This document shows positions 1 through 54,569 of a stretch of 54,569 bases of DNA, in pieces. The notes beneath the pieces were generated by a model. It saw nothing but the letters and a program-made list of their open reading frames with translations, was not told the origin of the DNA and searched no databases. The DNA is taken from IMG/VR virus record IMGVR_UViG_3300025886_000032, positions 1 through 54,569 of that record, one strand, 5' to 3'. The stretch is from a virus. Position 1 is the stretch's first letter, and every line of letters begins with the position of its first letter. Made by a program: the position numbers and the translations under genes.

Positions 1-334
1 TCCAGCGTATGGGAAAAGATTCATTAGCACGTCCTTTACATTCAATAATGAAATCAGTTCCAATAAAATCTGGAGTATACTTAATGTTAAGTATTTTTTT
101 ATTACCCCTATTGCGGTATTCACCTTTTCCATTGCCTTGTCGTTCATAAGCTTCTTGTTCGAAGTTAAAAGAAGGGACAAGCTCGTAAGTTTGTCCCTCG
201 TAATGCGCCTTAATCTTAGCTTTTTTCAAAGCTATGTACATATGTTTTTCTAAACCTGAGGCAAATTGTATGCCATCATGTTTAACTTTTTTAGATCTTA
301 CCGGACCTTTCTTTCGTTTAAACCGGCGCGACAT
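1..334 (-). CDS. PD-(D/E)XK nuclease, DUF1064/T7 endonuclease I-like (partial, runs off the window)
   Basis: The reading frame starts at an ATG at 334 and runs off the left edge, so the C-terminus is missing. About 111 residues are visible. The start is very basic (MSRRFKRKKGPVRSKK), followed by DGIQFASGLEKHMYIALKKA, then YTPDF and FIIECKGR. A Glu in the first helix, then PDF, then E-x-K is the order of PD-(D/E)XK nucleases such as T7 endonuclease I and DUF1064 proteins. The family suggests Holliday-junction or branched-DNA cleavage during replication or packaging; that role is inferred. It overlaps the upstream MazG-like gene by 17 nt. Truncation prevents checking length and C-terminal motifs. 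Confidence 0.7.
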   Translation of the reverse strand, partial: MSRRFKRKKGPVRSKKVKHDGIQFASGLEKHMYIALKKAKIKAHYEGQTYELVPSFNFEQEAYERQGNGKGEYRNRGNKKILNIKYTPDFIGTDFIIECKGRANESFPIRW

Positions 335-644
335 GATCGTCCCAGTCTAGTTGTGCTGCGTTAGAAGGATGTGGTGGTCTAAAGCTAGCTTTATTAGCTT
401 CAGCTATAGATTCATCAGCTATCTTATCACTAAGCTCTTCTTTAGCAGCTTGAATATATAGAATAGCATCCATTAACTCTTCTTGTACATCATTAAGATA
501 ACCAGCTAGATCTTTATGTCCACCAGTTCTTTCATCGTGTAATGTTCTACCATACTTAGCATAGCCAACATCTGATCTTGTAACGAACTTATCGCATACT
601 CTCTCTACAACAGGATCTCTAAATAATATAGTCTTACTTTTCAT
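318..644 (-). CDS. MazG-like nucleotide pyrophosphohydrolase, short form
   Basis: 108 residues if started at the ATG at 644 (MKSKTILF). A longer frame exists, but it would lie inside the upstream gene, so I prefer the start that overlaps that gene by 11 nt. The segment with RSDVGYAKYGRTL followed by a helix with NDVQEELMDAILYIQ resembles the small dATP/dGTP or MazG-type hydrolases of phages, where the EELMDA helix supplies metal-binding acidic residues. Likely role: hydrolysis of selected dNTPs to shape the phage nucleotide pool. It sits directly after another MazG protein and a ThyA-family enzyme. Substrate cannot be read from sequence. Confidence 0.65.
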   Translation of the reverse strand: MKSKTILFRDPVVERVCDKFVTRSDVGYAKYGRTLHDERTGGHKDLAGYLNDVQEELMDAILYIQAAKEELSDKIADESIAEANKASFRPPHPSNAAQLDWDDHVAPV

Positions 645-1521
645 CTTTAACAAATGTTCCGTTAACCATTTTACCAGTTCTTTTAGATATAACCTTGTAT
701 GCAGCATCGATACACTCTTCAATAGTTGTACCGCCAAGATGAGCCATATTAGTTAATACTACAACCATATCGCCAATAGCATCTACAAACTCTTCATCAT
801 CATTTTTAAGTACAGCTCTACCTAATTCACCAGCTTCTTCCATAAGCTTACAGAACTGAGTTTTAGTATCGCCTTTAGTATAAAGACCTCTTTCACCTGC
901 CCAGTCTCTTATCTTTTGAAACCTTTCACTTTCAGATGAATCATATCTCCAGTTACCATTGCCATTAGCTCTAGTAGTTAAAGTATCTAAATAAGCTTGG
1001 TAAGCATCTTTACCAAATGGAAATCTTTCAGCTTCTGTAGCGTGATCTTTAACTTGAAAGTACTTAGCAAATGCTTTATTATATATGTAAGATCTTTCTG
1101 TAGTGTACATGGATGTCTTAACATTATCCATTATCCAAGCAATTGTATCCATGTTGATTTCAAATTCACCATGCATTGTTTCCCATGTTTTACCCATCAT
1201 ATCCATTAATCTTCCTTTTAATTTAGATACTGGTACTGGAAATGTGCTTGTCTGCTCTGTTGCGTTTATATACATTTTATTTTGGTTTTTTGGTTTATTA
1301 ATATACAAATCTTTGTATTTTTGTCTGTCAACCCTATAGCCGTAAGACTGTTGAAGTTCTAACTCGCGGTCGGATATATAATCTATATCTGTACTTTGTT
1401 CTAGAACTTCTACTTCGTCTAAGCTGTAACCTTGTTGGTCGACAACTCTGGATATAAGATCACGTGTAACACCTATTTTTTTACCCGGTATATGGTATAA
1501 ATAATAATTAATTTTATCCAT
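634..1521 (-). CDS. mazG: GIY-YIG-like N-terminal domain fused to a MazG nucleotide pyrophosphohydrolase
   Basis: 295 residues. The C-terminal ~90 residues are a clear MazG domain: EEAGE at 228-232, then EFVDAIGD at 244-251, which fits the E-x-x-E ... E-x-x-D metal-binding pattern. The N-terminus (6-70; YYLYHIPGKKIGVTRDLISR, ending GYRVD) looks like a compact GIY-YIG-type domain as seen at the start of many phage proteins. The middle (90-190) is unassigned. MazG domains hydrolyse NTPs or dNTPs to NMP plus PPi. The gene overlaps the ThyA-family gene by 8 nt and the short MazG-like gene by 11 nt, so all three are probably co-translated. Confidence 0.8.
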   Translation of the reverse strand: MDKINYYLYHIPGKKIGVTRDLISRVVDQQGYSLDEVEVLEQSTDIDYISDRELELQQSYGYRVDRQKYKDLYINKPKNQNKMYINATEQTSTFPVPVSKLKGRLMDMMGKTWETMHGEFEINMDTIAWIMDNVKTSMYTTERSYIYNKAFAKYFQVKDHATEAERFPFGKDAYQAYLDTLTTRANGNGNWRYDSSESERFQKIRDWAGERGLYTKGDTKTQFCKLMEEAGELGRAVLKNDDEEFVDAIGDMVVVLTNMAHLGGTTIEECIDAAYKVISKRTGKMVNGTFVKDEK

Positions 1522-2200
1522 ATGTTCTAGCTCTTGATGTTAATGTATTTTGTTCTGGTAATTGATCTTCATATAAGTGTAAGTTATGTGCAAAATGATA
1601 GTATTCACCCATTGCATAACCTGTTCTCTTAGACACTAGTTCTTGTAGCTTACTGAAACAATATTGATCAATACAGAAACCGAACCAGAGATCATTAGAT
1701 CGCATCGTAACACACATATTAAGCTTGTTATCTACAACTGTAAACTGTACAGCATACGTGCAGGGTGTATCATACTTATAGTTAGATATTTCCTTGCCAT
1801 CATATATAGATATTGCAGCTTGTCTAGTATTAGGATTATTCTTTAACATAGCTACAACTCTATCTAATTGATAGCCTCTTTCCCATTGCGCGCCATAGTT
1901 AGAATTAACCTTACCATTTTCATCAGCCATCTTTTGCCATATCTGAGGTATCTTACCATATATACTACCAAGAGTATCTATTGTAGGCTCACCAGATAAA
2001 TACCATTGCCATTCAGCTTCAGCATATTCAACGTTAAAGTTTCTAGCTTCATTAGTTATCATACGATCTAAAGGATTTTCAATAGTAAAACCTTGGTTAA
2101 ACATTGCCATCGTGTTATCAAACTTATTACCTTCATGTGGTATTACACCATAGTAAAAGTTAAAAGCTTCATTTGCGTTTTTAAATTTATATTCTATCAT
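1514..2200 (-). CDS. ThyA-family enzyme, probable deoxycytidylate (dCMP) hydroxymethylase-like
   Basis: 228 residues, shorter than typical ThyA (~264). Family marks: E63 in the E-x-x-W-x-x-G motif, NYGAQWE at 101-107, catalytic Cys147 in DTPCTYAVQF, R167-S168-N-D170, and HLY at 208-210. The position matching E. coli ThyA Asn177, which selects dUMP, is Asp178 here (FGFCID versus LGLPFN). An Asp at this site is the known hallmark of T4-type dCMP hydroxymethylase. I therefore infer action on dCMP rather than dUMP. The ATG at 2200 lies 6 nt after a promoter-like GATAAT. It could still be a divergent thymidylate synthase. Confidence 0.75.
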   Translation of the reverse strand: MIEYKFKNANEAFNFYYGVIPHEGNKFDNTMAMFNQGFTIENPLDRMITNEARNFNVEYAEAEWQWYLSGEPTIDTLGSIYGKIPQIWQKMADENGKVNSNYGAQWERGYQLDRVVAMLKNNPNTRQAAISIYDGKEISNYKYDTPCTYAVQFTVVDNKLNMCVTMRSNDLWFGFCIDQYCFSKLQELVSKRTGYAMGEYYHFAHNLHLYEDQLPEQNTLTSRARTYG

Positions 2201-2206
2201 ATGTTT

Positions 2207-2237
2207 ATTATCCCTTACCTTTCGTATTTAGTTTGTA
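2207..2237 (-). promoter_or_regulatory. Promoter-like element 1 (TACAAA-19-GATAAT), before the ThyA-family gene
   Basis: Read on the minus strand: TACAAA (2237-2232), AATAC inside the spacer, and GATAAT (2212-2207) after 19 bp, with 6 nt to the ATG at 2200. It lies entirely within the 3' end of the upstream 89-residue gene, whose last codons and stop are made from it. The same layout occurs eight more times in this arm. Confidence 0.6.
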
Positions 2238-2477
2238 ATAATGTCTATACATTTCAAATAACTTAGGTAGTATTTCATGTTTTTTATATTCGCCTGGGCT
2301 AATCATTTCTTTGTTATTAGCTACAATCCTTATTTTCCAATTTTGATTTTTAAAACCTTCAGCAGCTGCTAGCATACCTATTTTTATTCCGTGGTTTATA
2401 CACCAACTGTATGCAGCTTGATCTTCTTTAGTTCTCTTATATGGATCAGGTTGTACGCATTTATCAACTAGTCCCAA
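2208..2477 (-). CDS. Hypothetical phage protein (89 aa)
   Basis: 89 residues, starting MGLVDKCVQPDPYK. I do not recognise a domain. It is basic towards the C-terminus, with two Cys and several Trp/Tyr. It overlaps the end of the primase-helicase gene by 10 nt, so it is probably translated from the same transcript. Its C-terminus (YKLNTKGKG) is encoded by promoter-like element 1, so those residues may reflect DNA constraint rather than protein function. Confidence 0.6.
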   Translation of the reverse strand: MGLVDKCVQPDPYKRTKEDQAAYSWCINHGIKIGMLAAAEGFKNQNWKIRIVANNKEMISPGEYKKHEILPKLFEMYRHYYKLNTKGKG

Positions 2478-4180
2478 GGCATTTTCTCATCTAAGTCAGG
2501 CATCTCATGTGGAACAAAGCAACCAGACTTTGGTTCCCAAGTAAAATGGGCTTCAGCTCCGTTCTCACCTAAGTTTTGAAACTTACATTTCAATACCTTA
2601 ACTTTTGTGGTTTTGTTTTCGTAGTTCCTATGAACTAATAAGCCGTGGTAACTAGCATCATACCATTCACCACCACCTTTTATATTATACATCGTTGGCT
2701 CTTCAATCTTACCGTCTTGCGTCTTATACATTTTAGTTGGATGTGCAACTATAAATACTAACACATCATACTTCTTAGCAAACGTTTCGATCTTAGTTAG
2801 ATATTCCATTGTGTAACGATTTATGTCCTCTGTCTTACAATCAACGTCTCTAACCTTATTAAATGGATCTATAACTAAACATTTAATACCTTTACGTTTA
2901 ACTAGCTCAGCACCTTTACGTAATACAGACTCCAATGTATAACGTTCCATATCGATAAAGAAAAAGTTATCGTTAACATGAGTTGCAACTTGATTCCATT
3001 TGTCTCCACCAATATGGCCTTTGTTAGGCATATCACCCCATACTTTACGCATTAACTTATGTGCATGTAAAAAGGTAGGAGCATTTTCAGGAGATGCAAA
3101 TGCTGTTTTCCATTCATACTCTTTATTGTAACCTACAACCATTTGATCTACAAAGTCTGACTTACCTGAACTAGGTATACCTGTAACAGTTATAAACTGT
3201 TTTGTATACGTAGAAAATATATTATCAAAGTTAGGTAAACCAATTTGAAAACCACGTTTAAAACCATTACGAACAAAATCTGTAACTTCATCTTCAATAT
3301 CTTTAAATGTTGTAACGTTTTCTAATGGCACAGGTCTTGCATCTAAGACCCTAGACTTGAGCTCTGACGCATTATATTTAATTAGATATTCATTTGCATC
3401 TTTGCAATCATCAAATGATGCTAGATAACAAACCTCAGCACCAAGACGCCTTACAAGCTCTGTTTGTAATGCTAAACCTGGTGGATCATTATCTACTGCA
3501 ATGATTATCTTTTCTTTATCGTCAAAGTAATCAATACAATTATCTAAGTAATCTAAGTTATTGCTATTTAGTGTAGCTCCATTTGGAACTGATATAGCAT
3601 TTGTAATACCAGCTTCATGCAAAGCTAATACGTCCATTTCACCTTCAACTATAATACATGTATCGTGTCCTACAGTGTTATCTATATTGTAAAATACTTT
3701 TTCTGCTCCTTTATATAGCTTAAAGTTTTTACGACCATCTCTATATTTAACATTTGTAAGTATTCCACCTACAAAATAATTAAACTGAATAGTATTCTCG
3801 GGTTTACCGGTCTGTGGCATAAACTCTTGACCAACACTTACTTCAACATCTTTTAATGTTTGTTCAGATATACCTCTTGTTTTAAACCACTCTACAATCT
3901 TATTATCTAAGTTTCCAACAGTAGTTTTTTCAGGCACTACATAATCACGTTCAGCTTTGCCTTTACGTTTAAATGTATGTAGTTGAAAAGTTTTATCACA
4001 GTTATGGCAAGTACCGATACCACGACCCCAATCATAAGAAGAGCATTTAGCTTTCTTATTCTCAGGTTTCCTAGAAGACGAACACAGGGGACAAATCCCC
4101 TGCGTTTTACCTACTTCTAAGCCGTGCTGATTAAAAGTTTCAATTAAGAAACCATTTATTTCTTTATCTTCGACTTGCAT
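2468..4180 (-). CDS. T7 gp4-like primase-helicase (Twinkle/DnaB type)
   Basis: 570 residues, the usual size of bifunctional phage primase-helicases. Domains in order: zinc-binding site with C30, C33, C58 and C61; TOPRIM primase core with VEGEMD at 178-183 and AVDNDPPG around 228-235; RecA/DnaB-type helicase with Walker A GIPSSGKS at 334-341 and Walker B CLVIDP around 434-439. It should unwind the fork and prime lagging-strand synthesis. It follows the SSB-like gene by 13 bp. The DNA polymerase it would serve is not in the window. Confidence 0.95.
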   Translation of the reverse strand: MQVEDKEINGFLIETFNQHGLEVGKTQGICPLCSSSRKPENKKAKCSSYDWGRGIGTCHNCDKTFQLHTFKRKGKAERDYVVPEKTTVGNLDNKIVEWFKTRGISEQTLKDVEVSVGQEFMPQTGKPENTIQFNYFVGGILTNVKYRDGRKNFKLYKGAEKVFYNIDNTVGHDTCIIVEGEMDVLALHEAGITNAISVPNGATLNSNNLDYLDNCIDYFDDKEKIIIAVDNDPPGLALQTELVRRLGAEVCYLASFDDCKDANEYLIKYNASELKSRVLDARPVPLENVTTFKDIEDEVTDFVRNGFKRGFQIGLPNFDNIFSTYTKQFITVTGIPSSGKSDFVDQMVVGYNKEYEWKTAFASPENAPTFLHAHKLMRKVWGDMPNKGHIGGDKWNQVATHVNDNFFFIDMERYTLESVLRKGAELVKRKGIKCLVIDPFNKVRDVDCKTEDINRYTMEYLTKIETFAKKYDVLVFIVAHPTKMYKTQDGKIEEPTMYNIKGGGEWYDASYHGLLVHRNYENKTTKVKVLKCKFQNLGENGAEAHFTWEPKSGCFVPHEMPDLDEKMPWD

Positions 4181-4193
4181 TTATTTGATTTAA

Positions 4194-4520
4194 TTAAAAT
4201 GGTAAATCAGGATCAGCAGCTACTGCTTGTGGTTTATTGTTTTGTGGCTGTTGCTGTTGACCTCCGCCTTCGTAAGGTATTTTTTCAGGAAATGTCCCAT
4301 TAGTCCATAAGACTTTTACATTACCAAGATACGTTTTAGCTACTTTAGCTTCTCTTTCTTCTTTCGACTGCTCTATACATACAGGACCTTGATTACCAAA
4401 CTGATCTGGTTCATCATTTACTGTAATCGTAATAGGTAGGTATTTACCTTTCTTGCCTTCGATTATTTTTGATTTATCAATTGCATTTAAATTGATACTT
4501 GCTTTTATTATTCCTGCCAT
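4194..4520 (-). CDS. Probable single-stranded DNA-binding protein
   Basis: 108 residues. The N-terminal ~75 residues could form a small beta-rich (OB-like) domain. It is followed by a Gln/Gly/Asn-rich linker (GGGQQQQPQNN) and ends in DPDLPF. That tip closely matches the acidic-plus-Pro-Phe tail (DDxPF) by which bacterial SSBs recruit partners. The position between the exonuclease and the primase-helicase fits. I cannot confirm the OB fold by eye; the assignment rests on tail, linker and neighbours. Confidence 0.65.
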   Translation of the reverse strand: MAGIIKASINLNAIDKSKIIEGKKGKYLPITITVNDEPDQFGNQGPVCIEQSKEEREAKVAKTYLGNVKVLWTNGTFPEKIPYEGGGQQQQPQNNKPQAVAADPDLPF

Positions 4521-4521
4521 A

Positions 4522-5256
4522 TTATAGGGTTTTATTTATAAAGTAATTATTAGGATCGAAATCCTTATTGTTAAAGAACAGATCGTATATTTCAGATGCT
4601 TTTTCTACCTTTTCAAAACCTGTTTTGTAAAAGTTATCTGAGCAATCATATATACCGATTTGTCCTGTGTTCTTATCTATAGCCATAAACATCATATCAT
4701 AGCCAAATAAGTTCTTATATACATAAGCTTGTGAATCATAGTTGTATTTTTTAGCTGACCAATGAAACTTTTCTAAGTCTGCAGTAGTCTTTAAATCAAC
4801 AACTAATTTTTCACTGTGGTTAACAATATCAGCTTTACCTTTCCACCAGTTACCTGCTAATTCGCAGACACCAGGAACTTCAAACTCATTGCCTTCAGCA
4901 TGTATAAGATCACGACAAACTTTATTGTTCATCATCTTCTCAACTAATGCTTCGACCTTGTCAACCTCATGTTGTAGTAAACAAACTTCTCCGTTTGTTA
5001 TTTCTTTGTATGCTTTTGTATTACGTGAGCTAGCTTCTACTATTTTAAAATTCTTAATCTTGTCTGGTTCAAGAATAGCAGTATGGAAGTAGCCTCCGAT
5101 AAGAAAGTGAGGAGCTGATTCAGATGGCTTTTTAAAATCAAGTGGATTTGTCATCAGTGTTCTTATATCTGAATTAGATATAAACTGTCTGCCAAACTCA
5201 CCATAATAATCATCATCGTTCTTCAGCCTCTCTAGTATTTCTTTTTTATTTTTCAT
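4522..5256 (-). CDS. RecE/Cas4-like PD-(D/E)XK exonuclease
   Basis: 244 residues. Motifs in order: G-x-x-x-H (GGYFHTAILEP, H58), GKAD (D143), VDLKTT (D154-x-K156) and QAYVY (Q176-x-x-x-Y180). This is the arrangement of the lambda-exonuclease/RecE/Cas4 PD-(D/E)XK group, here closest to the putative exodeoxyribonuclease VIII PDDEXK family. It overlaps the ERF annealing gene by ATGA. The pair should resect dsDNA ends and anneal the resulting strands. Confidence 0.85.
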   Translation of the reverse strand: MKNKKEILERLKNDDDYYGEFGRQFISNSDIRTLMTNPLDFKKPSESAPHFLIGGYFHTAILEPDKIKNFKIVEASSRNTKAYKEITNGEVCLLQHEVDKVEALVEKMMNNKVCRDLIHAEGNEFEVPGVCELAGNWWKGKADIVNHSEKLVVDLKTTADLEKFHWSAKKYNYDSQAYVYKNLFGYDMMFMAIDKNTGQIGIYDCSDNFYKTGFEKVEKASEIYDLFFNNKDFDPNNYFINKTL

Positions 5257-5786
5257 AATGTAGCTAATTCTTTCTCTTGCTCTTTTGTTAATTTATATTT
5301 AGATTTTATAGCATCTAATTTACCGCCGCTTTTAACGTATTCTTTAGCTTTAAGTAATTGAGCTGTTGATATAGCTGCTTGAGTAATAGTTTGTTTTTTA
5401 CCATGACTATTAGTTGCATCAGCGTCTTGTGTGTCATCAATTAAAAACAAATTACCTAATGCATATTTCTTACCATAAGAACTTGCTGCACCGTATCTCT
5501 GTGGCATTTGCATACCTTTCTGATCTAAATCAACACCAACTACAGCTTGAGATTTAATCTCAGCCTTACCATCTGATATTAATGCAGTAACTTGCATAAC
5601 AGCTGGATCGAATGATATTAACTCTTCATTAATAGTTACAGTCACATCTAACTCCTTTAAAAAGGGTTTTGTAGCTTCTAGGATGTCTTCAGCAGACCTG
5701 AAATAGTACTTGCCGAAAGAGTTAAATCTTGATTTCTTTGATTTAAACTCTGTTTGAATTTTGGTTAATTTTTGGTTTATTGTCAT
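5253..5786 (-). CDS. erf: ERF-superfamily single-strand annealing protein
   Basis: 177 residues, usual for ERF proteins. The core PQRYGAASSYGKKYALGNLF followed by IDDTQDAD matches the ERF signature (Gly-rich turn, Y-x-x-x-Y-A-L, then acidic residues). The start KIQTEFKSKKSRFNSFGKYYFRSAEDI is also ERF-like (K-N-x-F-x-K-Y-x-Y-R-x-x-E-D). Such proteins coat and anneal ssDNA in phage recombination. The C-terminal ~45 residues are Lys-rich. A 30-nt A/T-rich gap separates it from the sigma gene upstream. Confidence 0.85.
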   Translation of the reverse strand: MTINQKLTKIQTEFKSKKSRFNSFGKYYFRSAEDILEATKPFLKELDVTVTINEELISFDPAVMQVTALISDGKAEIKSQAVVGVDLDQKGMQMPQRYGAASSYGKKYALGNLFLIDDTQDADATNSHGKKQTITQAAISTAQLLKAKEYVKSGGKLDAIKSKYKLTKEQEKELATL

Positions 5787-5816
5787 ATATATATAATTAC
5801 ATATTTATTTGTTAAT

Positions 5817-6572
5817 TTACAGATAATCAATCACTTGCGAGTGATCTACATTATCTATTAACTTGTTTACTGCTTGCTTTTTAAGCTCTGATACTCTTAC
5901 ATATGCAGATACCCCTTTAATTTCTAAACCTGCTGCTATATCATTAGCAGACCACTTTTTTCCATCAAGGCCATAGCTTTTATTTAAAACAAATACTTCG
6001 TCAGAAGTTAGATGTTTATTTAATAAACTTAATATATAAGCATTAAGCAGTGTTTCATTGTAAGGATCTGATTTATCAGGTATTTGATAAACCATATCTT
6101 CATCTGATGGATTAGCATCGATACTTAAGAATATGCTATTAAAAAACATAGCAACCATCTTTTTATCTTTACCACCATCTTTACGCATTTCATTTAGCTT
6201 ATGCTCAGGTATACGCATTGTACCTCTATTTATATCAATAGCTCTACGTATTCCACCTCTTATTCTTTTAGCTAAAAATGATTTTAAAGTTTTTTCAATA
6301 TCTTCAGATTCAAATAATCTAGTTCTATCTATTTTATCTACAGCTTTACATAATTGTAAACTACCTTCTTGTATTATATCGTTTATAGACATAACACCTG
6401 AAGCTTCTTGCGATGTAGCAAACTTTCTTGATATATTTTCTACTAAAGGTAAGAATATTACTTTAAGTTCTTCAGGCTTATAATCAACAAATCTTTTTGA
6501 TTTAACTGCTTCAATAACTCTTTTAACATCTTCTTTATACCTAACGTAGTTTTTTACATTATATTTTTTCAT
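5817..6572 (-). CDS. Phage-encoded RNA polymerase sigma-70-family factor
   Basis: 251 residues. Region 2-like segment at about 55-125, with NDIIQEGSLQLCKAVDKID and a following helix RGGIRRAIDINRGTMRIP, matches the core-binding and promoter-melting part of sigma-70 factors. Region 4-like helix-turn-helix at about 188-240 (LTSDEVFVLNKSYGLDGKKWSANDIAAGL). Region 1.1 and a clear region 3 are absent. It should redirect host RNA polymerase to phage promoters, and the repeated TACAAA/GATAAT elements are the obvious candidate targets (inference). It overlaps the HTH gene by 14 nt. Confidence 0.85.
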   Translation of the reverse strand: MKKYNVKNYVRYKEDVKRVIEAVKSKRFVDYKPEELKVIFLPLVENISRKFATSQEASGVMSINDIIQEGSLQLCKAVDKIDRTRLFESEDIEKTLKSFLAKRIRGGIRRAIDINRGTMRIPEHKLNEMRKDGGKDKKMVAMFFNSIFLSIDANPSDEDMVYQIPDKSDPYNETLLNAYILSLLNKHLTSDEVFVLNKSYGLDGKKWSANDIAAGLEIKGVSAYVRVSELKKQAVNKLIDNVDHSQVIDYL

Positions 6573-7179
6573 GTTGTCTATTTAATAATTCTTTTTCTCT
6601 TTTAAGTTCTTCACCCATGTTTCTATGTATTGTTCTTTGTGAGCATTTTAAAACTTCAGCTAATTTAGCTATTGTAATTTTACTTTGCTCATGTATGTAT
6701 AGCATTGCATCGTATATATCATCTTCTTTAATGCTTTTACCTTTACCAGCTATTGTACCTACAATGCTTAGTTTCTCACTAGTACTTAAACCTGTACCAT
6801 CTTTAAATACTATTTTACGTAATCTATTTTTAGGTGGTCGATCAAGATCTTCCATATACACTTCATAGATCATATTGTTTAGTATTTGTTCAGGTACTTC
6901 AAAAGTAATAAATCCATTGTTTTCATAACATATATACTCAGATAGGTTTCTAAATTCATCCATAGTTAATTTAGGATTTAGATACCATAAGGTTAATAGA
7001 TGCCATTTTAAAGACTTATAACTATTAATCTTAGCTTTAGTATTAAACAATGAATAGTAATCGTATGTACCTTCTTCATAATGCCAACCCCAACCATAAG
7101 TCGATGTTGGTGTATCAGAAGAATACTTACGATATATTACTCTGTTTTGGTTTAGATATTTTAAATTACGGTGTGACAT
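6559..7179 (-). CDS. HTH-domain protein, possible transcription regulator
   Basis: 206 residues. The C-terminal helix-turn-helix is recognisable at about 168-195 (ITIAKLAEVLKCSQRTIHRNM), similar to helices of sigma or Crp/winged regulators. The N-terminal ~130 residues are unassigned and rich in Tyr/Trp. Its placement immediately before the sigma factor with a 14-nt overlap suggests a regulator or accessory of the same transcriptional switch. The start codon region is part of a 46-bp palindrome (7172-7217), which could mean autoregulation. Both points are inference. Confidence 0.65.
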   Translation of the reverse strand: MSHRNLKYLNQNRVIYRKYSSDTPTSTYGWGWHYEEGTYDYYSLFNTKAKINSYKSLKWHLLTLWYLNPKLTMDEFRNLSEYICYENNGFITFEVPEQILNNMIYEVYMEDLDRPPKNRLRKIVFKDGTGLSTSEKLSIVGTIAGKGKSIKEDDIYDAMLYIHEQSKITIAKLAEVLKCSQRTIHRNMGEELKREKELLNRQHEKI

Positions 7180-7217
7180 TAGCCCCTTACTCTATATCCT
7201 TAGAGCCTATTGTCACA
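7172..7217. repeat. Imperfect palindrome copy A (46 bp)
   Basis: Outer arms TGTGACAnTAG and CTAnTGTCACA, with the variable base T on both arms (a T-T mismatch when folded). Inside lies TTACTCTA plus a secondary stem (CTCTA/TAGAG). It spans the end of the 40-residue gene and the first codons of the HTH gene. Related copies lie at 14347 and 15160. Function unknown: operator, recombination site or RNA hairpin. Confidence 0.6.
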
Positions 7218-7309
7218 GTCATATCACCCTGCAATGTTTTAAAAATCATATCTTCGGCTTCCATATATTCTTGAAAAGAATCAAATATTGGTTTTGTTTT
7301 GTTTGTCAT
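7187..7309 (-). CDS. Small hypothetical protein (40 aa)
   Basis: Starts MTNKTKPIFDSFQEYMEAED and ends GSKDIE. No family recognised; acidic. Support comes from its ATGA overlap with the 56-residue gene upstream, which continues a chain of 4-nt overlaps through three further small genes. The last ~10 codons are inside palindrome copy A. Confidence 0.55.
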   Translation of the reverse strand: MTNKTKPIFDSFQEYMEAEDMIFKTLQGDMTVTIGSKDIE

Positions 7310-7476
7310 AAATTTCTTAAATGTTCTTTATATTTTAATAATTGTTTTCTTTTTTCTAAGTTTACTTTTCCAGTTGCTATAGCATCTTCAAATATTTCAT
7401 TACTTAATTCAGCCATACGATGTGTCACATATTTCCTATGTGATAGACATCTACGTTTTTTCATTAGTTCTTTCAT
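7306..7476 (-). CDS. Small basic hypothetical protein (56 aa)
   Basis: Starts MKELMKKRRCLSHRKYVTHR; the N-terminus is strongly basic with Cys/His, the rest helical and charged. No family recognised. It overlaps both neighbours by ATGA, which supports it as a translationally coupled gene. A nucleic-acid-binding role is possible from charge alone. Confidence 0.55.
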   Translation of the reverse strand: MKELMKKRRCLSHRKYVTHRMAELSNEIFEDAIATGKVNLEKRKQLLKYKEHLRNL

Positions 7477-7592
7477 CTTTCCCAACTATATTTAGTTTTG
7501 TCTCTTATTTTATTTAGCTTATCAATTAGTTTGTAAGCAACGTCTTCGCTGATCTCATCAGCATAAAACATATCATATATTAATCTTCTCAT
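7473..7592 (-). CDS. Small hypothetical protein (39 aa)
   Basis: Starts MRRLIYDMFYADEISEDVAY and ends YSWER. Predicted helical; no family recognised. It overlaps the genes on both sides by 4 nt (ATGA), the main evidence that it is real. Confidence 0.5.
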   Translation of the reverse strand: MRRLIYDMFYADEISEDVAYKLIDKLNKIRDKTKYSWER

Positions 7593-7759
7593 TGTATTAT
7601 TCCTTGTTTTAATAAGTTTTGTGCTGTTCTACCAAACCAGCCTTGCAATTTATATGCAAGACCAGTATCGTGTAAATGCTGCCAAGCATCTATTACTTGT
7701 TCTTCTGATTCAGCTGGTATAAAACCTTCAGCTAAACCCGTTGCTTCATAATCATTCAT
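7589..7759 (-). CDS. Small phage protein with LQGWFGRTAQNLL motif (56 aa)
   Basis: I start it at the ATG at 7759 (MNDYEATGLAEGF), overlapping the ligase stop by 8 nt; a longer frame would run far into the ligase. The segment WQHLHDTGLAYKLQGWFGRT followed by AQNLLKQGII matches a small protein I recognise from many unrelated phages, where a helix with 'TGxAWxLQGxYGRxAxxLIxxGxI' is conserved. Its function is unknown. Confidence 0.65.
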   Translation of the reverse strand: MNDYEATGLAEGFIPAESEEQVIDAWQHLHDTGLAYKLQGWFGRTAQNLLKQGIIQ

Positions 7760-8600
7760 AGTTACGTATTGCTTTATAGTGTGGATGTCTGTAACTACCT
7801 GCTTTAGTTCGTTCAAAGTATGTGAATGTAGCATACTGACCGATGTAGTCGTGTATATTTTCTAGCATATTAGCTAAGTCTTTGTAGTTGTAGCCTTTAC
7901 CTGGAGGACAACCGAATTCATTACCTTCATAATCTTGCATAATGAACTTACCTAGTGTACCTTCACGCTTACCTTTACCTATTTCATAGCCAATAATTGT
8001 AGCTTCTGCATCGTGAAAGTCTTTAAACTTCATAAGATCCCATGATCTTGTACCTTTGTACTTGCCAGATGGTGTTCTGTATATAGAGCCTTCGTAACCT
8101 AGTTTAAGGTTTTTAGCATGAAACCTTTGTGCATCGTCAAAATCTGTAGCTAATCTAGTAGAAGTAACTTCTAGTATAGAGCTGTTTCTAAACAATGGTT
8201 CAGCTAGTAAGAATAAGTTTCTGTCCGTATAAGTGCCTATTGTCATACTAGCTACATCATACATATGGTATTGTACTAGTTCTTTAGCTTCAGCTCTATC
8301 AGCATCTGTTGGTTTTCTTTTCTTAACAAGAGATATAATCTTTTCAAAGTCATCTTTTAGACCGTGGTTATATAATTCGCCGTCAAGAATAGCTGTAGGA
8401 TTTTTTGCAAAGAAAGGCTTTAAAGCTTGTTCAATGTGTTCTACATTCATAAACTGATTATTAGCACGAGAGAACGCGCCTTTGGCAGTAAATAGACAAC
8501 GTACGCCGTCTAGTTTTGGTTGTATAAATGCAGGGTAATCTGCTTTATCTTCATTGTATTTATGCGCTAGCATAGCTTTAATATTTTCCTGATCCGTCAT
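7752..8600 (-). CDS. ATP-dependent DNA ligase
   Basis: 282 residues, a minimal phage-size ligase. Nucleotidyltransferase motifs in order: motif I KLDGVR with adenylated Lys29, motif III LDGELYNHG at 72-80, motif IV YEGSIYR at 169-175, motif V LMKFK at 189-193. A small OB domain follows (GYEIGKGKREGTLG ... ERTKAGSYRHP). It seals nicks in lagging-strand and recombination intermediates. It overlaps the 101-residue gene upstream by 23 nt. Confidence 0.93.
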   Translation of the reverse strand: MTDQENIKAMLAHKYNEDKADYPAFIQPKLDGVRCLFTAKGAFSRANNQFMNVEHIEQALKPFFAKNPTAILDGELYNHGLKDDFEKIISLVKKRKPTDADRAEAKELVQYHMYDVASMTIGTYTDRNLFLLAEPLFRNSSILEVTSTRLATDFDDAQRFHAKNLKLGYEGSIYRTPSGKYKGTRSWDLMKFKDFHDAEATIIGYEIGKGKREGTLGKFIMQDYEGNEFGCPPGKGYNYKDLANMLENIHDYIGQYATFTYFERTKAGSYRHPHYKAIRNYE

Positions 8601-8883
8601 TTAGTTTTTTATTTATTTTTTCAATTTTCTTTAGTATAATAGCTGCTTTTTCGTATTCTTCTTTATCTTCAAGAATCATCATAATAGTCTGCATTTTAGC
8701 TAGTTCACCTACTAACTTTTCTTCTTCGTTCATGCCGAAGTTATCAGTTACATCATTTATAACAAAACCATTTTCATATAGTTTTCTTACTTGATTATGA
8801 TAATCTTCATCCATTTGTTCTTGCTTTTCAACTATTCTATCGAATATTAGATCAGCTAGCATTTGTATTTCTTTTTTTGTCAT
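8578..8883 (-). CDS. Hypothetical coiled-coil protein (101 aa)
   Basis: 101 residues, mostly charged helix (Glu/Lys-rich). The C-terminal helix EDKEEYEKAAIILKKIEKI resembles the UVR/UvrB-C contact helix pattern (E-x-x-E-Y-E-x-A-A-x-x-L), a motif seen in small phage proteins next to replication genes. The ATG at 8883 is 6 nt after promoter-like element 2, so this gene may start the transcript that carries the ligase. Confidence 0.6.
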   Translation of the reverse strand: MTKKEIQMLADLIFDRIVEKQEQMDEDYHNQVRKLYENGFVINDVTDNFGMNEEEKLVGELAKMQTIMMILEDKEEYEKAAIILKKIEKINKKLNDGSGKY

Positions 8884-8889
8884 AATTAT

Positions 8890-8920
8890 ATTATCCGTTA
8901 GTTATCGTATTTAGTTTGTA
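8890..8920 (-). promoter_or_regulatory. Promoter-like element 2 (TACAAA-19-GATAAT)
   Basis: Minus strand: TACAAA at 8920-8915, AATAC in the spacer, GATAAT at 8895-8890, 6 nt to the ATG at 8883. This copy is fully intergenic, so its conservation cannot be due to coding. Confidence 0.65.
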
Positions 8921-9136
8921 TTATACTGATTTTAGCTTTTTAAGTCTTTTATGCTTTTCTGCATTACTTAACTCATCCCAATCACTTGGTGGTTGCCAAT
9001 CAGGTATACTAGCTCTCATTGTAGCAAAAGCTATTTTTTCTTGGTATTTGACGGCCATATCTGATAGCTCGTCACCTTGTTTAGTTGATAGATCCCCTAA
9101 CAACATAAACGCTTTCATCATATTTATATTACTCAT
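8921..9136 (-). CDS. Hypothetical protein (71 aa)
   Basis: Starts MSNINMMKAFMLLGDLSTKQ. An internal segment IPDWQPPSDWDELSNAEKHKRLKKLK is proline/tryptophan then basic helix. No family recognised. It follows the 35-codon frame at 9129-9236 with an 8-nt overlap, and its start lies about 11 nt after the hairpin at 9147-9169, so the hairpin may act on its expression. Confidence 0.55.
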   Translation of the reverse strand: MSNINMMKAFMLLGDLSTKQGDELSDMAVKYQEKIAFATMRASIPDWQPPSDWDELSNAEKHKRLKKLKSV

Positions 9137-9236
9137 ACCACGAAAAGCCCGTACCTTTTGAGTACGAGCCTGACATATGAGTAAGAGCAGTCATTTGATT
9201 AGTGTCACGGTTATCCATCCGATGGGAGTTCGACAT
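9129..9236 (-). CDS. Possible small ORF (35 aa) ending SYSKGTGFSWYE
   Basis: Frame with ATG at 9236 (MSNSHRMDNRDTNQM) ending at a stop that overlaps the next gene by 8 nt. It has four internal Met and no recognised family. The end SYSKGTGFSW is encoded by a hairpin element whose second copy at 11216 would read SYLTGMGFSW in the same phase but has no ATG. This makes it unclear whether the constraint is on RNA or protein, so this is a weak gene call. Confidence 0.35.
   Translation of the reverse strand: MSNSHRMDNRDTNQMTALTHMSGSYSKGTGFSWYE
9138..9169 (-). terminator. Conserved hairpin, copy 1 (terminator-like)
   Basis: Minus strand: 8-bp stem GCTCGTAC with GTACGGGC (one G-U pair), 7-nt loop, followed by TTTTCGTGG. 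Copy 2 at 11216-11247 has the same shape with a compensatory pair change. The U-run is short for a strong intrinsic terminator; it could also be a leader structure for the gene starting at 9136. Confidence 0.55.
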
Positions 9237-9325
9237 TTGCCTATACGCTTTGTACCTCCATATCACACATATTATTTATTCGCTGAACATTTTCACATTA
9301 TTCGTGGAAACTAAACTACTATTAA

Positions 9326-9766
9326 CTAACTAACAGTTTCTTCAATTTCTTCGGCTTCTAAGCCATATTCATCTTTTAATTCTTGTATTTCAGCTGGCGT
9401 TAAGCCATAACCTTCTTCATCATTATTTTCAATAATGTCGTCGATAGTTTCACCAAAATGTTCAAGCATTGCATCATCCATGTATAAGTCATCCCATAGG
9501 TATTCATCCATATGTAATAGAGTTTCGCTACCGCCATTGTATTGTATTTCTTCCATAACAGCAGATGCTAGATCAGATTCATAATAGTATACGTTTTCAC
9601 AGATGTTTATATCTTTTAAACTATGAGTCAATACCCATACATCATAGCCATCTACGGTGGATTCATTGTAGCAATACAAGTCACAGCCATCATTAAAGCT
9701 GTCAGTTATTGTTAAACCAAGAGCTTTCTTAGCTATTTTAATCATTTTTTCTTCAGTTAGTGTCAT
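9326..9766 (-). CDS. Hypothetical acidic protein (146 aa)
   Basis: 146 residues with a very acidic C-terminal half (runs such as DDIIENNDEEGYGL and EYGLEAEEIEETVS). The N-terminal segment KKALGLTITDSFNDGCDLYCYNE is unassigned. The strong negative charge recalls small DNA-mimic or host-takeover proteins, but nothing beyond charge supports that. The stop lies upstream of a ~90-nt non-coding stretch leading to 9236. Confidence 0.6.
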   Translation of the reverse strand: MTLTEEKMIKIAKKALGLTITDSFNDGCDLYCYNESTVDGYDVWVLTHSLKDINICENVYYYESDLASAVMEEIQYNGGSETLLHMDEYLWDDLYMDDAMLEHFGETIDDIIENNDEEGYGLTPAEIQELKDEYGLEAEEIEETVS

Positions 9767-9771
9767 ATTAT

Positions 9772-9864
9772 TTAATTTAGTATTGAGACAGTTAGTAAAA
9801 TTGTATAGATTAATAGCGCTAAAACTGCCAATATTAGCGCTAAATCTCTTTTATCTTTATGCAT
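9772..9864 (-). CDS. Single-pass membrane micropeptide (30 aa)
   Basis: Starts MHKDKRDLAL and continues as one long hydrophobic helix (ILAVLALLIYTILLTVSIL). A short basic N-terminus followed by a TM helix gives a probable N-in inner-membrane peptide. It overlaps the 116-residue gene by 8 nt. The DNA contains two TAGCGCTA palindromes inside the TM-coding part. Function unknown; small phage membrane peptides can act in exclusion or lysis timing. Confidence 0.5.
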   Translation of the reverse strand: MHKDKRDLALILAVLALLIYTILLTVSILN

Positions 9865-10207
9865 TTGACTTGTTGATTTGCTTTATTGTATATAATACAA
9901 GTCTTTTTAGTCTTTCAGCTCTGTTCCAGATTAACATTCTGTTGTTTCTTTCAAATTCAACTTTGTTACCATTCCAGTTTATAGACTTTTCAATTGTCTT
10001 ATATTGTGGATTTAGTTGATAACAAGTATATATTCCACCATTTTTGTTTAGTATATTTTTTCTAATATAACCTGTTTTGTGTTCAGATATACAGTCACCT
10101 GTTGGTAATGTAAAGCAAGTTGTACCTCTTTTTATTTGAGATGGACTTGATGTATCTTTAGCACCTAGTGCTTTCAATGTTTCTAAAGCTAGTTTTTCTT
10201 CGTTCAT
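9857..10207 (-). CDS. Hypothetical protein (116 aa)
   Basis: Starts MNEEKLALETLKALGAKDTS. The N-terminal ~60 residues look beta-rich (GTTCFTLPTGDCISEH); the C-terminus is a basic helix (NNRMLIWNRAERLKRLVL). No family recognised. Two bases separate it from the 73-residue gene upstream, so they are in one transcript. Confidence 0.55.
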   Translation of the reverse strand: MNEEKLALETLKALGAKDTSSPSQIKRGTTCFTLPTGDCISEHKTGYIRKNILNKNGGIYTCYQLNPQYKTIEKSINWNGNKVEFERNNRMLIWNRAERLKRLVLYTIKQINKSNA

Positions 10208-10209
10208 AT

Positions 10210-10431
10210 TTATTTATTTATTAGCCATTCACCCCATATAAGTTGTGACTGAGTAAGATCATGGTAAAATACATCGCCAAATGTGCAAACAGATCTTAGC
10301 TCATCAATAGTTAAGTCAGAGTAATTGTTTTTTTGTTTTAGTTTATCAAATAACCAGTTTACAGATTCATACTCTTTAGCATTTTCTTTCAATTTGGCTT
10401 TGATATGTGGTTTTAATTTATCGTATAACAT
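10210..10431 (-). CDS. Hypothetical protein (73 aa)
   Basis: Starts MLYDKLKPHIKAKLKENAKE. Helical and basic at the start, then YSDLTIDELRSVCTFGDVFY. No family recognised. Its ATG at 10431 is 6 nt downstream of promoter-like element 3, which supports both the start codon and the gene. Confidence 0.6.
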   Translation of the reverse strand: MLYDKLKPHIKAKLKENAKEYESVNWLFDKLKQKNNYSDLTIDELRSVCTFGDVFYHDLTQSQLIWGEWLINK

Positions 10432-10437
10432 ATTTAT

Positions 10438-10468
10438 ATTATCTTATAGTGTTCGTATTTAGTTTGTA
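10438..10468 (-). promoter_or_regulatory. Promoter-like element 3 (TACAAA-19-GATAAT)
   Basis: Minus strand: TACAAA at 10468-10463, AATAC, GATAAT at 10443-10438, 6 nt to the ATG at 10431. The 5' part overlaps the last codons and stop of the 65-residue gene. Confidence 0.65.
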
Positions 10469-10656
10469 ATTTGTTTTTTAGTCATAGTTTTAACCTTTTC
10501 TTTTAGCTCTTTTGATATTTGAGTATAAAAACCAGGTGCAAATATAGATGTTTTACCTTCTTTTTCCATCTGTAATATATCGCTTTCAACTTGAGCTACA
10601 TAAAAAGTAAGTGCATCTATTATAAGATGTGACTCCATTCCGTTAAATTTCTTCAT
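10459..10656 (-). CDS. Hypothetical protein (65 aa)
   Basis: Starts MKKFNGMESHLIIDALTFYV; helical, with ESHLIIDALTFYVAQVESDI as the most regular helix. No family recognised. Coupled to the 50-residue gene upstream by TAATG. Confidence 0.55.
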   Translation of the reverse strand: MKKFNGMESHLIIDALTFYVAQVESDILQMEKEGKTSIFAPGFYTQISKELKEKVKTMTKKQITN

Positions 10657-10808
10657 TATTTTAAGTTTTCTCGTCTATTTACTAAGTATTGTTCAAGTGC
10701 GTTGTAGAAATCTAATCTACTATTGTTTTCTCTAATACGTTTTACCTCGTTTAAAGGTATATCGTAATCACTTGACGTTTGTTTTAAAAAGTTTAATGAG
10801 TAGTTCAT
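10656..10808 (-). CDS. Small hypothetical protein (50 aa)
   Basis: Starts MNYSLNFLKQTSSDYDIPLN and ends VNRRENLK. The pattern 'TSSDYDIPLNEVKRI ... FYNALEQYL' looks like a short helix-turn-helix-sized domain, but I cannot assign it. It shares TAATG junctions with both neighbours, which is good evidence for a real gene. Confidence 0.55.
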   Translation of the reverse strand: MNYSLNFLKQTSSDYDIPLNEVKRIRENNSRLDFYNALEQYLVNRRENLK

Positions 10809-11197
10809 TATTTTAGTTCTTGTATTAGTTTATGTATAATTTTACCGTGATTTTCATGATAAAACTCGAACCATTCGTCTTCAAATAGCTCTAAACCTGC
10901 TTCAGTTAAGTATTCTGTTGAGTCAAATACATAGTGTTTATTCATTTCATCACAAACTGCTTGAAATATTAAGTCATAAATGTGGCCATCTAGATCTTCT
11001 ATTATATTTTTAACAGTTTGATCTACCATTGCATGCTCAAAAGGATTTTTGTGTCGAAGTTGATGTTCAGCTATTGCTTTAGCTGTAGACTCACTACATG
11101 GATGAGTTCTGTTGTCTTTAACTTTCTCAATTTGAATATCTAAAGCTCTTTGATACTCTTTTGATTGTCTAATCTCGTTTAGTGTTCTTTGTTTCAT
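10808..11197 (-). CDS. Hypothetical protein (129 aa)
   Basis: Starts MKQRTLNEIRQSKEYQRALD. Charged, helical, with several aromatic residues at the C-terminus (DEWFEFYHENHGKIIHKL). No family recognised. It is the first gene after the hairpin at 11216-11247 (about 19 nt from hairpin end to ATG). Confidence 0.6.
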   Translation of the reverse strand: MKQRTLNEIRQSKEYQRALDIQIEKVKDNRTHPCSESTAKAIAEHQLRHKNPFEHAMVDQTVKNIIEDLDGHIYDLIFQAVCDEMNKHYVFDSTEYLTEAGLELFEDEWFEFYHENHGKIIHKLIQELK

Positions 11198-11215
11198 ATT
11201 AGTTTATTTTATCTA

Positions 11216-11247
11216 CCACGAAAAGCCCATACCGGTTAAGTATGAGC
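11216..11247 (-). terminator. Conserved hairpin, copy 2 (terminator-like)
   Basis: Minus strand: stem GCTCATAC with GTATGGGC, 7-nt loop, then TTTTCGTGG, exactly as copy 1 at 9138-9169. Relative to copy 1 a G-C pair is replaced by A-T on both arms. It lies 21 nt after the stop of the 47-residue gene, a normal place for a terminator. Confidence 0.6.
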
Positions 11248-11267
11248 TATAATTCGTCAGTTGTTTG

Positions 11268-11411
11268 TCAACTTGTTACGTAAGTTAAACCTTTGTAGTT
11301 AAACCACGATGTTATGTCATCTGGTATACTATCTATAGTGTAACCTTTTAATAATTTGCCATCTAATCTAATTAGTGATCTGTCGCTTGGGTAAAATTTA
11401 ATTGTTTTCAT
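11268..11411 (-). CDS. Small hypothetical protein (47 aa)
   Basis: Starts MKTIKFYPSDRSLIRLDGKL and ends YKGLTYVTS; probably a small beta-rich domain. No family recognised. Its ATG lies 6 nt after promoter-like element 4, which supports the call. Confidence 0.55.
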   Translation of the reverse strand: MKTIKFYPSDRSLIRLDGKLLKGYTIDSIPDDITSWFNYKGLTYVTS

Positions 11412-11417
11412 GTTATT

Positions 11418-11448
11418 ATTATCTATTAGTGTTCGTATTTAATTTGTA
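11418..11448 (-). promoter_or_regulatory. Promoter-like element 4 (TACAAA-19-GATAAT)
   Basis: Minus strand: TACAAA at 11448-11443, AATAC, GATAAT at 11423-11418, 6 nt to the ATG at 11411. It is embedded in the end of the 63-residue gene: it encodes YKLNTNTNR and the stop is inside GATAAT, as at element 1. Confidence 0.65.
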
Positions 11449-11610
11449 ATCTTGTATTAGTTTTCTTACTTCTGCACCTAGTTCTTGATTATTAGGATGT
11501 TTTATAGCTAGTTCTTTAACTACTAGTGCAAAAGTTGCTAGTAAAGATCTATTATCTTCTATTTGTTGTAAATCTTTATCCATAAAATCCCACTCTCTAT
11601 CTCTATTCAT
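11419..11610 (-). CDS. Hypothetical protein (63 aa)
   Basis: Starts MNRDREWDFMDKDLQQIEDN; helical, ending in YKLNTNTNR dictated by promoter-like element 4. No family recognised. The start overlaps the 56-residue gene by 8 nt. Confidence 0.55.
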   Translation of the reverse strand: MNRDREWDFMDKDLQQIEDNRSLLATFALVVKELAIKHPNNQELGAEVRKLIQDYKLNTNTNR

Positions 11611-11773
11611 TTTCTACACTTAAACTTATTATTAAATCACCTTCATATATTTTCTTAGCTTGCATTAGTGAGTATGTCCACTTTTGCCACTCTGTTCCAC
11701 ATTTCTGTGTCCAACCGTAGATACCATCTTGTATATCTTGAGCTATTGCTTCAATTTTTTGTTGTTCAGTCAT
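11603..11773 (-). CDS. Small hypothetical protein (56 aa)
   Basis: Starts MTEQQKIEAIAQDIQDGIYG, then WTQKCGTEWQKWTYSLMQAK; Trp-rich and helical. No family recognised. ATGA overlap with the MSYCRFEN-type gene upstream supports it. Confidence 0.55.
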   Translation of the reverse strand: MTEQQKIEAIAQDIQDGIYGWTQKCGTEWQKWTYSLMQAKKIYEGDLIISLSVENE

Positions 11774-11961
11774 TGTTTTTCTATTATTTTTTGTATATAT
11801 TCTTCATTGTCTATTATGTCGACGGCTAAATCTAGCAAATCTCGCAAACCGTTTAACTCATACTCATTTAAGTTTTCTGTTTCGCCATTATTTATTGCTT
11901 GTACACAATCATTTAAATCTCTTGCAGTATTTTCAAACCTGCAGTAACTCATATTGCTCAT
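11770..11961 (-). CDS. Phage protein of the MSYCRFEN type (63 aa)
   Basis: Starts MSNMSYCRFENTARDLNDC. The opening 'MSYCRFENTxxDLxDC' followed by a helix with LNEYELNGLRDLLDLAVDI is a small protein I recognise from many phages; its function is not known. It overlaps both neighbours by ATGA. Confidence 0.65.
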   Translation of the reverse strand: MSNMSYCRFENTARDLNDCVQAINNGETENLNEYELNGLRDLLDLAVDIIDNEEYIQKIIEKQ

Positions 11962-12110
11962 TTCTTTTTAGTTTTTAATATGTTAATCTCACTTTTTAAC
12001 TGGTGGATTTCAGTTTGACACTTTCTCATTTGTAGTTTATTACCCGTATCTTGGTAAAATTGATTCCATGAGTACAAATTTTGTAATGATTTAATCTTTT
12101 TTGCTATCAT
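11958..12110 (-). CDS. Small basic helical protein (50 aa)
   Basis: Starts MIAKKIKSLQNLYSWNQFYQ and ends in a Lys-rich tail (INILKTKKK). Predicted helix or coiled coil. No family recognised. It overlaps the next gene by ATGA and the previous gene by 20 nt. Confidence 0.5.
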   Translation of the reverse strand: MIAKKIKSLQNLYSWNQFYQDTGNKLQMRKCQTEIHQLKSEINILKTKKK

Positions 12111-12351
12111 TATCTTTTATTTTAGTTATTAAATTGTGTATTTCATCATAATTGAAAGTAGAATACACCTTATCTACTTCTTTTTGTACGTATTCGTACG
12201 TAAATTCTTTCATTGAAACACCAAACAGTGAGACAACTAGATCGCGAGGTGAATAACCATAAGGAGATTTATGTTTATTGAAGATCATGAGTTTGATATT
12301 ACCGTCACCGTAATTGATTGCTGTTAAGTTGTCTGTATTTATATATTTCAT
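12091..12351 (-). CDS. Hypothetical protein (86 aa)
   Basis: Starts MKYINTDNLTAINYGDGNIK. The segment SPRDLVVSLFGVSMKEFTYEYV is helical; no family recognised. The ATG is 6 nt after promoter-like element 5. Confidence 0.6.
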   Translation of the reverse strand: MKYINTDNLTAINYGDGNIKLMIFNKHKSPYGYSPRDLVVSLFGVSMKEFTYEYVQKEVDKVYSTFNYDEIHNLITKIKDNDSKKD

Positions 12352-12357
12352 ATTTAT

Positions 12358-12388
12358 ATTATCTTTTAAGTATTGTATTATTTTTGTA
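12358..12388 (-). promoter_or_regulatory. Promoter-like element 5 (TACAAA-19-GATAAT)
   Basis: Minus strand: TACAAA at 12388-12383, AATAC, GATAAT at 12363-12358, 6 nt to the ATG at 12351. Overlaps only the last codons of the upstream zinc-finger gene. Confidence 0.65.
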
Positions 12389-12809
12389 TTAATTTTGAAA
12401 GTTTTATTATATTATTATATTGGTTTTGAGATATTTCTAAATTATCTAAAGCTCTATTAATATAACGCTTTGCAATTTCTTCGTCAACTTCTAAATAATC
12501 AATGTAAGTTTTACCTATGTGCTCATAAGATTTATCGTTACCGATAGTGGTTAATGAACATCCATTTATTATTTTAGCTTTACGTTGACTTGTTGAACCA
12601 CCAGACATTGATCTTAGTATACCAAAACCTGCTCTTCGAGTAAGTTTACTAGCTTTGTCTGCATCTTCACGTGACATTACTTGAATAGTATTGCCAGTTT
12701 TATGATGGATAGTGTCAATACAACCGAGTTTTTCTTCAGTTGAACACTCGACACAGACGGTATAGCCAAGATCTAATCTTGCTTGTGGAATATTGTGGTT
12801 ACATTTCAT
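12378..12809 (-). CDS. Protein with N-terminal DksA/TraR-like zinc finger (143 aa)
   Basis: The N-terminus CNHNIPQARLDLGYTVCVEC fits the DksA/TraR C4-type finger (C-x-x-[CG]-x-x-I-P-x-A-R-L ... C-x-x-C), with C3 and C19/C22 as obvious ligands and His5 possibly replacing the second Cys. The middle (REDADKASKLTRRAGFGILRSMSGG) is basic and Gly/Ser-rich; the rest is helical. DksA/TraR proteins bind the RNA polymerase secondary channel, but this protein lacks the long coiled coil before the finger, so a polymerase role is only possible. The ATG is 6 nt after promoter-like element 6. Confidence 0.6.
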   Translation of the reverse strand: MKCNHNIPQARLDLGYTVCVECSTEEKLGCIDTIHHKTGNTIQVMSREDADKASKLTRRAGFGILRSMSGGSTSQRKAKIINGCSLTTIGNDKSYEHIGKTYIDYLEVDEEIAKRYINRALDNLEISQNQYNNIIKLSKLIQK

Positions 12810-12815
12810 ATATAT

Positions 12816-12846
12816 ATTATCTAACGGTGATTGTATTTATTTTGTA
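12816..12846 (-). promoter_or_regulatory. Promoter-like element 6 (TACAAA-19-GATAAT)
   Basis: Minus strand: TACAAA at 12846-12841, AATAC, GATAAT at 12821-12816, 6 nt to the ATG at 12809. It fills the whole gap between the two genes. Confidence 0.65.
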
Positions 12847-13068
12847 TTATTTTAAATCTTCATTAGTCATTGGTTGAAATAATTCACTTCTCATATACTT
12901 TACTATTTTTATAGTCATTTCATTGAATAAATTCATATAAGCGTCATTAGTTTCTGGGAAGTTTTCATGTTCCTGTAGTTCATATTCTAGCTCATTAGCT
13001 AGTTTTTCATATAGTGAGTCAACTACTCTCACAGTAATTTCGTCTTTTTCTTCGTTAGTTATTTTCAT
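12847..13068 (-). CDS. Hypothetical acidic protein (73 aa)
   Basis: Starts MKITNEEKDEITVRVVDSLY. Helical and acidic (ANELEYELQEHENFPETND). No family recognised. One base separates it from the gene upstream. Confidence 0.55.
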   Translation of the reverse strand: MKITNEEKDEITVRVVDSLYEKLANELEYELQEHENFPETNDAYMNLFNEMTIKIVKYMRSELFQPMTNEDLK

Positions 13069-13069
13069 A

Positions 13070-13288
13070 TTATTTATTTATTAGTAAATCTTCAGTTTCA
13101 TTTAATATATTTAAGTAGTATTCTGCATAAGTAGTATCCATACTTCCACTATTTAAATCTTCATATACCCAACTTTTAATGTATTGTACATTAGTAAGAG
13201 CTTCTTCAACTTTAGTTCCATCTTTTTTAGCTGTGTATCCAAGTAATCCACTTGCGATAACACTCATTGACATTATTATTTTATTCAT
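13070..13288 (-). CDS. Small protein with N-terminal membrane or signal segment (72 aa)
   Basis: The N-terminus MNKIIMSMSVIASGLLGYTA is a short hydrophobic segment that could be a signal peptide or membrane anchor; the rest is soluble (KKDGTKVEEALTNVQYI ...). No lipobox Cys. No family recognised. Confidence 0.5.
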   Translation of the reverse strand: MNKIIMSMSVIASGLLGYTAKKDGTKVEEALTNVQYIKSWVYEDLNSGSMDTTYAEYYLNILNETEDLLINK

Positions 13289-13299
13289 ATTATTTATAT

Positions 13300-13362
13300 T
13301 TAGTTTTCTATCATTCCCATTATTATTGATAGAGTTGTTAAGGTTATAATTATTGTTATCAT
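13300..13362 (-). CDS. Possible membrane micropeptide (20 aa)
   Basis: Frame MITIIITLTTLSIIMGMIEN, entirely hydrophobic up to the last three residues. The only support is the ATGA overlap with the 52-residue gene, matching the chain style of neighbouring genes. It may be a chance frame. Confidence 0.3.
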   Translation of the reverse strand: MITIIITLTTLSIIMGMIEN

Positions 13363-13517
13363 ATTACTTGTACTTTATATATTACTTCTTCCATTACTAT
13401 TCCTAGTTCTTCCATGAAATCTCTCATGTCGTCACAAATGTAGTTTTTATCATTAGTTAAATATAGTGGTTCTTCTATTTCACCATAGTATATTTCAAAT
13501 TCATAGTTATCTATCAT
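13359..13517 (-). CDS. Small acidic hypothetical protein (52 aa)
   Basis: Starts MIDNYEFEIYYGEIEEPLYL. Strongly acidic, with one small beta-like segment followed by a helix (DDMRDFMEELGIVMEEVIY). No family recognised. Preceded by two adjacent hairpins at 13539-13571. Confidence 0.5.
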   Translation of the reverse strand: MIDNYEFEIYYGEIEEPLYLTNDKNYICDDMRDFMEELGIVMEEVIYKVQVI

Positions 13518-13536
13518 ATTATTTATTTATTGTTTA

Positions 13537-13572
13537 AGACTACTTACGTAGTTTCGAGTATTAAACTCTCGT
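13537..13572 (-). other. Two adjacent small hairpins upstream of the 52-aa gene
   Basis: Stem ACTAC/GTAGT with loop TTAC (13539-13552) and stem GAGT/ACTC (13556-13568). They lie between the stop of the 55-residue gene at 13587 and the ATG at 13517. No U-run follows, so they look more like leader structures than terminators. Confidence 0.3.
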
Positions 13573-13586
13573 CAGTTAAACTTATT

Positions 13587-13754
13587 TTAATATCCCCATT
13601 TATCAACTTCAGATTCATAAGGTGGATTTAACCACTTTGGATTATTTACCATTTCATCATGACACCATTGTTTCTCGTTGTCACCAAGTTGTTCGTAGTG
13701 CATATCAAATTCTGACATTGCTACTTTATCTATTGTAGTATTTATATTATTCAT
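13587..13754 (-). CDS. Small hypothetical protein (55 aa)
   Basis: Starts MNNINTTIDKVAMSEFDMHY, then EKQWCHDEMVNNPKWLNPPY; acidic and aromatic. No family recognised. ATGA overlap with the 66-residue gene supports it. Confidence 0.55.
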   Translation of the reverse strand: MNNINTTIDKVAMSEFDMHYEQLGDNEKQWCHDEMVNNPKWLNPPYESEVDKWGY

Positions 13755-13951
13755 AGTACTTGATTTAGTAGTTCATAAACATCATCTTGTTGAGTTTTGT
13801 TTAGTGTCATGAAAACACCATTAGCTTCACCAGGATAATTTAGAACATGGTTTATACATTGTTGAGTAAGTTCAGCTTGATTTACTGTTTGATTCATTTC
13901 ATCAAAAGCTTTTGACCAAGACCAGTTTGAAGGATTATTTGGATTATACAT
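13751..13951 (-). CDS. Hypothetical protein (66 aa)
   Basis: Starts MYNPNNPSNWSWSKAFDEMN, then helical (QTVNQAELTQQCINHVL). No family recognised. The ~105 nt before its ATG back to promoter-like element 7 form an untranslated leader, unlike the other element-driven genes. Confidence 0.55.
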   Translation of the reverse strand: MYNPNNPSNWSWSKAFDEMNQTVNQAELTQQCINHVLNYPGEANGVFMTLNKTQQDDVYELLNQVL

Positions 13952-14056
13952 AGTTATTTATTTTATTTAGTTATTAATTAGTTTGTGGTGAGTCAAGTGT
14001 TCGTTTTATTTAGAGACGCTAAAGTATGACTATCAACTACGTCTGTTGTTTATTAT

Positions 14057-14087
14057 ATTATCTTTTAAGTATTGTATTTAATTTGTA
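14057..14087 (-). promoter_or_regulatory. Promoter-like element 7 (TACAAA-19-GATAAT), no adjacent ATG
   Basis: Minus strand: TACAAA at 14087-14082, AATAC, GATAAT at 14062-14057. No ATG lies 6 nt downstream; the next gene starts ~105 nt on at 13951. The intervening leader can fold at 14002-14041 (GACG/CGTC arms). The element overlaps the end of the lipoprotein gene. Confidence 0.55.
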
Positions 14088-14245
14088 TAAGCTGGACAGT
14101 TATTGTAGTTTTTATTTACATGCATTCCATATTTAGTTATAGATACTTTACTTGTAGTTTTACATGAAGTAGATAACATTGATAGTATTATTATTGAAAT
14201 TACTATTGTTAAAGTACCGACATGAGTTGTATTTAGTTTATTCAT
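14078..14245 (-). CDS. Predicted small lipoprotein (55 aa)
   Basis: Starts MNKLNTTHVGTLTIVISIII, then LSMLSTSCKTTSK. A hydrophobic stretch ending in L-S-T-S-C is a plausible lipobox, giving a mature lipid-anchored peptide of ~28 residues with one further Cys. Phage lipoproteins of this size commonly block receptors or DNA entry (superinfection exclusion), so that role is a reasonable guess. It sits in the early-type small-gene region. Confidence 0.6.
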   Translation of the reverse strand: MNKLNTTHVGTLTIVISIIILSMLSTSCKTTSKVSITKYGMHVNKNYNNCPAYTN

Positions 14246-14346
14246 TTTATTGTTTTTAAAAGGTGTATATTTATTTATTAGTTATTATTAGTTGTTAGGT
14301 CTAGCACTTGTTCTCTCATTAACTTACATAGTTAATATTATAAAAG

Positions 14347-14393
14347 TGTGACATTAGCTAGTTAAATAAGTAGAGTAACTACCTATTGTCACA
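14347..14393. repeat. Imperfect palindrome copy B (47 bp)
   Basis: Arms TGTGACAnTAG / CTAnTGTCACA with the variable base T on both arms of the plus strand, and TAGAGTAA inside. Inner stem TAGTTA/TAACTA. It lies immediately after the stop of the 83-residue minus-strand gene and is followed on the minus strand by CTTTTAT, so it could double as a terminator. Confidence 0.6.
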
Positions 14394-14395
14394 TA

Positions 14396-14647
14396 TTACT
14401 CAGATACTAAATGATCTAAGATTTCACTGTATTCTCTACAGAATTTTGGAACAGTATTACTATTTGTATAAGATTTGTACTGTTGGAAACATGGCATACT
14501 TTCAAACTTTTCTTGAAATGTTGAATAGATTTCATCATGATCATAAGTAAATTTATAGCCTTTTTTGTTAGTGAAAGTGATTACAGTATTTGTACCGAGT
14601 AAAGACTTTCTGATTACAAATCTTTTAGTTGTTATTTTATTATTCAT
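14396..14647 (-). CDS. Hypothetical protein (83 aa)
   Basis: Starts MNNKITTKRFVIRKSLLGTN. Basic beta-like N-terminal half (TVITFTNKKGYKFTYDHDEI), helical end. No family recognised. About 45 nt separate its ATG from promoter-like element 8. The stop is 3 bp from palindrome copy B. Confidence 0.55.
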   Translation of the reverse strand: MNNKITTKRFVIRKSLLGTNTVITFTNKKGYKFTYDHDEIYSTFQEKFESMPCFQQYKSYTNSNTVPKFCREYSEILDHLVSE

Positions 14648-14692
14648 AGTTTATATTTATTTATTTATTTATATTTAGTTTAGTTATGTTAT

Positions 14693-14724
14693 TATTATCT
14701 TTTGTAGTTTGTATTTTGTTTGTA
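14693..14724 (-). promoter_or_regulatory. Promoter-like element 8 (TACAAA-20-GATAAT)
   Basis: Minus strand: TACAAA at 14724-14719, AATAC, GATAAT at 14698-14693; the spacer is 20 bp rather than 19. The expected ATG position 6 nt downstream reads ATA; the gene starts at 14647 instead. Confidence 0.5.
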
Positions 14725-14748
14725 ATTAATTAGTTTGTATTTAGTTAA

Positions 14749-14886
14749 TTATTTATTTAACTTATTTATTAAATATTTTAACGATTCTGATAAACCAAAG
14801 TCTGTTACGTTACCGTTTAAGTATTGGTTTAATTCGTCGATAGTTGCGAGTATTTCGATTTTAGTATTATTATTTATATTTTGCAT
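14749..14886 (-). CDS. Small hypothetical protein (45 aa)
   Basis: Starts MQNINNNTKIEILATIDELN and ends YLINKLNK; Asn-rich, helical. No family recognised. It is the first gene of the leftward arm, about 50 nt after promoter-like element 9. Confidence 0.45.
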   Translation of the reverse strand: MQNINNNTKIEILATIDELNQYLNGNVTDFGLSESLKYLINKLNK

Positions 14887-14934
14887 AGTATTATTTTTAT
14901 TTAGTTATTATTTATTTATTTATCTTATACTATT

Positions 14935-14965
14935 ATTATCTTAACCACTCTGTATTATATTTGTA
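14935..14965 (-). promoter_or_regulatory. Promoter-like element 9 (TACAAA-19-GATAAT), first of the leftward arm
   Basis: Minus strand: TACAAA at 14965-14960, AATAC, GATAAT at 14940-14935. It lies at the boundary between the divergence region and the leftward genes, so it probably starts leftward transcription. Confidence 0.6.
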
Positions 14966-15159
14966 TTAAATTTAGTTAGTTAATTGAAATGTCAAAGGCC
15001 TAATGGTATCGGAGGGGCCAGGGGTAAACGTCAAACGTATACGATATGGGGAATAAAACGAAGGGGGCCCATGAAATGAAAACGTAAAAGGTTATTGGCC
15101 TTGGTCGTAGGGGGGAGGGGGCAACACAAATAATATACACATCTAATATAATTAAAAAA
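14966..15159. other. Non-coding divergence region with G-rich tracts
   Basis: No convincing gene on either strand. From about 14996 to 15125 the plus strand has repeated G runs (for example GGAGGGGCCAGGGG, GGGGGCCC and a run of six G then five G), near-palindromes CGTATACG and GGGCCC, and AAAGGCC/GGCCTT arms around 14994 and 15092. Such composition is unlike anything else in this AT-rich window. It lies where leftward and rightward transcription diverge, so an origin, packaging or control site is possible. Confidence 0.5.
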
Positions 15160-15205
15160 GGTGACACTAGGTACCTAGTATATAGAGTAACAGGCTACTG
15201 TCACA
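15160..15205. repeat. Imperfect palindrome copy C (46 bp)
   Basis: Arms GGTGACAnTAG / CTAnTGTCACA with variable base C on both arms, TATAGAGTAA inside. Same length as copy A, to which its reverse complement aligns with the core TTACTCTATAT in register. It lies in the divergence region, ~96 bp before the first rightward gene. On the minus strand it is followed by CCTTTTTTAATT. Confidence 0.6.
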
Positions 15206-15301
15206 CTATTAATTCAGCTCGTTTATGTAAATTATTCAAAAAACATGTGAATAGCTATTAATATACGTATAAAAAGAATATTCATTTAAAAAAACATAAT
15301 T

Positions 15302-15478
15302 ATGCCAAGTTATAATCCAGATAAAGGAGCAGTAAAAGGTTTAGCTGACAGAGGAAGAGCTAAGATATTAGGACACATGGGTGGAAGAGGAGTAGGAAAG
15401 AAGATTAATTTTGATTCTTCTACAAATAAAGGAATTAAAGGGTTAGGTAATCCTGATGCAGAGGGTAAATACATTTAG
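15302..15478 (+). CDS. Small basic Gly-rich protein (58 aa)
   Basis: Starts MPSYNPDKGAVKGLADRGRA, then KILGHMGGRGVGKKINFD. Basic and Gly-rich; no family recognised. First gene of the rightward arm; the stop is two bases from the next ATG. Confidence 0.55.
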   Translation: MPSYNPDKGAVKGLADRGRAKILGHMGGRGVGKKINFDSSTNKGIKGLGNPDAEGKYI

Positions 15479-15480
15479 AT

Positions 15481-15711
15481 ATGAAAAAGATGGACAAGTA
15501 TGAGGATAAAAAAGCCTCAATGGACGATTACTCGCACGAAAGAAAACTAAGAATAGACGGTAGATATGAAGCTGCACATGGAAAGATGGCAGCAGCTAAA
15601 AACGATTTTGATCATGCACATGCTTTAAAGAAAGATGCACACTATGATGCTAAGAACAGAAGAGATAAGAATTATAGACATCCGATATTAAAACATAATC
15701 ACTCTAAATAA
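15481..15711 (+). CDS. Highly charged His/Lys/Asp-rich protein (76 aa)
   Basis: Starts MKKMDKYEDKKASMDDYSHE and is almost wholly charged, with many His (HAHALKKDAHYDAKNRRDK). Few hydrophobic residues, so likely disordered or a nucleic-acid or metal-binding helix. No family recognised. Located directly upstream of the low-complexity 246-residue gene. Confidence 0.55.
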   Translation: MKKMDKYEDKKASMDDYSHERKLRIDGRYEAAHGKMAAAKNDFDHAHALKKDAHYDAKNRRDKNYRHPILKHNHSK

Positions 15712-15719
15712 TAAACAAA

Positions 15720-16460
15720 ATGAGTCTTGGAAAAAATTTATTAAAAAAAACAGGATCTAGCGGTGGTGGGCCAAATAATGGATTACCAGTAGGTAATAAA
15801 CCCATTAAATCTATAACATCGACTGGAATCCCAACAAAGACAGATGTTTTAGCAGGTCAAAAAGAAGCATATCCTGGCATGAAGTTTGGCCCAAATCAAG
15901 TTAACGTAGCTAAAAACACTATAAGTTCACAAGGCGCTAAACCAGGTAGCCAAGTTACTACAACTAAAAATGTGAAAGTTACAGAAGGAGCAACAGGAGG
16001 TAAACAAACTACAGATCAAAATGCTTACATGTCTGGTTTAGCTAAAAGATTTCCAGGTGCATCAGGTGAAGAATTAGCTAAAAAAATACCAGGTAGTAAA
16101 GGGAGTTATATTTCTTCAAGTATGATTGATAAGTATAATAAAAGTTATTATACACCTAAAACAGTAACTACTGGTACTCCTGGAGCAGAAGCAGTGGTAT
16201 CTGCACCAATAGAATTAGATAATGAAGCAGAAAAACAAACTACTGGTGAAAACACTGTAGAAACAAAGACAACTCCAGATGATAAGACAACTAAAGATAA
16301 TAAACTTGGTAACTTGCCAATTGGTTCTGCAAATATTACCAAAGGAGGCACTGGCAGGAAAGCTAGTAATCCTATAAATCCTGTATCTTTAGCAAGTGAC
16401 GCTTCTACAAGCAAAGATTTTAATCTAAAGCTTAACAATCAAGCTGTTAATAAAGCTTAA
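15720..16460 (+). CDS. Low-complexity Gly/Thr/Lys-rich protein (246 aa)
   Basis: Dominated by Gly, Ser, Thr, Lys and Asn, with few hydrophobics. A short ordered segment around 105-140 (YMSGLAKRFPGASGEELAKK, then SSSMIDKYNKSYY) could be a helical motif. The C-terminal third is Thr/Lys/Glu-rich. Its place before the cysteine-rich protein suggests a virion-surface or linker protein; no domain recognised. Confidence 0.6.
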   Translation: MSLGKNLLKKTGSSGGGPNNGLPVGNKPIKSITSTGIPTKTDVLAGQKEAYPGMKFGPNQVNVAKNTISSQGAKPGSQVTTTKNVKVTEGATGGKQTTDQNAYMSGLAKRFPGASGEELAKKIPGSKGSYISSSMIDKYNKSYYTPKTVTTGTPGAEAVVSAPIELDNEAEKQTTGENTVETKTTPDDKTTKDNKLGNLPIGSANITKGGTGRKASNPINPVSLASDASTSKDFNLKLNNQAVNKA

Positions 16461-16471
16461 AAAAAATTAAA

Positions 16472-19207
16472 ATGGCAATAATATATACATATCCAAAACT
16501 TAATAATCCTCAAGGTAACGAATTAGTAGTTGTATCTGATGTAAATAACAAAAATTCAACTAGATTAATTACATTACAGTCAATAGCATCGTTAATTCCT
16601 TCAGGAGGAGATGGATGTAGTAATGCCATAAGTGGTATTCAGACACCAGTAGGAACATACAACGCTAATTTATGCACAACAACTTCTTTCACCTCTTCAG
16701 GTGGAAGTGTTTCAATAAGTAACACTACTGAAGGCGTTAATTTTGAAACTAACTGTATAAATAACTATGTTTTAAAACCTGTAATTTGTCAAGGAGCACA
16801 ATGCAATGCATCTACAGCATCTGAAACTTGGTTATTTAGCTGTGATTCTTCATTGAGTCAATATGCTGGAATAAATACTCCTGTTATTTTAGAAAATAAC
16901 GGATCAATAGTACCACATTCACAAAATTTAGACCCAAATAGTCCTACTAATTGTTTTTATGTAGAATTATGGAGTCCAACTGTTTCTTTAGCTAGTACTT
17001 GTCAGTCTTGCTGCAACGGGACTCCAGCAGAATTAAAATGTTTATACACTAAATGCTCTGGTGGAGATCCAAACATGCCAGATAATTTAACTTTTGATAA
17101 AGTTAATGATGCTTGTACTACAGGTGTTATATATGCAACTCAAACTGCTAGTAACTATTCTTCTTGTTATACCTACCTTAGTGAGGTTGATGCTCCAGCA
17201 AGCACTGGTTACACTTTTATTTCAGCAACAGATTGCAACCAAGCTCCTTGTATATCTACACCACAAGAGAAAACTTGGTTTAGATGTGAAAATAGTTGTG
17301 ATTTTGGTACGCTACCAGAAACAGTTTACGGAAATCAAATAAACGGGGACGGATTAGTAGTTCTTGGAAATGGTGTTAACGAAGCTTGTTATACGCTTAA
17401 TGGAACTAGTGACAATGTTCAAACTCCTGGTATAATTCAAATATCAGTTAACAATGGATTAGATTGCAATACTAGTGTTGAACAAGGTGTTTGTAAAGCT
17501 TCTTTATATCACTTTGTTAAGTGTGCTGATGCTTCTTGCACCGGTGATGCTGCTAGCGTAACAAACGTATATGCAACATCTAATTTTGGTCTAAGTACTG
17601 AAGAAGTTATTTTATTTGAATTTGACGACAGATCATCTTGTTGTTATGTTCTACAGTCAGAGCAAGTGTGCCAAAAAGTTACTCAAGGTATAAACTTTTC
17701 AACCGCTACAAAAGTTGAAGGTTTAGATCCGTGTGCAAGTGAAGCTTGTGGCGAAACACCACCTCCAGCTGAAAAATGGGTGTACAACAGCTGTTCCGGC
17801 TGTGACCCAATAGTTTCAACTACTCCGTTGCATACGCCAGGAATTCATAACTCTTTATGGTGGAACTGCTGTTATTATTCTGTGCCAGCATCAGTTGAAG
17901 CAACAAGTGCTCCAGACTCTGGAATAACTATCGAACAAGTTATAAAAAGTGATTTAAATTGTGAGTCACTATTAGCAAATAATCAAATAGAGTGGAGTAA
18001 ATGTGGTGATACAAATACTAAAATATACACTGACTGTTGTAATATTAATGAAGATTTACACTTAGGCTTTGTTGCAAAAGGTTTTAGTGGACCAGATGGT
18101 TGTTATGAGATAACAAGTCTAAATAAAGAGCAAGACACTTCACCATGTGATAATATTACCGAAACAACTTGCGCAGATGAAGATTGTACTGTACAAGAGT
18201 TTAAATGGCAAACAAGACTTTGTGATACAGAAATATTTACAGATGTAAGTACAGATTATACTGGTGATGCAGATAATTTAAATGAAATTTATACATTTGA
18301 AGGTGCAGATAATTGTTTTCAAATTCAAAAAGTAATTGGAACTGCAACTGGTGCTGCTGGTCCAACTATTATATCTGGACCATATAGTAGCACGGTAGAT
18401 GAAACCGCTTGTGAATGTTGCAATAATAAAAACCATCATAGATATAGTAAATGCCAGGTAAGTGAACCTTTATCAGGATGTGCAAATTTAGATCCAGTAA
18501 TTGTATTGGATATTGCTAATCCACCAAACGTTATACTTGTCGAACAAACTGAAACAGGCGATACTTGTTGTTATGAACTAGAAGGCAGTACTTGTGAAAA
18601 TGCAACAGTTGGTTATACATCAATAGATACACCCAAAGATTGTAAAGATGCGAAGTGTGTAGAACCAGTTAATAACTATCTTCTTAAACAATGTCTTGAC
18701 TCCACTTTGTCCGGATGCGAAGAAATGCCATCAAACGTAATTGTTTCTATTGGTGCTCCACTAGGTAGTACAGTTATATTACGTGATGACAACACTAATC
18801 GTGAATGTTGTTACGTCGTTGATAGTACAACCACTAGTGCTCCTACCGGAGGTTATACTATTCTACAATCTGTTAGTGATTGTGCGAGTGAACAATGTTT
18901 AGAAGCTCCAGTAGATATTGTTAAGCAATATACTAAATGCCAGCAAACAATAGAAGAAGGATCTGCATCTTGTAATCTAATGGCTCAAAATGTTAACATA
19001 AACATTGGACAAGGTCCAGCACAAACCAACGTGATAATTAGAGATTCCGCCACTGGTAATCAATGTTGTTATGTATTAGTAGGTGATGCTGTAGAGCCAA
19101 CTGAAAACCACGCAATAGTTAGCCCTATAAATGGCTGTGACGTAGAATCTTTAACCATAGCGAATTGTCTTGCTGAACGAAGTGGTGAACCACCAGTCTC
19201 TGGATGA
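16472..19207 (+). CDS. Large cysteine-rich repeat protein, probable fibre or adhesin (911 aa)
   Basis: 911 residues with about 65 cysteines by my count. The N-terminal ~90 residues (MAIIYTYPKLNNPQGNELVV ...) resemble the attachment-type start of the collagen-like fibre at 25565 and contain few Cys. From ~100 on, roughly nine modules repeat the pattern K-C ... C-C-Y-x-[LV] ... G-Y-T-x-I ... D-C ... C. Paired CC and regular spacing suggest disulphides or metal clusters. No signal peptide, so if disulphides form it is after lysis. A virion-displayed receptor-binding role is inference. Confidence 0.7.
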   Translation: MAIIYTYPKLNNPQGNELVVVSDVNNKNSTRLITLQSIASLIPSGGDGCSNAISGIQTPVGTYNANLCTTTSFTSSGGSVSISNTTEGVNFETNCINNYVLKPVICQGAQCNASTASETWLFSCDSSLSQYAGINTPVILENNGSIVPHSQNLDPNSPTNCFYVELWSPTVSLASTCQSCCNGTPAELKCLYTKCSGGDPNMPDNLTFDKVNDACTTGVIYATQTASNYSSCYTYLSEVDAPASTGYTFISATDCNQAPCISTPQEKTWFRCENSCDFGTLPETVYGNQINGDGLVVLGNGVNEACYTLNGTSDNVQTPGIIQISVNNGLDCNTSVEQGVCKASLYHFVKCADASCTGDAASVTNVYATSNFGLSTEEVILFEFDDRSSCCYVLQSEQVCQKVTQGINFSTATKVEGLDPCASEACGETPPPAEKWVYNSCSGCDPIVSTTPLHTPGIHNSLWWNCCYYSVPASVEATSAPDSGITIEQVIKSDLNCESLLANNQIEWSKCGDTNTKIYTDCCNINEDLHLGFVAKGFSGPDGCYEITSLNKEQDTSPCDNITETTCADEDCTVQEFKWQTRLCDTEIFTDVSTDYTGDADNLNEIYTFEGADNCFQIQKVIGTATGAAGPTIISGPYSSTVDETACECCNNKNHHRYSKCQVSEPLSGCANLDPVIVLDIANPPNVILVEQTETGDTCCYELEGSTCENATVGYTSIDTPKDCKDAKCVEPVNNYLLKQCLDSTLSGCEEMPSNVIVSIGAPLGSTVILRDDNTNRECCYVVDSTTTSAPTGGYTILQSVSDCASEQCLEAPVDIVKQYTKCQQTIEEGSASCNLMAQNVNINIGQGPAQTNVIIRDSATGNQCCYVLVGDAVEPTENHAIVSPINGCDVESLTIANCLAERSGEPPVSG

Positions 19208-19244
19208 TAAAATTTAAATATTCTACAAACCGTAGAAAACCAAA

Positions 19245-19262
19245 CTATCATGTGATAGTATA
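19245..19262 (+). promoter_or_regulatory. Candidate rightward promoter/palindrome (CTATCATGTGATAG + TATAAT)
   Basis: A perfect 14-bp palindrome CTATCATGTGATAG runs straight into TATAAT in the gap before the gene at 19288. An almost identical string (TATCA-A-GTGATAGTATAA) occurs at 26615. A hairpin TTCTAC/GTAGAA lies just upstream at 19221-19237. Both copies open new gene groups after long structural genes. Confidence 0.45.
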
Positions 19263-19287
19263 ATAGTAACCATATAAAAAATAAACC

Positions 19288-19572
19288 ATGACATTTTTAT
19301 ATACCAGCGGCTTTGCGGCCGCTACACAACCAGATCAGAGAGTGATTGACCTTTGGAAGTACATAACCAAGAAGAAAAATTGGAGAATTGTACAATTACC
19401 AAATGGGTTTTTTCAAACCGAATACTTGAATCCAGAAACTGAACAATGGACTGACGTAACTAGAAGAGAAACGATGGATGGAGCTGAAGCTGCCATTAAC
19501 GGTTCTATAGAACATTATGTTAAAAAATTGGAGTTTTTAAAAGGACCAAAAGTAGTTAAAACTTTCGAGTAA
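19288..19572 (+). CDS. Hypothetical protein upstream of groEL (94 aa)
   Basis: Starts MTFLYTSGFAAATQPDQRVI. The middle (KKNWRIVQLPNGFFQTEYLN, then PETEQWTDVTRRETMD) looks like a small beta-sheet domain and the end is helical. No family recognised. It is the first gene after the candidate promoter at 19245 and 26 bp before groEL. Confidence 0.6.
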   Translation: MTFLYTSGFAAATQPDQRVIDLWKYITKKKNWRIVQLPNGFFQTEYLNPETEQWTDVTRRETMDGAEAAINGSIEHYVKKLEFLKGPKVVKTFE

Positions 19573-19598
19573 AAATAAATATAATTTAATTTAATAAA

Positions 19599-21155
19599 AT
19601 GAGTGAAACAATAGTTAAGCATTTAAACTTCGGTGATGATGCTAGAAATAAAATATTCTCAGGAATTGAAAAACTCACTAAAGCTGTTAGCTCCACATTA
19701 GGGGCTAGCGGCAAGTGTGTTATAATGGAGGATAATACGGGTAAACCAATAATAACCAAAGATGGTGTAACAGTTGCAGATACTATTACATTGTTAGACC
19801 CTGTTGAGAATATGGGTGCTAGACTCTTAAAAGAAGCAGCTCAAAGAACAGTTAAAGATGCAGGTGACGGAACAACAACAGCCACTATATTAGCAAAGTC
19901 TATATTGGATGAGGCTTACAAACACGAAAAAGCAGATACATTAAGAAATATTAAAGAAGGTATAAATCAAGGTGTAGAAAATGTTGTTAATTACTTACAG
20001 AAGAAAAGTAAAAAAGTTAGTGGTAAAAAAATTGATCAAGTTGCTACTATATCAGCTAACAACGATAGTACACTTGGAAAAATAATAGGTGAAGCATTTA
20101 GACTTGTAGATAGCACAGGTGTTGTAATGATGGAAACAAATGACGATACCACCACAGTAGTTGAAGTTGTAGACGGCGCTCAATATGAAAAAGGATTATT
20201 AAATACACATTTTGTAAATAATAAAGAAAAAAACTCTTGCGAACTAGATAACCCTTACATACTACTAATAGAAAATAGTATTGAAAACGTAAGACAGATA
20301 CAAAGTGTTTTAGAATTTATAATAAGAACTAACAAAAGCTTATTAATAATAGGAGATGCTGAACCAACTGTAGTTTCTGCATTAGCTATGAACAGGGTAA
20401 AAGGTAATATAAAGGTCAACATAATAAATGCACCTACACACGGCGTAAACAAACAAGTAACATTAGAAGACTTAGCTTTGATTACAGGTGCTACTTTAAT
20501 AAATGAAGACCTAGGTGACGATATGGATATGCTCACTGAAGAACATTTAGGTAGATGTAAAAAATCTACAACTACTCAAAGCGAGACTATACTACAGCTT
20601 GAAGATTTTAATGATGAGATTGAAAAAGTTATAGAAAGTATAAAAGACAAGTTGAAAAAGGAGAATAATCCAAATAAGATAGTTGCTTTAGAAAAAAGAT
20701 TAGCTAGATTATCAGGTAAGGTAGCGGTTGTAAAAGTAGGAGCTAACTCAGAAGTAGAATTAAAAGAAAAAAGAGATAGAGTTGAAGATGCTATTTGTGC
20801 TACAAAAGCCGCTATAAAAGAAGGTATAGTACCAGGTGGTGGGATTGCTTTGTTGAATGCAGCAAACAATCTTGAACCTAACAATATAGGAGAAGAAGTT
20901 CTATATAGTGCTATTAAAAAACCTTTTTTAGTTATATTAGAAAATGCTGGTATAACTGATTATAGTGCTCCAGATAACGAAGGCGAAGGTTTAAACGTGG
21001 TTACAGGAAAAACGGTGGATATGGTAAAAGCCGGAATAATAGATCCTTTACTCGTTACAAAAAGCGCTTTACAAAACGCGGCTTCTGTGGCTACAACTAT
21101 ATTATCTACTGATTGTGTAATTAATAATTTAAGAGCAAATGAAAGCGGTAGGTAA
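19599..21155 (+). CDS. groEL: GroEL-type chaperonin (60 kDa, group I), phage-encoded
   Basis: 518 residues, co-linear with bacterial GroEL through all three domains. Key ATPase residues are kept: TKDGVTVA (D55), AGDGTTTAT (D90, the E. coli D87 position), and RVEDA (D397, the catalytic D398 position), plus VPGGG at 411-415. The apical binding stretch that reads YLSPYF in E. coli is LLNTHF here, so aromatic positions are changed. It lacks the Gly-Gly-Met tail and ends about 30 residues early. It should form a folding chamber for phage proteins; the GroES-type gene overlaps its end by 17 nt. Confidence 0.97.
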   Translation: MSETIVKHLNFGDDARNKIFSGIEKLTKAVSSTLGASGKCVIMEDNTGKPIITKDGVTVADTITLLDPVENMGARLLKEAAQRTVKDAGDGTTTATILAKSILDEAYKHEKADTLRNIKEGINQGVENVVNYLQKKSKKVSGKKIDQVATISANNDSTLGKIIGEAFRLVDSTGVVMMETNDDTTTVVEVVDGAQYEKGLLNTHFVNNKEKNSCELDNPYILLIENSIENVRQIQSVLEFIIRTNKSLLIIGDAEPTVVSALAMNRVKGNIKVNIINAPTHGVNKQVTLEDLALITGATLINEDLGDDMDMLTEEHLGRCKKSTTTQSETILQLEDFNDEIEKVIESIKDKLKKENNPNKIVALEKRLARLSGKVAVVKVGANSEVELKEKRDRVEDAICATKAAIKEGIVPGGGIALLNAANNLEPNNIGEEVLYSAIKKPFLVILENAGITDYSAPDNEGEGLNVVTGKTVDMVKAGIIDPLLVTKSALQNAASVATTILSTDCVINNLRANESGR

Positions 21156-21399
21156 ATATATAGTTATAACAGATGTTGAAGAAAAAACAAAAGAAACTAA
21201 AGGTGGTTTACTTTTGTCATCTAAACAAAGAGAAGATATTAGATACAGACAAGCTGTGGTGCTTGAAATAGGTGCCGAAGTTGTAGGTATTAAAAAAGAT
21301 GATAAAATTTATTTTGATCGTCATGCTGGTTTTGATATAGAGATAGACAGTGATATATACAAGGTAATTAAAGATTCTGATGTTGTTATAGTAATATGA
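21139..21399 (+). CDS. groES: GroES-type co-chaperonin
   Basis: 86 residues, slightly short for GroES (~97). Order of features: DVEE then the mobile loop ETKGGLLLSS, VVLEIGAEV, KKDDKIYFDRHAG, and a DSDIYKVIKDSDVVIVI end, matching Cpn10. The loop tip GGLLL corresponds to the GroEL-contacting GGIVL of bacterial GroES. It overlaps groEL by 17 nt and the next gene by ATGA, so expression should be tightly coupled. Confidence 0.93.
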   Translation: MKAVGKYIVITDVEEKTKETKGGLLLSSKQREDIRYRQAVVLEIGAEVVGIKKDDKIYFDRHAGFDIEIDSDIYKVIKDSDVVIVI

Positions 21400-21821
21400 G
21401 GCTAACATCATCTGATCTAAGAGATTTAAATATACTTAAACATTATAGGATAATACGTAAATGGGCTTGTAAAACAAACAAGCTAAATGATGCGGATCTA
21501 GAGCTTTTAATTTATTTAGACTCGTTAAAGTTATTTACAAAACATGATTTTAAACAAGGTACGTACTCCTACAGCTGGGATAATAGGCGCTGGAACAGAT
21601 TGTTAAAGAGTGGTTGGGTAGTAGTTTGGAGAAAACGAAATAGAACAACACAGAAATACAATATTTATAAAGTATCCGTAAAGTGTAAACAGCTAATAAG
21701 TCGTATGTACCGTATTATGTTAGGCGAAGAAGACATGCCTATTAATAAATTAAAAAACAACTATATGGATGTAGTTTTAAAAACTTCCATATTAAACGTA
21801 AACAAAGATAAAACAAGATAA
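21396..21821 (+). CDS. Winged-helix-like DNA-binding protein (141 aa)
   Basis: The segment LNDADLELLIYLDSLKLFTK, then WNRLLKSGWVVVWRKRNRTT and YNIYKVSVKCKQLISRMYR, has the helix-helix-strand-wing order of MarR/PadR-like winged helices. Such proteins accompany structural genes in marine phages. Basic overall. It is coupled to groES by ATGA, so it could regulate the same transcript (inference). Confidence 0.55.
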   Translation: MRLTSSDLRDLNILKHYRIIRKWACKTNKLNDADLELLIYLDSLKLFTKHDFKQGTYSYSWDNRRWNRLLKSGWVVVWRKRNRTTQKYNIYKVSVKCKQLISRMYRIMLGEEDMPINKLKNNYMDVVLKTSILNVNKDKTR

Positions 21822-21823
21822 TT

Positions 21824-22060
21824 ATGGCAATGATAACTCAAGTTAATGGTAAAACATTAAACACTATTGACCAGGGATATGTAACTGGACAAAAACCTGT
21901 ACCAGCTGGACTTAGTTCTGCTGATAGTGCTCAAATATCTGGTATTGCCGGAAATATAAGCGCAGCACCAGGTGTTACGGGTGGAGTTGACCCAAGCACA
22001 AATGTTGTTGTACCTGGAAATACTCCAGTTGGACTAGGAGACATTAATCAACTAACTTAA
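21824..22060 (+). CDS. Hypothetical low-complexity protein (78 aa)
   Basis: Starts MAMITQVNGKTLNTIDQGYV; rich in Gly, Ala, Pro, Val (ISGIAGNISAAPGVTGGVD). Probably extended or disordered. No family recognised; Gly/Pro-rich composition would suit a minor virion component. Confidence 0.5.
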   Translation: MAMITQVNGKTLNTIDQGYVTGQKPVPAGLSSADSAQISGIAGNISAAPGVTGGVDPSTNVVVPGNTPVGLGDINQLT

Positions 22061-22070
22061 TTAAAACAAA

Positions 22071-22250
22071 ATGCCAGAATACGGAAAAAAGCAAATTCCA
22101 GCAGGAATGAAAAAAAATTGTAATCCTAATTACTTTAAACCAATGGGTGAAAGATCTATGGAGTCTAGAATGACTACAGTTAAAACAGATTTGAAAATTG
22201 AAAACATTGAATACAAGGGTAACGCTGTAATTAGAGCAAATAAAGGGTAG
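22071..22250 (+). CDS. Small basic hypothetical protein (59 aa)
   Basis: Starts MPEYGKKQIPAGMKKNCNPN and ends VIRANKG. Basic. The stop TAG shares a base with the GTG start of the next gene, which supports both. Confidence 0.5.
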   Translation: MPEYGKKQIPAGMKKNCNPNYFKPMGERSMESRMTTVKTDLKIENIEYKGNAVIRANKG

Positions 22251-22399
22251 TGGGAGACATTAAATTATACTTATTAAATGCGGGAGCATTTGGTATAACG
22301 ATGATGGATTGGCTAGAGCCTGCATTAAAAATAATGTTGCTTATTTTAACAATTGGTTATACTGTTCATAAATGGGCATTAATAAACAAGAAAAAATAA
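22250..22399 (+). CDS. Small membrane protein of the lysis region, holin-like (49 aa, GTG start)
   Basis: GTG start overlapping the previous stop, reading MGDIKLYLLNAGAFGITMMD. One hydrophobic helix (LKIMLLILTIGYTVHKWAL) and a Lys-rich end. Small proteins of this form sit next to the amidase in many marine phages and are often called holin or lysis accessory. No ATG start is available for the whole conserved length, so GTG is preferred. Confidence 0.55.
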   Translation: MGDIKLYLLNAGAFGITMMDWLEPALKIMLLILTIGYTVHKWALINKKK

Positions 22400-22402
22400 C
22401 TC

Positions 22403-22816
22403 ATGAGAAGTATAAATGAAATCATAATACACTGCTCCGCTACTAGAGAAGGTCAAGACATTCCAGTAGAAACTATTAAGAAATGGCATACTGAAGATAG
22501 AGGATGGACAGATATAGGTTACCATTTCTATATAGAACTAGACGGCACTATCAAAAAAGGTAGAGATATAGATAAATCAGGGGCTCATTGCAAAGGGCAC
22601 AATAGAAATTCAATAGGCGTGTGTTATTGCGGAGGCGTAGAAGCTGATGGTAAGACACCGAAGGATACTAGAACACAAACACAAAAAGAAAGTCTGTTAC
22701 ACGTTCTTAAAACACTAAAAGCGATGTATCCAGATGCTACTATTTATTCACACAATGAGTTTGCTAATAAAGCATGCCCATCGTTCGATGCAACTAAAGA
22801 ATATGAAAATATCTGA
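22403..22816 (+). CDS. N-acetylmuramoyl-L-alanine amidase (T7 lysozyme-like endolysin)
   Basis: 137 residues, close to T7 lysozyme (~150). Zinc ligands H10 (IIIHCSAT), H117 and C125 (SHNEFANKACPSFD), with GYHFYI at 39-44 and HNRNSIGVCYCGG at 66-78. This is the amidase_2/PGRP fold that cleaves the bond between N-acetylmuramate and L-alanine in peptidoglycan. It has no signal peptide, so it needs a holin. T7 lysozyme also inhibits T7 RNA polymerase, but no such polymerase is seen here. Confidence 0.93.
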   Translation: MRSINEIIIHCSATREGQDIPVETIKKWHTEDRGWTDIGYHFYIELDGTIKKGRDIDKSGAHCKGHNRNSIGVCYCGGVEADGKTPKDTRTQTQKESLLHVLKTLKAMYPDATIYSHNEFANKACPSFDATKEYENI

Positions 22817-23198
22817 AAACACTGAGTTTAAAATTGATGTAAAAACTGTAATTGGAATAATAATGCTAACTACAACTTTAGTCGGTATGTATTATACCTT
22901 GCAGGATGATATAGAGTTAGCTAAGAACTTACCACCAGTAGAAGTAGGTAGATTAGAGTATGAGTTAAAAGAAGAGTGGAACCACGAAAACATTGAAGAC
23001 ATACTTGAGAGAGTTAACATGCTAGAGCAAGTTGACGATGTAATTTTTGAAGAAATAGATGTATTATCTAGTCTAGTTAAAGATGGAACAGAGAGTGATG
23101 GCAAGCTTCAAGAACTTCAAAAAAGGTTAGAAGATCTTCAAAAAAGAAAACCAACTGTAATAGTTAAAGAAATTGAAGTAAATAAAAAACGTAGATAA
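22803..23198 (+). CDS. TM plus coiled-coil protein, possible i-spanin-like (131 aa)
   Basis: Started at the ATG at 22803 (MKISENTEFKIDVKTV), overlapping the amidase by 14 nt; a longer frame would lie inside the amidase. One N-terminal TM segment (VIGIIMLTTTLVGMYYTL) then long charged coiled coil ending basic. Topology and position next to the endolysin match i-spanins, but I see no separate o-spanin lipoprotein, so this is tentative. Confidence 0.55.
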   Translation: MKISENTEFKIDVKTVIGIIMLTTTLVGMYYTLQDDIELAKNLPPVEVGRLEYELKEEWNHENIEDILERVNMLEQVDDVIFEEIDVLSSLVKDGTESDGKLQELQKRLEDLQKRKPTVIVKEIEVNKKRR

Positions 23199-23341
23199 TG
23201 GCTAAAAAGAAAACTAAAAGAGGAAGTTCTTGTTGGAAAGGTTATAAAGCTGATGGTAAAAAGCCATCGCCAAGTGGTAAAAAAGACAAAAACGGCAAAC
23301 CTAAAATGGTTAATAACTGCGTTAAGATTAAGAAAAAATAA
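23198..23341 (+). CDS. Tiny Lys-rich protein with SCWKGY motif (47 aa)
   Basis: Starts MAKKKTKRGSSCWKGYKADG and ends NNCVKIKKK. Two Cys (in SCW and NCV) in a Lys/Gly-rich background; I recognise this motif pair from small proteins of many marine phages, function unknown. TAATG junctions on both sides. Nucleic-acid contact is likely from charge. Confidence 0.55.
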   Translation: MAKKKTKRGSSCWKGYKADGKKPSPSGKKDKNGKPKMVNNCVKIKKK

Positions 23342-23589
23342 TGGCAATAAGAAAAACTACAAAAGGAAAAGGTCGTAATTTTAGAAGTACAGAAGAAGGT
23401 GCTGGTATGACGTCTAAAGGTGTTAAAGCTTATAGAAAAGCTAATCCTGGTAGTAAACTTAAAACTGCTGTAACTGGAAAAGTTAAAAAAGGCAGTAAGG
23501 CTGCTAAACGTAGAAAAGCTTTTTGTGCTAGATCTAAAGGTTGGAAAGGCGAAAGAGGTTTAGCTGCTAGAAGAAGATGGAAATGTTAA
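23341..23589 (+). CDS. Basic DUF6321-like protein (82 aa)
   Basis: Starts MAIRKTTKGKGRNFRSTEEG. The run GAGMTSKGVKAYRKANPGSK, LKTAVTGKVKKGSKAAKRRK and FCARSKGW ... RRRWKC matches the small basic family I know as DUF6321 (conserved 'Y-x-x-x-N-P-G-S-x-L-K ... R-R-K-x-F-C-A-R ... R-R-W-x-C'). The name is from memory. About a third of residues are Lys/Arg, so DNA or RNA binding is likely. Confidence 0.65.
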   Translation: MAIRKTTKGKGRNFRSTEEGAGMTSKGVKAYRKANPGSKLKTAVTGKVKKGSKAAKRRKAFCARSKGWKGERGLAARRRWKC

Positions 23590-23601
23590 AACAAAATAAA
23601 G

Positions 23602-23685
23602 ATGGCATACGGTAAGAAAAAAATGACTAAAAAAACCACCAAAAAAAAGGTTGTAAAATCAAAGTCTAAAAAATCCAAAAAATAA
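23602..23685 (+). CDS. Poly-lysine micropeptide (27 aa)
   Basis: Frame starting MAYGKKKMTKKTTKKKVVKS and continuing with Lys/Ser only; over half Lys. It follows two other basic small genes with a 12-nt gap. May be a DNA-condensing peptide or a chance A-rich frame; position and composition favour a gene. Confidence 0.4.
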   Translation: MAYGKKKMTKKTTKKKVVKSKSKKSKK

Positions 23686-23704
23686 TTTAACAATATAATA
23701 TAGA

Positions 23705-23881
23705 ATGGAATCAAATCAATCAAAGGGTTTAGGAGACTCAATAGAAAAGTTTACAACAGCTACTGGTATAAAAAAATTAGCAGATAAAATACCAGGAGGT
23801 TGTGGGTGTAAGGCTAGAAAAGAGAAACTAAACCAAATGTTTCCTTATGGAGAAAAAGAAAAAACAAAAAAAGAAGTTTAA
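23705..23881 (+). CDS. Small protein with CGC-KLNQMFPY motif (58 aa)
   Basis: Starts MESNQSKGLGDSIEKFTTAT, then GIKKLADKIPGGCGCKARKE and KLNQMFPY. The 'GLGDxIxKFTxATGIxKL ... CGC ... RxxxLNxxFPY' pattern recurs in marine phages; the C-x-C may bind metal. Function unknown. It overlaps the start of the holin gene by 35 nt in another frame. Confidence 0.55.
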   Translation: MESNQSKGLGDSIEKFTTATGIKKLADKIPGGCGCKARKEKLNQMFPYGEKEKTKKEV

Positions 23882-24308
23882 CGAAACTAAGGTAGGTGTT
23901 TTTTTAAAAGAAAAAGCCCCTAGCATTATAGATAAATTAGGTGATTTTTTGCCTGATCAAGGTGGTCTTGGAATTGTAAAAAATATTATTACAAGCGATT
24001 CTAGTATAAAACCAGTAGATAAAGAAATGGCTTTAAATCTTTTAGAACAAGACATAGCTGAAATGAACAATATTTCTAGTCGCTGGAAAAGTGACATGAG
24101 TTCAGACTCTTGGTTAAGTAAAAACACTCGTCCACTCACATTAATTTATCTCACTTTATCAATGACAATTTTAATGGTGCTAGATTCAACTGTTATATTA
24201 GATATAAACAGTGGTTGGGTGTCGTTACTTGAAGCTTTATTAATAACAGTTTATGTAGCATACTTCGGAAGTCGTGGTGCTGAAAAAATAACAAAAATAA
24301 AAAAATAA
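23847..24308 (+). CDS. Holin of the three-TM (gene-transfer-agent release) type (153 aa)
   Basis: Basic Lys-rich start (MEKKKKQKKK), helical region, then SSDSWLSKNTRPLTLIYLTL. Hydrophobic helices around 96-115 and 122-140 follow, ending AYFGSRGAEKITKIKK. The W-L-S-K-N-x-R-P-L before the TM block and the Y-x-A-Y-F-G-S-R-G-x-E-K end match the GTA-type 3-TM holin family. It should permeabilise the inner membrane for the amidase at 22403. Confidence 0.7.
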   Translation: MEKKKKQKKKFNETKVGVFLKEKAPSIIDKLGDFLPDQGGLGIVKNIITSDSSIKPVDKEMALNLLEQDIAEMNNISSRWKSDMSSDSWLSKNTRPLTLIYLTLSMTILMVLDSTVILDINSGWVSLLEALLITVYVAYFGSRGAEKITKIKK

Positions 24309-24309
24309 A

Positions 24310-24648
24310 ATGGCAACCGTATATAATACAAAAGATATTAGAGGATTAAAAGGAAATGAAAATGCTGAACCAAGAATACTTGCTCACGATGCCCTTGACT
24401 TAGGTCGAAATGGGATTATTCAAGAAAGAATTCCTGGTACAGAAGTAGTAGGGTGCACACTTTATGTAGGTGGTACTTTTGACACAATAGCAGTAACTCT
24501 TGAAGGCAGTAAAGAGCAAACATTCTTGAGAGGAATAACACCAGGTTCTTTTTTACCTATATTAATTATAGCTGTAGATGGTGTATTTGATGAAAACGGA
24601 GAGCCAATTGTAGAATTTAGTCCAGGTGAATTAGTAGCTTTGTATTAA
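24310..24648 (+). CDS. Hypothetical beta-rich protein (112 aa)
   Basis: Starts MATVYNTKDIRGLKGNENAE. Alternating hydrophobic beta pattern in the second half (CTLYVGGTFDTIAVTLEGSK), Gly/Pro-rich turns. No family recognised. One base separates it from the holin; it starts the stretch of surface-type proteins (lectin, fibre), so a virion decoration or chaperone role is possible. Confidence 0.5.
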   Translation: MATVYNTKDIRGLKGNENAEPRILAHDALDLGRNGIIQERIPGTEVVGCTLYVGGTFDTIAVTLEGSKEQTFLRGITPGSFLPILIIAVDGVFDENGEPIVEFSPGELVALY

Positions 24649-24651
24649 AAT

Positions 24652-25368
24652 ATGAAGATTGGAATAGGGATACCAATCCCATGTTTATCTAATCTACCTG
24701 GAGCATCAAGACCCGGTAGTGGCGGAGGCGGGGGTGGTGCTTGGACAAATACAAAGAGTTTATCTTTAGATGGAAATAATAGTTATGCCTCTGTTGCTTT
24801 GGGCAGTGGTTGGGCAGGTGCTTTTAGTTTTACAGCTTGGGTCTATGTGCCTGATTTAGTAGGTTACAAATCAATCTATGTAGGAAGTCAAAATGTAAAT
24901 GGCTCACCATGGTTTACAATATACAACGGAATTATAAGGTATTTTACTGGCTCTGCATTCACTAGTTCGGTAAGCACAATAACTGCTAATAACTGGCATC
25001 TCGTTTCCGTAACTAGAGATACAAGTTTTAATTTAAAATTTTACATAGATGGAATTGATGCTGGTTTTTCTGGTGGTAGCACTTCAAATAATGTTCAATA
25101 TCCAGCCTCCACTGCGTACATTGGTGTTTGGGCTCTTAACTTAAACACCACATTCAAAGGACAGATGGACGAACTTGCTTTTTTTGATTATGAATTAGAT
25201 GGACCTCAAATGCTTGATGTTTACAACGGTGGCGTAGCTAAAGACGTCAGTGACTTAAGCCCTGTAAATTATTGGAGATTTGAAAACAACGGAAATGATT
25301 CAGGCTCAAGAAATAATCCCATAACTCTAGTTAACGGAGCTACATTTTCAACAAACATACCTGCCTAA
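24652..25368 (+). CDS. LamG/concanavalin-A-like lectin domain protein (238 aa)
   Basis: After a short N-terminus with a Gly-rich linker (GSGGGGGGAW), residues ~40-200 read as a LamG-type jellyroll: SLSLDGNNSYASV, FSFTAWVYVP, WHLVSVTRD, LKFYIDGIDAG, AYIGVW, FKGQMDELAFFDYEL. The motif order is that of the LamG/pentraxin superfamily, which binds carbohydrates. C-terminal part PVNYWRFENNGNDSGS is typical too. Most likely it is displayed on the virion and binds host surface glycans. Confidence 0.85.
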   Translation: MKIGIGIPIPCLSNLPGASRPGSGGGGGGAWTNTKSLSLDGNNSYASVALGSGWAGAFSFTAWVYVPDLVGYKSIYVGSQNVNGSPWFTIYNGIIRYFTGSAFTSSVSTITANNWHLVSVTRDTSFNLKFYIDGIDAGFSGGSTSNNVQYPASTAYIGVWALNLNTTFKGQMDELAFFDYELDGPQMLDVYNGGVAKDVSDLSPVNYWRFENNGNDSGSRNNPITLVNGATFSTNIPA

Positions 25369-25391
25369 TATAGGTTCCTTAATTAGTTAAC

Positions 25392-25565
25392 ATGCATAGC
25401 AATTTAATAAAAAACACTGTTTATACTTTTAGAAATGTTAATTCTAGATCTCCAATTCCACCTGGTCCAAGACCTATAAATAATAAAATAATTCAGGAGT
25501 CGGGACCAATACCTGTTTTTATATTGCTAGAAAATAGCTCCACTGAAACAATAATACAAGAATAA
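25392..25565 (+). CDS. Small hypothetical protein (57 aa)
   Basis: Starts MHSNLIKNTVYTFRNVNSRS, then PIPPGPRPINN and a hydrophobic end. No family recognised. The TAATG junction with the collagen-like gene supports it. Confidence 0.5.
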   Translation: MHSNLIKNTVYTFRNVNSRSPIPPGPRPINNKIIQESGPIPVFILLENSSTETIIQE

Positions 25566-26599
25566 TGGCTAATAAAAAAATATCACAATTTACATCTGAA
25601 ACTGATATAACTAAAATAGAAGGTTTGGCTGGTTATAATCTTACTGACAATGTTAAAATTAGTGGTTCGGAATTAATAACCTCTTTAATAGATAACGGAC
25701 TTGGCGGTATACCAGGACCTCCTGGAGAGCAAGGAGAACAAGGTATTCAAGGTGTTTCAGGAATTCAAGGTATTCAAGGTGAACAGGGAGAACAAGGTGT
25801 TCCAGGTGAACAGGGTGAAAGAGGTTTACAAGGTGTTCCAGGTGAACAAGGTGACGAAGGACAACCAGGTAGAGACGGTACAAATGGAGCTAATGGAGCT
25901 CAAGGCGAACCAGGCAGAGATGGTGTAAACGGTACTAATGGAGCCCCAGGTGCTCAAGGCGAGCGAGGCGAACAGGGCGAACAGGGCGAACAAGGCGAGC
26001 CAGGCAGAGATGGTACTAACGGAACGAACGGTGCTAATGGATCTCCAGGAGAACCCGGACCCGCAGGTAGAGACGGCACTAATGGAGCTCAAGGAATACA
26101 GGGTGAACCAGGAGCAAACGGAGCAAACGGAGCTGATGGTAGAGATGGTGCTGATGGAGCACCAGGTGAACAGGGAGAACAAGGTGAAAGAGGTATTCAA
26201 GGTCCAGCTGGGACTAATGGAACAGATGGTAGAGATGGTGCTCAGGGAATACAAGGGGAACCTGGAGCAAATGGTACCAATGGTACTAATGGTTCTCAAG
26301 GAGAGCAAGGTGAGCAAGGTGAGCAAGGTGAGCAAGGCCAACAAGGTATTCAAGGTATTCAAGGGCAACAAGGCGCAACAGGTTCACAAGGACCACAAGG
26401 GCCTCAAGGGCCAGCAGGTGCCCAGGGCAATTCATTTATTGTTACTTCGGATTGGGTTAATATTGAAGGGGAAATTACAGGTATGAATGTAAATACAAAA
26501 ACTGGTTGTGTAACTGTTACTACAAAATCAGGCTTTCAGTTTGCGTTATCTCCAGGAGAATGTCGACCTGAACCTAATCCAGATGACGAAGGTAAATAG
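25565..26599 (+). CDS. Collagen-like fibre protein (344 aa)
   Basis: Residues 1-47 are a short N-terminal domain (KISQFTSETDITKIEG ... KISGSELITSL) of the type that anchors phage fibres. Residues 48-289 are about 80 uninterrupted Gly-X-Y triplets (GEQGEQGVPGEQ style). The last 55 residues (SFIVTSDWVNIEGEITG ...) are a likely trimer-nucleating cap. It should fold as a triple helix forming a virion fibre. Bacteroidota phages use such proteins for contact with the host. Confidence 0.9.
   Translation: MANKKISQFTSETDITKIEGLAGYNLTDNVKISGSELITSLIDNGLGGIPGPPGEQGEQGIQGVSGIQGIQGEQGEQGVPGEQGERGLQGVPGEQGDEGQPGRDGTNGANGAQGEPGRDGVNGTNGAPGAQGERGEQGEQGEQGEPGRDGTNGTNGANGSPGEPGPAGRDGTNGAQGIQGEPGANGANGADGRDGADGAPGEQGEQGERGIQGPAGTNGTDGRDGAQGIQGEPGANGTNGTNGSQGEQGEQGEQGEQGQQGIQGIQGQQGATGSQGPQGPQGPAGAQGNSFIVTSDWVNIEGEITGMNVNTKTGCVTVTTKSGFQFALSPGECRPEPNPDDEGK
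25706..26431 (+). repeat. Gly-X-Y coding repeat tract
   Basis: 9-bp and 18-bp imperfect units encoding GEQ/GEP/GAN triplets. Near-identical blocks repeat, for example several GGTGAGCAA units around 26308-26340. Long mirror frames on both strands in this tract are by-products of the repeat. Confidence 0.85.
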
Positions 26600-26614
26600 G
26601 GTTAATAAATTAAT

Positions 26615-26635
26615 TATCAAGTGATAGTATAAGTA
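26615..26635 (+). promoter_or_regulatory. Candidate rightward promoter/palindrome (TATCAAGTGATAGTATAA)
   Basis: 17 of 18 bases match the element at 19246. It lies in the 57-bp gap after the collagen-like gene, ahead of the packaging block that begins at 26657. The half GTGATAGTATAA could be an extended -10. Confidence 0.45.
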
Positions 26636-26656
26636 ATAACAATTAAATTTAATAAA

Positions 26657-26914
26657 ATGAAAATAAAAGAAGAACACTTAAAAACAATTCAAGAACAACA
26701 ATCGAAGTTAAACAACTTATTAAATCAAATAGGTTATGTTTCCGCACAAAAACATTCTCTACTTCATGATTTCTCTAAAGTGAATCAAGAAACTGAAGAT
26801 TTTAAATCTATATTAGAAGAAGAATATGGCCAAATAAATATAGATGTAACTACAGGAGAATATACTGTAGTTGAAAAAGAATCAAAACTAGAAGTAGTTA
26901 AGGAGGATAAATAA
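26657..26914 (+). CDS. Small coiled-coil protein (85 aa)
   Basis: Starts MKIKEEHLKTIQEQQSKLNN; heptad-like helix through ~60 (LLNQIGYVSAQKHSLLHDFS), then a short strand pair GYINIDVTTGEY-like and acidic end. This form is common at the head of phage packaging clusters; function unknown. TAATG junction with the next gene. Confidence 0.6.
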   Translation: MKIKEEHLKTIQEQQSKLNNLLNQIGYVSAQKHSLLHDFSKVNQETEDFKSILEEEYGQINIDVTTGEYTVVEKESKLEVVKEDK

Positions 26915-27147
26915 TGTCTAATATTATAAGAAAAATTAGTATAGGATCTGATTACAAAAATGATGCCATGCATTACTCGGTAGGTCAAGAAGTGTATGGT
27001 GGTCATGTTATATGTGATATACTAAATAATGAAAATAAAGGTGAATATTCTATCTATATTAAAAAAGAAGGAGAAGTTTTACCTTGGAAAAGATTTAATT
27101 CTAATATGGCAATAGCTGTAGAATATAATTTACACTATAGTGAATAG
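26914..27147 (+). CDS. Hypothetical protein (77 aa)
   Basis: Starts MSNIIRKISIGSDYKNDAMH. A small beta-rich domain (QEVYGGHVICDILN, GEYSIYIKKEGEVLPWKRFN). No family recognised, but the layout recurs between the coiled-coil protein and the GroES-like gene in similar phages (from memory). Overlaps the next gene by 8 nt. Confidence 0.55.
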   Translation: MSNIIRKISIGSDYKNDAMHYSVGQEVYGGHVICDILNNENKGEYSIYIKKEGEVLPWKRFNSNMAIAVEYNLHYSE

Positions 27148-27844
27148 TATATATGACTATATAGTAAAACCAATAGGCGAAAGATATAACAATACTAAAA
27201 AGGTTGGTAATAAAAATTTAATTTTAAATACTAAAATAGAAACTTTTAAAATTATCAATAAAAAAGCTATTGTAGTTTCCACACCATCTGGATATGAATT
27301 ACCTATAAAAAAAGGTGATATTGTTTACATACATCACAATGTATTTAGAAAGTATTATAATATGAAAGGTAAACAGCAAAATAGTAGATCTTATTTTAAA
27401 GATGATATGTATTTTTGCTCACCAGATCAAATATACTTATACGAGAGAGACAAAGAAAAATACTCTTTTATGGATAGGTGTTTTATCAAGCCATTAGTTT
27501 CTAATAAAATTGGTGAAAAGACTATTAAGAACATGGGTTTACTTAGGTATAGTAATAAAATATTAAGTAATCTAGGTGTAAATGAAAACGATATAGTTAG
27601 TTTCCCTAATAAAAGAGAGTGGGAGTTTGTTATAGATGGTGAGTTATTATATTGTATGAAATCTAAAGATATATTATTAAAACATGAACGTCAAGGAAAC
27701 GAAGAAGAATATAATTCAAGCAGCACAACTTGCTGTCAAGGAACTGATAAAAGTTGCAAAAGAACCAATAGTAGACACAGGGGAAGATGTGACTGCGGAT
27801 CGTTTGAAAAATGCCGCTGCAACAAAGAAGTTAGCTATATTTGA
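27140..27844 (+). CDS. Protein with two GroES-like (Cpn10) domains (234 aa)
   Basis: Two similar halves. First (~7-105): YIVKPIG ... VVSTPSGYELPIKKGDIVY, with YFKDDMYFCSPDQIYLYE as its end. Second (~110-190): DRCFIKPLVSNKIGEK ... GVNENDIVSFPNKREWEF, then IDGELLYCMKSKDILLKHE, which follows the GroES order (DRVxVK, GDIVxF, IDxExxxxMxSxDIL). I infer a tandem Cpn10 fold, perhaps a capsid-specific co-chaperonin analogous to T4 gp31. The last ~50 residues are Cys/Ser/Arg-rich and lie in a 161-nt overlap with the next gene, so they may be translation of the wrong frame or a stop-loss extension. Confidence 0.5.
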   Translation: MNSIYDYIVKPIGERYNNTKKVGNKNLILNTKIETFKIINKKAIVVSTPSGYELPIKKGDIVYIHHNVFRKYYNMKGKQQNSRSYFKDDMYFCSPDQIYLYERDKEKYSFMDRCFIKPLVSNKIGEKTIKNMGLLRYSNKILSNLGVNENDIVSFPNKREWEFVIDGELLYCMKSKDILLKHERQGNEEEYNSSSTTCCQGTDKSCKRTNSRHRGRCDCGSFEKCRCNKEVSYI

Positions 27845-27959
27845 TGCATTTGAAATATTAACAAGAATTCAAGAGGAAGAAGATAAACTAAGTGTAAAAC
27901 CAAAAGAAGATAAAGAAGAAAGAAGTTTTAGAGGTTTTGCAGAAGGGCGTAGCAAATGA
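27684..27959 (+). CDS. Putative small terminase subunit-like protein (91 aa)
   Basis: Starts MNVKETKKNIIQAAQLAVKE, then GEDVTADRLKNAAATKKLAI and FDAFEILTRIQEEEDKL. Helical. The segment ADRLKNAAxTKKLAIFDAFEIL is one I recognise directly upstream of large terminases in marine phages, so a small-terminase role is suggested by position. No HTH is evident. It overlaps the GroES-like gene by 161 nt in another frame and terL by ATGA. Confidence 0.55.
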   Translation: MNVKETKKNIIQAAQLAVKELIKVAKEPIVDTGEDVTADRLKNAAATKKLAIFDAFEILTRIQEEEDKLSVKPKEDKEERSFRGFAEGRSK

Positions 27960-30178
27960 CTTATGTTCAATCACTGTGGAAAAAAGTTGACAACGTTGTT
28001 AATGATAAGATATTTTCTAAAAATAATAGATTAAAAAAATGGAAGTATGGTTACAACTCTGATTATGATTTTATAGTAATAAGTAAAACTGGAAAAATTG
28101 GACAAATCATTGAAATACAAAATCTCAGGATTGCTTTACCAGCAGCAGATAAACCGTTTAAACGAAGCGAAAGCAAAACGGAACAATACTGGGAAAGAAA
28201 AGAATACCCGAAAGAATTAAGTAGAATAAAAAGCAGATTTGACTGGGAAGAATACCCAACTGAATTTAAAGAAAAGTGGTACGATTACATAGATGAAGAG
28301 TTTAAAAGAAGAGAACAAGGTTACTGGTTTTATAATAACAATATTCCTACTTATATTACTGGTACTCATTACATGTACTTACAATGGTCAAAGATTGACG
28401 TTGGTGCAGCAGACTACAGGGAAGCAAATAGATTGTTCTTTATATTTTGGGAAGCATGTAAAGCAGATAACAGGTGTTACGGGATGTGCTACCTTAAAAA
28501 CAGACGATCTGGGTTTTCGTTTATGTCATCATCAGAACTTGTTAACCAAGCAACAATATCTTCAGATGCTAGGTTCGGTATACTTTCAAAAACTGGATCA
28601 GACGCAAAAAAAATGTTTACAGATAAAGTTGTACCAATATCCGTTAATTATCCATTTTTCTTCAAGCCAATTCAAGACGGTATGGATCGGCCGAAGACTG
28701 AGTTGGCATATAGGGTTCCAGCTTCAAAGCTTACTAGACGTAAACTAGATGATAATGTAAAGCTAAAAGAGTTAAGAGGTTTAGATACAACTATTGACTG
28801 GAAAAACACAGGTGACAACTCTTACGATGGTGAAAAGCTAAAGCTATTAGCTCATGATGAAAGTGGTAAATGGGAGAGACCTGATAACATATTAAATAAC
28901 TGGAGGGTTACAAAAACTACATTAAGACTAGGTCGTAGGATCGTAGGTAAATGTATGATGGGTTCAACTTCAAATGCTTTAGAAAAAGGTGGAAACAACT
29001 TTAAGAAATTATACGACAGTTCAGACGTTACAAGAAGAAATAAAAACGGACAAACAGCTTCTGGACTGTATTCTTTATTCATCCCTATGGAGTGGAACTA
29101 CGAAGGATTCATGGATACTTTTGGATCACCTGTATTCGTTACGCCAAAAAATAAAACATTCGGAGTTGATGGTATTGAAGTTGAAACAGGAGTTATCGAG
29201 CACTGGGAAAACGAAGTTGACGGGTTAAAAGACGATCCTGACAGTTTAAATGAATATTACAGGCAATTTCCAAGAACTGAAAAACACGCTTTCAGAGACG
29301 AAATTAAATCTTCATTATTTAATCTAACTAAAATATACGAACAAATAGATTTTAATGAAGAATTAAATAATACAGTACAAACGACTGTTGGTAATTTTCA
29401 ATGGTTAAAAGGTGTTAAGGATACTAGTGTTGTTTTTTTACCTTCTAAAAATGGTAGATTTAATGTTAGTTGGGTTCCTCCATTAGATTTACAAAATAAC
29501 GTAATAAATAAAAATGGAGTTAAATACCCAGGTAACGAACACATTGGAGCATTTGGTTGTGATTCTTATGATATTAGCGGTACTGTTGACGGTCGCGGTT
29601 CTAAAGGAGCGTTACATGGACTAACTAAATTCTCTTTAGAAGATGCTCCACCAAATCACTTTTTTTTAGAATATATAGCTAGACCACAAACAGCTGAAAT
29701 ATTTTTTGAAGATGTTCTTATGGCTTTAGTTTTTTATGGTATGCCTATACTAGCTGAAAATAACAAACCAAGGTTGTTGTACTATTTAAAAAGAAGAGGC
29801 TATAGGCAGTTTAGTATTAACAGACCAGATAAAGTTTGGAATAAACTTTCTATAGCGGAAAAAGAAATAGGTGGTATACCAAACTCAAGTGAAGACATTA
29901 AACAAGTTCATGCTGCAGCTATTGAGGCTTATATAGAAGACTTTGTAGGTCTACGTGAGTCTGGTTATGGAGACATGTATCATCAACGCACTTTAGAAGA
30001 TTGGTCTCAATTCGATATAAATAAAAGAACTAAACATGATGCTTCTATTAGCTCTGGTTTAGCAATAATGGCTTGTAATAAAAATAAATACAAACCAAAC
30101 TTGAAAAGACAAGTTAAGAGCATGGATTTAGGTTTTAAAAGATATGACAACGACGGAGTAACTTCACAAATAATATAA
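27956..30178 (+). CDS. Terminase large subunit (TerL)
   Basis: 740 residues. ATPase: Walker A region YLKNRRSGFSF at 179-189, which lacks the usual Lys (G-F-S instead of G-K-S), and Walker B LLAHDE at 297-302 with D301-E302. Nuclease domain: GAFGCDSYDISG around 531-542 (D536) and later acidic residues including KHDAS near 686. The layout is like the terminases of Bacteroidota podoviruses and crAss-like phages. It should package DNA through the portal. The missing P-loop Lys is notable, and a neighbouring Arg (R183/R184) may compensate. Confidence 0.88.
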   Translation: MTYVQSLWKKVDNVVNDKIFSKNNRLKKWKYGYNSDYDFIVISKTGKIGQIIEIQNLRIALPAADKPFKRSESKTEQYWERKEYPKELSRIKSRFDWEEYPTEFKEKWYDYIDEEFKRREQGYWFYNNNIPTYITGTHYMYLQWSKIDVGAADYREANRLFFIFWEACKADNRCYGMCYLKNRRSGFSFMSSSELVNQATISSDARFGILSKTGSDAKKMFTDKVVPISVNYPFFFKPIQDGMDRPKTELAYRVPASKLTRRKLDDNVKLKELRGLDTTIDWKNTGDNSYDGEKLKLLAHDESGKWERPDNILNNWRVTKTTLRLGRRIVGKCMMGSTSNALEKGGNNFKKLYDSSDVTRRNKNGQTASGLYSLFIPMEWNYEGFMDTFGSPVFVTPKNKTFGVDGIEVETGVIEHWENEVDGLKDDPDSLNEYYRQFPRTEKHAFRDEIKSSLFNLTKIYEQIDFNEELNNTVQTTVGNFQWLKGVKDTSVVFLPSKNGRFNVSWVPPLDLQNNVINKNGVKYPGNEHIGAFGCDSYDISGTVDGRGSKGALHGLTKFSLEDAPPNHFFLEYIARPQTAEIFFEDVLMALVFYGMPILAENNKPRLLYYLKRRGYRQFSINRPDKVWNKLSIAEKEIGGIPNSSEDIKQVHAAAIEAYIEDFVGLRESGYGDMYHQRTLEDWSQFDINKRTKHDASISSGLAIMACNKNKYKPNLKRQVKSMDLGFKRYDNDGVTSQII

Positions 30179-30181
30179 TAA

Positions 30182-32590
30182 ATGATTTACACTAATACAC
30201 AAAGTTCCTTTCCTGATCAGGTAGTTCCACAAGAAGAGAAAATGACACTTGACTATGGTTTGCAAGTAGGTAGAGCCATTGAAGACGAGTGGTGGGCTGC
30301 TGGGGTTGGCGGAGCTAGATACACAAATAATTATAACGTATTTCATAGAAGAAGATTATATGCAAGAGCAGAACAATCTATACAGAAGTACAAAGATGAA
30401 ATGGCTATTGATGGTGATTTATCTTACTTAAACCTAGATTGGACACCTGTGGCTATTATACCTAAGTTTGTAGATATAGTTGTTAATGGTATGTCAGAAA
30501 AAATATATGACATAAAAGCTTATGCTCAGGATCCAGCTTCTCAAAGAAAAAGAACTGCCTATGCTGAAAAATTGCATAAAAATATAGTTACTAGAGACTT
30601 TATAGAAGAGGTTAAAGCTCAAATGGGAGTTGACATATCTGAAGTAAAAGATATGAGTAACCCTCCAGAAAACGAAGAAGAACTTGAAATACATTTACAG
30701 TTAGACTATAAGCAGTCTGTAGAAATAGCTGAAGAAGAAGTTATTAATAATACTTTAGATAGAAATAAATACGAACTAACTAAACGTAGGCTTTATAGAG
30801 ATTTAGTTGAACTTGGTATTGGTGCTGTTAAAACAACCTGGAATAAATCAGAAGGTGTTGTTGTTGATTATGTTGACCCAGTTAACCTTGTTTATTCATA
30901 CACTGATGATCCTAATTTTGAAGATATATACTACGTAGGTGAAGTAAAAAATATTTCATTACCAGAACTTAAGAAGCAGTTTCCAGACATAACAGATGAA
31001 GAGTTAGAGAACATTCAAAAAATGCCTGGTAATACTAACTACAGAAGATCTTACAGAGGTAATAGAGATAGCGACACGATACAGGTTTTATATTTTGAAT
31101 ACAAAACTTATAGTGATCAGGTTTTTAAAATAAAGAAAACAGCTAATGGACTAGAAAAAGCTTTAGAAAAGCCAGATTCTTTCGCTCCGCCACCAAACGA
31201 TGGTTTTGAGAGAGTAAGTAGATCTATAGAGGTTCTTTACCATGGTGCAAAAATATTAGGGCATCCAATAATGCTGGATTGGAAGGTTGCAGAAAATATG
31301 ACTAGACCTAATTCAAACCTTTGTAAAGTAAATATGAATTATACTTTGTGTGCTCCTTCAATGTACAAGGGTAGAATTACTTCTTTAGTTGAACGTATGA
31401 TAACTTTTGGTGACATGATACAATTAACATCACTTAAGTTACAACAAGTTTTAGCTAGGATGGTTCCTGATGGTGTTTACTTAGATGTTGATGGCTTAGC
31501 AGAGGTTGATTTAGGTAATGGAACTAGCTATAATCCTCGTGAAGCTTTAAACATGTACTTCCAAACTGGTAGTATTGTAGGTAGATCGATGACGCAGGAT
31601 GGTGACATGAACCCTGGTAGAGTACCAATACAAGAGTTACAAACGTCAGCTCATCAAGCTAAAATACAAAGTTTAATACAAACTTATCAATATTACTTAC
31701 AAATGATAAGGGATGTGACGGGTCTTAATGAAGCTAGAGATGGGAGTAATCCAGATAAAGATGCTTTATTAGGTTTACAAAAACTAGCTGTTGCTCAATC
31801 AAATGTTGCAACTAGACACATACTAGATGCAGGTTTATATGTTACATTAAAAACTTGTGAAAACGTAGCTTTAAGAGTTGCAGATTCTTTAGAGTTTGAA
31901 TTAACTAACGAATCATTAGTTAATAGTATAAGTTTGTATAATGTTGCTACTTTAGAAGAAATAAAAGACTTACATCTTTATGATTTTGGTATTTATTTAG
32001 ATTTAGAACCAGACGAAGAAGATAAACAAATATTAGAGCAAAACATTGAAATAGCCTTAAAGGGTAATCAAATAAACCTTGAAGATGCTATTGATATAAG
32101 AAATATACACAATCTTAGACTAGCTAACCAGTTGTTAAAACTTAAAAGAAGACAAAAAGCTAAACAAGATCAAGAAGCTCAACAAAGGATGATACAGTCT
32201 CAAGCACAAGCTAATGCTGAATCAGCTGAGAAAGCAGCTATGTATGAAGTACAAAAAAGAGAGGCTATAGCACAAACAGAACTTCAATTAGAAAAAGGAA
32301 AATCTGATTTTAAAATTCAACAAATGAGTGCTGAGCTGCAGAATCAATTAACAATAGCTCAACAGAAGTTTGAATTTGACAAACAATTAGCTCAAATAAA
32401 TATACAAAAAGATGTTAATAGAGAGCAGATGATTGAAGATCGTAAAGATCAAAGATCTAAAATGGAAGCTACTCAACAAAGCTCAATGATACAGCAGAGA
32501 CAAGATGGTTTATTACCAACTGACTTTGCTACTCAAAACCAAGGACCACCGTTAACAGAAGAACTAGGAGGTCAAGTTCCGAAAATGTAA
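30182..32590 (+). CDS. Portal protein
   Basis: 802 residues. The N-terminal half has portal-type elements (YNVFHRRRLYARAEQSIQKY, NLDWTPVAIIPKFVDIVVNG, DYVDPVNLVYSYTDDPNFED). A DVTGLNEARDGSNPDKDALL segment around 515-535 recurs in the portals of this group. The C-terminal ~160 residues are Gln-rich coiled coil (QAQANAESAEKAAMYEVQKR), which may form the barrel. It starts 3 nt after terL. Forms the DNA channel at the capsid vertex. Confidence 0.85.
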   Translation: MIYTNTQSSFPDQVVPQEEKMTLDYGLQVGRAIEDEWWAAGVGGARYTNNYNVFHRRRLYARAEQSIQKYKDEMAIDGDLSYLNLDWTPVAIIPKFVDIVVNGMSEKIYDIKAYAQDPASQRKRTAYAEKLHKNIVTRDFIEEVKAQMGVDISEVKDMSNPPENEEELEIHLQLDYKQSVEIAEEEVINNTLDRNKYELTKRRLYRDLVELGIGAVKTTWNKSEGVVVDYVDPVNLVYSYTDDPNFEDIYYVGEVKNISLPELKKQFPDITDEELENIQKMPGNTNYRRSYRGNRDSDTIQVLYFEYKTYSDQVFKIKKTANGLEKALEKPDSFAPPPNDGFERVSRSIEVLYHGAKILGHPIMLDWKVAENMTRPNSNLCKVNMNYTLCAPSMYKGRITSLVERMITFGDMIQLTSLKLQQVLARMVPDGVYLDVDGLAEVDLGNGTSYNPREALNMYFQTGSIVGRSMTQDGDMNPGRVPIQELQTSAHQAKIQSLIQTYQYYLQMIRDVTGLNEARDGSNPDKDALLGLQKLAVAQSNVATRHILDAGLYVTLKTCENVALRVADSLEFELTNESLVNSISLYNVATLEEIKDLHLYDFGIYLDLEPDEEDKQILEQNIEIALKGNQINLEDAIDIRNIHNLRLANQLLKLKRRQKAKQDQEAQQRMIQSQAQANAESAEKAAMYEVQKREAIAQTELQLEKGKSDFKIQQMSAELQNQLTIAQQKFEFDKQLAQINIQKDVNREQMIEDRKDQRSKMEATQQSSMIQQRQDGLLPTDFATQNQGPPLTEELGGQVPKM

Positions 32591-32628
32591 TAAACAACAA
32601 TAACACAATAATTATATAATATCATATC

Positions 32629-33780
32629 ATGGAAAATAACAAAGTAGAAAACACACCTCAAGAAGGTGAGTTTAAAATGAAAAAGAAAAAAGGTAGACCT
32701 AGAAAACTAGCAAACAACTCAAAAGCTGCAGCTAGAATAGATCTAAATAAGAAAGAAACAAAAACTGAAGAAGATGCCGTTCAAACACAAGAAACAAGCA
32801 ATAGCGATGTTATTGTCGAAGAAAAGAAAAACGAGGCAAGTGGCGAAAAAGTGGTTGAAGAAATACGGAATGCCGAAGAGCTAGTTGAGGAAAATACAAA
32901 ACCTGTAATAGAGGAAATATCAAACGAAGAAGATATTAAAGAACCTCAGGTAGCTGTTGAAGAGAAACAAGAATTACCAGAAGGTGTTAATAAACTAGTT
33001 CAGTTTATGGAAGAAACAGGCGGTAACATGCAGGATTATATTAGATTAAATGCTGATTATAATAATGTTGATGATGATGCTCTGTTAAAAGAATATTATA
33101 AAAATACTAAACCACACTTAGAACCTGATGAAATTGACTTTATAATGGAAGAGAATTTTAAGGTGGAAGAAGATTACGACGAAGAGCGAGATATACGTCG
33201 TAAAAAACTCGCAAAAAAGGAAGAGGTTGCAAAAGCAAAAACGTTTTTAGATAGTTTAAAAGATAAGTATTACGAAGAAATCAAGTTGAGGCCTACAGTA
33301 AACAATGAACTTACAAAAGCGAGAGAGTTTTTCAATAAATTTTCCAAAGACAAAGAGGTAGCGCAAAAGCGACATGAGATGTTTAAAGACGATACTAAGA
33401 CTTATTTCTCTGATTTCAAAGGTTTTGAATTCAGTTTAGGAGAAAAAAAGTTTAGATATGGTATTAATAATCCAGAAGATGTTGCTAATGCTCAATCTGA
33501 CATTTCAAATGTAGTTAAGAAGTTCTTAAATGATAAAGGAGAGGTTGTCGATGTTAAAGGCTATCACAAAGCTATTTACACTGCAAGAAACGCTGATAAT
33601 ATAGCACAACATTTTTATGAGCAAGGCAAGGCCGATGCTGTTAAAGATGTAGTTGCTAAATCTAAAAATATAAACAAAGATGCGCGACAAAGTGCACCTG
33701 AAGATGTTCATATAAAAGGGTTTAAATTAAAAGCGGTAAACGGTGTTAATACTAGTAAACTTAAAATAAAAAAACGATAA
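32629..33780 (+). CDS. Scaffold-like acidic protein (383 aa)
   Basis: Starts MENNKVENTPQEGEFKMKKK and has a KKGRPRK segment at ~20 resembling an AT-hook, then a long Glu-rich, low-complexity region and coiled-coil-rich C-terminus. Glu/Lys-rich proteins between portal and major capsid are usually scaffolds or capsid-assembly proteins. No protease motif is visible. The AT-hook-like segment may contact DNA or simply be basic. Confidence 0.6.
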   Translation: MENNKVENTPQEGEFKMKKKKGRPRKLANNSKAAARIDLNKKETKTEEDAVQTQETSNSDVIVEEKKNEASGEKVVEEIRNAEELVEENTKPVIEEISNEEDIKEPQVAVEEKQELPEGVNKLVQFMEETGGNMQDYIRLNADYNNVDDDALLKEYYKNTKPHLEPDEIDFIMEENFKVEEDYDEERDIRRKKLAKKEEVAKAKTFLDSLKDKYYEEIKLRPTVNNELTKAREFFNKFSKDKEVAQKRHEMFKDDTKTYFSDFKGFEFSLGEKKFRYGINNPEDVANAQSDISNVVKKFLNDKGEVVDVKGYHKAIYTARNADNIAQHFYEQGKADAVKDVVAKSKNINKDARQSAPEDVHIKGFKLKAVNGVNTSKLKIKKR

Positions 33781-33802
33781 ATAAAACTTAAAATAATAAA
33801 TT

Positions 33803-35242
33803 ATGGCGGGATTCACAAGCGTAGGTCCAGGTTTAACACCTACTCAAGATCAGTCAGTTCTCTCTACAAACTACTTACAGTGGAATGATAAAGATGGAGA
33901 TAACTTTGCTGATTTTGCACAACAGTATTTACCTGAATTATACGAACAAGAAGTAGAGAGATTTGGTAACAGAACGTTATCAGGCTTCTTAAGAATGGTT
34001 GGCGCTGAGATGCCAATGACATCAGATCAAGTAATTTGGTCTGAACAAAATAGATTACACTTAGGTTACGATACAGTGTCACGTAATGGTGAGACATTCA
34101 CCGTGACTCTAGGAGGTGATAATGAGCTAGTAATTAGAAAAAATCAAACTTTTGTAGTTTATGACCCAGCAAATGAGAAAACCTTAAAAGGTTTAGTTAC
34201 TGATGCTCCTAATCCAGGTAATGCAAATACACTAACTTTTGATGGAGCTTGCTATACTGCTGCAGACTTTAATGCTTTAGGAACAACAGGTCTTAAAGTA
34301 TTTGTTTATGGTTCTGATTTTGCTAAAGGATCACTTGGTATGGAAGGTTCTGTAACTCCAGTATTAACTCAATTTAGTAACAGACCTATTATCATTAAAG
34401 ATAAGTATTTAGTAAATGGTTCTGATACTGCTCAAATTGGTTGGGTTGAAGTTGCTACTGAAGACGGAACATCTGGGTTTTTATGGTATATGAAAGCTGA
34501 ATCAGAAACTAGATTAAGATATGAAGATTATCTTGAAATGGCGATGGTTGAAGGTGAACTTGCCGCTGCTGGTTCTGGTGTTGCTGGTTTAGCCGCAGCA
34601 ACTGAGGCTGGTAAAGGTACACAAGGTTTATTCTCTGCTATAGAAGAAAGAGGTAATGTATATGAAGGTTTTGCTGGCGCTCCAGCCCCTGGAACAGGTG
34701 CATTAACAGATTTTGATGCTATACTACAAGAATTAGACTTACAAGGTGCTATTGAAGAAAACATGTTATTCTTAGATAGAGCTACTGCTCTTGATTTTGA
34801 TGATATGATCGCTGCTATGGCTGGTGGAAGTTTTGCTTCTACTCAAGCTGCTTCTTTCGGTTTATTCGATAACGAAGCTGAAATGGCTCTTAACTTTGGT
34901 TTTTCAGGTTTTAGAAGAGGTTCTTATGACTTCTATAAAACTGATTGGAAATACTTAAATGATGCTTCTACTAGAGGTATGGTTGACAACATCAAAGGTG
35001 TGTTGATACCAGCTGGAACATCTACTGTATATGATCAAATGTTAGGATCAAATATCAGACGTCCTTTCTTACATGTAAGATATAGAGCTTCTGAAACTGA
35101 TGATCGTAGAATGAAGTCATGGATTACTGGTTCTGTTGGTGGTGCTTATACATCATCTTTAGATGCTATGGAAGTTCATTACTTATCTGAGAGATGTTTA
35201 TGTGTTCAAGCTGCTAATAACTTCGTATTATTTACAGCATAG
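33803..35242 (+). CDS. Major capsid protein
   Basis: 479 residues, no signal peptide. Opens MAGFTSVGPGLTPTQDQSVL. Characteristic segments: DFAQQYLPELYEQEVERFGN, EMPMTSDQVIWSEQNRLHLG, and a C-terminal FLHVRYRASETDDRRMKSW. This fits the HK97-fold capsids of the Bacteroidota/crAss-like podovirus group by position after portal and scaffold. An Ala/Gly-rich loop (EGELAAAGSGVAGLAAATEA) is an insertion. A hairpin terminator follows at 35263. Confidence 0.85.
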   Translation: MAGFTSVGPGLTPTQDQSVLSTNYLQWNDKDGDNFADFAQQYLPELYEQEVERFGNRTLSGFLRMVGAEMPMTSDQVIWSEQNRLHLGYDTVSRNGETFTVTLGGDNELVIRKNQTFVVYDPANEKTLKGLVTDAPNPGNANTLTFDGACYTAADFNALGTTGLKVFVYGSDFAKGSLGMEGSVTPVLTQFSNRPIIIKDKYLVNGSDTAQIGWVEVATEDGTSGFLWYMKAESETRLRYEDYLEMAMVEGELAAAGSGVAGLAAATEAGKGTQGLFSAIEERGNVYEGFAGAPAPGTGALTDFDAILQELDLQGAIEENMLFLDRATALDFDDMIAAMAGGSFASTQAASFGLFDNEAEMALNFGFSGFRRGSYDFYKTDWKYLNDASTRGMVDNIKGVLIPAGTSTVYDQMLGSNIRRPFLHVRYRASETDDRRMKSWITGSVGGAYTSSLDAMEVHYLSERCLCVQAANNFVLFTA

Positions 35243-35262
35243 TATACAATTATTAAATAAAT

Positions 35263-35290
35263 GTGGAGGGTTAACGCTCTCCACTTTGTT
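35263..35290 (+). terminator. Hairpin after the major capsid gene
   Basis: Stem GTGGAG (35263-35268) with CTCCAC (35279-35284), 10-nt loop, then TTTGTT. Weak U-run, so it may attenuate rather than stop, or protect the abundant capsid mRNA 3' end. Confidence 0.6.
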
Positions 35291-35315
35291 AACACTTAAA
35301 AAAAAAAATAAGAAA

Positions 35316-35663
35316 ATGGGATATATATCATTTAAAAAAGCAGGTGGTGAAGTAGATTTACTTCCTGCTGAAAATATAGTACATGTTGGAAATGCAACAA
35401 GCACTTCAATTGTTATAGTGTATGGAATCGGTAATGGAGCTGGTTCAGGTAATGGCCTGTCACAGCCAAACCCTGACTTTCTCAATGCTACTGTAAGTTA
35501 TGGCGATACATCTAGTATTGATGATCCTAATGTAAGAGGATTAATTAATGCTGCTATTGAGTTAGCAAATGGAGCATCTGGCCCTGCTATACGTGTTGGT
35601 TTACCAACTTCGGTTGGCGGTGTAGATGTAAAGTTTGGCGCAGGCAGCGCAGGCCAGGGTTAA
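35316..35663 (+). CDS. Hypothetical virion protein after the capsid (115 aa)
   Basis: Started at the ATG at 35316 (MGYISFKKAGGEVDLL); the longer frame would read back into the capsid gene. Small, Gly/Val-rich, beta-rich (NATSTSIVIVYGIGNGAGSG). Position between capsid and the 249-residue gene suggests a head decoration protein. A strong terminator follows directly. Confidence 0.6.
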   Translation: MGYISFKKAGGEVDLLPAENIVHVGNATSTSIVIVYGIGNGAGSGNGLSQPNPDFLNATVSYGDTSSIDDPNVRGLINAAIELANGASGPAIRVGLPTSVGGVDVKFGAGSAGQG

Positions 35664-35683
35664 AACAAACAAACAATAACAAG

Positions 35684-35707
35684 ATCCCGCTTCGGCGGGG
35701 TTTTTTT
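35684..35707 (+). terminator. Strong intrinsic terminator
   Basis: Stem CCCGC, UUCG tetraloop, GCGGG, then seven T (35701-35707). Textbook rho-independent terminator on the plus strand. Confidence 0.9.
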
Positions 35708-35729
35708 AAAAACAATTATATTATATATT

Positions 35730-36479
35730 ATGAAAAACGAAGAAACATGGGAGATTAAAGATAGAAATTACTACTTAAGTGATAACCGATCTCCACTAAC
35801 TTATACATTACCATCTAAACACTCAAGAAGATTTCCACTTCTTCATTTTGATGAAGAAACAAGAAGTCAAAGAGAGTTAAGATATGCTACTAATCAAAAT
35901 AGTCCTTTTGTAGACGAGCAAGACGGTATGGCTACATTAGAACACATAGTGTTTAGAAATGGAACATTAATGGTGCCAAAAGAAAAACAAGCTCTACAAA
36001 AACTTTTATCCATATATCATCCTGCAAAAGATAAAAAATATAAAGAACTAGACAGTAAAGTTGAAGCAACTAATGAAATAGAACATATAGAAATTGAGTT
36101 TGCTGCATTATCAGCTGCTAGAGATTTAGATATTGACCATTGTGAAGCTATACTTAGAGTTGAAATAGGTTCTAGGGTATCAGGGATGAGTTCTAACGAA
36201 GTAAAAAGAGATTTATATATATTTGCTAAAAGAAATCCTGTTTTATTCTTAGAGTTAGTAAATGATGAAAACGTAGAACTTAGAAACTTTGCTATAAAAG
36301 CTGCAGAAGCTAAAATAATTAAACTGTCTCAAGATCAAAGAACGTTTAGTTGGGCTAGTAATGGCAAGAAATTAATGCAAGTACCTTTTGACGAACATCC
36401 ATATTCAGCATTTGCTGTTTATTTAAAAACAGATGAAGGTATTGAAATCTATAAATCTATAGAGAAAAAACTAAAATAA
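35730..36479 (+). CDS. Conserved-type head protein of unknown function (249 aa)
   Basis: Starts MKNEETWEIKDRNYYLSDNR. N-terminal PLTYTLPSKHSRRFPLLHFD, then RSQRELRYATNQNSPFVDEQ; middle and end are helical and charged. Proteins with this opening occur near the capsid gene in other marine phages (from memory). A second terminator follows. Confidence 0.6.
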   Translation: MKNEETWEIKDRNYYLSDNRSPLTYTLPSKHSRRFPLLHFDEETRSQRELRYATNQNSPFVDEQDGMATLEHIVFRNGTLMVPKEKQALQKLLSIYHPAKDKKYKELDSKVEATNEIEHIEIEFAALSAARDLDIDHCEAILRVEIGSRVSGMSSNEVKRDLYIFAKRNPVLFLELVNDENVELRNFAIKAAEAKIIKLSQDQRTFSWASNGKKLMQVPFDEHPYSAFAVYLKTDEGIEIYKSIEKKLK

Positions 36480-36495
36480 CAAGTGATTATAATTA
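36480..36495 (+). promoter_or_regulatory. Weak candidate promoter (CAAGTGATTATAATTA)
   Basis: Shares AAGTGAT plus TATAAT with the elements at 19245 and 26615 but without the AG insert. Lies between the stop of the 249-residue gene and the terminator at 36496. Confidence 0.3.
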
Positions 36496-36520
36496 AGGCG
36501 GCTATGCGGCCGCCTTTTTT
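36496..36520 (+). terminator. Intrinsic terminator
   Basis: Stem GGCGGC (36497-36502) and GCCGCC (36509-36514), 6-nt loop, then six T. Separates the head genes from the neck/tail genes starting at 36538. Confidence 0.88.
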
Positions 36521-36537
36521 ATTACAAAAATATTAAA

Positions 36538-37341
36538 ATGGCTATAAACGTAAACACAGTATATCAAACAGTCTTATTACTACTTAATAAAGAACAAAGA
36601 GGCTATATTACTCCTAATGAGTTTAACAAAATAGCCACTCAAGTACAGTTGGAAATATTTGAACAATACTTTGAAGATTTAAATCAACAACTTAGAGGAC
36701 CTGGTCTTCAAGACGAGTATGCAGATAGAGTAGATAATATAGAAGAAAAAATATCTATATTTAAAACATTTTCTCAAGCAAGTTACTATAGTGAAGATAT
36801 TAATGGACCTATAGCTAATCCTTATTTTTATTTACCCGCAGATGTGCATCGTATAGGTACTATAATGTATAAGGATGAACAACATTTGCAAATGACTAAT
36901 AGAGGTGAATATTTACATTTAAACATGTCTAAACTGACTCGTCCAAGTGTAAAATATCCATTATATATACAAGAAGGCAATGTTAGTCCTACCGAACCTA
37001 CTGAAAGCTTAGTTGTATTATGTTCAGACTGTATAAGAATATATGTTTACCCTGAAGAAATAATAAGTGATATAAGCGTTTCTTACATTAGAAAACCATT
37101 AGATGTTATATGGGCATATAGTGTAGGTAATCTTGGTCAATATATATGGGATCAAACACCAAATTCTTCTGGGTCGGTAATTCCAAATACTGGTTCTCAA
37201 AACTTTGAAATAGACAGCACTGAGCAAACGGAAGTAATAATAAGAATATTAATGTATTCTGGAGTAGTTATAAGAGATCCACAAATAATTCAAGCTGCCG
37301 CAGCTCAAGCTCAAGCCACTGAAGTTAATCAAAAAAGCTAA
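36538..37341 (+). CDS. Neck/head-tail connector-like protein (267 aa)
   Basis: Starts MAINVNTVYQTVLLLLNKEQ. Helical start (RGYITPNEFNKIATQVQLEI), then beta-rich middle (FYLPADVHRIGTIMYKD). The pattern and place after the head genes and before the large tail proteins suggest a ring/adaptor protein. No motif proves it. Confidence 0.55.
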   Translation: MAINVNTVYQTVLLLLNKEQRGYITPNEFNKIATQVQLEIFEQYFEDLNQQLRGPGLQDEYADRVDNIEEKISIFKTFSQASYYSEDINGPIANPYFYLPADVHRIGTIMYKDEQHLQMTNRGEYLHLNMSKLTRPSVKYPLYIQEGNVSPTEPTESLVVLCSDCIRIYVYPEEIISDISVSYIRKPLDVIWAYSVGNLGQYIWDQTPNSSGSVIPNTGSQNFEIDSTEQTEVIIRILMYSGVVIRDPQIIQAAAAQAQATEVNQKS

Positions 37342-37347
37342 TAAGAT

Positions 37348-38676
37348 ATGTCATTTTTAAATAATACTCCCAACGGTGGTTCAATAAAAGAAACCAATCA
37401 ACAGTACTACGTAGGCACTCAAAGCAACATAGCTAGTTATACTAACTTAGTGTTAGATACTATGGTTTACACATTTGATGAAGTACTAGAAATAGGTTCT
37501 TTAGATTCTTGGGACCCTAGTAACTATCAATATCATTTAAACAATTTTTACGTAGAAGTTAGTCCTGACGGTATTTCTCCTTATGAGTTATGGGACGGGA
37601 CTGGAGGCGTTAACTCCCCAGCTGGACCAAATGGAACGGGCGGTGGTTTTACTATATCTAGATTTTCTAATACACAATCTTTTAGCGTTTTAAAATTTAA
37701 CAATCCCGATGCTGTTACAGACGGATACTACGTTAGAGTAAAGTTAAAGTCTCAACTAGTTGATGGTGCACCTAACTATGGTGATTATCAATATTTATCT
37801 ATATTTGAATTAGTTAATAATTTCATGATAGGTTATGTTGGTAACGATAAATTAATAAGTAAAGTTAAAAGATCTGATGTATTGTTTTATGCTAAAAGAG
37901 GTTTGCAAGAGTTTTCGTATGATACATTAAGAAGTGTAAAATCAATGGAGTTAACTATACCACCTAGCTTATCAGTTATAATTCCTCAAGATTACGTTAA
38001 TTATGTAGGTGTTGCTTGGATAGATGGATCAGGTATAAAACATCCTATATACCCAACTAACATAACTGGTAATCCTACAGAGTCACCTATACAAGATACT
38101 AATACAACTAATAACCCTTTCGGTTTTAATTTCCCTAGCTCTGGGTATGGTATACCTGTTCAAGATCAATTTGGTGAAAACCTAGAAGGAACGTCTATAA
38201 CAGAAGGTCAATGGCAAAATAACAACCCAAATGATCAACCTACTGAAGGTGCTATATTTAAAGATGGTATTGGAAACAATATATATGCAACTAGAGAAAT
38301 AGCTTTATTAGGTCAAAGGTTTGGTCTACAACCTGAGCTAGCCAACTACAACGGATGGTTTACAATGAACACGCGTGAGGGTAAAATATCTTTTAGCAGT
38401 AATCTAAGTGGTAAATTAATAATATTAGATTATATATCTGACGGTTTAGCTTATGATCAAGATACTAAAATACCTAAGTTAGCAGAAGAAGCTTTATATA
38501 TGCATATAGCTTATAGCATATTAGCAAGCAGGAAAAATGTTCCCGAGTATCTAGTTGCTAGATTTAAAAAAGACAGAAGAGCTCAATTGCGTAATGCAAA
38601 AATAAGATTATCAAATATAAAACCCAAAGAGTTTGTCCAAGTTATGAGAGGCAAAGCTAAGTGGATTAAATACTAA
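37348..38676 (+). CDS. Probable neck or tail-tube protein (442 aa)
   Basis: Mid-protein KVKRSDVLFYAKRGLQEFSY, then IPPSLSVIIPQDYVNYVGVA, and C-terminal MHIAYSILASRKNVPEYLVA, with basic end RRAQLRNAKIRLSNIKPKEF. I recognise the DVLFYAKRGLQEFSYDTLR type of segment from the neck proteins of marine Bacteroidota phages. 6-nt gap from the preceding gene. Confidence 0.6.
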   Translation: MSFLNNTPNGGSIKETNQQYYVGTQSNIASYTNLVLDTMVYTFDEVLEIGSLDSWDPSNYQYHLNNFYVEVSPDGISPYELWDGTGGVNSPAGPNGTGGGFTISRFSNTQSFSVLKFNNPDAVTDGYYVRVKLKSQLVDGAPNYGDYQYLSIFELVNNFMIGYVGNDKLISKVKRSDVLFYAKRGLQEFSYDTLRSVKSMELTIPPSLSVIIPQDYVNYVGVAWIDGSGIKHPIYPTNITGNPTESPIQDTNTTNNPFGFNFPSSGYGIPVQDQFGENLEGTSITEGQWQNNNPNDQPTEGAIFKDGIGNNIYATREIALLGQRFGLQPELANYNGWFTMNTREGKISFSSNLSGKLIILDYISDGLAYDQDTKIPKLAEEALYMHIAYSILASRKNVPEYLVARFKKDRRAQLRNAKIRLSNIKPKEFVQVMRGKAKWIKY

Positions 38677-38680
38677 TTAA

Positions 38681-41600
38681 ATGCCAGAAGCTAAAAATAC
38701 ATTCATCCAGTCCAAAATGAACAAGGATATGGATGGTAGAATATTACCCAATGGTCAATATAGAGATGGTGAAAACATTCAAGTAAGTAGATCAGAAGGA
38801 GACGATGTTGGAGCATTAGAAACAGTTTTAGGTAATGTAAAACTTACAGACTTTGGTTTAAGCGATAGAGACTTAAAAACAATTGGAAGTTATTTTGACG
38901 ACAATAGTAATCGTATATTTTTATTTTTAACTAATTATAGCGATTCTTCACCAAACCAGTTAGACAATGAAGCTATAAACTCTCCAGGAGTTGCTTGTTA
39001 TATAGTTTCTTATAATGTACAAACACAAGTATCTTCAATATTAGTAGAAGGTGATTTCTTAAACTTCTCTCAAACACACCCAATTATTGGGGTGAATTTA
39101 TTAGAAAATCTATTGTTTTTTACAGATAATAGAAATCAACCTAGAAAAATAGATATTAATTTAGCCGGTTCTAATTACTATACAACTGAAGATCAAATAT
39201 CAGTAGCTAAATACTATCCATACACAGCTCCATTGTTGATGAAATATTTACCTAGCAATGCGCCACCTAGAATTAAATGGGAGTCTACAATGACTGACAC
39301 AACTAGCGAGTATCTACCTATACACACCGCTGCTAAAGTATCAGGTAATGGAATTCCAAACTCAGAAATTGTTCTTGATGGTTATTATTCAAATATCATG
39401 CCTAAAACACCTGGATATATTGGAAATCCAAATGGATGTTTAGTTACTGGTGATGGTGTTCCAGATGGTACTACTGTGGATTCTATAACTTTAGGTGTTA
39501 ATGATACAACTATACATCTTACTCCAACGCCACCTAGCACAATATCTACAGGTACAATATTATATTTTCAATTTAAAAATCCAGAATATGCAGTAAATTG
39601 GCCGGGTGATCCTGAATACTTAAAAGAAAGATTTGTTAGATTTAGTTATAGGTTTAAATTTGACAATAATGAATACTCTTTAATAGCTCCTTTCACACAA
39701 ACAGCTTTTATACCTCAACAAGATGGTTATTTTATAGGTAACAAATATACGGGAACGCAAACCAATAGTACAGATAATACTTCTATTTTTGGTCAAGAAG
39801 CAGAAACTTTTGACTCTACTGTTGTTCCTTTCATGCAGAACAAAGTAACTAATATTGAAGTATGTTTAATAGCACCAACCGCAGGTAATCTTAATAATTC
39901 TAGTTTTCCAGAATATATAAATTGGTCTGAAATAAACAAAACTTTAAAAGTTATAGAGATTGATATATTAATAAAAGACTCTTCTAGTAACAACGTGTAT
40001 GTTGTTGAAACACTTGGTTTATCACAATTTAAAAATGTAGATAGTGAATACTTACTATATGATTATCAAAGTAAGAAACCTTGGAGAGTTCTACCTACAG
40101 ATCAAGTAACTAGAGTAAGTGATGTTGTACCACTTAAAGCTCTAGCTCAAGAAGTATCTGGAAATAGATTAATGTATGCAAATTTTGTTGAAAAACACGC
40201 TTCACCCGAAAGGTTAGACTACCACCTTTCAGTTGGGCAAAAACCTTTTATACCTTACGATTTAGGAGAAGTTGGATTAAATGAAGAAACTAGTTATATT
40301 AGAAAAGAATATCAAAACCATACTCTAAAGCAAAATAGAACATATCAAGTTGGAGTAGTGTTATCTGATAGGTACGGTAGAAAATCAAATGTAATACTTT
40401 CTGAGTTAGTAGATTTTCAAGAAAATCCAAGTGCAAAAAAGAACTCAACTATATTCCATAACTACGCAAATTCTAATAGTTTAATAATATATGACAAGGA
40501 CCAAATACCTAACGAAGATGCTAACACTTGGCCAGGAGACAATTTAAGTATTACATGGAACAACGTGATACCAGAAGAACCAAGTCAAGATGGTTATCCT
40601 GGTGTGTATTCTGTTAATGATCGAACTTTACAAAGTGTATTATTAAACGTAGGTCTTACAGGCACTTTTCCACCAAATGATGATTGCAATATTTTAGTAA
40701 AAAATACTCTTGCTGGTGAAGCGACCGCGGAAGCATCTATAAAAGCTTATAGCGATGCTGAAGGAAAAATATCTGAAATTGTAGTTAACTCTTCTAACAA
40801 CGGGTGGGAAAACGGAATGAATGTAGTAGCTGATTTTTCTAGTGGGCTCCCGTGTAATGGTTGGGATGATCAAACTTTTACAGGTAATGCGGTTTGCCCC
40901 GCTGACAGACCTTTAGGTTGGTATAGTTACAATATAGTTGTAAAACAAACAGAACAAGAATATTATAATGTTTACATGCCTAGTGCTTTAGCTGGTTACC
41001 CATGTAATCAAAACGTTGATGGCGCTGTTGATGAGTTATATGGTGAAACTCCTAAAATGATTTATCCTTTAGGGCAAGATAAAGCAACATCTCATTTAAC
41101 TTTAATTGGAGATAATATCAATAAAATACCTAGAGACTTAAACGAAGTTGGTCCTGAGCAAAAGTCTTTTAGAAGTTCAGAAAGACTATTTCATAGAGTA
41201 GAAGGTATATTATTTAAAGATAATTTAGATCAACAACAATACTCTAGTCAACCTTATTCACCCTCTTTAACAGGAGATAAAGTTGTTACAATATCAAATA
41301 TGTCAAAATTAGACTTAGGTAATTTAATAACTAATCCTGCTTATCCTATACTACCCAATTCAATATACAAAGCAGAAACCGATCCTTTTGTAGCTAGAAT
41401 AAGTACAGATAAAAGGTTTGGTATAGTAGCTGGTGACAGTGTCAATCCTTGCATTAGTACAGATAGTAAACCAAATCCTGATGATCCATTACTACCTCCA
41501 CTTATAGATGTTAATAACACTCAGTTCGCTATTGGACCCGTGCTTAGTGTTAGTGAAACTAAACCTGTAGAAAGCTTATTAGATATATTTTGGGAAACTT

Positions 41601-43906
41601 CTACTAGTGGTTTAATAAGTGAGTTAAACGATAATATTAAAAATACAGATAATACAGCTCCGTCTGGTATTTCACCAGTTTCTATAAGTTGGAGTGAAGG
41701 TGATCCGTATGGTGCCTCTATATCTGGACAGTTTTCTGCAATTGGTCCAACCGGTTTAGTGTTAGTTGGTACTTCAGAAATATCTTTAGTTGGTGTTACT
41801 AGAGGTGATAATGTTCCTTGTCTTGATCAATTTGAGCTAGTTCAATTAGGTTTTGGTGAGGTTGAATTAAAAATAGCTTCATCAAGCCCAACCAATCCAG
41901 GATTTTTACATTGGCAAGATCAACTAAAAAACCAATACGATTTTGAGTTTGAAGTAAAAAACACAACAACAGGGGCTGTAGCTACAACCTTTTTAACAGG
42001 TTTTTTAAATAACAAGCCACCAGTAGAAAGATTAGAAGCTATTGATAGTAATAATAACGTTGTTGAAATAAACTGGGTAGATGTAAAAGAATCTATATGC
42101 TTAAGAGGTAGTCTAGACACTCAGTCACAAAGAGAAAATGCGCAAACAATGTCTTTAAAAGCTGTTGAAGGTAGTCAAAAGTTTGGTCTTAGATTGGAAT
42201 CTAATATGTTTATAGATTGGAGAAGTTACGTTGACCCTGAATCTTCTTTTGCAAATGGTGTAGTTAATTTTGGAGTTATAGAGCCAACCACAGTGAAGTA
42301 TATTAATGCTGCTCCATATTTCAATGAGTCTTCTCCTTGTTGTATAGACACAAATGAAGACAGTGGTAAAATTAGACAATCAGGAATGTACGATTTTGGG
42401 TGGTTTGGTGGGCCAACGTTACCCGGTACTCAAGCTGACAAAAATGGTGATGGCAGATTTAGGCCAACTACTTACCAACCAGGTGACAGTAACTTAAATA
42501 GTTGTACATATTCTCAAAAAATATATGCACCAGACCCTAGTTTATACCCTGTTAATAACGATATATATCCAGTTCCTGGTAATAGTAATGATAAATTAAA
42601 AATGCCTAAATACTTTAGAGGATCTCAAGGTTTTTCAAGTCAGCCAGATATAAAGTTTAATAGTTCTATACTTCAAGAAACTGCATTTACCAAAACTGTA
42701 GAAACAAACACAGGTGACGCTGATTGGGACGGTTCTTTTGCTGTTATGAATGGAGAATTTGGTAGTGAAATAGGTGAAAGTTGGCCAAATATAAGTGGTT
42801 CACCATCAGGCATAGGAACTGCATTAGAAGTACAGTGGTCTATTCCTAGAATGTACCAAGTTAGTATGATGATGCCGCATGGTAATGAAATACCACCCAG
42901 GTTCAACTCTGGCCTTGCACAAATTATGGAGTGTTTTGGAGATAAAAACTTTGTAACAAAATTTCCTTTTGACCAGCCTCGTTACTGGGAAATGCCTTCA
43001 AGAACATCCTTCCCTCAAGGTGTACCTAAAACATCAGGATCTAAGTATTTTGATATTCAACCTGGTGGTGAAGTTATATTCGGTTTAATACCTGAGACTG
43101 TAATAAACAGCTTAAATACAAACGATAGAAATTCTATATTAAAATATTTACCAAAGGGTCCAATATACTGGGATAATAGTTCTAATTCTACTAGAGGTGG
43201 TTTTCAAGGAGAAAGTCAATTAGATCCAGAGAATAAACTTGGAGAACAAATAGTTGGTATTAAATATAACAACTATACCACTAATGATGCACCATCAGCA
43301 TATGCTCACCACTATTGGCCAGATATAAATGGTTTACTTCAAACTGATCCAGATACTCTTTATGCAGACTTCAAAAGTGGTAATCTATCATCTGCTCCAG
43401 ATTTTATGAAAATAAGAAACGGCGCAAACACTTTTTATCAGTTTAACAATCAACACGCTGCTTATACAAGTTTAGTCAATTGCGGTGACTCTGATCAATA
43501 TGACTTTTTTCCATTCTTTTCAAATGCTGCAAAAACTATTGGTGAATGGTTACCTAACGCATCTCAAGTAGCTAATGCCATGGGTCATTTGTTTTATTTA
43601 GGAGGTATTAACAACTCTGGTTATGGTAGTTCTACAAATGGTCAAACGTTTTTTATACAACCTGAACAAATACAACCTGGCTATCGAAAAGCAAAAGCTA
43701 AAATTCACGCTGGACCTGTAGGTAGCGTTTCTGAAGCTTGGGATGGTCCTAATGATTTTGGTATTGGTTTACCAGGTGGTAGATATGTTGTTACAGTAAG
43801 AGCAACCGATGCAGGTGGCGATGGCGCTTTCGTAGAGTGGGATGTACCTGTATATTTACCATGGTGGAGCACTAGAACAAATACACCTTTAAGGTTGAAC
43901 TCGTAA
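38681..43906 (+). CDS. Very large tail/stabilisation protein (1741 aa)
   Basis: 1741 residues. The opening FIQSKMNKDMDGRILPNGQY, then RDGENIQVSRSEGDDVGALE, is the typical start of the large tail-stabilisation or tail-hub protein of these podoviruses. Largely beta-rich with many Asn/Ser/Pro/Thr; no enzyme motif spotted by eye. It is the largest complete gene in the window and probably forms the tail hub or collar (inference). Confidence 0.7.
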   Translation: MPEAKNTFIQSKMNKDMDGRILPNGQYRDGENIQVSRSEGDDVGALETVLGNVKLTDFGLSDRDLKTIGSYFDDNSNRIFLFLTNYSDSSPNQLDNEAINSPGVACYIVSYNVQTQVSSILVEGDFLNFSQTHPIIGVNLLENLLFFTDNRNQPRKIDINLAGSNYYTTEDQISVAKYYPYTAPLLMKYLPSNAPPRIKWESTMTDTTSEYLPIHTAAKVSGNGIPNSEIVLDGYYSNIMPKTPGYIGNPNGCLVTGDGVPDGTTVDSITLGVNDTTIHLTPTPPSTISTGTILYFQFKNPEYAVNWPGDPEYLKERFVRFSYRFKFDNNEYSLIAPFTQTAFIPQQDGYFIGNKYTGTQTNSTDNTSIFGQEAETFDSTVVPFMQNKVTNIEVCLIAPTAGNLNNSSFPEYINWSEINKTLKVIEIDILIKDSSSNNVYVVETLGLSQFKNVDSEYLLYDYQSKKPWRVLPTDQVTRVSDVVPLKALAQEVSGNRLMYANFVEKHASPERLDYHLSVGQKPFIPYDLGEVGLNEETSYIRKEYQNHTLKQNRTYQVGVVLSDRYGRKSNVILSELVDFQENPSAKKNSTIFHNYANSNSLIIYDKDQIPNEDANTWPGDNLSITWNNVIPEEPSQDGYPGVYSVNDRTLQSVLLNVGLTGTFPPNDDCNILVKNTLAGEATAEASIKAYSDAEGKISEIVVNSSNNGWENGMNVVADFSSGLPCNGWDDQTFTGNAVCPADRPLGWYSYNIVVKQTEQEYYNVYMPSALAGYPCNQNVDGAVDELYGETPKMIYPLGQDKATSHLTLIGDNINKIPRDLNEVGPEQKSFRSSERLFHRVEGILFKDNLDQQQYSSQPYSPSLTGDKVVTISNMSKLDLGNLITNPAYPILPNSIYKAETDPFVARISTDKRFGIVAGDSVNPCISTDSKPNPDDPLLPPLIDVNNTQFAIGPVLSVSETKPVESLLDIFWETSTSGLISELNDNIKNTDNTAPSGISPVSISWSEGDPYGASISGQFSAIGPTGLVLVGTSEISLVGVTRGDNVPCLDQFELVQLGFGEVELKIASSSPTNPGFLHWQDQLKNQYDFEFEVKNTTTGAVATTFLTGFLNNKPPVERLEAIDSNNNVVEINWVDVKESICLRGSLDTQSQRENAQTMSLKAVEGSQKFGLRLESNMFIDWRSYVDPESSFANGVVNFGVIEPTTVKYINAAPYFNESSPCCIDTNEDSGKIRQSGMYDFGWFGGPTLPGTQADKNGDGRFRPTTYQPGDSNLNSCTYSQKIYAPDPSLYPVNNDIYPVPGNSNDKLKMPKYFRGSQGFSSQPDIKFNSSILQETAFTKTVETNTGDADWDGSFAVMNGEFGSEIGESWPNISGSPSGIGTALEVQWSIPRMYQVSMMMPHGNEIPPRFNSGLAQIMECFGDKNFVTKFPFDQPRYWEMPSRTSFPQGVPKTSGSKYFDIQPGGEVIFGLIPETVINSLNTNDRNSILKYLPKGPIYWDNSSNSTRGGFQGESQLDPENKLGEQIVGIKYNNYTTNDAPSAYAHHYWPDINGLLQTDPDTLYADFKSGNLSSAPDFMKIRNGANTFYQFNNQHAAYTSLVNCGDSDQYDFFPFFSNAAKTIGEWLPNASQVANAMGHLFYLGGINNSGYGSSTNGQTFFIQPEQIQPGYRKAKAKIHAGPVGSVSEAWDGPNDFGIGLPGGRYVVTVRATDAGGDGAFVEWDVPVYLPWWSTRTNTPLRLNS

Positions 43907-43919
43907 AAAATTAAAAAAT

Positions 43920-43935
43920 AAAGTGATTATATATT
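43920..43935 (+). promoter_or_regulatory. Weak candidate promoter abutting a start codon (AAAGTGATTATATATT)
   Basis: AAAGTGATTATATATT runs directly into the ATG at 43936. It resembles the 36480 element, but the distance to the start codon leaves no leader, so it may simply be an A/T-rich translation-initiation region. Confidence 0.2.
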
Positions 43936-46212
43936 ATGGCTTATCAAATACCAATTAAATATTTCAACGCTTTTTGGTTAAAAAAAGTAGTGGGAAGCAC
44001 AGACAAAACTTCCACAGGTGATTATGCTTCTACAGTAACAACTGAAGTTAAAGTTGGAGGTTCTGAAAGCTCTATTGGAACTACTGAGGGTCGTTATGTA
44101 ATACCAACATGGCCTGGTTTACCTTGGGGTAGTAAATTATTTAAACCTGATTCTTCAGGTCAAAACCCTGATGTGTTAATGCCATATCCATGTTTTCCTT
44201 GGGGAGGAAGAAATTGGAATGATTATGCTCCTGTAGTTTGGAATTTTTATGATAATGCTCAAAATGGTGCTTATAGAGTTTCACAAGGGTTACCTCCATC
44301 ACCAACTAATGGTGGAAAAGTTGCTTTAACAAGCACAGCACCGGGTAACGGATCTGATGCGTATTTTTCTGTAGGTGATATTGTTAACGTACAACAAACA
44401 TCCACAACACCAACAAATCCACAATACAATGGTCAACATACAATATTAGAAAAACCAGATGCTAATACCATAGTGTTAGATGTATCATTTGGTGGATCTT
44501 CTCCTGTAGAGGGCGGAACTGTTACTCAAGGCAGTCAAGACTTACCATCTTGTGGTGGGAGTTTGGTTAGTAGAAATCCTAATGAAGAATTAGGCAAGGA
44601 GAGACAATGGGCAATTGAAGAAGCTAGAATATTTGGTGGATACAATAACACCACTTTGGATTTTGGTGTTAAAGCCTATACTGTTGAAGAAGATAATCAA
44701 CAAACAGTTAGAAGTTCTTCATTGATTTATTCTGGAATATTCAACTCATTAACTGGTATAAACAATACAAATGTTTTTTCCACAGCAAATCCAATAACAA
44801 AAAGTGTTGATCCAGAAAATGGGTCTATTCAAAAGCTTTATGCTTACGATACAAACTTAACTATATTTCAAGAAAACAAAGTTAGTAAAGCATTGATAGA
44901 TAAAGATGCAATATACTCCGCTGAAGGTGTTGGAACACCTGTTTCTTCCACTAAAATGGTTATAGGTCAAATTGTTCCATATACTGGTGAATTTGGTATA
45001 AGTAAGAATCCTGAGTCGTGGGCTCAATTTGGTTTTAGACAATATTTTACAGATAAATATAGAAATGCTGTGATGAGACTGTCTAGAGACGGTTTAACTG
45101 AAATATCTTCATATGGTATGACTGATTATTTTAGAGATAGGTTTTCTACTATAGATGACAAACCTTTAAGAAGATCTTTATCTTTTAAGTACTTTGACGA
45201 AGGTTTATTACCTGAACAATATATTAATAATTTTTTAGTTGTAAACGCAGAGTGTGGCGTTGAAAATATAGTTGTAGGTTCTTCTATGCAAATAAATAAT
45301 ATACAAGTTCCTGGATTATTTGTTACAAACGTACAAGGTAATCTTATAACAGTTTCACTTCCCTGGAGACCAGATACTTTTAACACTGAATCATATAGTG
45401 ATATAGTAAAAAACTACCCGGTTTCATTTATAAGTTATGTTTATGATGAGCTGTTAGGTGGTTTTGATAATCATAATAAAAATTATGTATTATCTATAAA
45501 AGATGGTGTTACACAACCATGTGCTGCGGTTTCAGAAGGTAGAGAAGTTGGTGATAATTTTGATTATACAGATCAGTTTAGAACATATAACACTTTTAAC
45601 ACTCTTAATTTTGATGAAAGTATAAATGGTTGGGTTAGTTTTTATAGTTATAATCCTACGGTAATAGGTAGTTTAAAAAATGAATTTTACACTGTTGATA
45701 ACTTCGACTTATACCAACATTATCAAGGAGGTCAACTAAATCATGGTAATTTTTATGGTACACAATATAAATCTTCAATAGAGTTTATATTTAATCCTAA
45801 GCCATCTATTTCTAAAAACTTTCAAACAATAGGATACGAAGGTAGTAGTGGTTGGCAAGTAGAGTATTTTGTGTCAGATAGTACTGCGGCGTTGTTTAAT
45901 ACTTTTACAGGTACTTACTACCCAGCTCAAGATACAGTAAATGCTATTCCAAGCTTGCAAGAGGGAGAATATACAGATCCTAATACTCAAATGCAACAAC
46001 ATGCTGGATTTTATTTAAAAGAAAACAAGTATGTAGCTAACTTGGTTAATGCTTCACAACCTTTTAATGGTGAGGTAGTTTTTGGTAACTCAATGAGCGG
46101 TATAAAAGGTTTTTATACGACAGTTAAATTAAGCACAGATGATTCTACTCAACTTGGTGGAGTTAAAGAGTTATACTGCGTATCAAGTAAATTTGTGGTA
46201 TCATCACAATAA
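43936..46212 (+). CDS. Second large tail protein, tail tubular/hub-like (758 aa)
   Basis: Opening MAYQIPIKYFNAFWLKKVVG; then the recognisable core NGSIQKLYAYDTNLTIFQEN and KVSKALIDKDAIYSAEG, followed by PYTGEFGISKNPESWAQFGF and RQYFTDKYRNAVMRLSRDG. That core recurs in tail proteins of crAss-like and related Bacteroidota phages. Proline/Trp-rich N-terminal region (WPGLPWGSKLFKPD) is unusual. Likely a component of the short tail. Confidence 0.65.
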   Translation: MAYQIPIKYFNAFWLKKVVGSTDKTSTGDYASTVTTEVKVGGSESSIGTTEGRYVIPTWPGLPWGSKLFKPDSSGQNPDVLMPYPCFPWGGRNWNDYAPVVWNFYDNAQNGAYRVSQGLPPSPTNGGKVALTSTAPGNGSDAYFSVGDIVNVQQTSTTPTNPQYNGQHTILEKPDANTIVLDVSFGGSSPVEGGTVTQGSQDLPSCGGSLVSRNPNEELGKERQWAIEEARIFGGYNNTTLDFGVKAYTVEEDNQQTVRSSSLIYSGIFNSLTGINNTNVFSTANPITKSVDPENGSIQKLYAYDTNLTIFQENKVSKALIDKDAIYSAEGVGTPVSSTKMVIGQIVPYTGEFGISKNPESWAQFGFRQYFTDKYRNAVMRLSRDGLTEISSYGMTDYFRDRFSTIDDKPLRRSLSFKYFDEGLLPEQYINNFLVVNAECGVENIVVGSSMQINNIQVPGLFVTNVQGNLITVSLPWRPDTFNTESYSDIVKNYPVSFISYVYDELLGGFDNHNKNYVLSIKDGVTQPCAAVSEGREVGDNFDYTDQFRTYNTFNTLNFDESINGWVSFYSYNPTVIGSLKNEFYTVDNFDLYQHYQGGQLNHGNFYGTQYKSSIEFIFNPKPSISKNFQTIGYEGSSGWQVEYFVSDSTAALFNTFTGTYYPAQDTVNAIPSLQEGEYTDPNTQMQQHAGFYLKENKYVANLVNASQPFNGEVVFGNSMSGIKGFYTTVKLSTDDSTQLGGVKELYCVSSKFVVSSQ

Positions 46213-46218
46213 TATTAT

Positions 46219-46620
46219 ATGAAATTAAATACAAGACAATTACAACAAGAAGATTTAGATACAATAAGAAAATGGTGGGAAACTTGGCCTGATTGGGTTG
46301 ACCCGGGTGAAGGGTTTTTACCTAAAACAGGTTTAGTTGTAACTTCTAATGATAAATTAATAATGGCTTCTTTTGTGTATCTAACAAATGCAGATGTAGC
46401 TTTATATGAATGGATCATATCGGATCCAGACTATAGAGAAGAAGATAGACAAGAAGCTATAGAATTAATGACTATTGAAGCTGAAAAAATGGTTAAAAGC
46501 TTAGGATATAAGTTTTTATTTTCTATTTGCAGACACAAGAAACTTGGAGAAACGTATAAAAAATTAGGGTGGCATAAAGACGAAGAGCCATCATTTGAAT
46601 TTGTAAAACTTATAAAATAA
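46219..46620 (+). CDS. GNAT-like acetyltransferase in the tail block (133 aa)
   Basis: Opening LNTRQLQQEDLDTIRKWWET fits the N-terminal strand-helix of GNAT enzymes. Further on, LVVTSNDKLIMASFVYLT, ALYEWIISDPDY and EAEKMVKSLGYKFLFSICRH ... TYKKLGW match the fold order, with an acetyl-CoA-binding region weak by eye. Similar small GNAT proteins occur between tail and internal-protein genes in many podoviruses; substrate unknown. Confidence 0.7.
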   Translation: MKLNTRQLQQEDLDTIRKWWETWPDWVDPGEGFLPKTGLVVTSNDKLIMASFVYLTNADVALYEWIISDPDYREEDRQEAIELMTIEAEKMVKSLGYKFLFSICRHKKLGETYKKLGWHKDEEPSFEFVKLIK

Positions 46621-46626
46621 ATAAAT

Positions 46627-47343
46627 ATGGCATTAGTAACAGCAGCCGTAGTTGGAACAGTAGTAGGAGCGGGTATGGGTATAGCATCCGCTGTAAAAGC
46701 TGGTAACGACCAACGTGAGGCAGAGAGAAAACTAAGAGAACAAGAAGCAATGATAAAAACTCTTGAAGACTCTAGACAAGAAGTAATAAACCCAATGGCT
46801 GGATTAACCAACGAAGCTGAAAAAGTTGGTGTTGCTACACAAGCCGCTAAGTTTCAAGCTGAAGAAGCAGATCAAGCTTTAGCTAACACTTTAGACACTA
46901 TTCTACAAACAGGTGGTGGAGCAGCTGGTGCTACAGCATTAGCTCAAATGGCTCTTAAATCTAAGCAAGGTATATCAGCAGATATTCAAAAACAAGAAAG
47001 ACAAAATGCTGTAAACATAGCTAATTCACAACAAGTTATTAACCAACAAATAGCTGAAGGCGAAAAATTTGCTTGGCAATATCAAGAAAGTAGAGAATTA
47101 CAAAAACTTAATAGAGCGCAGAATTTAGCAGATAAGTTTGAAGCTCAAAGTTTTGCTGCTGAACAAGCTAAATGGGAAGCTTACGGTAATATAGCTGGTA
47201 GTGTTGTTAGTGGTGTAGGTAATATTGCTGGTGCTGTAAATACAACACAAATGCAAGGTCAATATGATCAATACTTAGAACAGGCTGGTTCTAATGCTGT
47301 AGGCTATAATGAATTCGTTGGTCAAGGATCAATTAGAGAATAA
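46627..47343 (+). CDS. Internal virion protein, gp14-like (238 aa)
   Basis: Hydrophobic N-terminus ALVTAAVVGTVVGAGMGIAS, then long Gln/Ala/Glu-rich helix (EAERKLREQEAMIKTLEDSR) and a second Gly/Ala/Val segment NIAGSVVSGVGNIAGAVN. This layout is that of small ejection proteins that insert into the membrane, like T7 gp14. First of three consecutive internal-protein genes. Confidence 0.65.
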   Translation: MALVTAAVVGTVVGAGMGIASAVKAGNDQREAERKLREQEAMIKTLEDSRQEVINPMAGLTNEAEKVGVATQAAKFQAEEADQALANTLDTILQTGGGAAGATALAQMALKSKQGISADIQKQERQNAVNIANSQQVINQQIAEGEKFAWQYQESRELQKLNRAQNLADKFEAQSFAAEQAKWEAYGNIAGSVVSGVGNIAGAVNTTQMQGQYDQYLEQAGSNAVGYNEFVGQGSIRE

Positions 47344-47358
47344 AAAATAAATAATATT

Positions 47359-49854
47359 ATGGGCTACGAAAATCCAAGAATACAGATAAACCAAACTAAC
47401 GCTGAAATTAACAAGCAGGTAAAGAACTTTAATCAAGATTTTAATGAAGAGTTCGATGCTATTAATGCTCAACAAGCTGCTAACATAGAAGCTAATATGG
47501 AAATATTGGAAGAACAGCAGAAGAAAAGAGCTATGGGTGACGAGATGTGGTATCAGCAAGTAGAAAAATATAAGCCAAAAGGTGACTATGCTAAAGATAC
47601 TAAAGCTTTTTTACACAATATGCATAATAAGTATTATGAACTTTTAGGATGTGAAACTAGTGAGTGTAGAGAACAATTAGAGAGTTTAAAAAATGTACCT
47701 AGACAGTTATCAGAAGTTGGTGGAGCATGGACGAGCATGAATGAAAAATATAATGAAGCTGGTGGTAAAAAACTATTCGCACCGGGATCATTAAATGCTA
47801 GAACACCAAACTACGTTATGCAAGTAATGGAAAACGGTGGTACAACTAAGAAAGTTTATAACGAAAAAACTGGCCATGTAGAGTTTGAGGTATATGATGC
47901 TAAAGGCGGTCGTGTAATGGAGTTGGATAAAAATGGTAAAAAAACAAATAATCCATTAATGGTTGATGCTGTTGATTTTACTAAAGGTGCTTTAAGTGGT
48001 GATATTAATGTTAATACTTACGGTGATCCATCTGGTTTGAGAAAAGAATTTCAAGCAGGTATAGCTAAAGACATGGAATACGATGACTATATTAAAAAAG
48101 TTGCTGACAACAGCAATCAGTATAATAAAAAAGGTTATGAAGACTATACAGAAGCTAATAATCTATATAAGCAAAATCTAGCAGGATCAAACGCTGGAGC
48201 TTTAATGGATGATAAAAAGATAATGACTGATAATTACCCTGTAATAATAAATGGTTTGTTTGAACAAGCTAAAGCTGGAGATCCTAAAGCTTTGGCTTCT
48301 TTAGAAAAACTAGATCAACAAACTGGAGGTAAAATACTAGGTGGCGATGGTTTAGGAGGTACTAATGATTTAGATTTATCAAGCGGTTTAGCTGTTCAGT
48401 CAGCTATAGGCATGTGGGACAATAGTGACATACAAAGAGAAGCAGCTGATGCTTATTTCAAGTATTATGACGAGTCTTCAAACTTGTTAAAGCCAGATAG
48501 AATAGACAAAACACAAAGTATTAGTTCACAAACTAGTTCTGAGAGAAGAGCTCAAGAAAAATTTAATATTAGTAAACTCGAAGGTATAGCTAAACTTAAA
48601 GCTGCAAATAATGAAAAGGAGTTTGTTACTAATTTTGATAATATGTTTGCTAATGCTAAATCAGAAAGCGATGTTGCCGAGATTTTAGATGATCTTAAGA
48701 ACTTTAAAATGAGTAATAGCAATAAAGGTAGTGGTAGTATTTTAGAGTTCACAGGCGATGAACCAAAAGACCGCAGAATGGACACAGAGGATAATGGAGA
48801 TGGTACTTTCTCTATAACCTTAAAGAAAATCTCTAGAGATCCTAAAACAAACGATATTATTGTAGGAGATGCGGTAAGAAGTTATAATACTGGTAATGCT
48901 AATGATATGAACACTCTTAGAAGAGACTTTGGCATAAACAACAAAACTTACAAATTACAAGGCGAAACTTCTACTAAAGAAGAAGAACAAACTACTCCTG
49001 CTGTTAAACAAAACAACCCACTAAATGCTGCTAGTTTTAATAAAAACAATCAACCTAAACCAAAAGTAGAGGCTAAAAGTAATTTTGTTCCAGATCCAAA
49101 TATAAACTATGAAAGTTTACCAATGATGGATAAAAGAAGAATAGAGTATGATAACTGGAAGCAATCACAACAACCTCAAACAACTCAAGCACCTGCTCCT
49201 GAAGTTAAACCTACTCCTGAAGTTAAACCTACTCCTGAAGTAAAAGCAACAACACAGTCAAGTAGAGACTTTAAATCTGAAAATAAAAAGCAAGAAGATT
49301 TAATGAGAAACTCTGAAGTTATTTATGGTGGTAGATCAGGTGATAATACTTATGGTTTAACAGATTATAAAGATTATGATTTTCAATATTACTTAAATAG
49401 TAAAGACCAAGTACAAGAAGGAGTTAATAAAGACGGTAAAAAGGCTACGTATTGGGGAGGTGATCAACCTAAAAAAGGTTTGAAAACAGATTTAGGTGGA
49501 AAAGTTTATGATGGATTATCTGATGGACAGCAAGCAATGATGAGAATGCAGCATGTTAATATAGGTTGGGATCCTAGAGTTACTATGCTATTAGCGTCTG
49601 GAGCAATCAAGCCTAGTGAAAGAGGAGAATATCTTAGAGATTACAATAAAACAACTACTAAATACAACGATAATAAAGCTAAGTTTAAAAATATAGATGA
49701 TCAAAAAATGTTTGATCAATGGGTGGATTTATATGCGAATAGTGAACCAAATGAAAAAGGGTTACAAAAACAATATAAAAGAAGAGTAGAAGATATTGCT
49801 AAAGGTTATGGATACACTTTAACAAAAGAACAACTTGCTAAGTTTAAAGTATAA
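47359..49854 (+). CDS. Internal virion (ejection) protein 2 (831 aa)
   Basis: 831 residues, Asn/Lys/Asp/Gln-rich, with an opening helical region (INKQVKNFNQDFNEEFDAIN). A proline-rich spacer with EVKPTP repeats sits near residues 612-632. The end (YLRDYNKTTTKYNDNKAKFK) is basic. No catalytic motif seen. Place between the gp14-like gene and the giant protein points to an ejection role in the virion core. Confidence 0.6.
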   Translation: MGYENPRIQINQTNAEINKQVKNFNQDFNEEFDAINAQQAANIEANMEILEEQQKKRAMGDEMWYQQVEKYKPKGDYAKDTKAFLHNMHNKYYELLGCETSECREQLESLKNVPRQLSEVGGAWTSMNEKYNEAGGKKLFAPGSLNARTPNYVMQVMENGGTTKKVYNEKTGHVEFEVYDAKGGRVMELDKNGKKTNNPLMVDAVDFTKGALSGDINVNTYGDPSGLRKEFQAGIAKDMEYDDYIKKVADNSNQYNKKGYEDYTEANNLYKQNLAGSNAGALMDDKKIMTDNYPVIINGLFEQAKAGDPKALASLEKLDQQTGGKILGGDGLGGTNDLDLSSGLAVQSAIGMWDNSDIQREAADAYFKYYDESSNLLKPDRIDKTQSISSQTSSERRAQEKFNISKLEGIAKLKAANNEKEFVTNFDNMFANAKSESDVAEILDDLKNFKMSNSNKGSGSILEFTGDEPKDRRMDTEDNGDGTFSITLKKISRDPKTNDIIVGDAVRSYNTGNANDMNTLRRDFGINNKTYKLQGETSTKEEEQTTPAVKQNNPLNAASFNKNNQPKPKVEAKSNFVPDPNINYESLPMMDKRRIEYDNWKQSQQPQTTQAPAPEVKPTPEVKPTPEVKATTQSSRDFKSENKKQEDLMRNSEVIYGGRSGDNTYGLTDYKDYDFQYYLNSKDQVQEGVNKDGKKATYWGGDQPKKGLKTDLGGKVYDGLSDGQQAMMRMQHVNIGWDPRVTMLLASGAIKPSERGEYLRDYNKTTTKYNDNKAKFKNIDDQKMFDQWVDLYANSEPNEKGLQKQYKRRVEDIAKGYGYTLTKEQLAKFKV
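49201..49236 (+). repeat. Two tandem 18-bp repeats (EVKPTP)
   Basis: GAAGTTAAACCTACTCCT occurs twice in tandem, with a partial third copy, encoding a proline-rich linker in the 831-residue protein. Confidence 0.8.
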
Positions 49855-49860
49855 TATAAT

Positions 49861-52800
49861 ATGAACGAAGACTATTTACAGTTATTATTCTCTGCTTACG
49901 GCGACGAAGTAGGAAATGATTATGATGCTTTTAAAACCGCCATGAGTAATGAAGACTACTCAAGAATGTTATTTGAAACTCACTCTGAAGAATTAGGTGA
50001 TGATTATGCAGAGTTTAACAAAGCTGTAGGTATAAACATCGAACCATATGTTGAACCAGAGGAAGAAGTTTCTATATCTGGAGATTACGGGGTAAAAGAA
50101 CAAGATGTTTTTCAAACTACCGAACCAACTAAATCAAAGTTTAGTAAAGATATATCTTACGACGACTTTAACATGAAAGGGCAAAATTCAGCTTTTGATA
50201 ATGCTGAAGAGAATTTAGAAAAAAAGCTAGCTTCTCAATATCCTAATCTCACTTTTGACACGCCTATAATGAATGGTGGTGTGTCTAATGATATGCTAGA
50301 TGTAACTAATGAAGATGGAGAAGTATTTAGATGGCAGATGAATACAGATTACAATGCTGGTAAAAGAAGTTCAAGTGGTGAGTATACAGTTGTAGATCCA
50401 GAAAATAGAGAGCAAGAAAGTAGAAATAACTATATAGATTTTCTAGAGTTTGCCAATAAATCTAAATACAAAGATGGCAAGTATCAAAACTCTGATGATA
50501 TAAGAACTCTAGGTCCAGATTATGTGGTTAAAAATGAACAAGGTCAAGATGTAGAAATGCAAGTTACTCCTGGTTTAACTCAAAAAGCAATATCTATAAT
50601 GAGATCAAATCCAAATGTAACATCGTTAGATGAAGCTATAGATTTAGCTGTTGACACTGAGTTTGGACAAATGAATATAGCTTGGCAAGAGTCTATTCAA
50701 AATAAAAAAGCTAAGAAAAACTTTGATTTTAAAAACGAAGTTAAATCATTAGTTTCTAATAACAATTTTAACCCTAATATAATTGGTGATGACTTAGATG
50801 GTGATATAAACAAAACCATAGAAACTTTAGAAAGTCTAGGCATGCCAAAAGAAGTTATATCCTCTGCTGAAAACACCGCGCGTGTAAACAGTCAAGGTCA
50901 AAGCATTAGCCCTAAAGCAGATTACCAAGAAAAATTAAATAATGTCAGAGCTTGGTTAGATGGTTCACAAACATGGGGAGAAAATACTGAAGGACCATTA
51001 ATTACTAAGGCTTATAACGAACTTGTTGACCAAAGAAGTAAAGAACAAGTAGATAATGATATTAAACAAGGGGTAATAGAAGCTGGTGTTAACCAAGAGC
51101 AGGTATTAAAAAGACAAGAACAATTGTTAAATGCTGAAGGTAATACACTGAGTAAAGAGCAAGCTTTATTACAAGCGGAAAAAGATGTAATAGCTTTGAC
51201 TGTTCAAGATATTAAAACAAAAAAAGCTAAAGAAGATGGTGATAGAATTTTAAAAGCTGAACTACCTTATTATGAAGGTAAAAGTAAAGATAAAATAGAA
51301 GAACTACAGTCTGAACTAGCTGAAATAAAGAAATTAGAAGAAGGGCAAGAAAAAACAATAAAATATAAAGAGTATTTAGATAAAGTTAGAAGTTTCTTAG
51401 ATGATGATGAAATTAACTTATTAAAACAAGGTGATAAGTTTGTAAGAAAAGATAGACAAGAACAATTAGATAATTTAAATTCAAACGCTAAAAACATTGT
51501 TAAAGATTTACTTTTAGATGCTCCAGACAAGTTAGATGAAAAGTTACTAGATACAGATACTGAATTATTAAATTTAGCTAAAGAAATAAAAAGAAAAGGT
51601 TTAAGCGAGACACTTAATGAAGGTAGTATTTTACAAATGTTTGGAGCTGCAGGCCAAGAACTTGTAGGAGCAGAAGGAAGTGCTTATGAAGATTTTAGAA
51701 AAATAGAAAAATGGATTGAAACAGGTGAAATGCCTGATTTATTAACTCCATTACCAGTCTCAACAACAGACAGTTATTTATTCGATAAATATGGTGATGC
51801 TAGTGGTCAAGATCCTTTAGTGAAAAAATATAATGATTTACTTGAGTATAGGTCTACCTTACTCCTTGCGCAGAGTTTAAATGCAGATCCAACTTCTTTT
51901 GGTAAAACAGAAAGTGGTGTTGGTAGATTTTTAGAAGGTGTGGTAGAGGCCACTCCTGAAGCTGTAGGTATGAACAGTGGTTTAACTAAAGATAAACAAC
52001 GTGAATTAGGTTTTGACATCTTAGAGGATGTCTATGGTATCAAGAAAACAGATAAAGACAAAGCTAATCTACATCATATAGAACACGATCTGTGGAAAAG
52101 CTCTGGTGAAATGATACCTGGCTTAATGAGAATGGGAGCTGAGATATATTTAACAACTTTAGCAACTGGTGGTGTGGGATTTGGCCCTGCGGTTTTAAGA
52201 GCTGCTACTTTTAGAACTTTACTAAGAAGTGGAGTATCAAGCAGCATGGCTAAGAACATCGCTACTTATGGCAGCGCTGTAATGACAGAGTACGTAGGCT
52301 TGCAAGGTAGTAATGCAATGGAAAGATCTTTAGATTTTGGACCAGGTATAGAAAATCCAGAATTATTTGCCTTAACAGCTAGTGCTATAAGGTTAAAAGG
52401 TGCACAAGCTTCTAGCAAGTTTAATAAAGCCATTGTAGATACTTACAAAACAGGTTCTAATGCGCAAAGAAATGCTTTAGAATATTTTTATGCTTTTCCT
52501 ACTACAGCATCTACAGAAGCTGGAGCTTTAAAATATACTGGTAGTTTGATTGATAGATCAGTTAAGTCTTTAAGTAGAACCACAATAGCTGCTGGAAGTA
52601 AAGTAACTGGAGCTGCTGGTGGTGCTATGACTATAAGCACGGCTGATAATGTTGGTGCAGTTTTAGCAGGTGATAAAACCGTTGCTCAAGCTTTAAACGA
52701 TGTTACCAATCCTGATCATTTAATGGAGTTAGGCGGAGCTTTATTGTTTTTAGGTATGTCTAGACCAGACAAGTATAGTAAACAGACTATAGAGAGGTTT

Positions 52801-54569
52801 AGAACAGAGGTAGATTTAATAAGAGGAAACAACCCTCAGTGGAACAAGCTCAGAAGATCTCTTGGCATGAAAACTGTTTCTGATAAAAGTGAAGAGTATA
52901 GCCAAGGTGAAGAAGCTTTTTCTGAAAGAGTTGATGAAGCTTTAGAATTAAAGAAAGAAGAAATAAACAACAGTAATAAATCCGAGTCTCAAAAAAGTCA
53001 AGAAATATCTGCGTTAGAATTTAATGCTAATAGATTAAAATTAAAAATACCTTTAGATGTTTTAGCTAAAGATTTAGCAAATCCAGCAGTTATGGGTAGT
53101 TACAAGGAATTAGAGCAAGCTGCTTATGCTATATCCGTAGGAGGTTTTAATGCTAAGAACTTGTCTGTTATAGAAGCTGCATCTTTCACTAGTGATGGAA
53201 CGTCTGGTGTTAAAATGTTAGAGTTTTATGGATTAGATGCTGCTCAAGCTCAACAAGTTGTAGATTTTAGTTATTCAATGAGAGACGTAGCTAAAAGACA
53301 TTTTCAAGGAGACTTAACTAATGCTAATTTCCAAAAGTATATAGACGAATCTATAACAGAAAGTAGATTAGAATCTTCTAAGGAAAAAATAAAGAAAGAT
53401 TATGAAGCTAAACGTATAGACAAAGCTGATTATGAAACTCAAATAGAAGAAATAGATGCTCAACTAGATGTCAACTTAAGATCTAAAAAGCAATTACTTG
53501 AAGCTGCTAAAGTAGAAAGAGCAGGTAAAGAGTTAGAAAAAATTGAAGAGTACGAGAAAGCAGGTTTTCAAATTAAAAAAATGAACGATGCTGAAATGAA
53601 GAAATTCATGGAAGATAATGGTGGTAATTTTAGTTCAACTGGTTTTGGTTATCAAGGTGTTGTTAATGGTAAGTCTATAGCTCTAATTAATACAGATGCT
53701 ACAGCGAGAGAAAATGTTGGTGGAACAGAGGTACATGAAATATGGCATCATCCATTTGAAAGAAGATTAGGTAGTGAAGCTATGGCTAGCAGAGTAGAAT
53801 CTTTAATGAAAGATGAAAAGCTAACTAAAAAACAAGCAACTAACAAAGTTAATAAAGAAGCTAGAGATTATATAAATGGTCTTCAAAAAGCTTTAAAAAA
53901 TAGAGGCATACTTGACATTGTTAAAGAGGAAATGTCTAAAAGACCCGGTTATAGAGACGCAATATTTGATGAAATATTTCAAGGTAAAGAAATTCCTTTG
54001 TCTGAAATGAAGGAGTTTATCAATGAGTTTATACAACTTAATGAAAACGGAGCATTTAATAATTTAAAATCTGAAGCACAAAGAAAATCTAGTGACAAGC
54101 AAAGTACTAAAGAACTTACAGAAAAAGAATATCAAGAATCTTTAAATGATCCTATTAAGTTTGTAGACTTTGTTTTAACTGGTAAATATAATAGTAAAAA
54201 CATTAATGAGTTTTTAAAGCGTGAAGCAGATGCTTTAGGTGCTGAAAGTAAAACTACAGGTCTACAAGCATCGGAAAGAACTAATGATGTTAATGATCTA
54301 GCTTTGTCTTACGAGTCAAAAGGAGGAAACAACTTGTGGAAAGACTTTGGTGCTGATGATGCAATTAAACAAATGAAAGAAGATAAGATGTTGGATCGTC
54401 TTATAGCGTCTAAGTCTAAAGATTTTGAAGGTGCTCCTGAAGGTTTTGTAGATAAAGTTTATGCTGAATTGTTACCACATATAAGAAATTACAAACCTGA
54501 AAGACAAAACGAAAGTGGATTATTTGGTTGGGTAAACTCACAGATAAGAAATAAAGCCAACGCTGTATA
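49861..54569 (+). CDS. Giant internal virion/polyvalent protein with zincin motif (partial, >1569 aa)
   Basis: The frame is open from the ATG at 49861 to the window end (1569 codons, no stop), so the C-terminus is missing. N-terminal ~60 residues repeat a motif (YLQLLFSAYGDEVGNDYDAF and YSRMLFETHSEELGDDYAEF). Residues ~370-620 are charged coiled coil; around 755-830 hydrophobic segments (EIYLTTLATGGVGFGPAVL). At 1292-1297 HEIWHH in VGGTEVHEIWHHPFERRL is an HExxH zinc-peptidase motif. This looks like a large ejected multi-domain protein (gp16-like role), perhaps with protease activity on the cell wall or virion. Confidence 0.7.
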   Translation, partial: MNEDYLQLLFSAYGDEVGNDYDAFKTAMSNEDYSRMLFETHSEELGDDYAEFNKAVGINIEPYVEPEEEVSISGDYGVKEQDVFQTTEPTKSKFSKDISYDDFNMKGQNSAFDNAEENLEKKLASQYPNLTFDTPIMNGGVSNDMLDVTNEDGEVFRWQMNTDYNAGKRSSSGEYTVVDPENREQESRNNYIDFLEFANKSKYKDGKYQNSDDIRTLGPDYVVKNEQGQDVEMQVTPGLTQKAISIMRSNPNVTSLDEAIDLAVDTEFGQMNIAWQESIQNKKAKKNFDFKNEVKSLVSNNNFNPNIIGDDLDGDINKTIETLESLGMPKEVISSAENTARVNSQGQSISPKADYQEKLNNVRAWLDGSQTWGENTEGPLITKAYNELVDQRSKEQVDNDIKQGVIEAGVNQEQVLKRQEQLLNAEGNTLSKEQALLQAEKDVIALTVQDIKTKKAKEDGDRILKAELPYYEGKSKDKIEELQSELAEIKKLEEGQEKTIKYKEYLDKVRSFLDDDEINLLKQGDKFVRKDRQEQLDNLNSNAKNIVKDLLLDAPDKLDEKLLDTDTELLNLAKEIKRKGLSETLNEGSILQMFGAAGQELVGAEGSAYEDFRKIEKWIETGEMPDLLTPLPVSTTDSYLFDKYGDASGQDPLVKKYNDLLEYRSTLLLAQSLNADPTSFGKTESGVGRFLEGVVEATPEAVGMNSGLTKDKQRELGFDILEDVYGIKKTDKDKANLHHIEHDLWKSSGEMIPGLMRMGAEIYLTTLATGGVGFGPAVLRAATFRTLLRSGVSSSMAKNIATYGSAVMTEYVGLQGSNAMERSLDFGPGIENPELFALTASAIRLKGAQASSKFNKAIVDTYKTGSNAQRNALEYFYAFPTTASTEAGALKYTGSLIDRSVKSLSRTTIAAGSKVTGAAGGAMTISTADNVGAVLAGDKTVAQALNDVTNPDHLMELGGALLFLGMSRPDKYSKQTIERFRTEVDLIRGNNPQWNKLRRSLGMKTVSDKSEEYSQGEEAFSERVDEALELKKEEINNSNKSESQKSQEISALEFNANRLKLKIPLDVLAKDLANPAVMGSYKELEQAAYAISVGGFNAKNLSVIEAASFTSDGTSGVKMLEFYGLDAAQAQQVVDFSYSMRDVAKRHFQGDLTNANFQKYIDESITESRLESSKEKIKKDYEAKRIDKADYETQIEEIDAQLDVNLRSKKQLLEAAKVERAGKELEKIEEYEKAGFQIKKMNDAEMKKFMEDNGGNFSSTGFGYQGVVNGKSIALINTDATARENVGGTEVHEIWHHPFERRLGSEAMASRVESLMKDEKLTKKQATNKVNKEARDYINGLQKALKNRGILDIVKEEMSKRPGYRDAIFDEIFQGKEIPLSEMKEFINEFIQLNENGAFNNLKSEAQRKSSDKQSTKELTEKEYQESLNDPIKFVDFVLTGKYNSKNINEFLKREADALGAESKTTGLQASERTNDVNDLALSYESKGGNNLWKDFGADDAIKQMKEDKMLDRLIASKSKDFEGAPEGFVDKVYAELLPHIRNYKPERQNESGLFGWVNSQIRNKANAV

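What the first reader, a model, noticed from the sequence alone, without database searches (positions are those of the whole stretch)
7172..15205. Three-copy 46-47 bp palindrome with a matched-identity mismatch
Copies at 7172-7217, 14347-14393 and 15160-15205 share arms TGTGACAnTAG / CTAnTGTCACA and a core TTACTCTA (copy A on plus, B and C best on minus). The variable n is the same base on both arms of each copy (T-T, T-T and C-C as read on plus; no Watson-Crick pair), so every copy keeps one mismatch at the same place. Copies A and C have equal length with cores in register. One copy spans the start of the HTH gene and another is in the divergence region, which suggests an operator or recombination site rather than a plain terminator.
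Basis: seen in the sequence. Interest (0 to 1): 0.68.

Follow-up and report, generated by a model that had tools for sequence, protein, structure and literature searches.

The report
Phage dyad with forbidden base pairs
A family of marine bacteriophages carries two to four copies of one 45-50 bp two-armed DNA site next to key genes, probably a switch read by a phage DNA-binding protein, and the two arms almost never match at the two positions that would lengthen their pairing.

Summary
Copies A (7172-7217), B (14347-14393) and C (15160-15205) share inverted arms TGTGACAnTAG/CTAnTGTCACA and a core TTACTCTA, with n mismatched across the dyad in each. The window is a fragment of a marine podovirus related to Flavobacterium and Cellulophaga phages. 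Another 34 related records of about 60-70 kb carry roughly 2-4 sites each; one always overlaps the start codon of the same HTH gene (30/30 inspected), with others in the divergence region. The mismatch is a rule: over all 2.9 million viral contigs, sites with otherwise perfect arms have A..A/T..T in 79 stretches, other mismatches in 38, and Watson-Crick combinations tested (A..T, T..A, S..S) in none. A second rule sits at the base just outside TGTGACA: 3 Watson-Crick of 99, 32 expected. Continuous arm pairing thus stops at 7 bp or less, and when one position does pair a neighbour usually mismatches. Best reading: a double-stranded regulatory site (operator), most likely bound by the HTH protein, under added selection against a longer hairpin. 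The binder and the reason for the pairing limit are inferred. I found no support for a recombination site or a terminator. A functional hairpin and a phage-sigma promoter are not excluded.

The parts
7172..7217 (+). Dyad site A (class H); on the gene strand its 3' arm holds the start codon of the HTH gene (CTA ATG TCA CA)
   Evidence: position conserved in 30 of 30 relatives
14347..14393 (-). Dyad site B, between two leftward (early-region) genes; core TTACTCTA on the minus strand
   Evidence: best R1 match in the window, 64 bits
15160..15205 (-). Dyad site C (class D), in the divergence region; core on the minus strand
15113..15150 (-). Conserved promoter-like element (consensus ...AAATATrGGnGTATrGTGTTGCCCC); in most records its GTGTTGCC starts 28-33 bp past the site, 33 bp in the window
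6559..7179 (-). HTH protein P0001 (206 aa, C-terminal HTH, N-terminal domain without known relatives): candidate cognate regulator
   Evidence: in 35 of 35 site-bearing large records and in neither of the two site-less relatives
5817..6572 (-). Sigma-factor-like protein (251 aa), next gene in the operon; second protein with the same presence pattern
21396..21821 (+).

Best explanation
The element is a phage-family-specific regulatory site in double-stranded DNA: two inverted half-sites, roughly (A-tract)-TGTGACA-n-TAG-nnnn-TTA, around a short asymmetric core. Most likely the phage HTH protein whose gene starts inside copy A binds it. At copy A it would limit its own expression by blocking the polymerase or start region; at B, C and the late-operon copies it would switch the promoters just downstream of the site. 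Shown: the sites, their conservation, their fixed places, and the ban on Watson-Crick pairing across the dyad at position 8 and at position 0. Inferred: that the sites bind protein, that the binder is the HTH protein, the direction of regulation, and that the pairing ban reflects selection against a hairpin stem longer than about 7 bp, the protein needing symmetric half-sites while a longer stem in mRNA or single-stranded DNA would be harmful.
For: Conserved sequence beyond chance: 59 contigs hold the 18 specified bases, against only 2 GTDB hits in a collection several times larger. Sites in 35 of 36 related IMG/VR records searched (the exception is an 11 kb fragment), none in MW202828 or elemoA. 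The HTH gene is in all 35 large site-bearing records and in neither site-less relative, and its ATG lies in the arm at the same place in 30 of 30. Class D sites keep a 28-33 bp distance to a conserved promoter-like element in most records. Sites also lie just downstream of a terminator-like stem and about 30 bp before a structural gene in some relatives. Sequence of both half-sites is conserved, while variable stem positions 1 and 2 change on one side without compensation, which fits protein reading rather than a maintained helix. Pairing ban: position 8 Watson-Crick 5 of 88 (32.0 expected); collection-wide 0 against 79+38; position 0 3 of 99 (32.2 expected). Continuous stems of 8 or more in only 3 of 88 sites, about 37 expected. 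Compensation: with position 0 paired, 17 of 18 have a mismatch at 1-3 (67 of 147 otherwise, p=7e-5); with position 8 paired, 7 of 9 have one at 9-10 (38 of 165 otherwise, p=0.001).
Against: No binding data. The sigma-like protein has the same presence pattern as the HTH protein. Orientation and distance to genes differ between classes, so one mechanism for all copies is assumed. Nothing shows that a longer stem is harmful: G-T combinations at position 8, which would pair in RNA from one strand, are not avoided (8 observed, 3.9 expected). The 7-bp limit could instead define a functional hairpin. Position-0 avoidance is weak in the most divergent degenerate sites (8 against 10.8 expected, n=40), though strong where the arms are otherwise perfect.
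Confidence: 0.5

Rival explanations
1. A functional hairpin (RNA, or single-stranded/cruciform DNA): a 5-7 bp stem that must be open at both ends is read by a phage or host protein, for instance to control translation of the HTH gene or to process transcripts.
For: The mismatch is position-specific and bracketed on both sides of TGTGACA. Copy A holds the HTH start codon. REP elements are known hairpins whose sequences carry T-T mismatches (PMC7709200, abstract).
Against: Stem pairs at positions 1 and 2 are broken in 36% and 23% of sites with at most one compensating change. Positions 12-16 show no robust covariation. Orientation to the neighbouring genes is inconsistent. No Rfam match at the sites.
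Confidence: 0.2
2. Promoters of the phage's own sigma-like factor: GTGACA as -35 and the AT-rich core as -10.
For: The sigma-like gene is in 35 of 35 site-bearing records and absent from both site-less relatives. GTGACA-N16-TATxxT fits copies A and C.
Against: Promoter-like matches in the region equal the shuffled number (50 against 51.9). The AT-rich part is variable in letters and length. Copy A would point away from the HTH gene, and a dyad is not expected of a promoter.
Confidence: 0.1
3. A recombination, inversion or mobile-element end (attC-like, dif-like, MITE or REP).
For: Inverted arms around an asymmetric core; copies flanking the early region in opposite core orientation in nearly all records.
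Against: Fixed positions, 2-4 copies per genome, no recombinase or Y1 transposase among scanned ORFs, and no inverted assembly noticed.
Confidence: 0.06
4. Plain intrinsic (bidirectional) terminators with conserved sequence.
For: Many non-H sites have an A-rich 5' flank and a T-run after the 3' arm (37 of 70).
Against: Not called as terminators; stem held to 7 bp with mismatches at its base; the HTH-start copies mostly lack the T-run (6 of 18 have one); sequence far too conserved.
Confidence: 0.04

Closest known systems
Dyad operators of phage repressors and activators (general knowledge)
   Same: Two inverted half-sites; a copy at the gene of a phage HTH protein and copies near divergent promoters
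   Different: TGTGACA boxes about 32-34 bp apart; asymmetric conserved core; a rule that the two halves must not be complementary at positions 0 and 8; binder unproven
Mycobacteriophage stoperators (PMC9283540, abstract)
   Same: One regulatory sequence repeated across a phage genome
   Different: Stoperators are numerous, asymmetric and bound by a monomeric repressor; here 2-4 dyads in fixed places
Integron attC sites (PMC8946536)
   Same: Imperfect inverted repeat whose imperfections matter
   Different: No integrase found, no gene cassettes, no R/L boxes of the attC type
REP elements with RAYT transposases (PMC7709200, PMC2817692, abstracts)
   Same: Short palindromic repeat; REP-related sequences carry T-T mismatches
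   Different: Low copy number, conserved location, no Y1 transposase found
Perfect palindrome GTGTCGTTAACGACAC of the relative MW202828
   Same: Repeated in the early region of a related phage, often just upstream of genes
   Different: Perfect palindrome without spacer, unrelated sequence, more copies; absent from the window

Membership tests
Phage dyad operator | Inverted half-sites conserved in sequence | tested here: met
Phage dyad operator | Located at promoters or starts of regulated genes | tested here: met
   (gene starts seen; promoters themselves are predicted, not mapped)
Phage dyad operator | Cognate DNA-binding protein encoded by the phage | tested here: inconclusive
   HTH gene present in all large site-bearing records and absent from the two site-less relatives; the sigma-like gene shows the same
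Phage dyad operator | Protein binds the duplex site | not testable with these tools
   needs gel shift or footprint
Intrinsic terminator | G+C-rich stem followed by a T-run | tested here: not met
Structured RNA family | Compensatory changes in the stem | tested here: not met
   no Rfam match
Site-specific recombination site / attC | Recombinase encoded nearby | tested here: inconclusive
   none among ORFs scanned; not every ORF scanned
REP/RAYT element | High copy number, variable positions, Y1 transposase | tested here: not met
   2-4 copies in fixed positions; transposase not found in scanned ORFs
Phage-sigma promoter | Conserved -35/-10 pair at fixed spacing with a mapped start | tested here: inconclusive
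   no conserved -10 in A2, promoter matches at chance level; start sites not testable

The most novel reading that the evidence does not exclude
A new class of nucleic-acid signal in which selection actively bans Watson-Crick pairs at both ends of a 7-bp inverted repeat, so that the arms' limited self-complementarity is itself the signal (a bracketed hairpin read as DNA or RNA), used by a large marine phage group to control the HTH gene and its early and late transcription units.
Probability: 0.2. Interest if true: 0.78.

Novelty: new variant of a known kind. Interest (0 to 1): 0.56.

Why it matters
It gives a ready-made map of the likely main regulatory sites of a widespread, mostly uncultured marine phage group, with a candidate regulator of unknown fold. 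The pairing ban is an unusually clear sign of selection on self-complementarity in a regulatory DNA site: it can be seen without any experiment, and a reporter with two base changes would test it.

Tried and rejected
Rfam: no match at the sites; the only hit was a sub-threshold RsmY at 35631-35704. Known phages: no sequence match to the consensus except chance Aeromonas hits, and no tblastn match to the HTH protein. PDB fold search: nothing significant; one unnamed viral model, A0A516MIB4, at E 2.5e-8. GTDB genomes: two pattern hits, taken as chance. A rule 'exactly one half carries T at 8 / G at 0' was weighed against 'no complementarity'. The second fits better, because combinations lacking T that do not pair are not depleted, and because which half carries G0 is not linked to which carries T8 (35 same, 45 different, p=0.31), which also argues against an oriented asymmetric complex. 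Terminator avoidance as the only reason for the ban was set aside because most HTH-start copies lack a T-run. Literature searches found nothing on this element.

Full report
WHAT IS THERE. Three copies of one dyad lie at 7172-7217, 14347-14393 and 15160-15205. In the orientation set by the core they read TGTGACA-n-TAG-nnnn-TTACTCTA-n(variable)-CTA-n'-TGTCACA. In each copy n and n' are the same base on a strand and cannot pair (T..T, T..T, C..C on +). Copy C has G instead of T as its outermost + base. Shuffled sequence never gives three such sites.

WHERE IT COMES FROM. The window is an IMG/VR record of 54,569 bases. Terminase, portal and capsid-region proteins match PHROG families, and the terminase is 64% identical to MW202828 and 45% to Flavobacterium phages of the elemo group. 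Host assignment to Flavobacteriia is inferred from these relatives.

HOW WIDESPREAD. The 18 specified bases of the left half and core occur in 59 viral contigs. Two hits in the far larger GTDB collection look like chance. A covariance model built from 41 sites finds sites in 35 of 36 related IMG/VR records and none in MW202828 or elemoA. It reports both strands, so 4-8 matches mean about 2-4 sites per record. Some further TerL relatives, all partial records, gave no match.

WHERE THE SITES SIT. (1) Class H: in all 30 HTH loci inspected the start codon of the HTH gene (P0001 homologues, 50-88% identical in A3) lies in the 3' arm on the gene strand, reading CTA ATG TCA CA in most, and in some records the preceding gene runs into the site. 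(2) Class D: in the divergence region; the site usually ends 28-33 bp before a conserved element ...AAATATrGGnGTATrGTGTTGCCCC; window copy C is of this kind. (3) Class B: between same-strand early genes; window copy B. (4) Late-operon copies, just after a terminator-like stem and about 30 bp before a structural gene, in some relatives only (L118, L141, L174, L180, L229). From the coordinates the class H site and the upstream sites are about 5-11 kb apart in most records, and the upstream sites have the opposite core orientation in all but one or two cases. I tallied this by reading the tables, not with a script.

THE PAIRING BAN. In 88 non-redundant sites the position-8 bases form a Watson-Crick pair in 5 cases against 32.0 expected from the column make-up; the result survives strong thinning (4 against 15.3 at n=40; 2 against 7.8 at n=20). 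An unbiased collection-wide test used exact arms with different n: A..A/T..T 79 stretches, mixed W..S 38, A..T 0, T..A 0, S..S 0. Among the 99 distinct exact-arm sites held, position 8 is never Watson-Crick, and the base just outside TGTGACA (position 0) is Watson-Crick in 3 against 32.2 expected. None of 174 sites has a perfect arm over positions 3-11. The longest continuous stem is 8 or 9 in three sites and 7 or less in 85 of 88, while shuffling the 3' letters gives about 37 sites with 8 or more. Where position 0 does pair, 17 of 18 sites have a mismatch at 1-3 (67 of 147 otherwise); where position 8 pairs, 7 of 9 have one at 9-10 and the other two at 3 or 7. These site counts include related sequences, so their p-values (7e-5, 0.001) overstate independence.

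WHAT THE BAN MEANS. Bases about 31 bp apart in a duplex can feel each other's complementarity only if the strand folds back, or if a protein needs unequal halves. The second idea predicts that the unequal letters at positions 0 and 8 keep step; they do not (35 same half, 45 different, p=0.31). A needed helix predicts compensating changes at the variable stem positions 1 and 2; there are almost none. That leaves selection against a longer fold-back as the reading I prefer, on top of sequence-specific contact with each half. Predicted RNA hairpins of natural sites are weaker (-13.7/-15.0 kcal/mol on the two strands) than those of arms recombined between sites (-15.6/-16.8) and of sites with both pairs restored (-19.0/-20.0). 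In Flavobacterium johnsoniae, translation initiation is tuned in part by mRNA structure around the start codon (PMC6847099), which would fit copy A. Against an RNA-level cause, G-T at position 8 is not avoided. The level at which selection acts is open.

WHO READS IT. P0001 has a C-terminal HTH (weak matches to HTH_11, HTH_23, HTH_7) and an N-terminal part without known relatives (model pLDDT 85.6; no significant PDB match). It is present in all 35 large site-bearing records and missing from MW202828 and elemoA. The sigma-like neighbour has the same pattern. The winged-helix protein at 21396 does not discriminate: it is in all 37, though its relatives in the two site-less phages are distant (31% and 21%) and could have another specificity. 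A gene whose start lies inside a copy of the site is the usual sign of self-regulation, hence my preference for P0001.

VERDICT. A real, conserved, family-specific regulatory dyad with a previously unreported pairing rule, as far as the held literature shows. Its function as an operator is likely but unproven.

Noticed in passing
window 2195-2245, 8878-8928, 10426-10476, 11406-11456, 12346-12396, 12804-12854, 14682-14732 (also 14053-14088): A repeated promoter-like sequence on the minus strand, about ACAAACTAAATACG-N10-GATAATATAA, near starts of small leftward genes; probably the early promoter of this phage group. Similar sequence follows class B sites in relatives (L010, L201, L247).
   Followed up: partly
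L145 (MW202828) 43729-49918: The nearest named relative has a different repeated element in its early region, a perfect palindrome GTGTCGTTAACGACAC, often just upstream of genes; absent from the window.
   Followed up: partly
window 14990-15135 and the same place in relatives: A G+C-rich stretch next to copy C without an obvious gene; its start (GTGTTGCCCC...) is conserved next to class D sites in relatives; could be an early leader, an origin or a packaging signal.
   Followed up: partly
window 35631-35704: Sub-threshold RsmY-like match (27 bits, gathering 57) ending in a strong hairpin with a T-run, probably just the terminator before the gene at 35730.
   Followed up: no
window 19599-21155: The phage encodes a GroEL-like chaperonin (phrog_5725, E 2.5e-133), as do MW202828 and elemoA.
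   Followed up: no
G007: 67077-67123 and 795-841: Two sites with identical scores near the two ends of the record, suggesting a redundant end of the assembly.
   Followed up: no

Follow-up and report, generated by a model that had tools for sequence, protein, structure and literature searches.

A conserved non-coding element, present once per genome, at the early/late divergence point of a Bacteroidota virus

Genes and features at the divergence point

The window, that is, the whole stretch of DNA analysed here, consists of one virus record, possibly incomplete, with a length of 54,569 bases, and the host group of this virus is the Bacteroidota. The window terminase showed 64% identity to that of MW202828 (an uncultured podovirus), 45% to those of the Flavobacterium elemo phages, and 31-42% to those of Cellulophaga, Maribacter, and Tenacibaculum phages. 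The leftward genes included primase/helicase, thymidylate synthase, Erf-like, exonuclease, ligase, and sigma-factor-like genes; the rightward genes included GroEL, terminase, portal, and further virion protein genes. An earlier note on this DNA had placed a G-rich island where leftward early-type and rightward late-type transcription diverge, and the gene starts (leftward at 14886, rightward at 15302) agreed with that placement. An ORF similar to the innermost leftward gene was visible by eye in the relative contig G077 (L206). At 0.8-1.9 kb upstream of GroEL, the sequences L025, L026, L051, L052, L060, and L061 shared a coding stretch (VYGSRVSGDF, found by eye) that may be nucleotidyltransferase-like. 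The features of the locus are listed in Table 1.

Table 1. Positions of the features around the divergence point in the window
Feature	Position	Strand	Basis or remark
Innermost leftward (early) gene, 45 aa	14749..14886	-	translation
Innermost leftward early-promoter-like motif, TATTATC-N9-TCGTATTTAGTTTGTA (read on +)	14928..14971	-	one of nine copies with the same 9-nt gap
G-rich left extension: AAACGT repeats and CGTATACG	15006..15044	+	outside the widely conserved element
Conserved single-copy non-coding element (model R1)	15045..15145	+	model match
Core block, GGGGGCCC at 15063-15070, then A-rich tract	15060..15090	+	alignments A1, A2, and 57-copy
Second block, GGGGGGAGGGGGCAACAC...ATCTA	15110..15145	+	conserved in alignments A1, A2, and 57-copy
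Palindrome GTGACA...TGTCAC, copy C	15161..15204	.	late side of element
First rightward gene, 58 aa	15302..15478	+	ORF

The interval given in the earlier note, 14966-15301, was the entire intergenic stretch; the element proper occupied about 100 bp of it, and subclade-specific G runs reached left to 15014. No ORF of at least 60 aa overlapped the island, in line with the earlier remark that no gene fits there; the ORFs of 20-55 aa that were present look like chance, and a tRNA identity was rejected, none being found. CGTATACG (15036-15043), GGGCCC (15065-15070), and palindrome copy C were all present as previously described.

Six runs of at least four G were found on the plus strand within a 131-nt stretch of the island (15014-15017, 15021-15024, 15048-15051, 15063-15067, 15110-15115, and 15117-15121), and the plus strand of the entire window held only 24 such runs. 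First-order Markov simulations (n = 300, either strand) gave a maximum of two runs in 219 cases, three in 78, and four in 3, so that the clustering noticed earlier, with six runs against a simulated maximum of four, was borne out. The composition of 15001-15131 was 0.489 GC, 0.351 G, and 0.137 C. The description of the island as an exception in an AT-rich background held for the run clustering but not for base content, since the collagen-like gene near 26128 had a higher G fraction; therefore, run clustering and not G content is the unique trait of the island. This collagen-like tail gene was located at 25565-26599, and 25501-26500 had 46% GC, while the rest of the genome was AT-rich.

Two kinds of short motif flanked the element. 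Nine early-promoter-like motifs were located at 2206, 8889, 10437, 11417, 12357, 12815, 14056, 14693, and 14934, all with an identical 9-nt gap and all in the leftward orientation; no credible motif of this type was found on the opposite strand of the window. The palindrome GTGACATTAGCC...TGTCAC had three copies in the window (7173-7216, 14348-14392, and 15161-15204), one of which overlapped the start of a regulator gene (HTH-like, 6559-7179), and in most relatives it adjoined the element on the late side. We infer a promoter role for the TATTATC-N9-TCGTATTTAGTTTGTA motif and an operator role for the palindrome; if both roles hold, the element would lie in an untranscribed gap.

A conserved two-block element in related contigs

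Comparison with relatives showed the island to be one subclade's G-rich form of a non-coding element that is conserved and occurs once per genome where early and late transcription diverge. The element consisted of a core with the pattern GGGGGnCCCG..AAA..AAAAT..TTT and, about 43 nt after it, a second block (GGGGCAACaCnatActtCTATATaTCTA). A total of 57 non-redundant copies were compiled, and the two blocks were at near-constant spacing. Absence of the island from close relatives, which the earlier note had named as a counter-argument, was not what the comparison revealed: the window and L034 were identical at 118 of 125 positions (94%) over 15006-15130, compared with 254 of 338 (75%) on the early side (14648-14985). 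The left extension was common to the window and L034; L012, L014, L197, and L201 were also G-rich there, with a different sequence. G-richness is not what is conserved, as most copies held 0-2 runs of at least four G.

Model R1, which used sequence alone and was trained on 33 copies, matched the window at 15051-15145 with 44.5 bits (E 8e-13; the window was in the training set), and the next best match had 8.1 bits. When the HMM was built without the window and L034, the window copy was still the top match of the genome (E 3.8e-4), and after L012, L014, L197, and L201 were also left out it had an E of 0.0056. Searching 50 large relative contigs, a set that left out L167, L170, L182, L187, L188, and L190 (each at least 50 kb), R1 found the element in 43 at E<=1e-4; 13 of the 43 were training contigs or near-copies of these and 30 were untrained. 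Among the remaining seven, G046 and G050 gave no R1 match and five had only E 0.02-0.3. Each of the 43 had one copy except G016 (L204, L205; 69.4 kb), where two copies lay 61.75 kb apart, and this contig therefore holds more than one genome unit. The element, unique in the window, was thus found at one site per genome unit, as a packaging site would be.

Relatives found through primase, on the early side, also carried the element. In more distant relatives found through GroEL, the core and the second block kept one strand orientation with respect to the late genes. A GGGG-CCC pattern had been used to choose the first 16 copies, so the near-invariance of the GGGG-CCC core in alignment A1 is in part a product of that choice; the second block and the approximately 30 untrained contigs were free of this selection. 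A pattern scan of viral contigs gave 15 stretches, of which three were related contigs already known and 12 were set aside as unrelated; nine of the 12 had 45-68% GC, and L097, L099, and L103 stood outside the GC measurement. A primase search of bacterial genomes returned five contigs from metagenome bins, and no credible element was seen in them. When the DNA of the region was compared with phage records, the sole similarity was to Lak phages over 39 nt (E 0.1), which was judged to be chance, and no such element was described in the literature searched.

Possible functions of the element

The earlier note had suggested a replication origin, a packaging site, or a transcription barrier. The first two fit the single copy, fixed place, and conservation of the element, and the single copy together with the fixed place and orientation suggests one or the other; the barrier was not supported. 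A packaging or genome-end (terminal-repeat) site is the best single reading, with a little under an even chance of being right. It is favoured, indirectly in each case, because of the predicted repeat of phage Gundel_1, the record end of phage Panino, and the clustering of contig ends near the element; the terminase gene, 13 kb away, counts against it. In the mechanism proposed, terminase would recognise the core in concatemeric DNA and would cut at or near the second block, a place chosen because of where the Gundel_1 predicted repeat ends. The stretch on the early side (roughly 0.1-1 kb) would become the terminal repeat, and the linear virion DNA would start on the early side of the element, run through the late genes, and end after the early genes.

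Contig ends were counted in the 40 element-bearing contigs that were 50 kb or longer, the window included. Eleven of the 40 had ends within 1 kb of it (8 on the early side and 3 on the late side). The early-side rate was 1.0 end per kb at 1-12 kb, against which eight ends within 1 kb had a Poisson probability of 1e-5; no end was found at 1-2 kb on either side in the 40 contigs. Ends were spread over the entire early region, and only the extra peak beside the element was used. Many contigs, the window among them, ran through the element. The ends of G073 overlapped by about 91 nt and those of G061 were near-repeats, which are therefore cuts of circular assemblies; contig ends need not equal virion ends, and assembly fragility in a repeat-rich gap is a live alternative explanation of the clustering. 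Fixed hard contig ends (cos) were rejected because twin contigs ended at different distances.

Among the isolates, the Tenacibaculum phage Gundel_1 (MT732474; terminase 30.9% identical to that of the window) had an annotated 322-bp short direct terminal repeat covering its own divergence point; its ends are, according to PMC8776804, unverified PhageTerm predictions. In a search of the first 1050 bases, the best core match fell within this repeat (35-69, minus strand; 9.4 bits, E 0.0014), and its orientation towards the early genes agreed with that of the window element. Read in window orientation, the end of the predicted repeat lay about 55 nt beyond the G run, close to the expected place of the second block. 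Genome-wide, the repeat match with the 57-copy HMM ranked second and was not significant (4.5 bits, E 2.6). A search for close relatives of Gundel_1 for comparison of the repeat returned Gundel_1 alone. The linear record of Panino, a Canu long-read assembly according to PMC11590407, stopped on the early side of a similar core, about 0.4 kb from it (rank 7 in the genome with the 57-copy HMM, 2.3 bits), and no repeat was found at the record ends.

Over whole isolate records, the best R1 matches were elsewhere than the divergence point. With the 57-copy HMM, MW202828 was the only record of the isolate set whose best genome-wide match (8.9 bits, E 0.1) lay there, upstream of GroEL; the elemo match ranked fifth (3.2 bits), and phi13:2 and phi19:3 had no model match at the divergence point. 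The elemo record MT497090 started about 45 bp from a candidate core and was given no weight, as other elemo records start elsewhere.

It is possible, but unlikely, that the element and its AT-rich left flank form a single replication origin serving both gene blocks, with packaging elsewhere. The single copy in the 43 contigs, the position between divergent gene blocks, the 22.8% GC of the left flank (14001-15000), and a cumulative GC-skew minimum near 13-14 kb are consistent with an origin; however, the skew follows gene orientation and so does not discriminate. The window and some relatives had AAACG-type repeats to the left of the core; many copies lacked them. A DnaA-box cluster was rejected, as 15 DnaA-box-like sites were found in the window against 18.6 expected and none in the island. 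No initiator gene was seen among the ORFs tested, and an origin would leave the Gundel_1 predicted terminal repeat unexplained.

A regulatory hub is slightly less likely still. Here the element would take no part in DNA processing but would hold sites for a phage or host protein that controls the leftward early and rightward late promoters. Of the nine early-promoter-like motifs, the innermost has the element directly upstream. The element also adjoins a palindrome that has two further copies, one of them at the start of the HTH-like regulator gene, and a phage sigma-factor-like gene is present. However, there is only one element, and none accompanies the other eight motifs or the other two copies of the palindrome; approximately 100 bp, with two conserved blocks, would also make a long operator.

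A transcription barrier, or a G-quadruplex/R-loop primer resembling mitochondrial CSB II, is very improbable, and as a conserved function it is largely refuted. The G6AG5 run in the window and the G-rich strand of L012, L014, L197, and L201 speak for it; against it, the G4 prediction proposed in the earlier note gave none for the window, not even when loops of up to 12 were allowed, and four G3+ runs with short loops occurred in only 2 of the 57 copies. No terminator-like site was found, single-strand DNA folding was unremarkable (z -1.0), and alignment A1 (14 copies) had 0 pairs of conserved RNA fold. Rfam gave no family at the gathering threshold anywhere in the window, and a structured RNA leader thus had neither a known family nor a covarying fold in its favour.

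Meaning and comparison with known systems

Extended from the window to its relatives, the packaging reading proposes a two-block packaging signal common to uncultured Bacteroidota podoviruses that encode GroEL and form a large clade. Lying 13 kb from terminase, with early and late promoters pointing away from it, the signal would define the terminal repeat and place palindromic control sites at the genome end. Taken as a whole, this proposal is speculative and rather doubtful. If true, DNA ends, early/late switching, and perhaps replication would be linked in one module. The element is a sequence signature for one fixed genome point in a widespread, mostly uncultured phage group; with it, incomplete metagenomic genomes can be placed in a common orientation and joined, and the way in which DNA ends are set in these phages becomes a simple mapping question.

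The G6AG5-type run of the window was likened to the G-rich block of mitochondrial CSB II. Unlike CSB II, the window had no G4 motif by pattern and its G runs were unconserved in relatives, and the analogy was dropped after the G4 pattern test. Gundel_1 differs from the window in its unrecognisable second block, its gene order, its terminase (31% identical), and its ends, which are predicted; like the predicted terminal repeat of Gundel_1, the window element lies at the divergence point next to the early genes, and the core is weakly matched there. In T7-type phages, the concatemer junction, or terminal-repeat packaging site, is single per genome unit and lies at the early-gene end. The element resembles such a site in position and copy number, being single per genome unit and located at the early-gene end.
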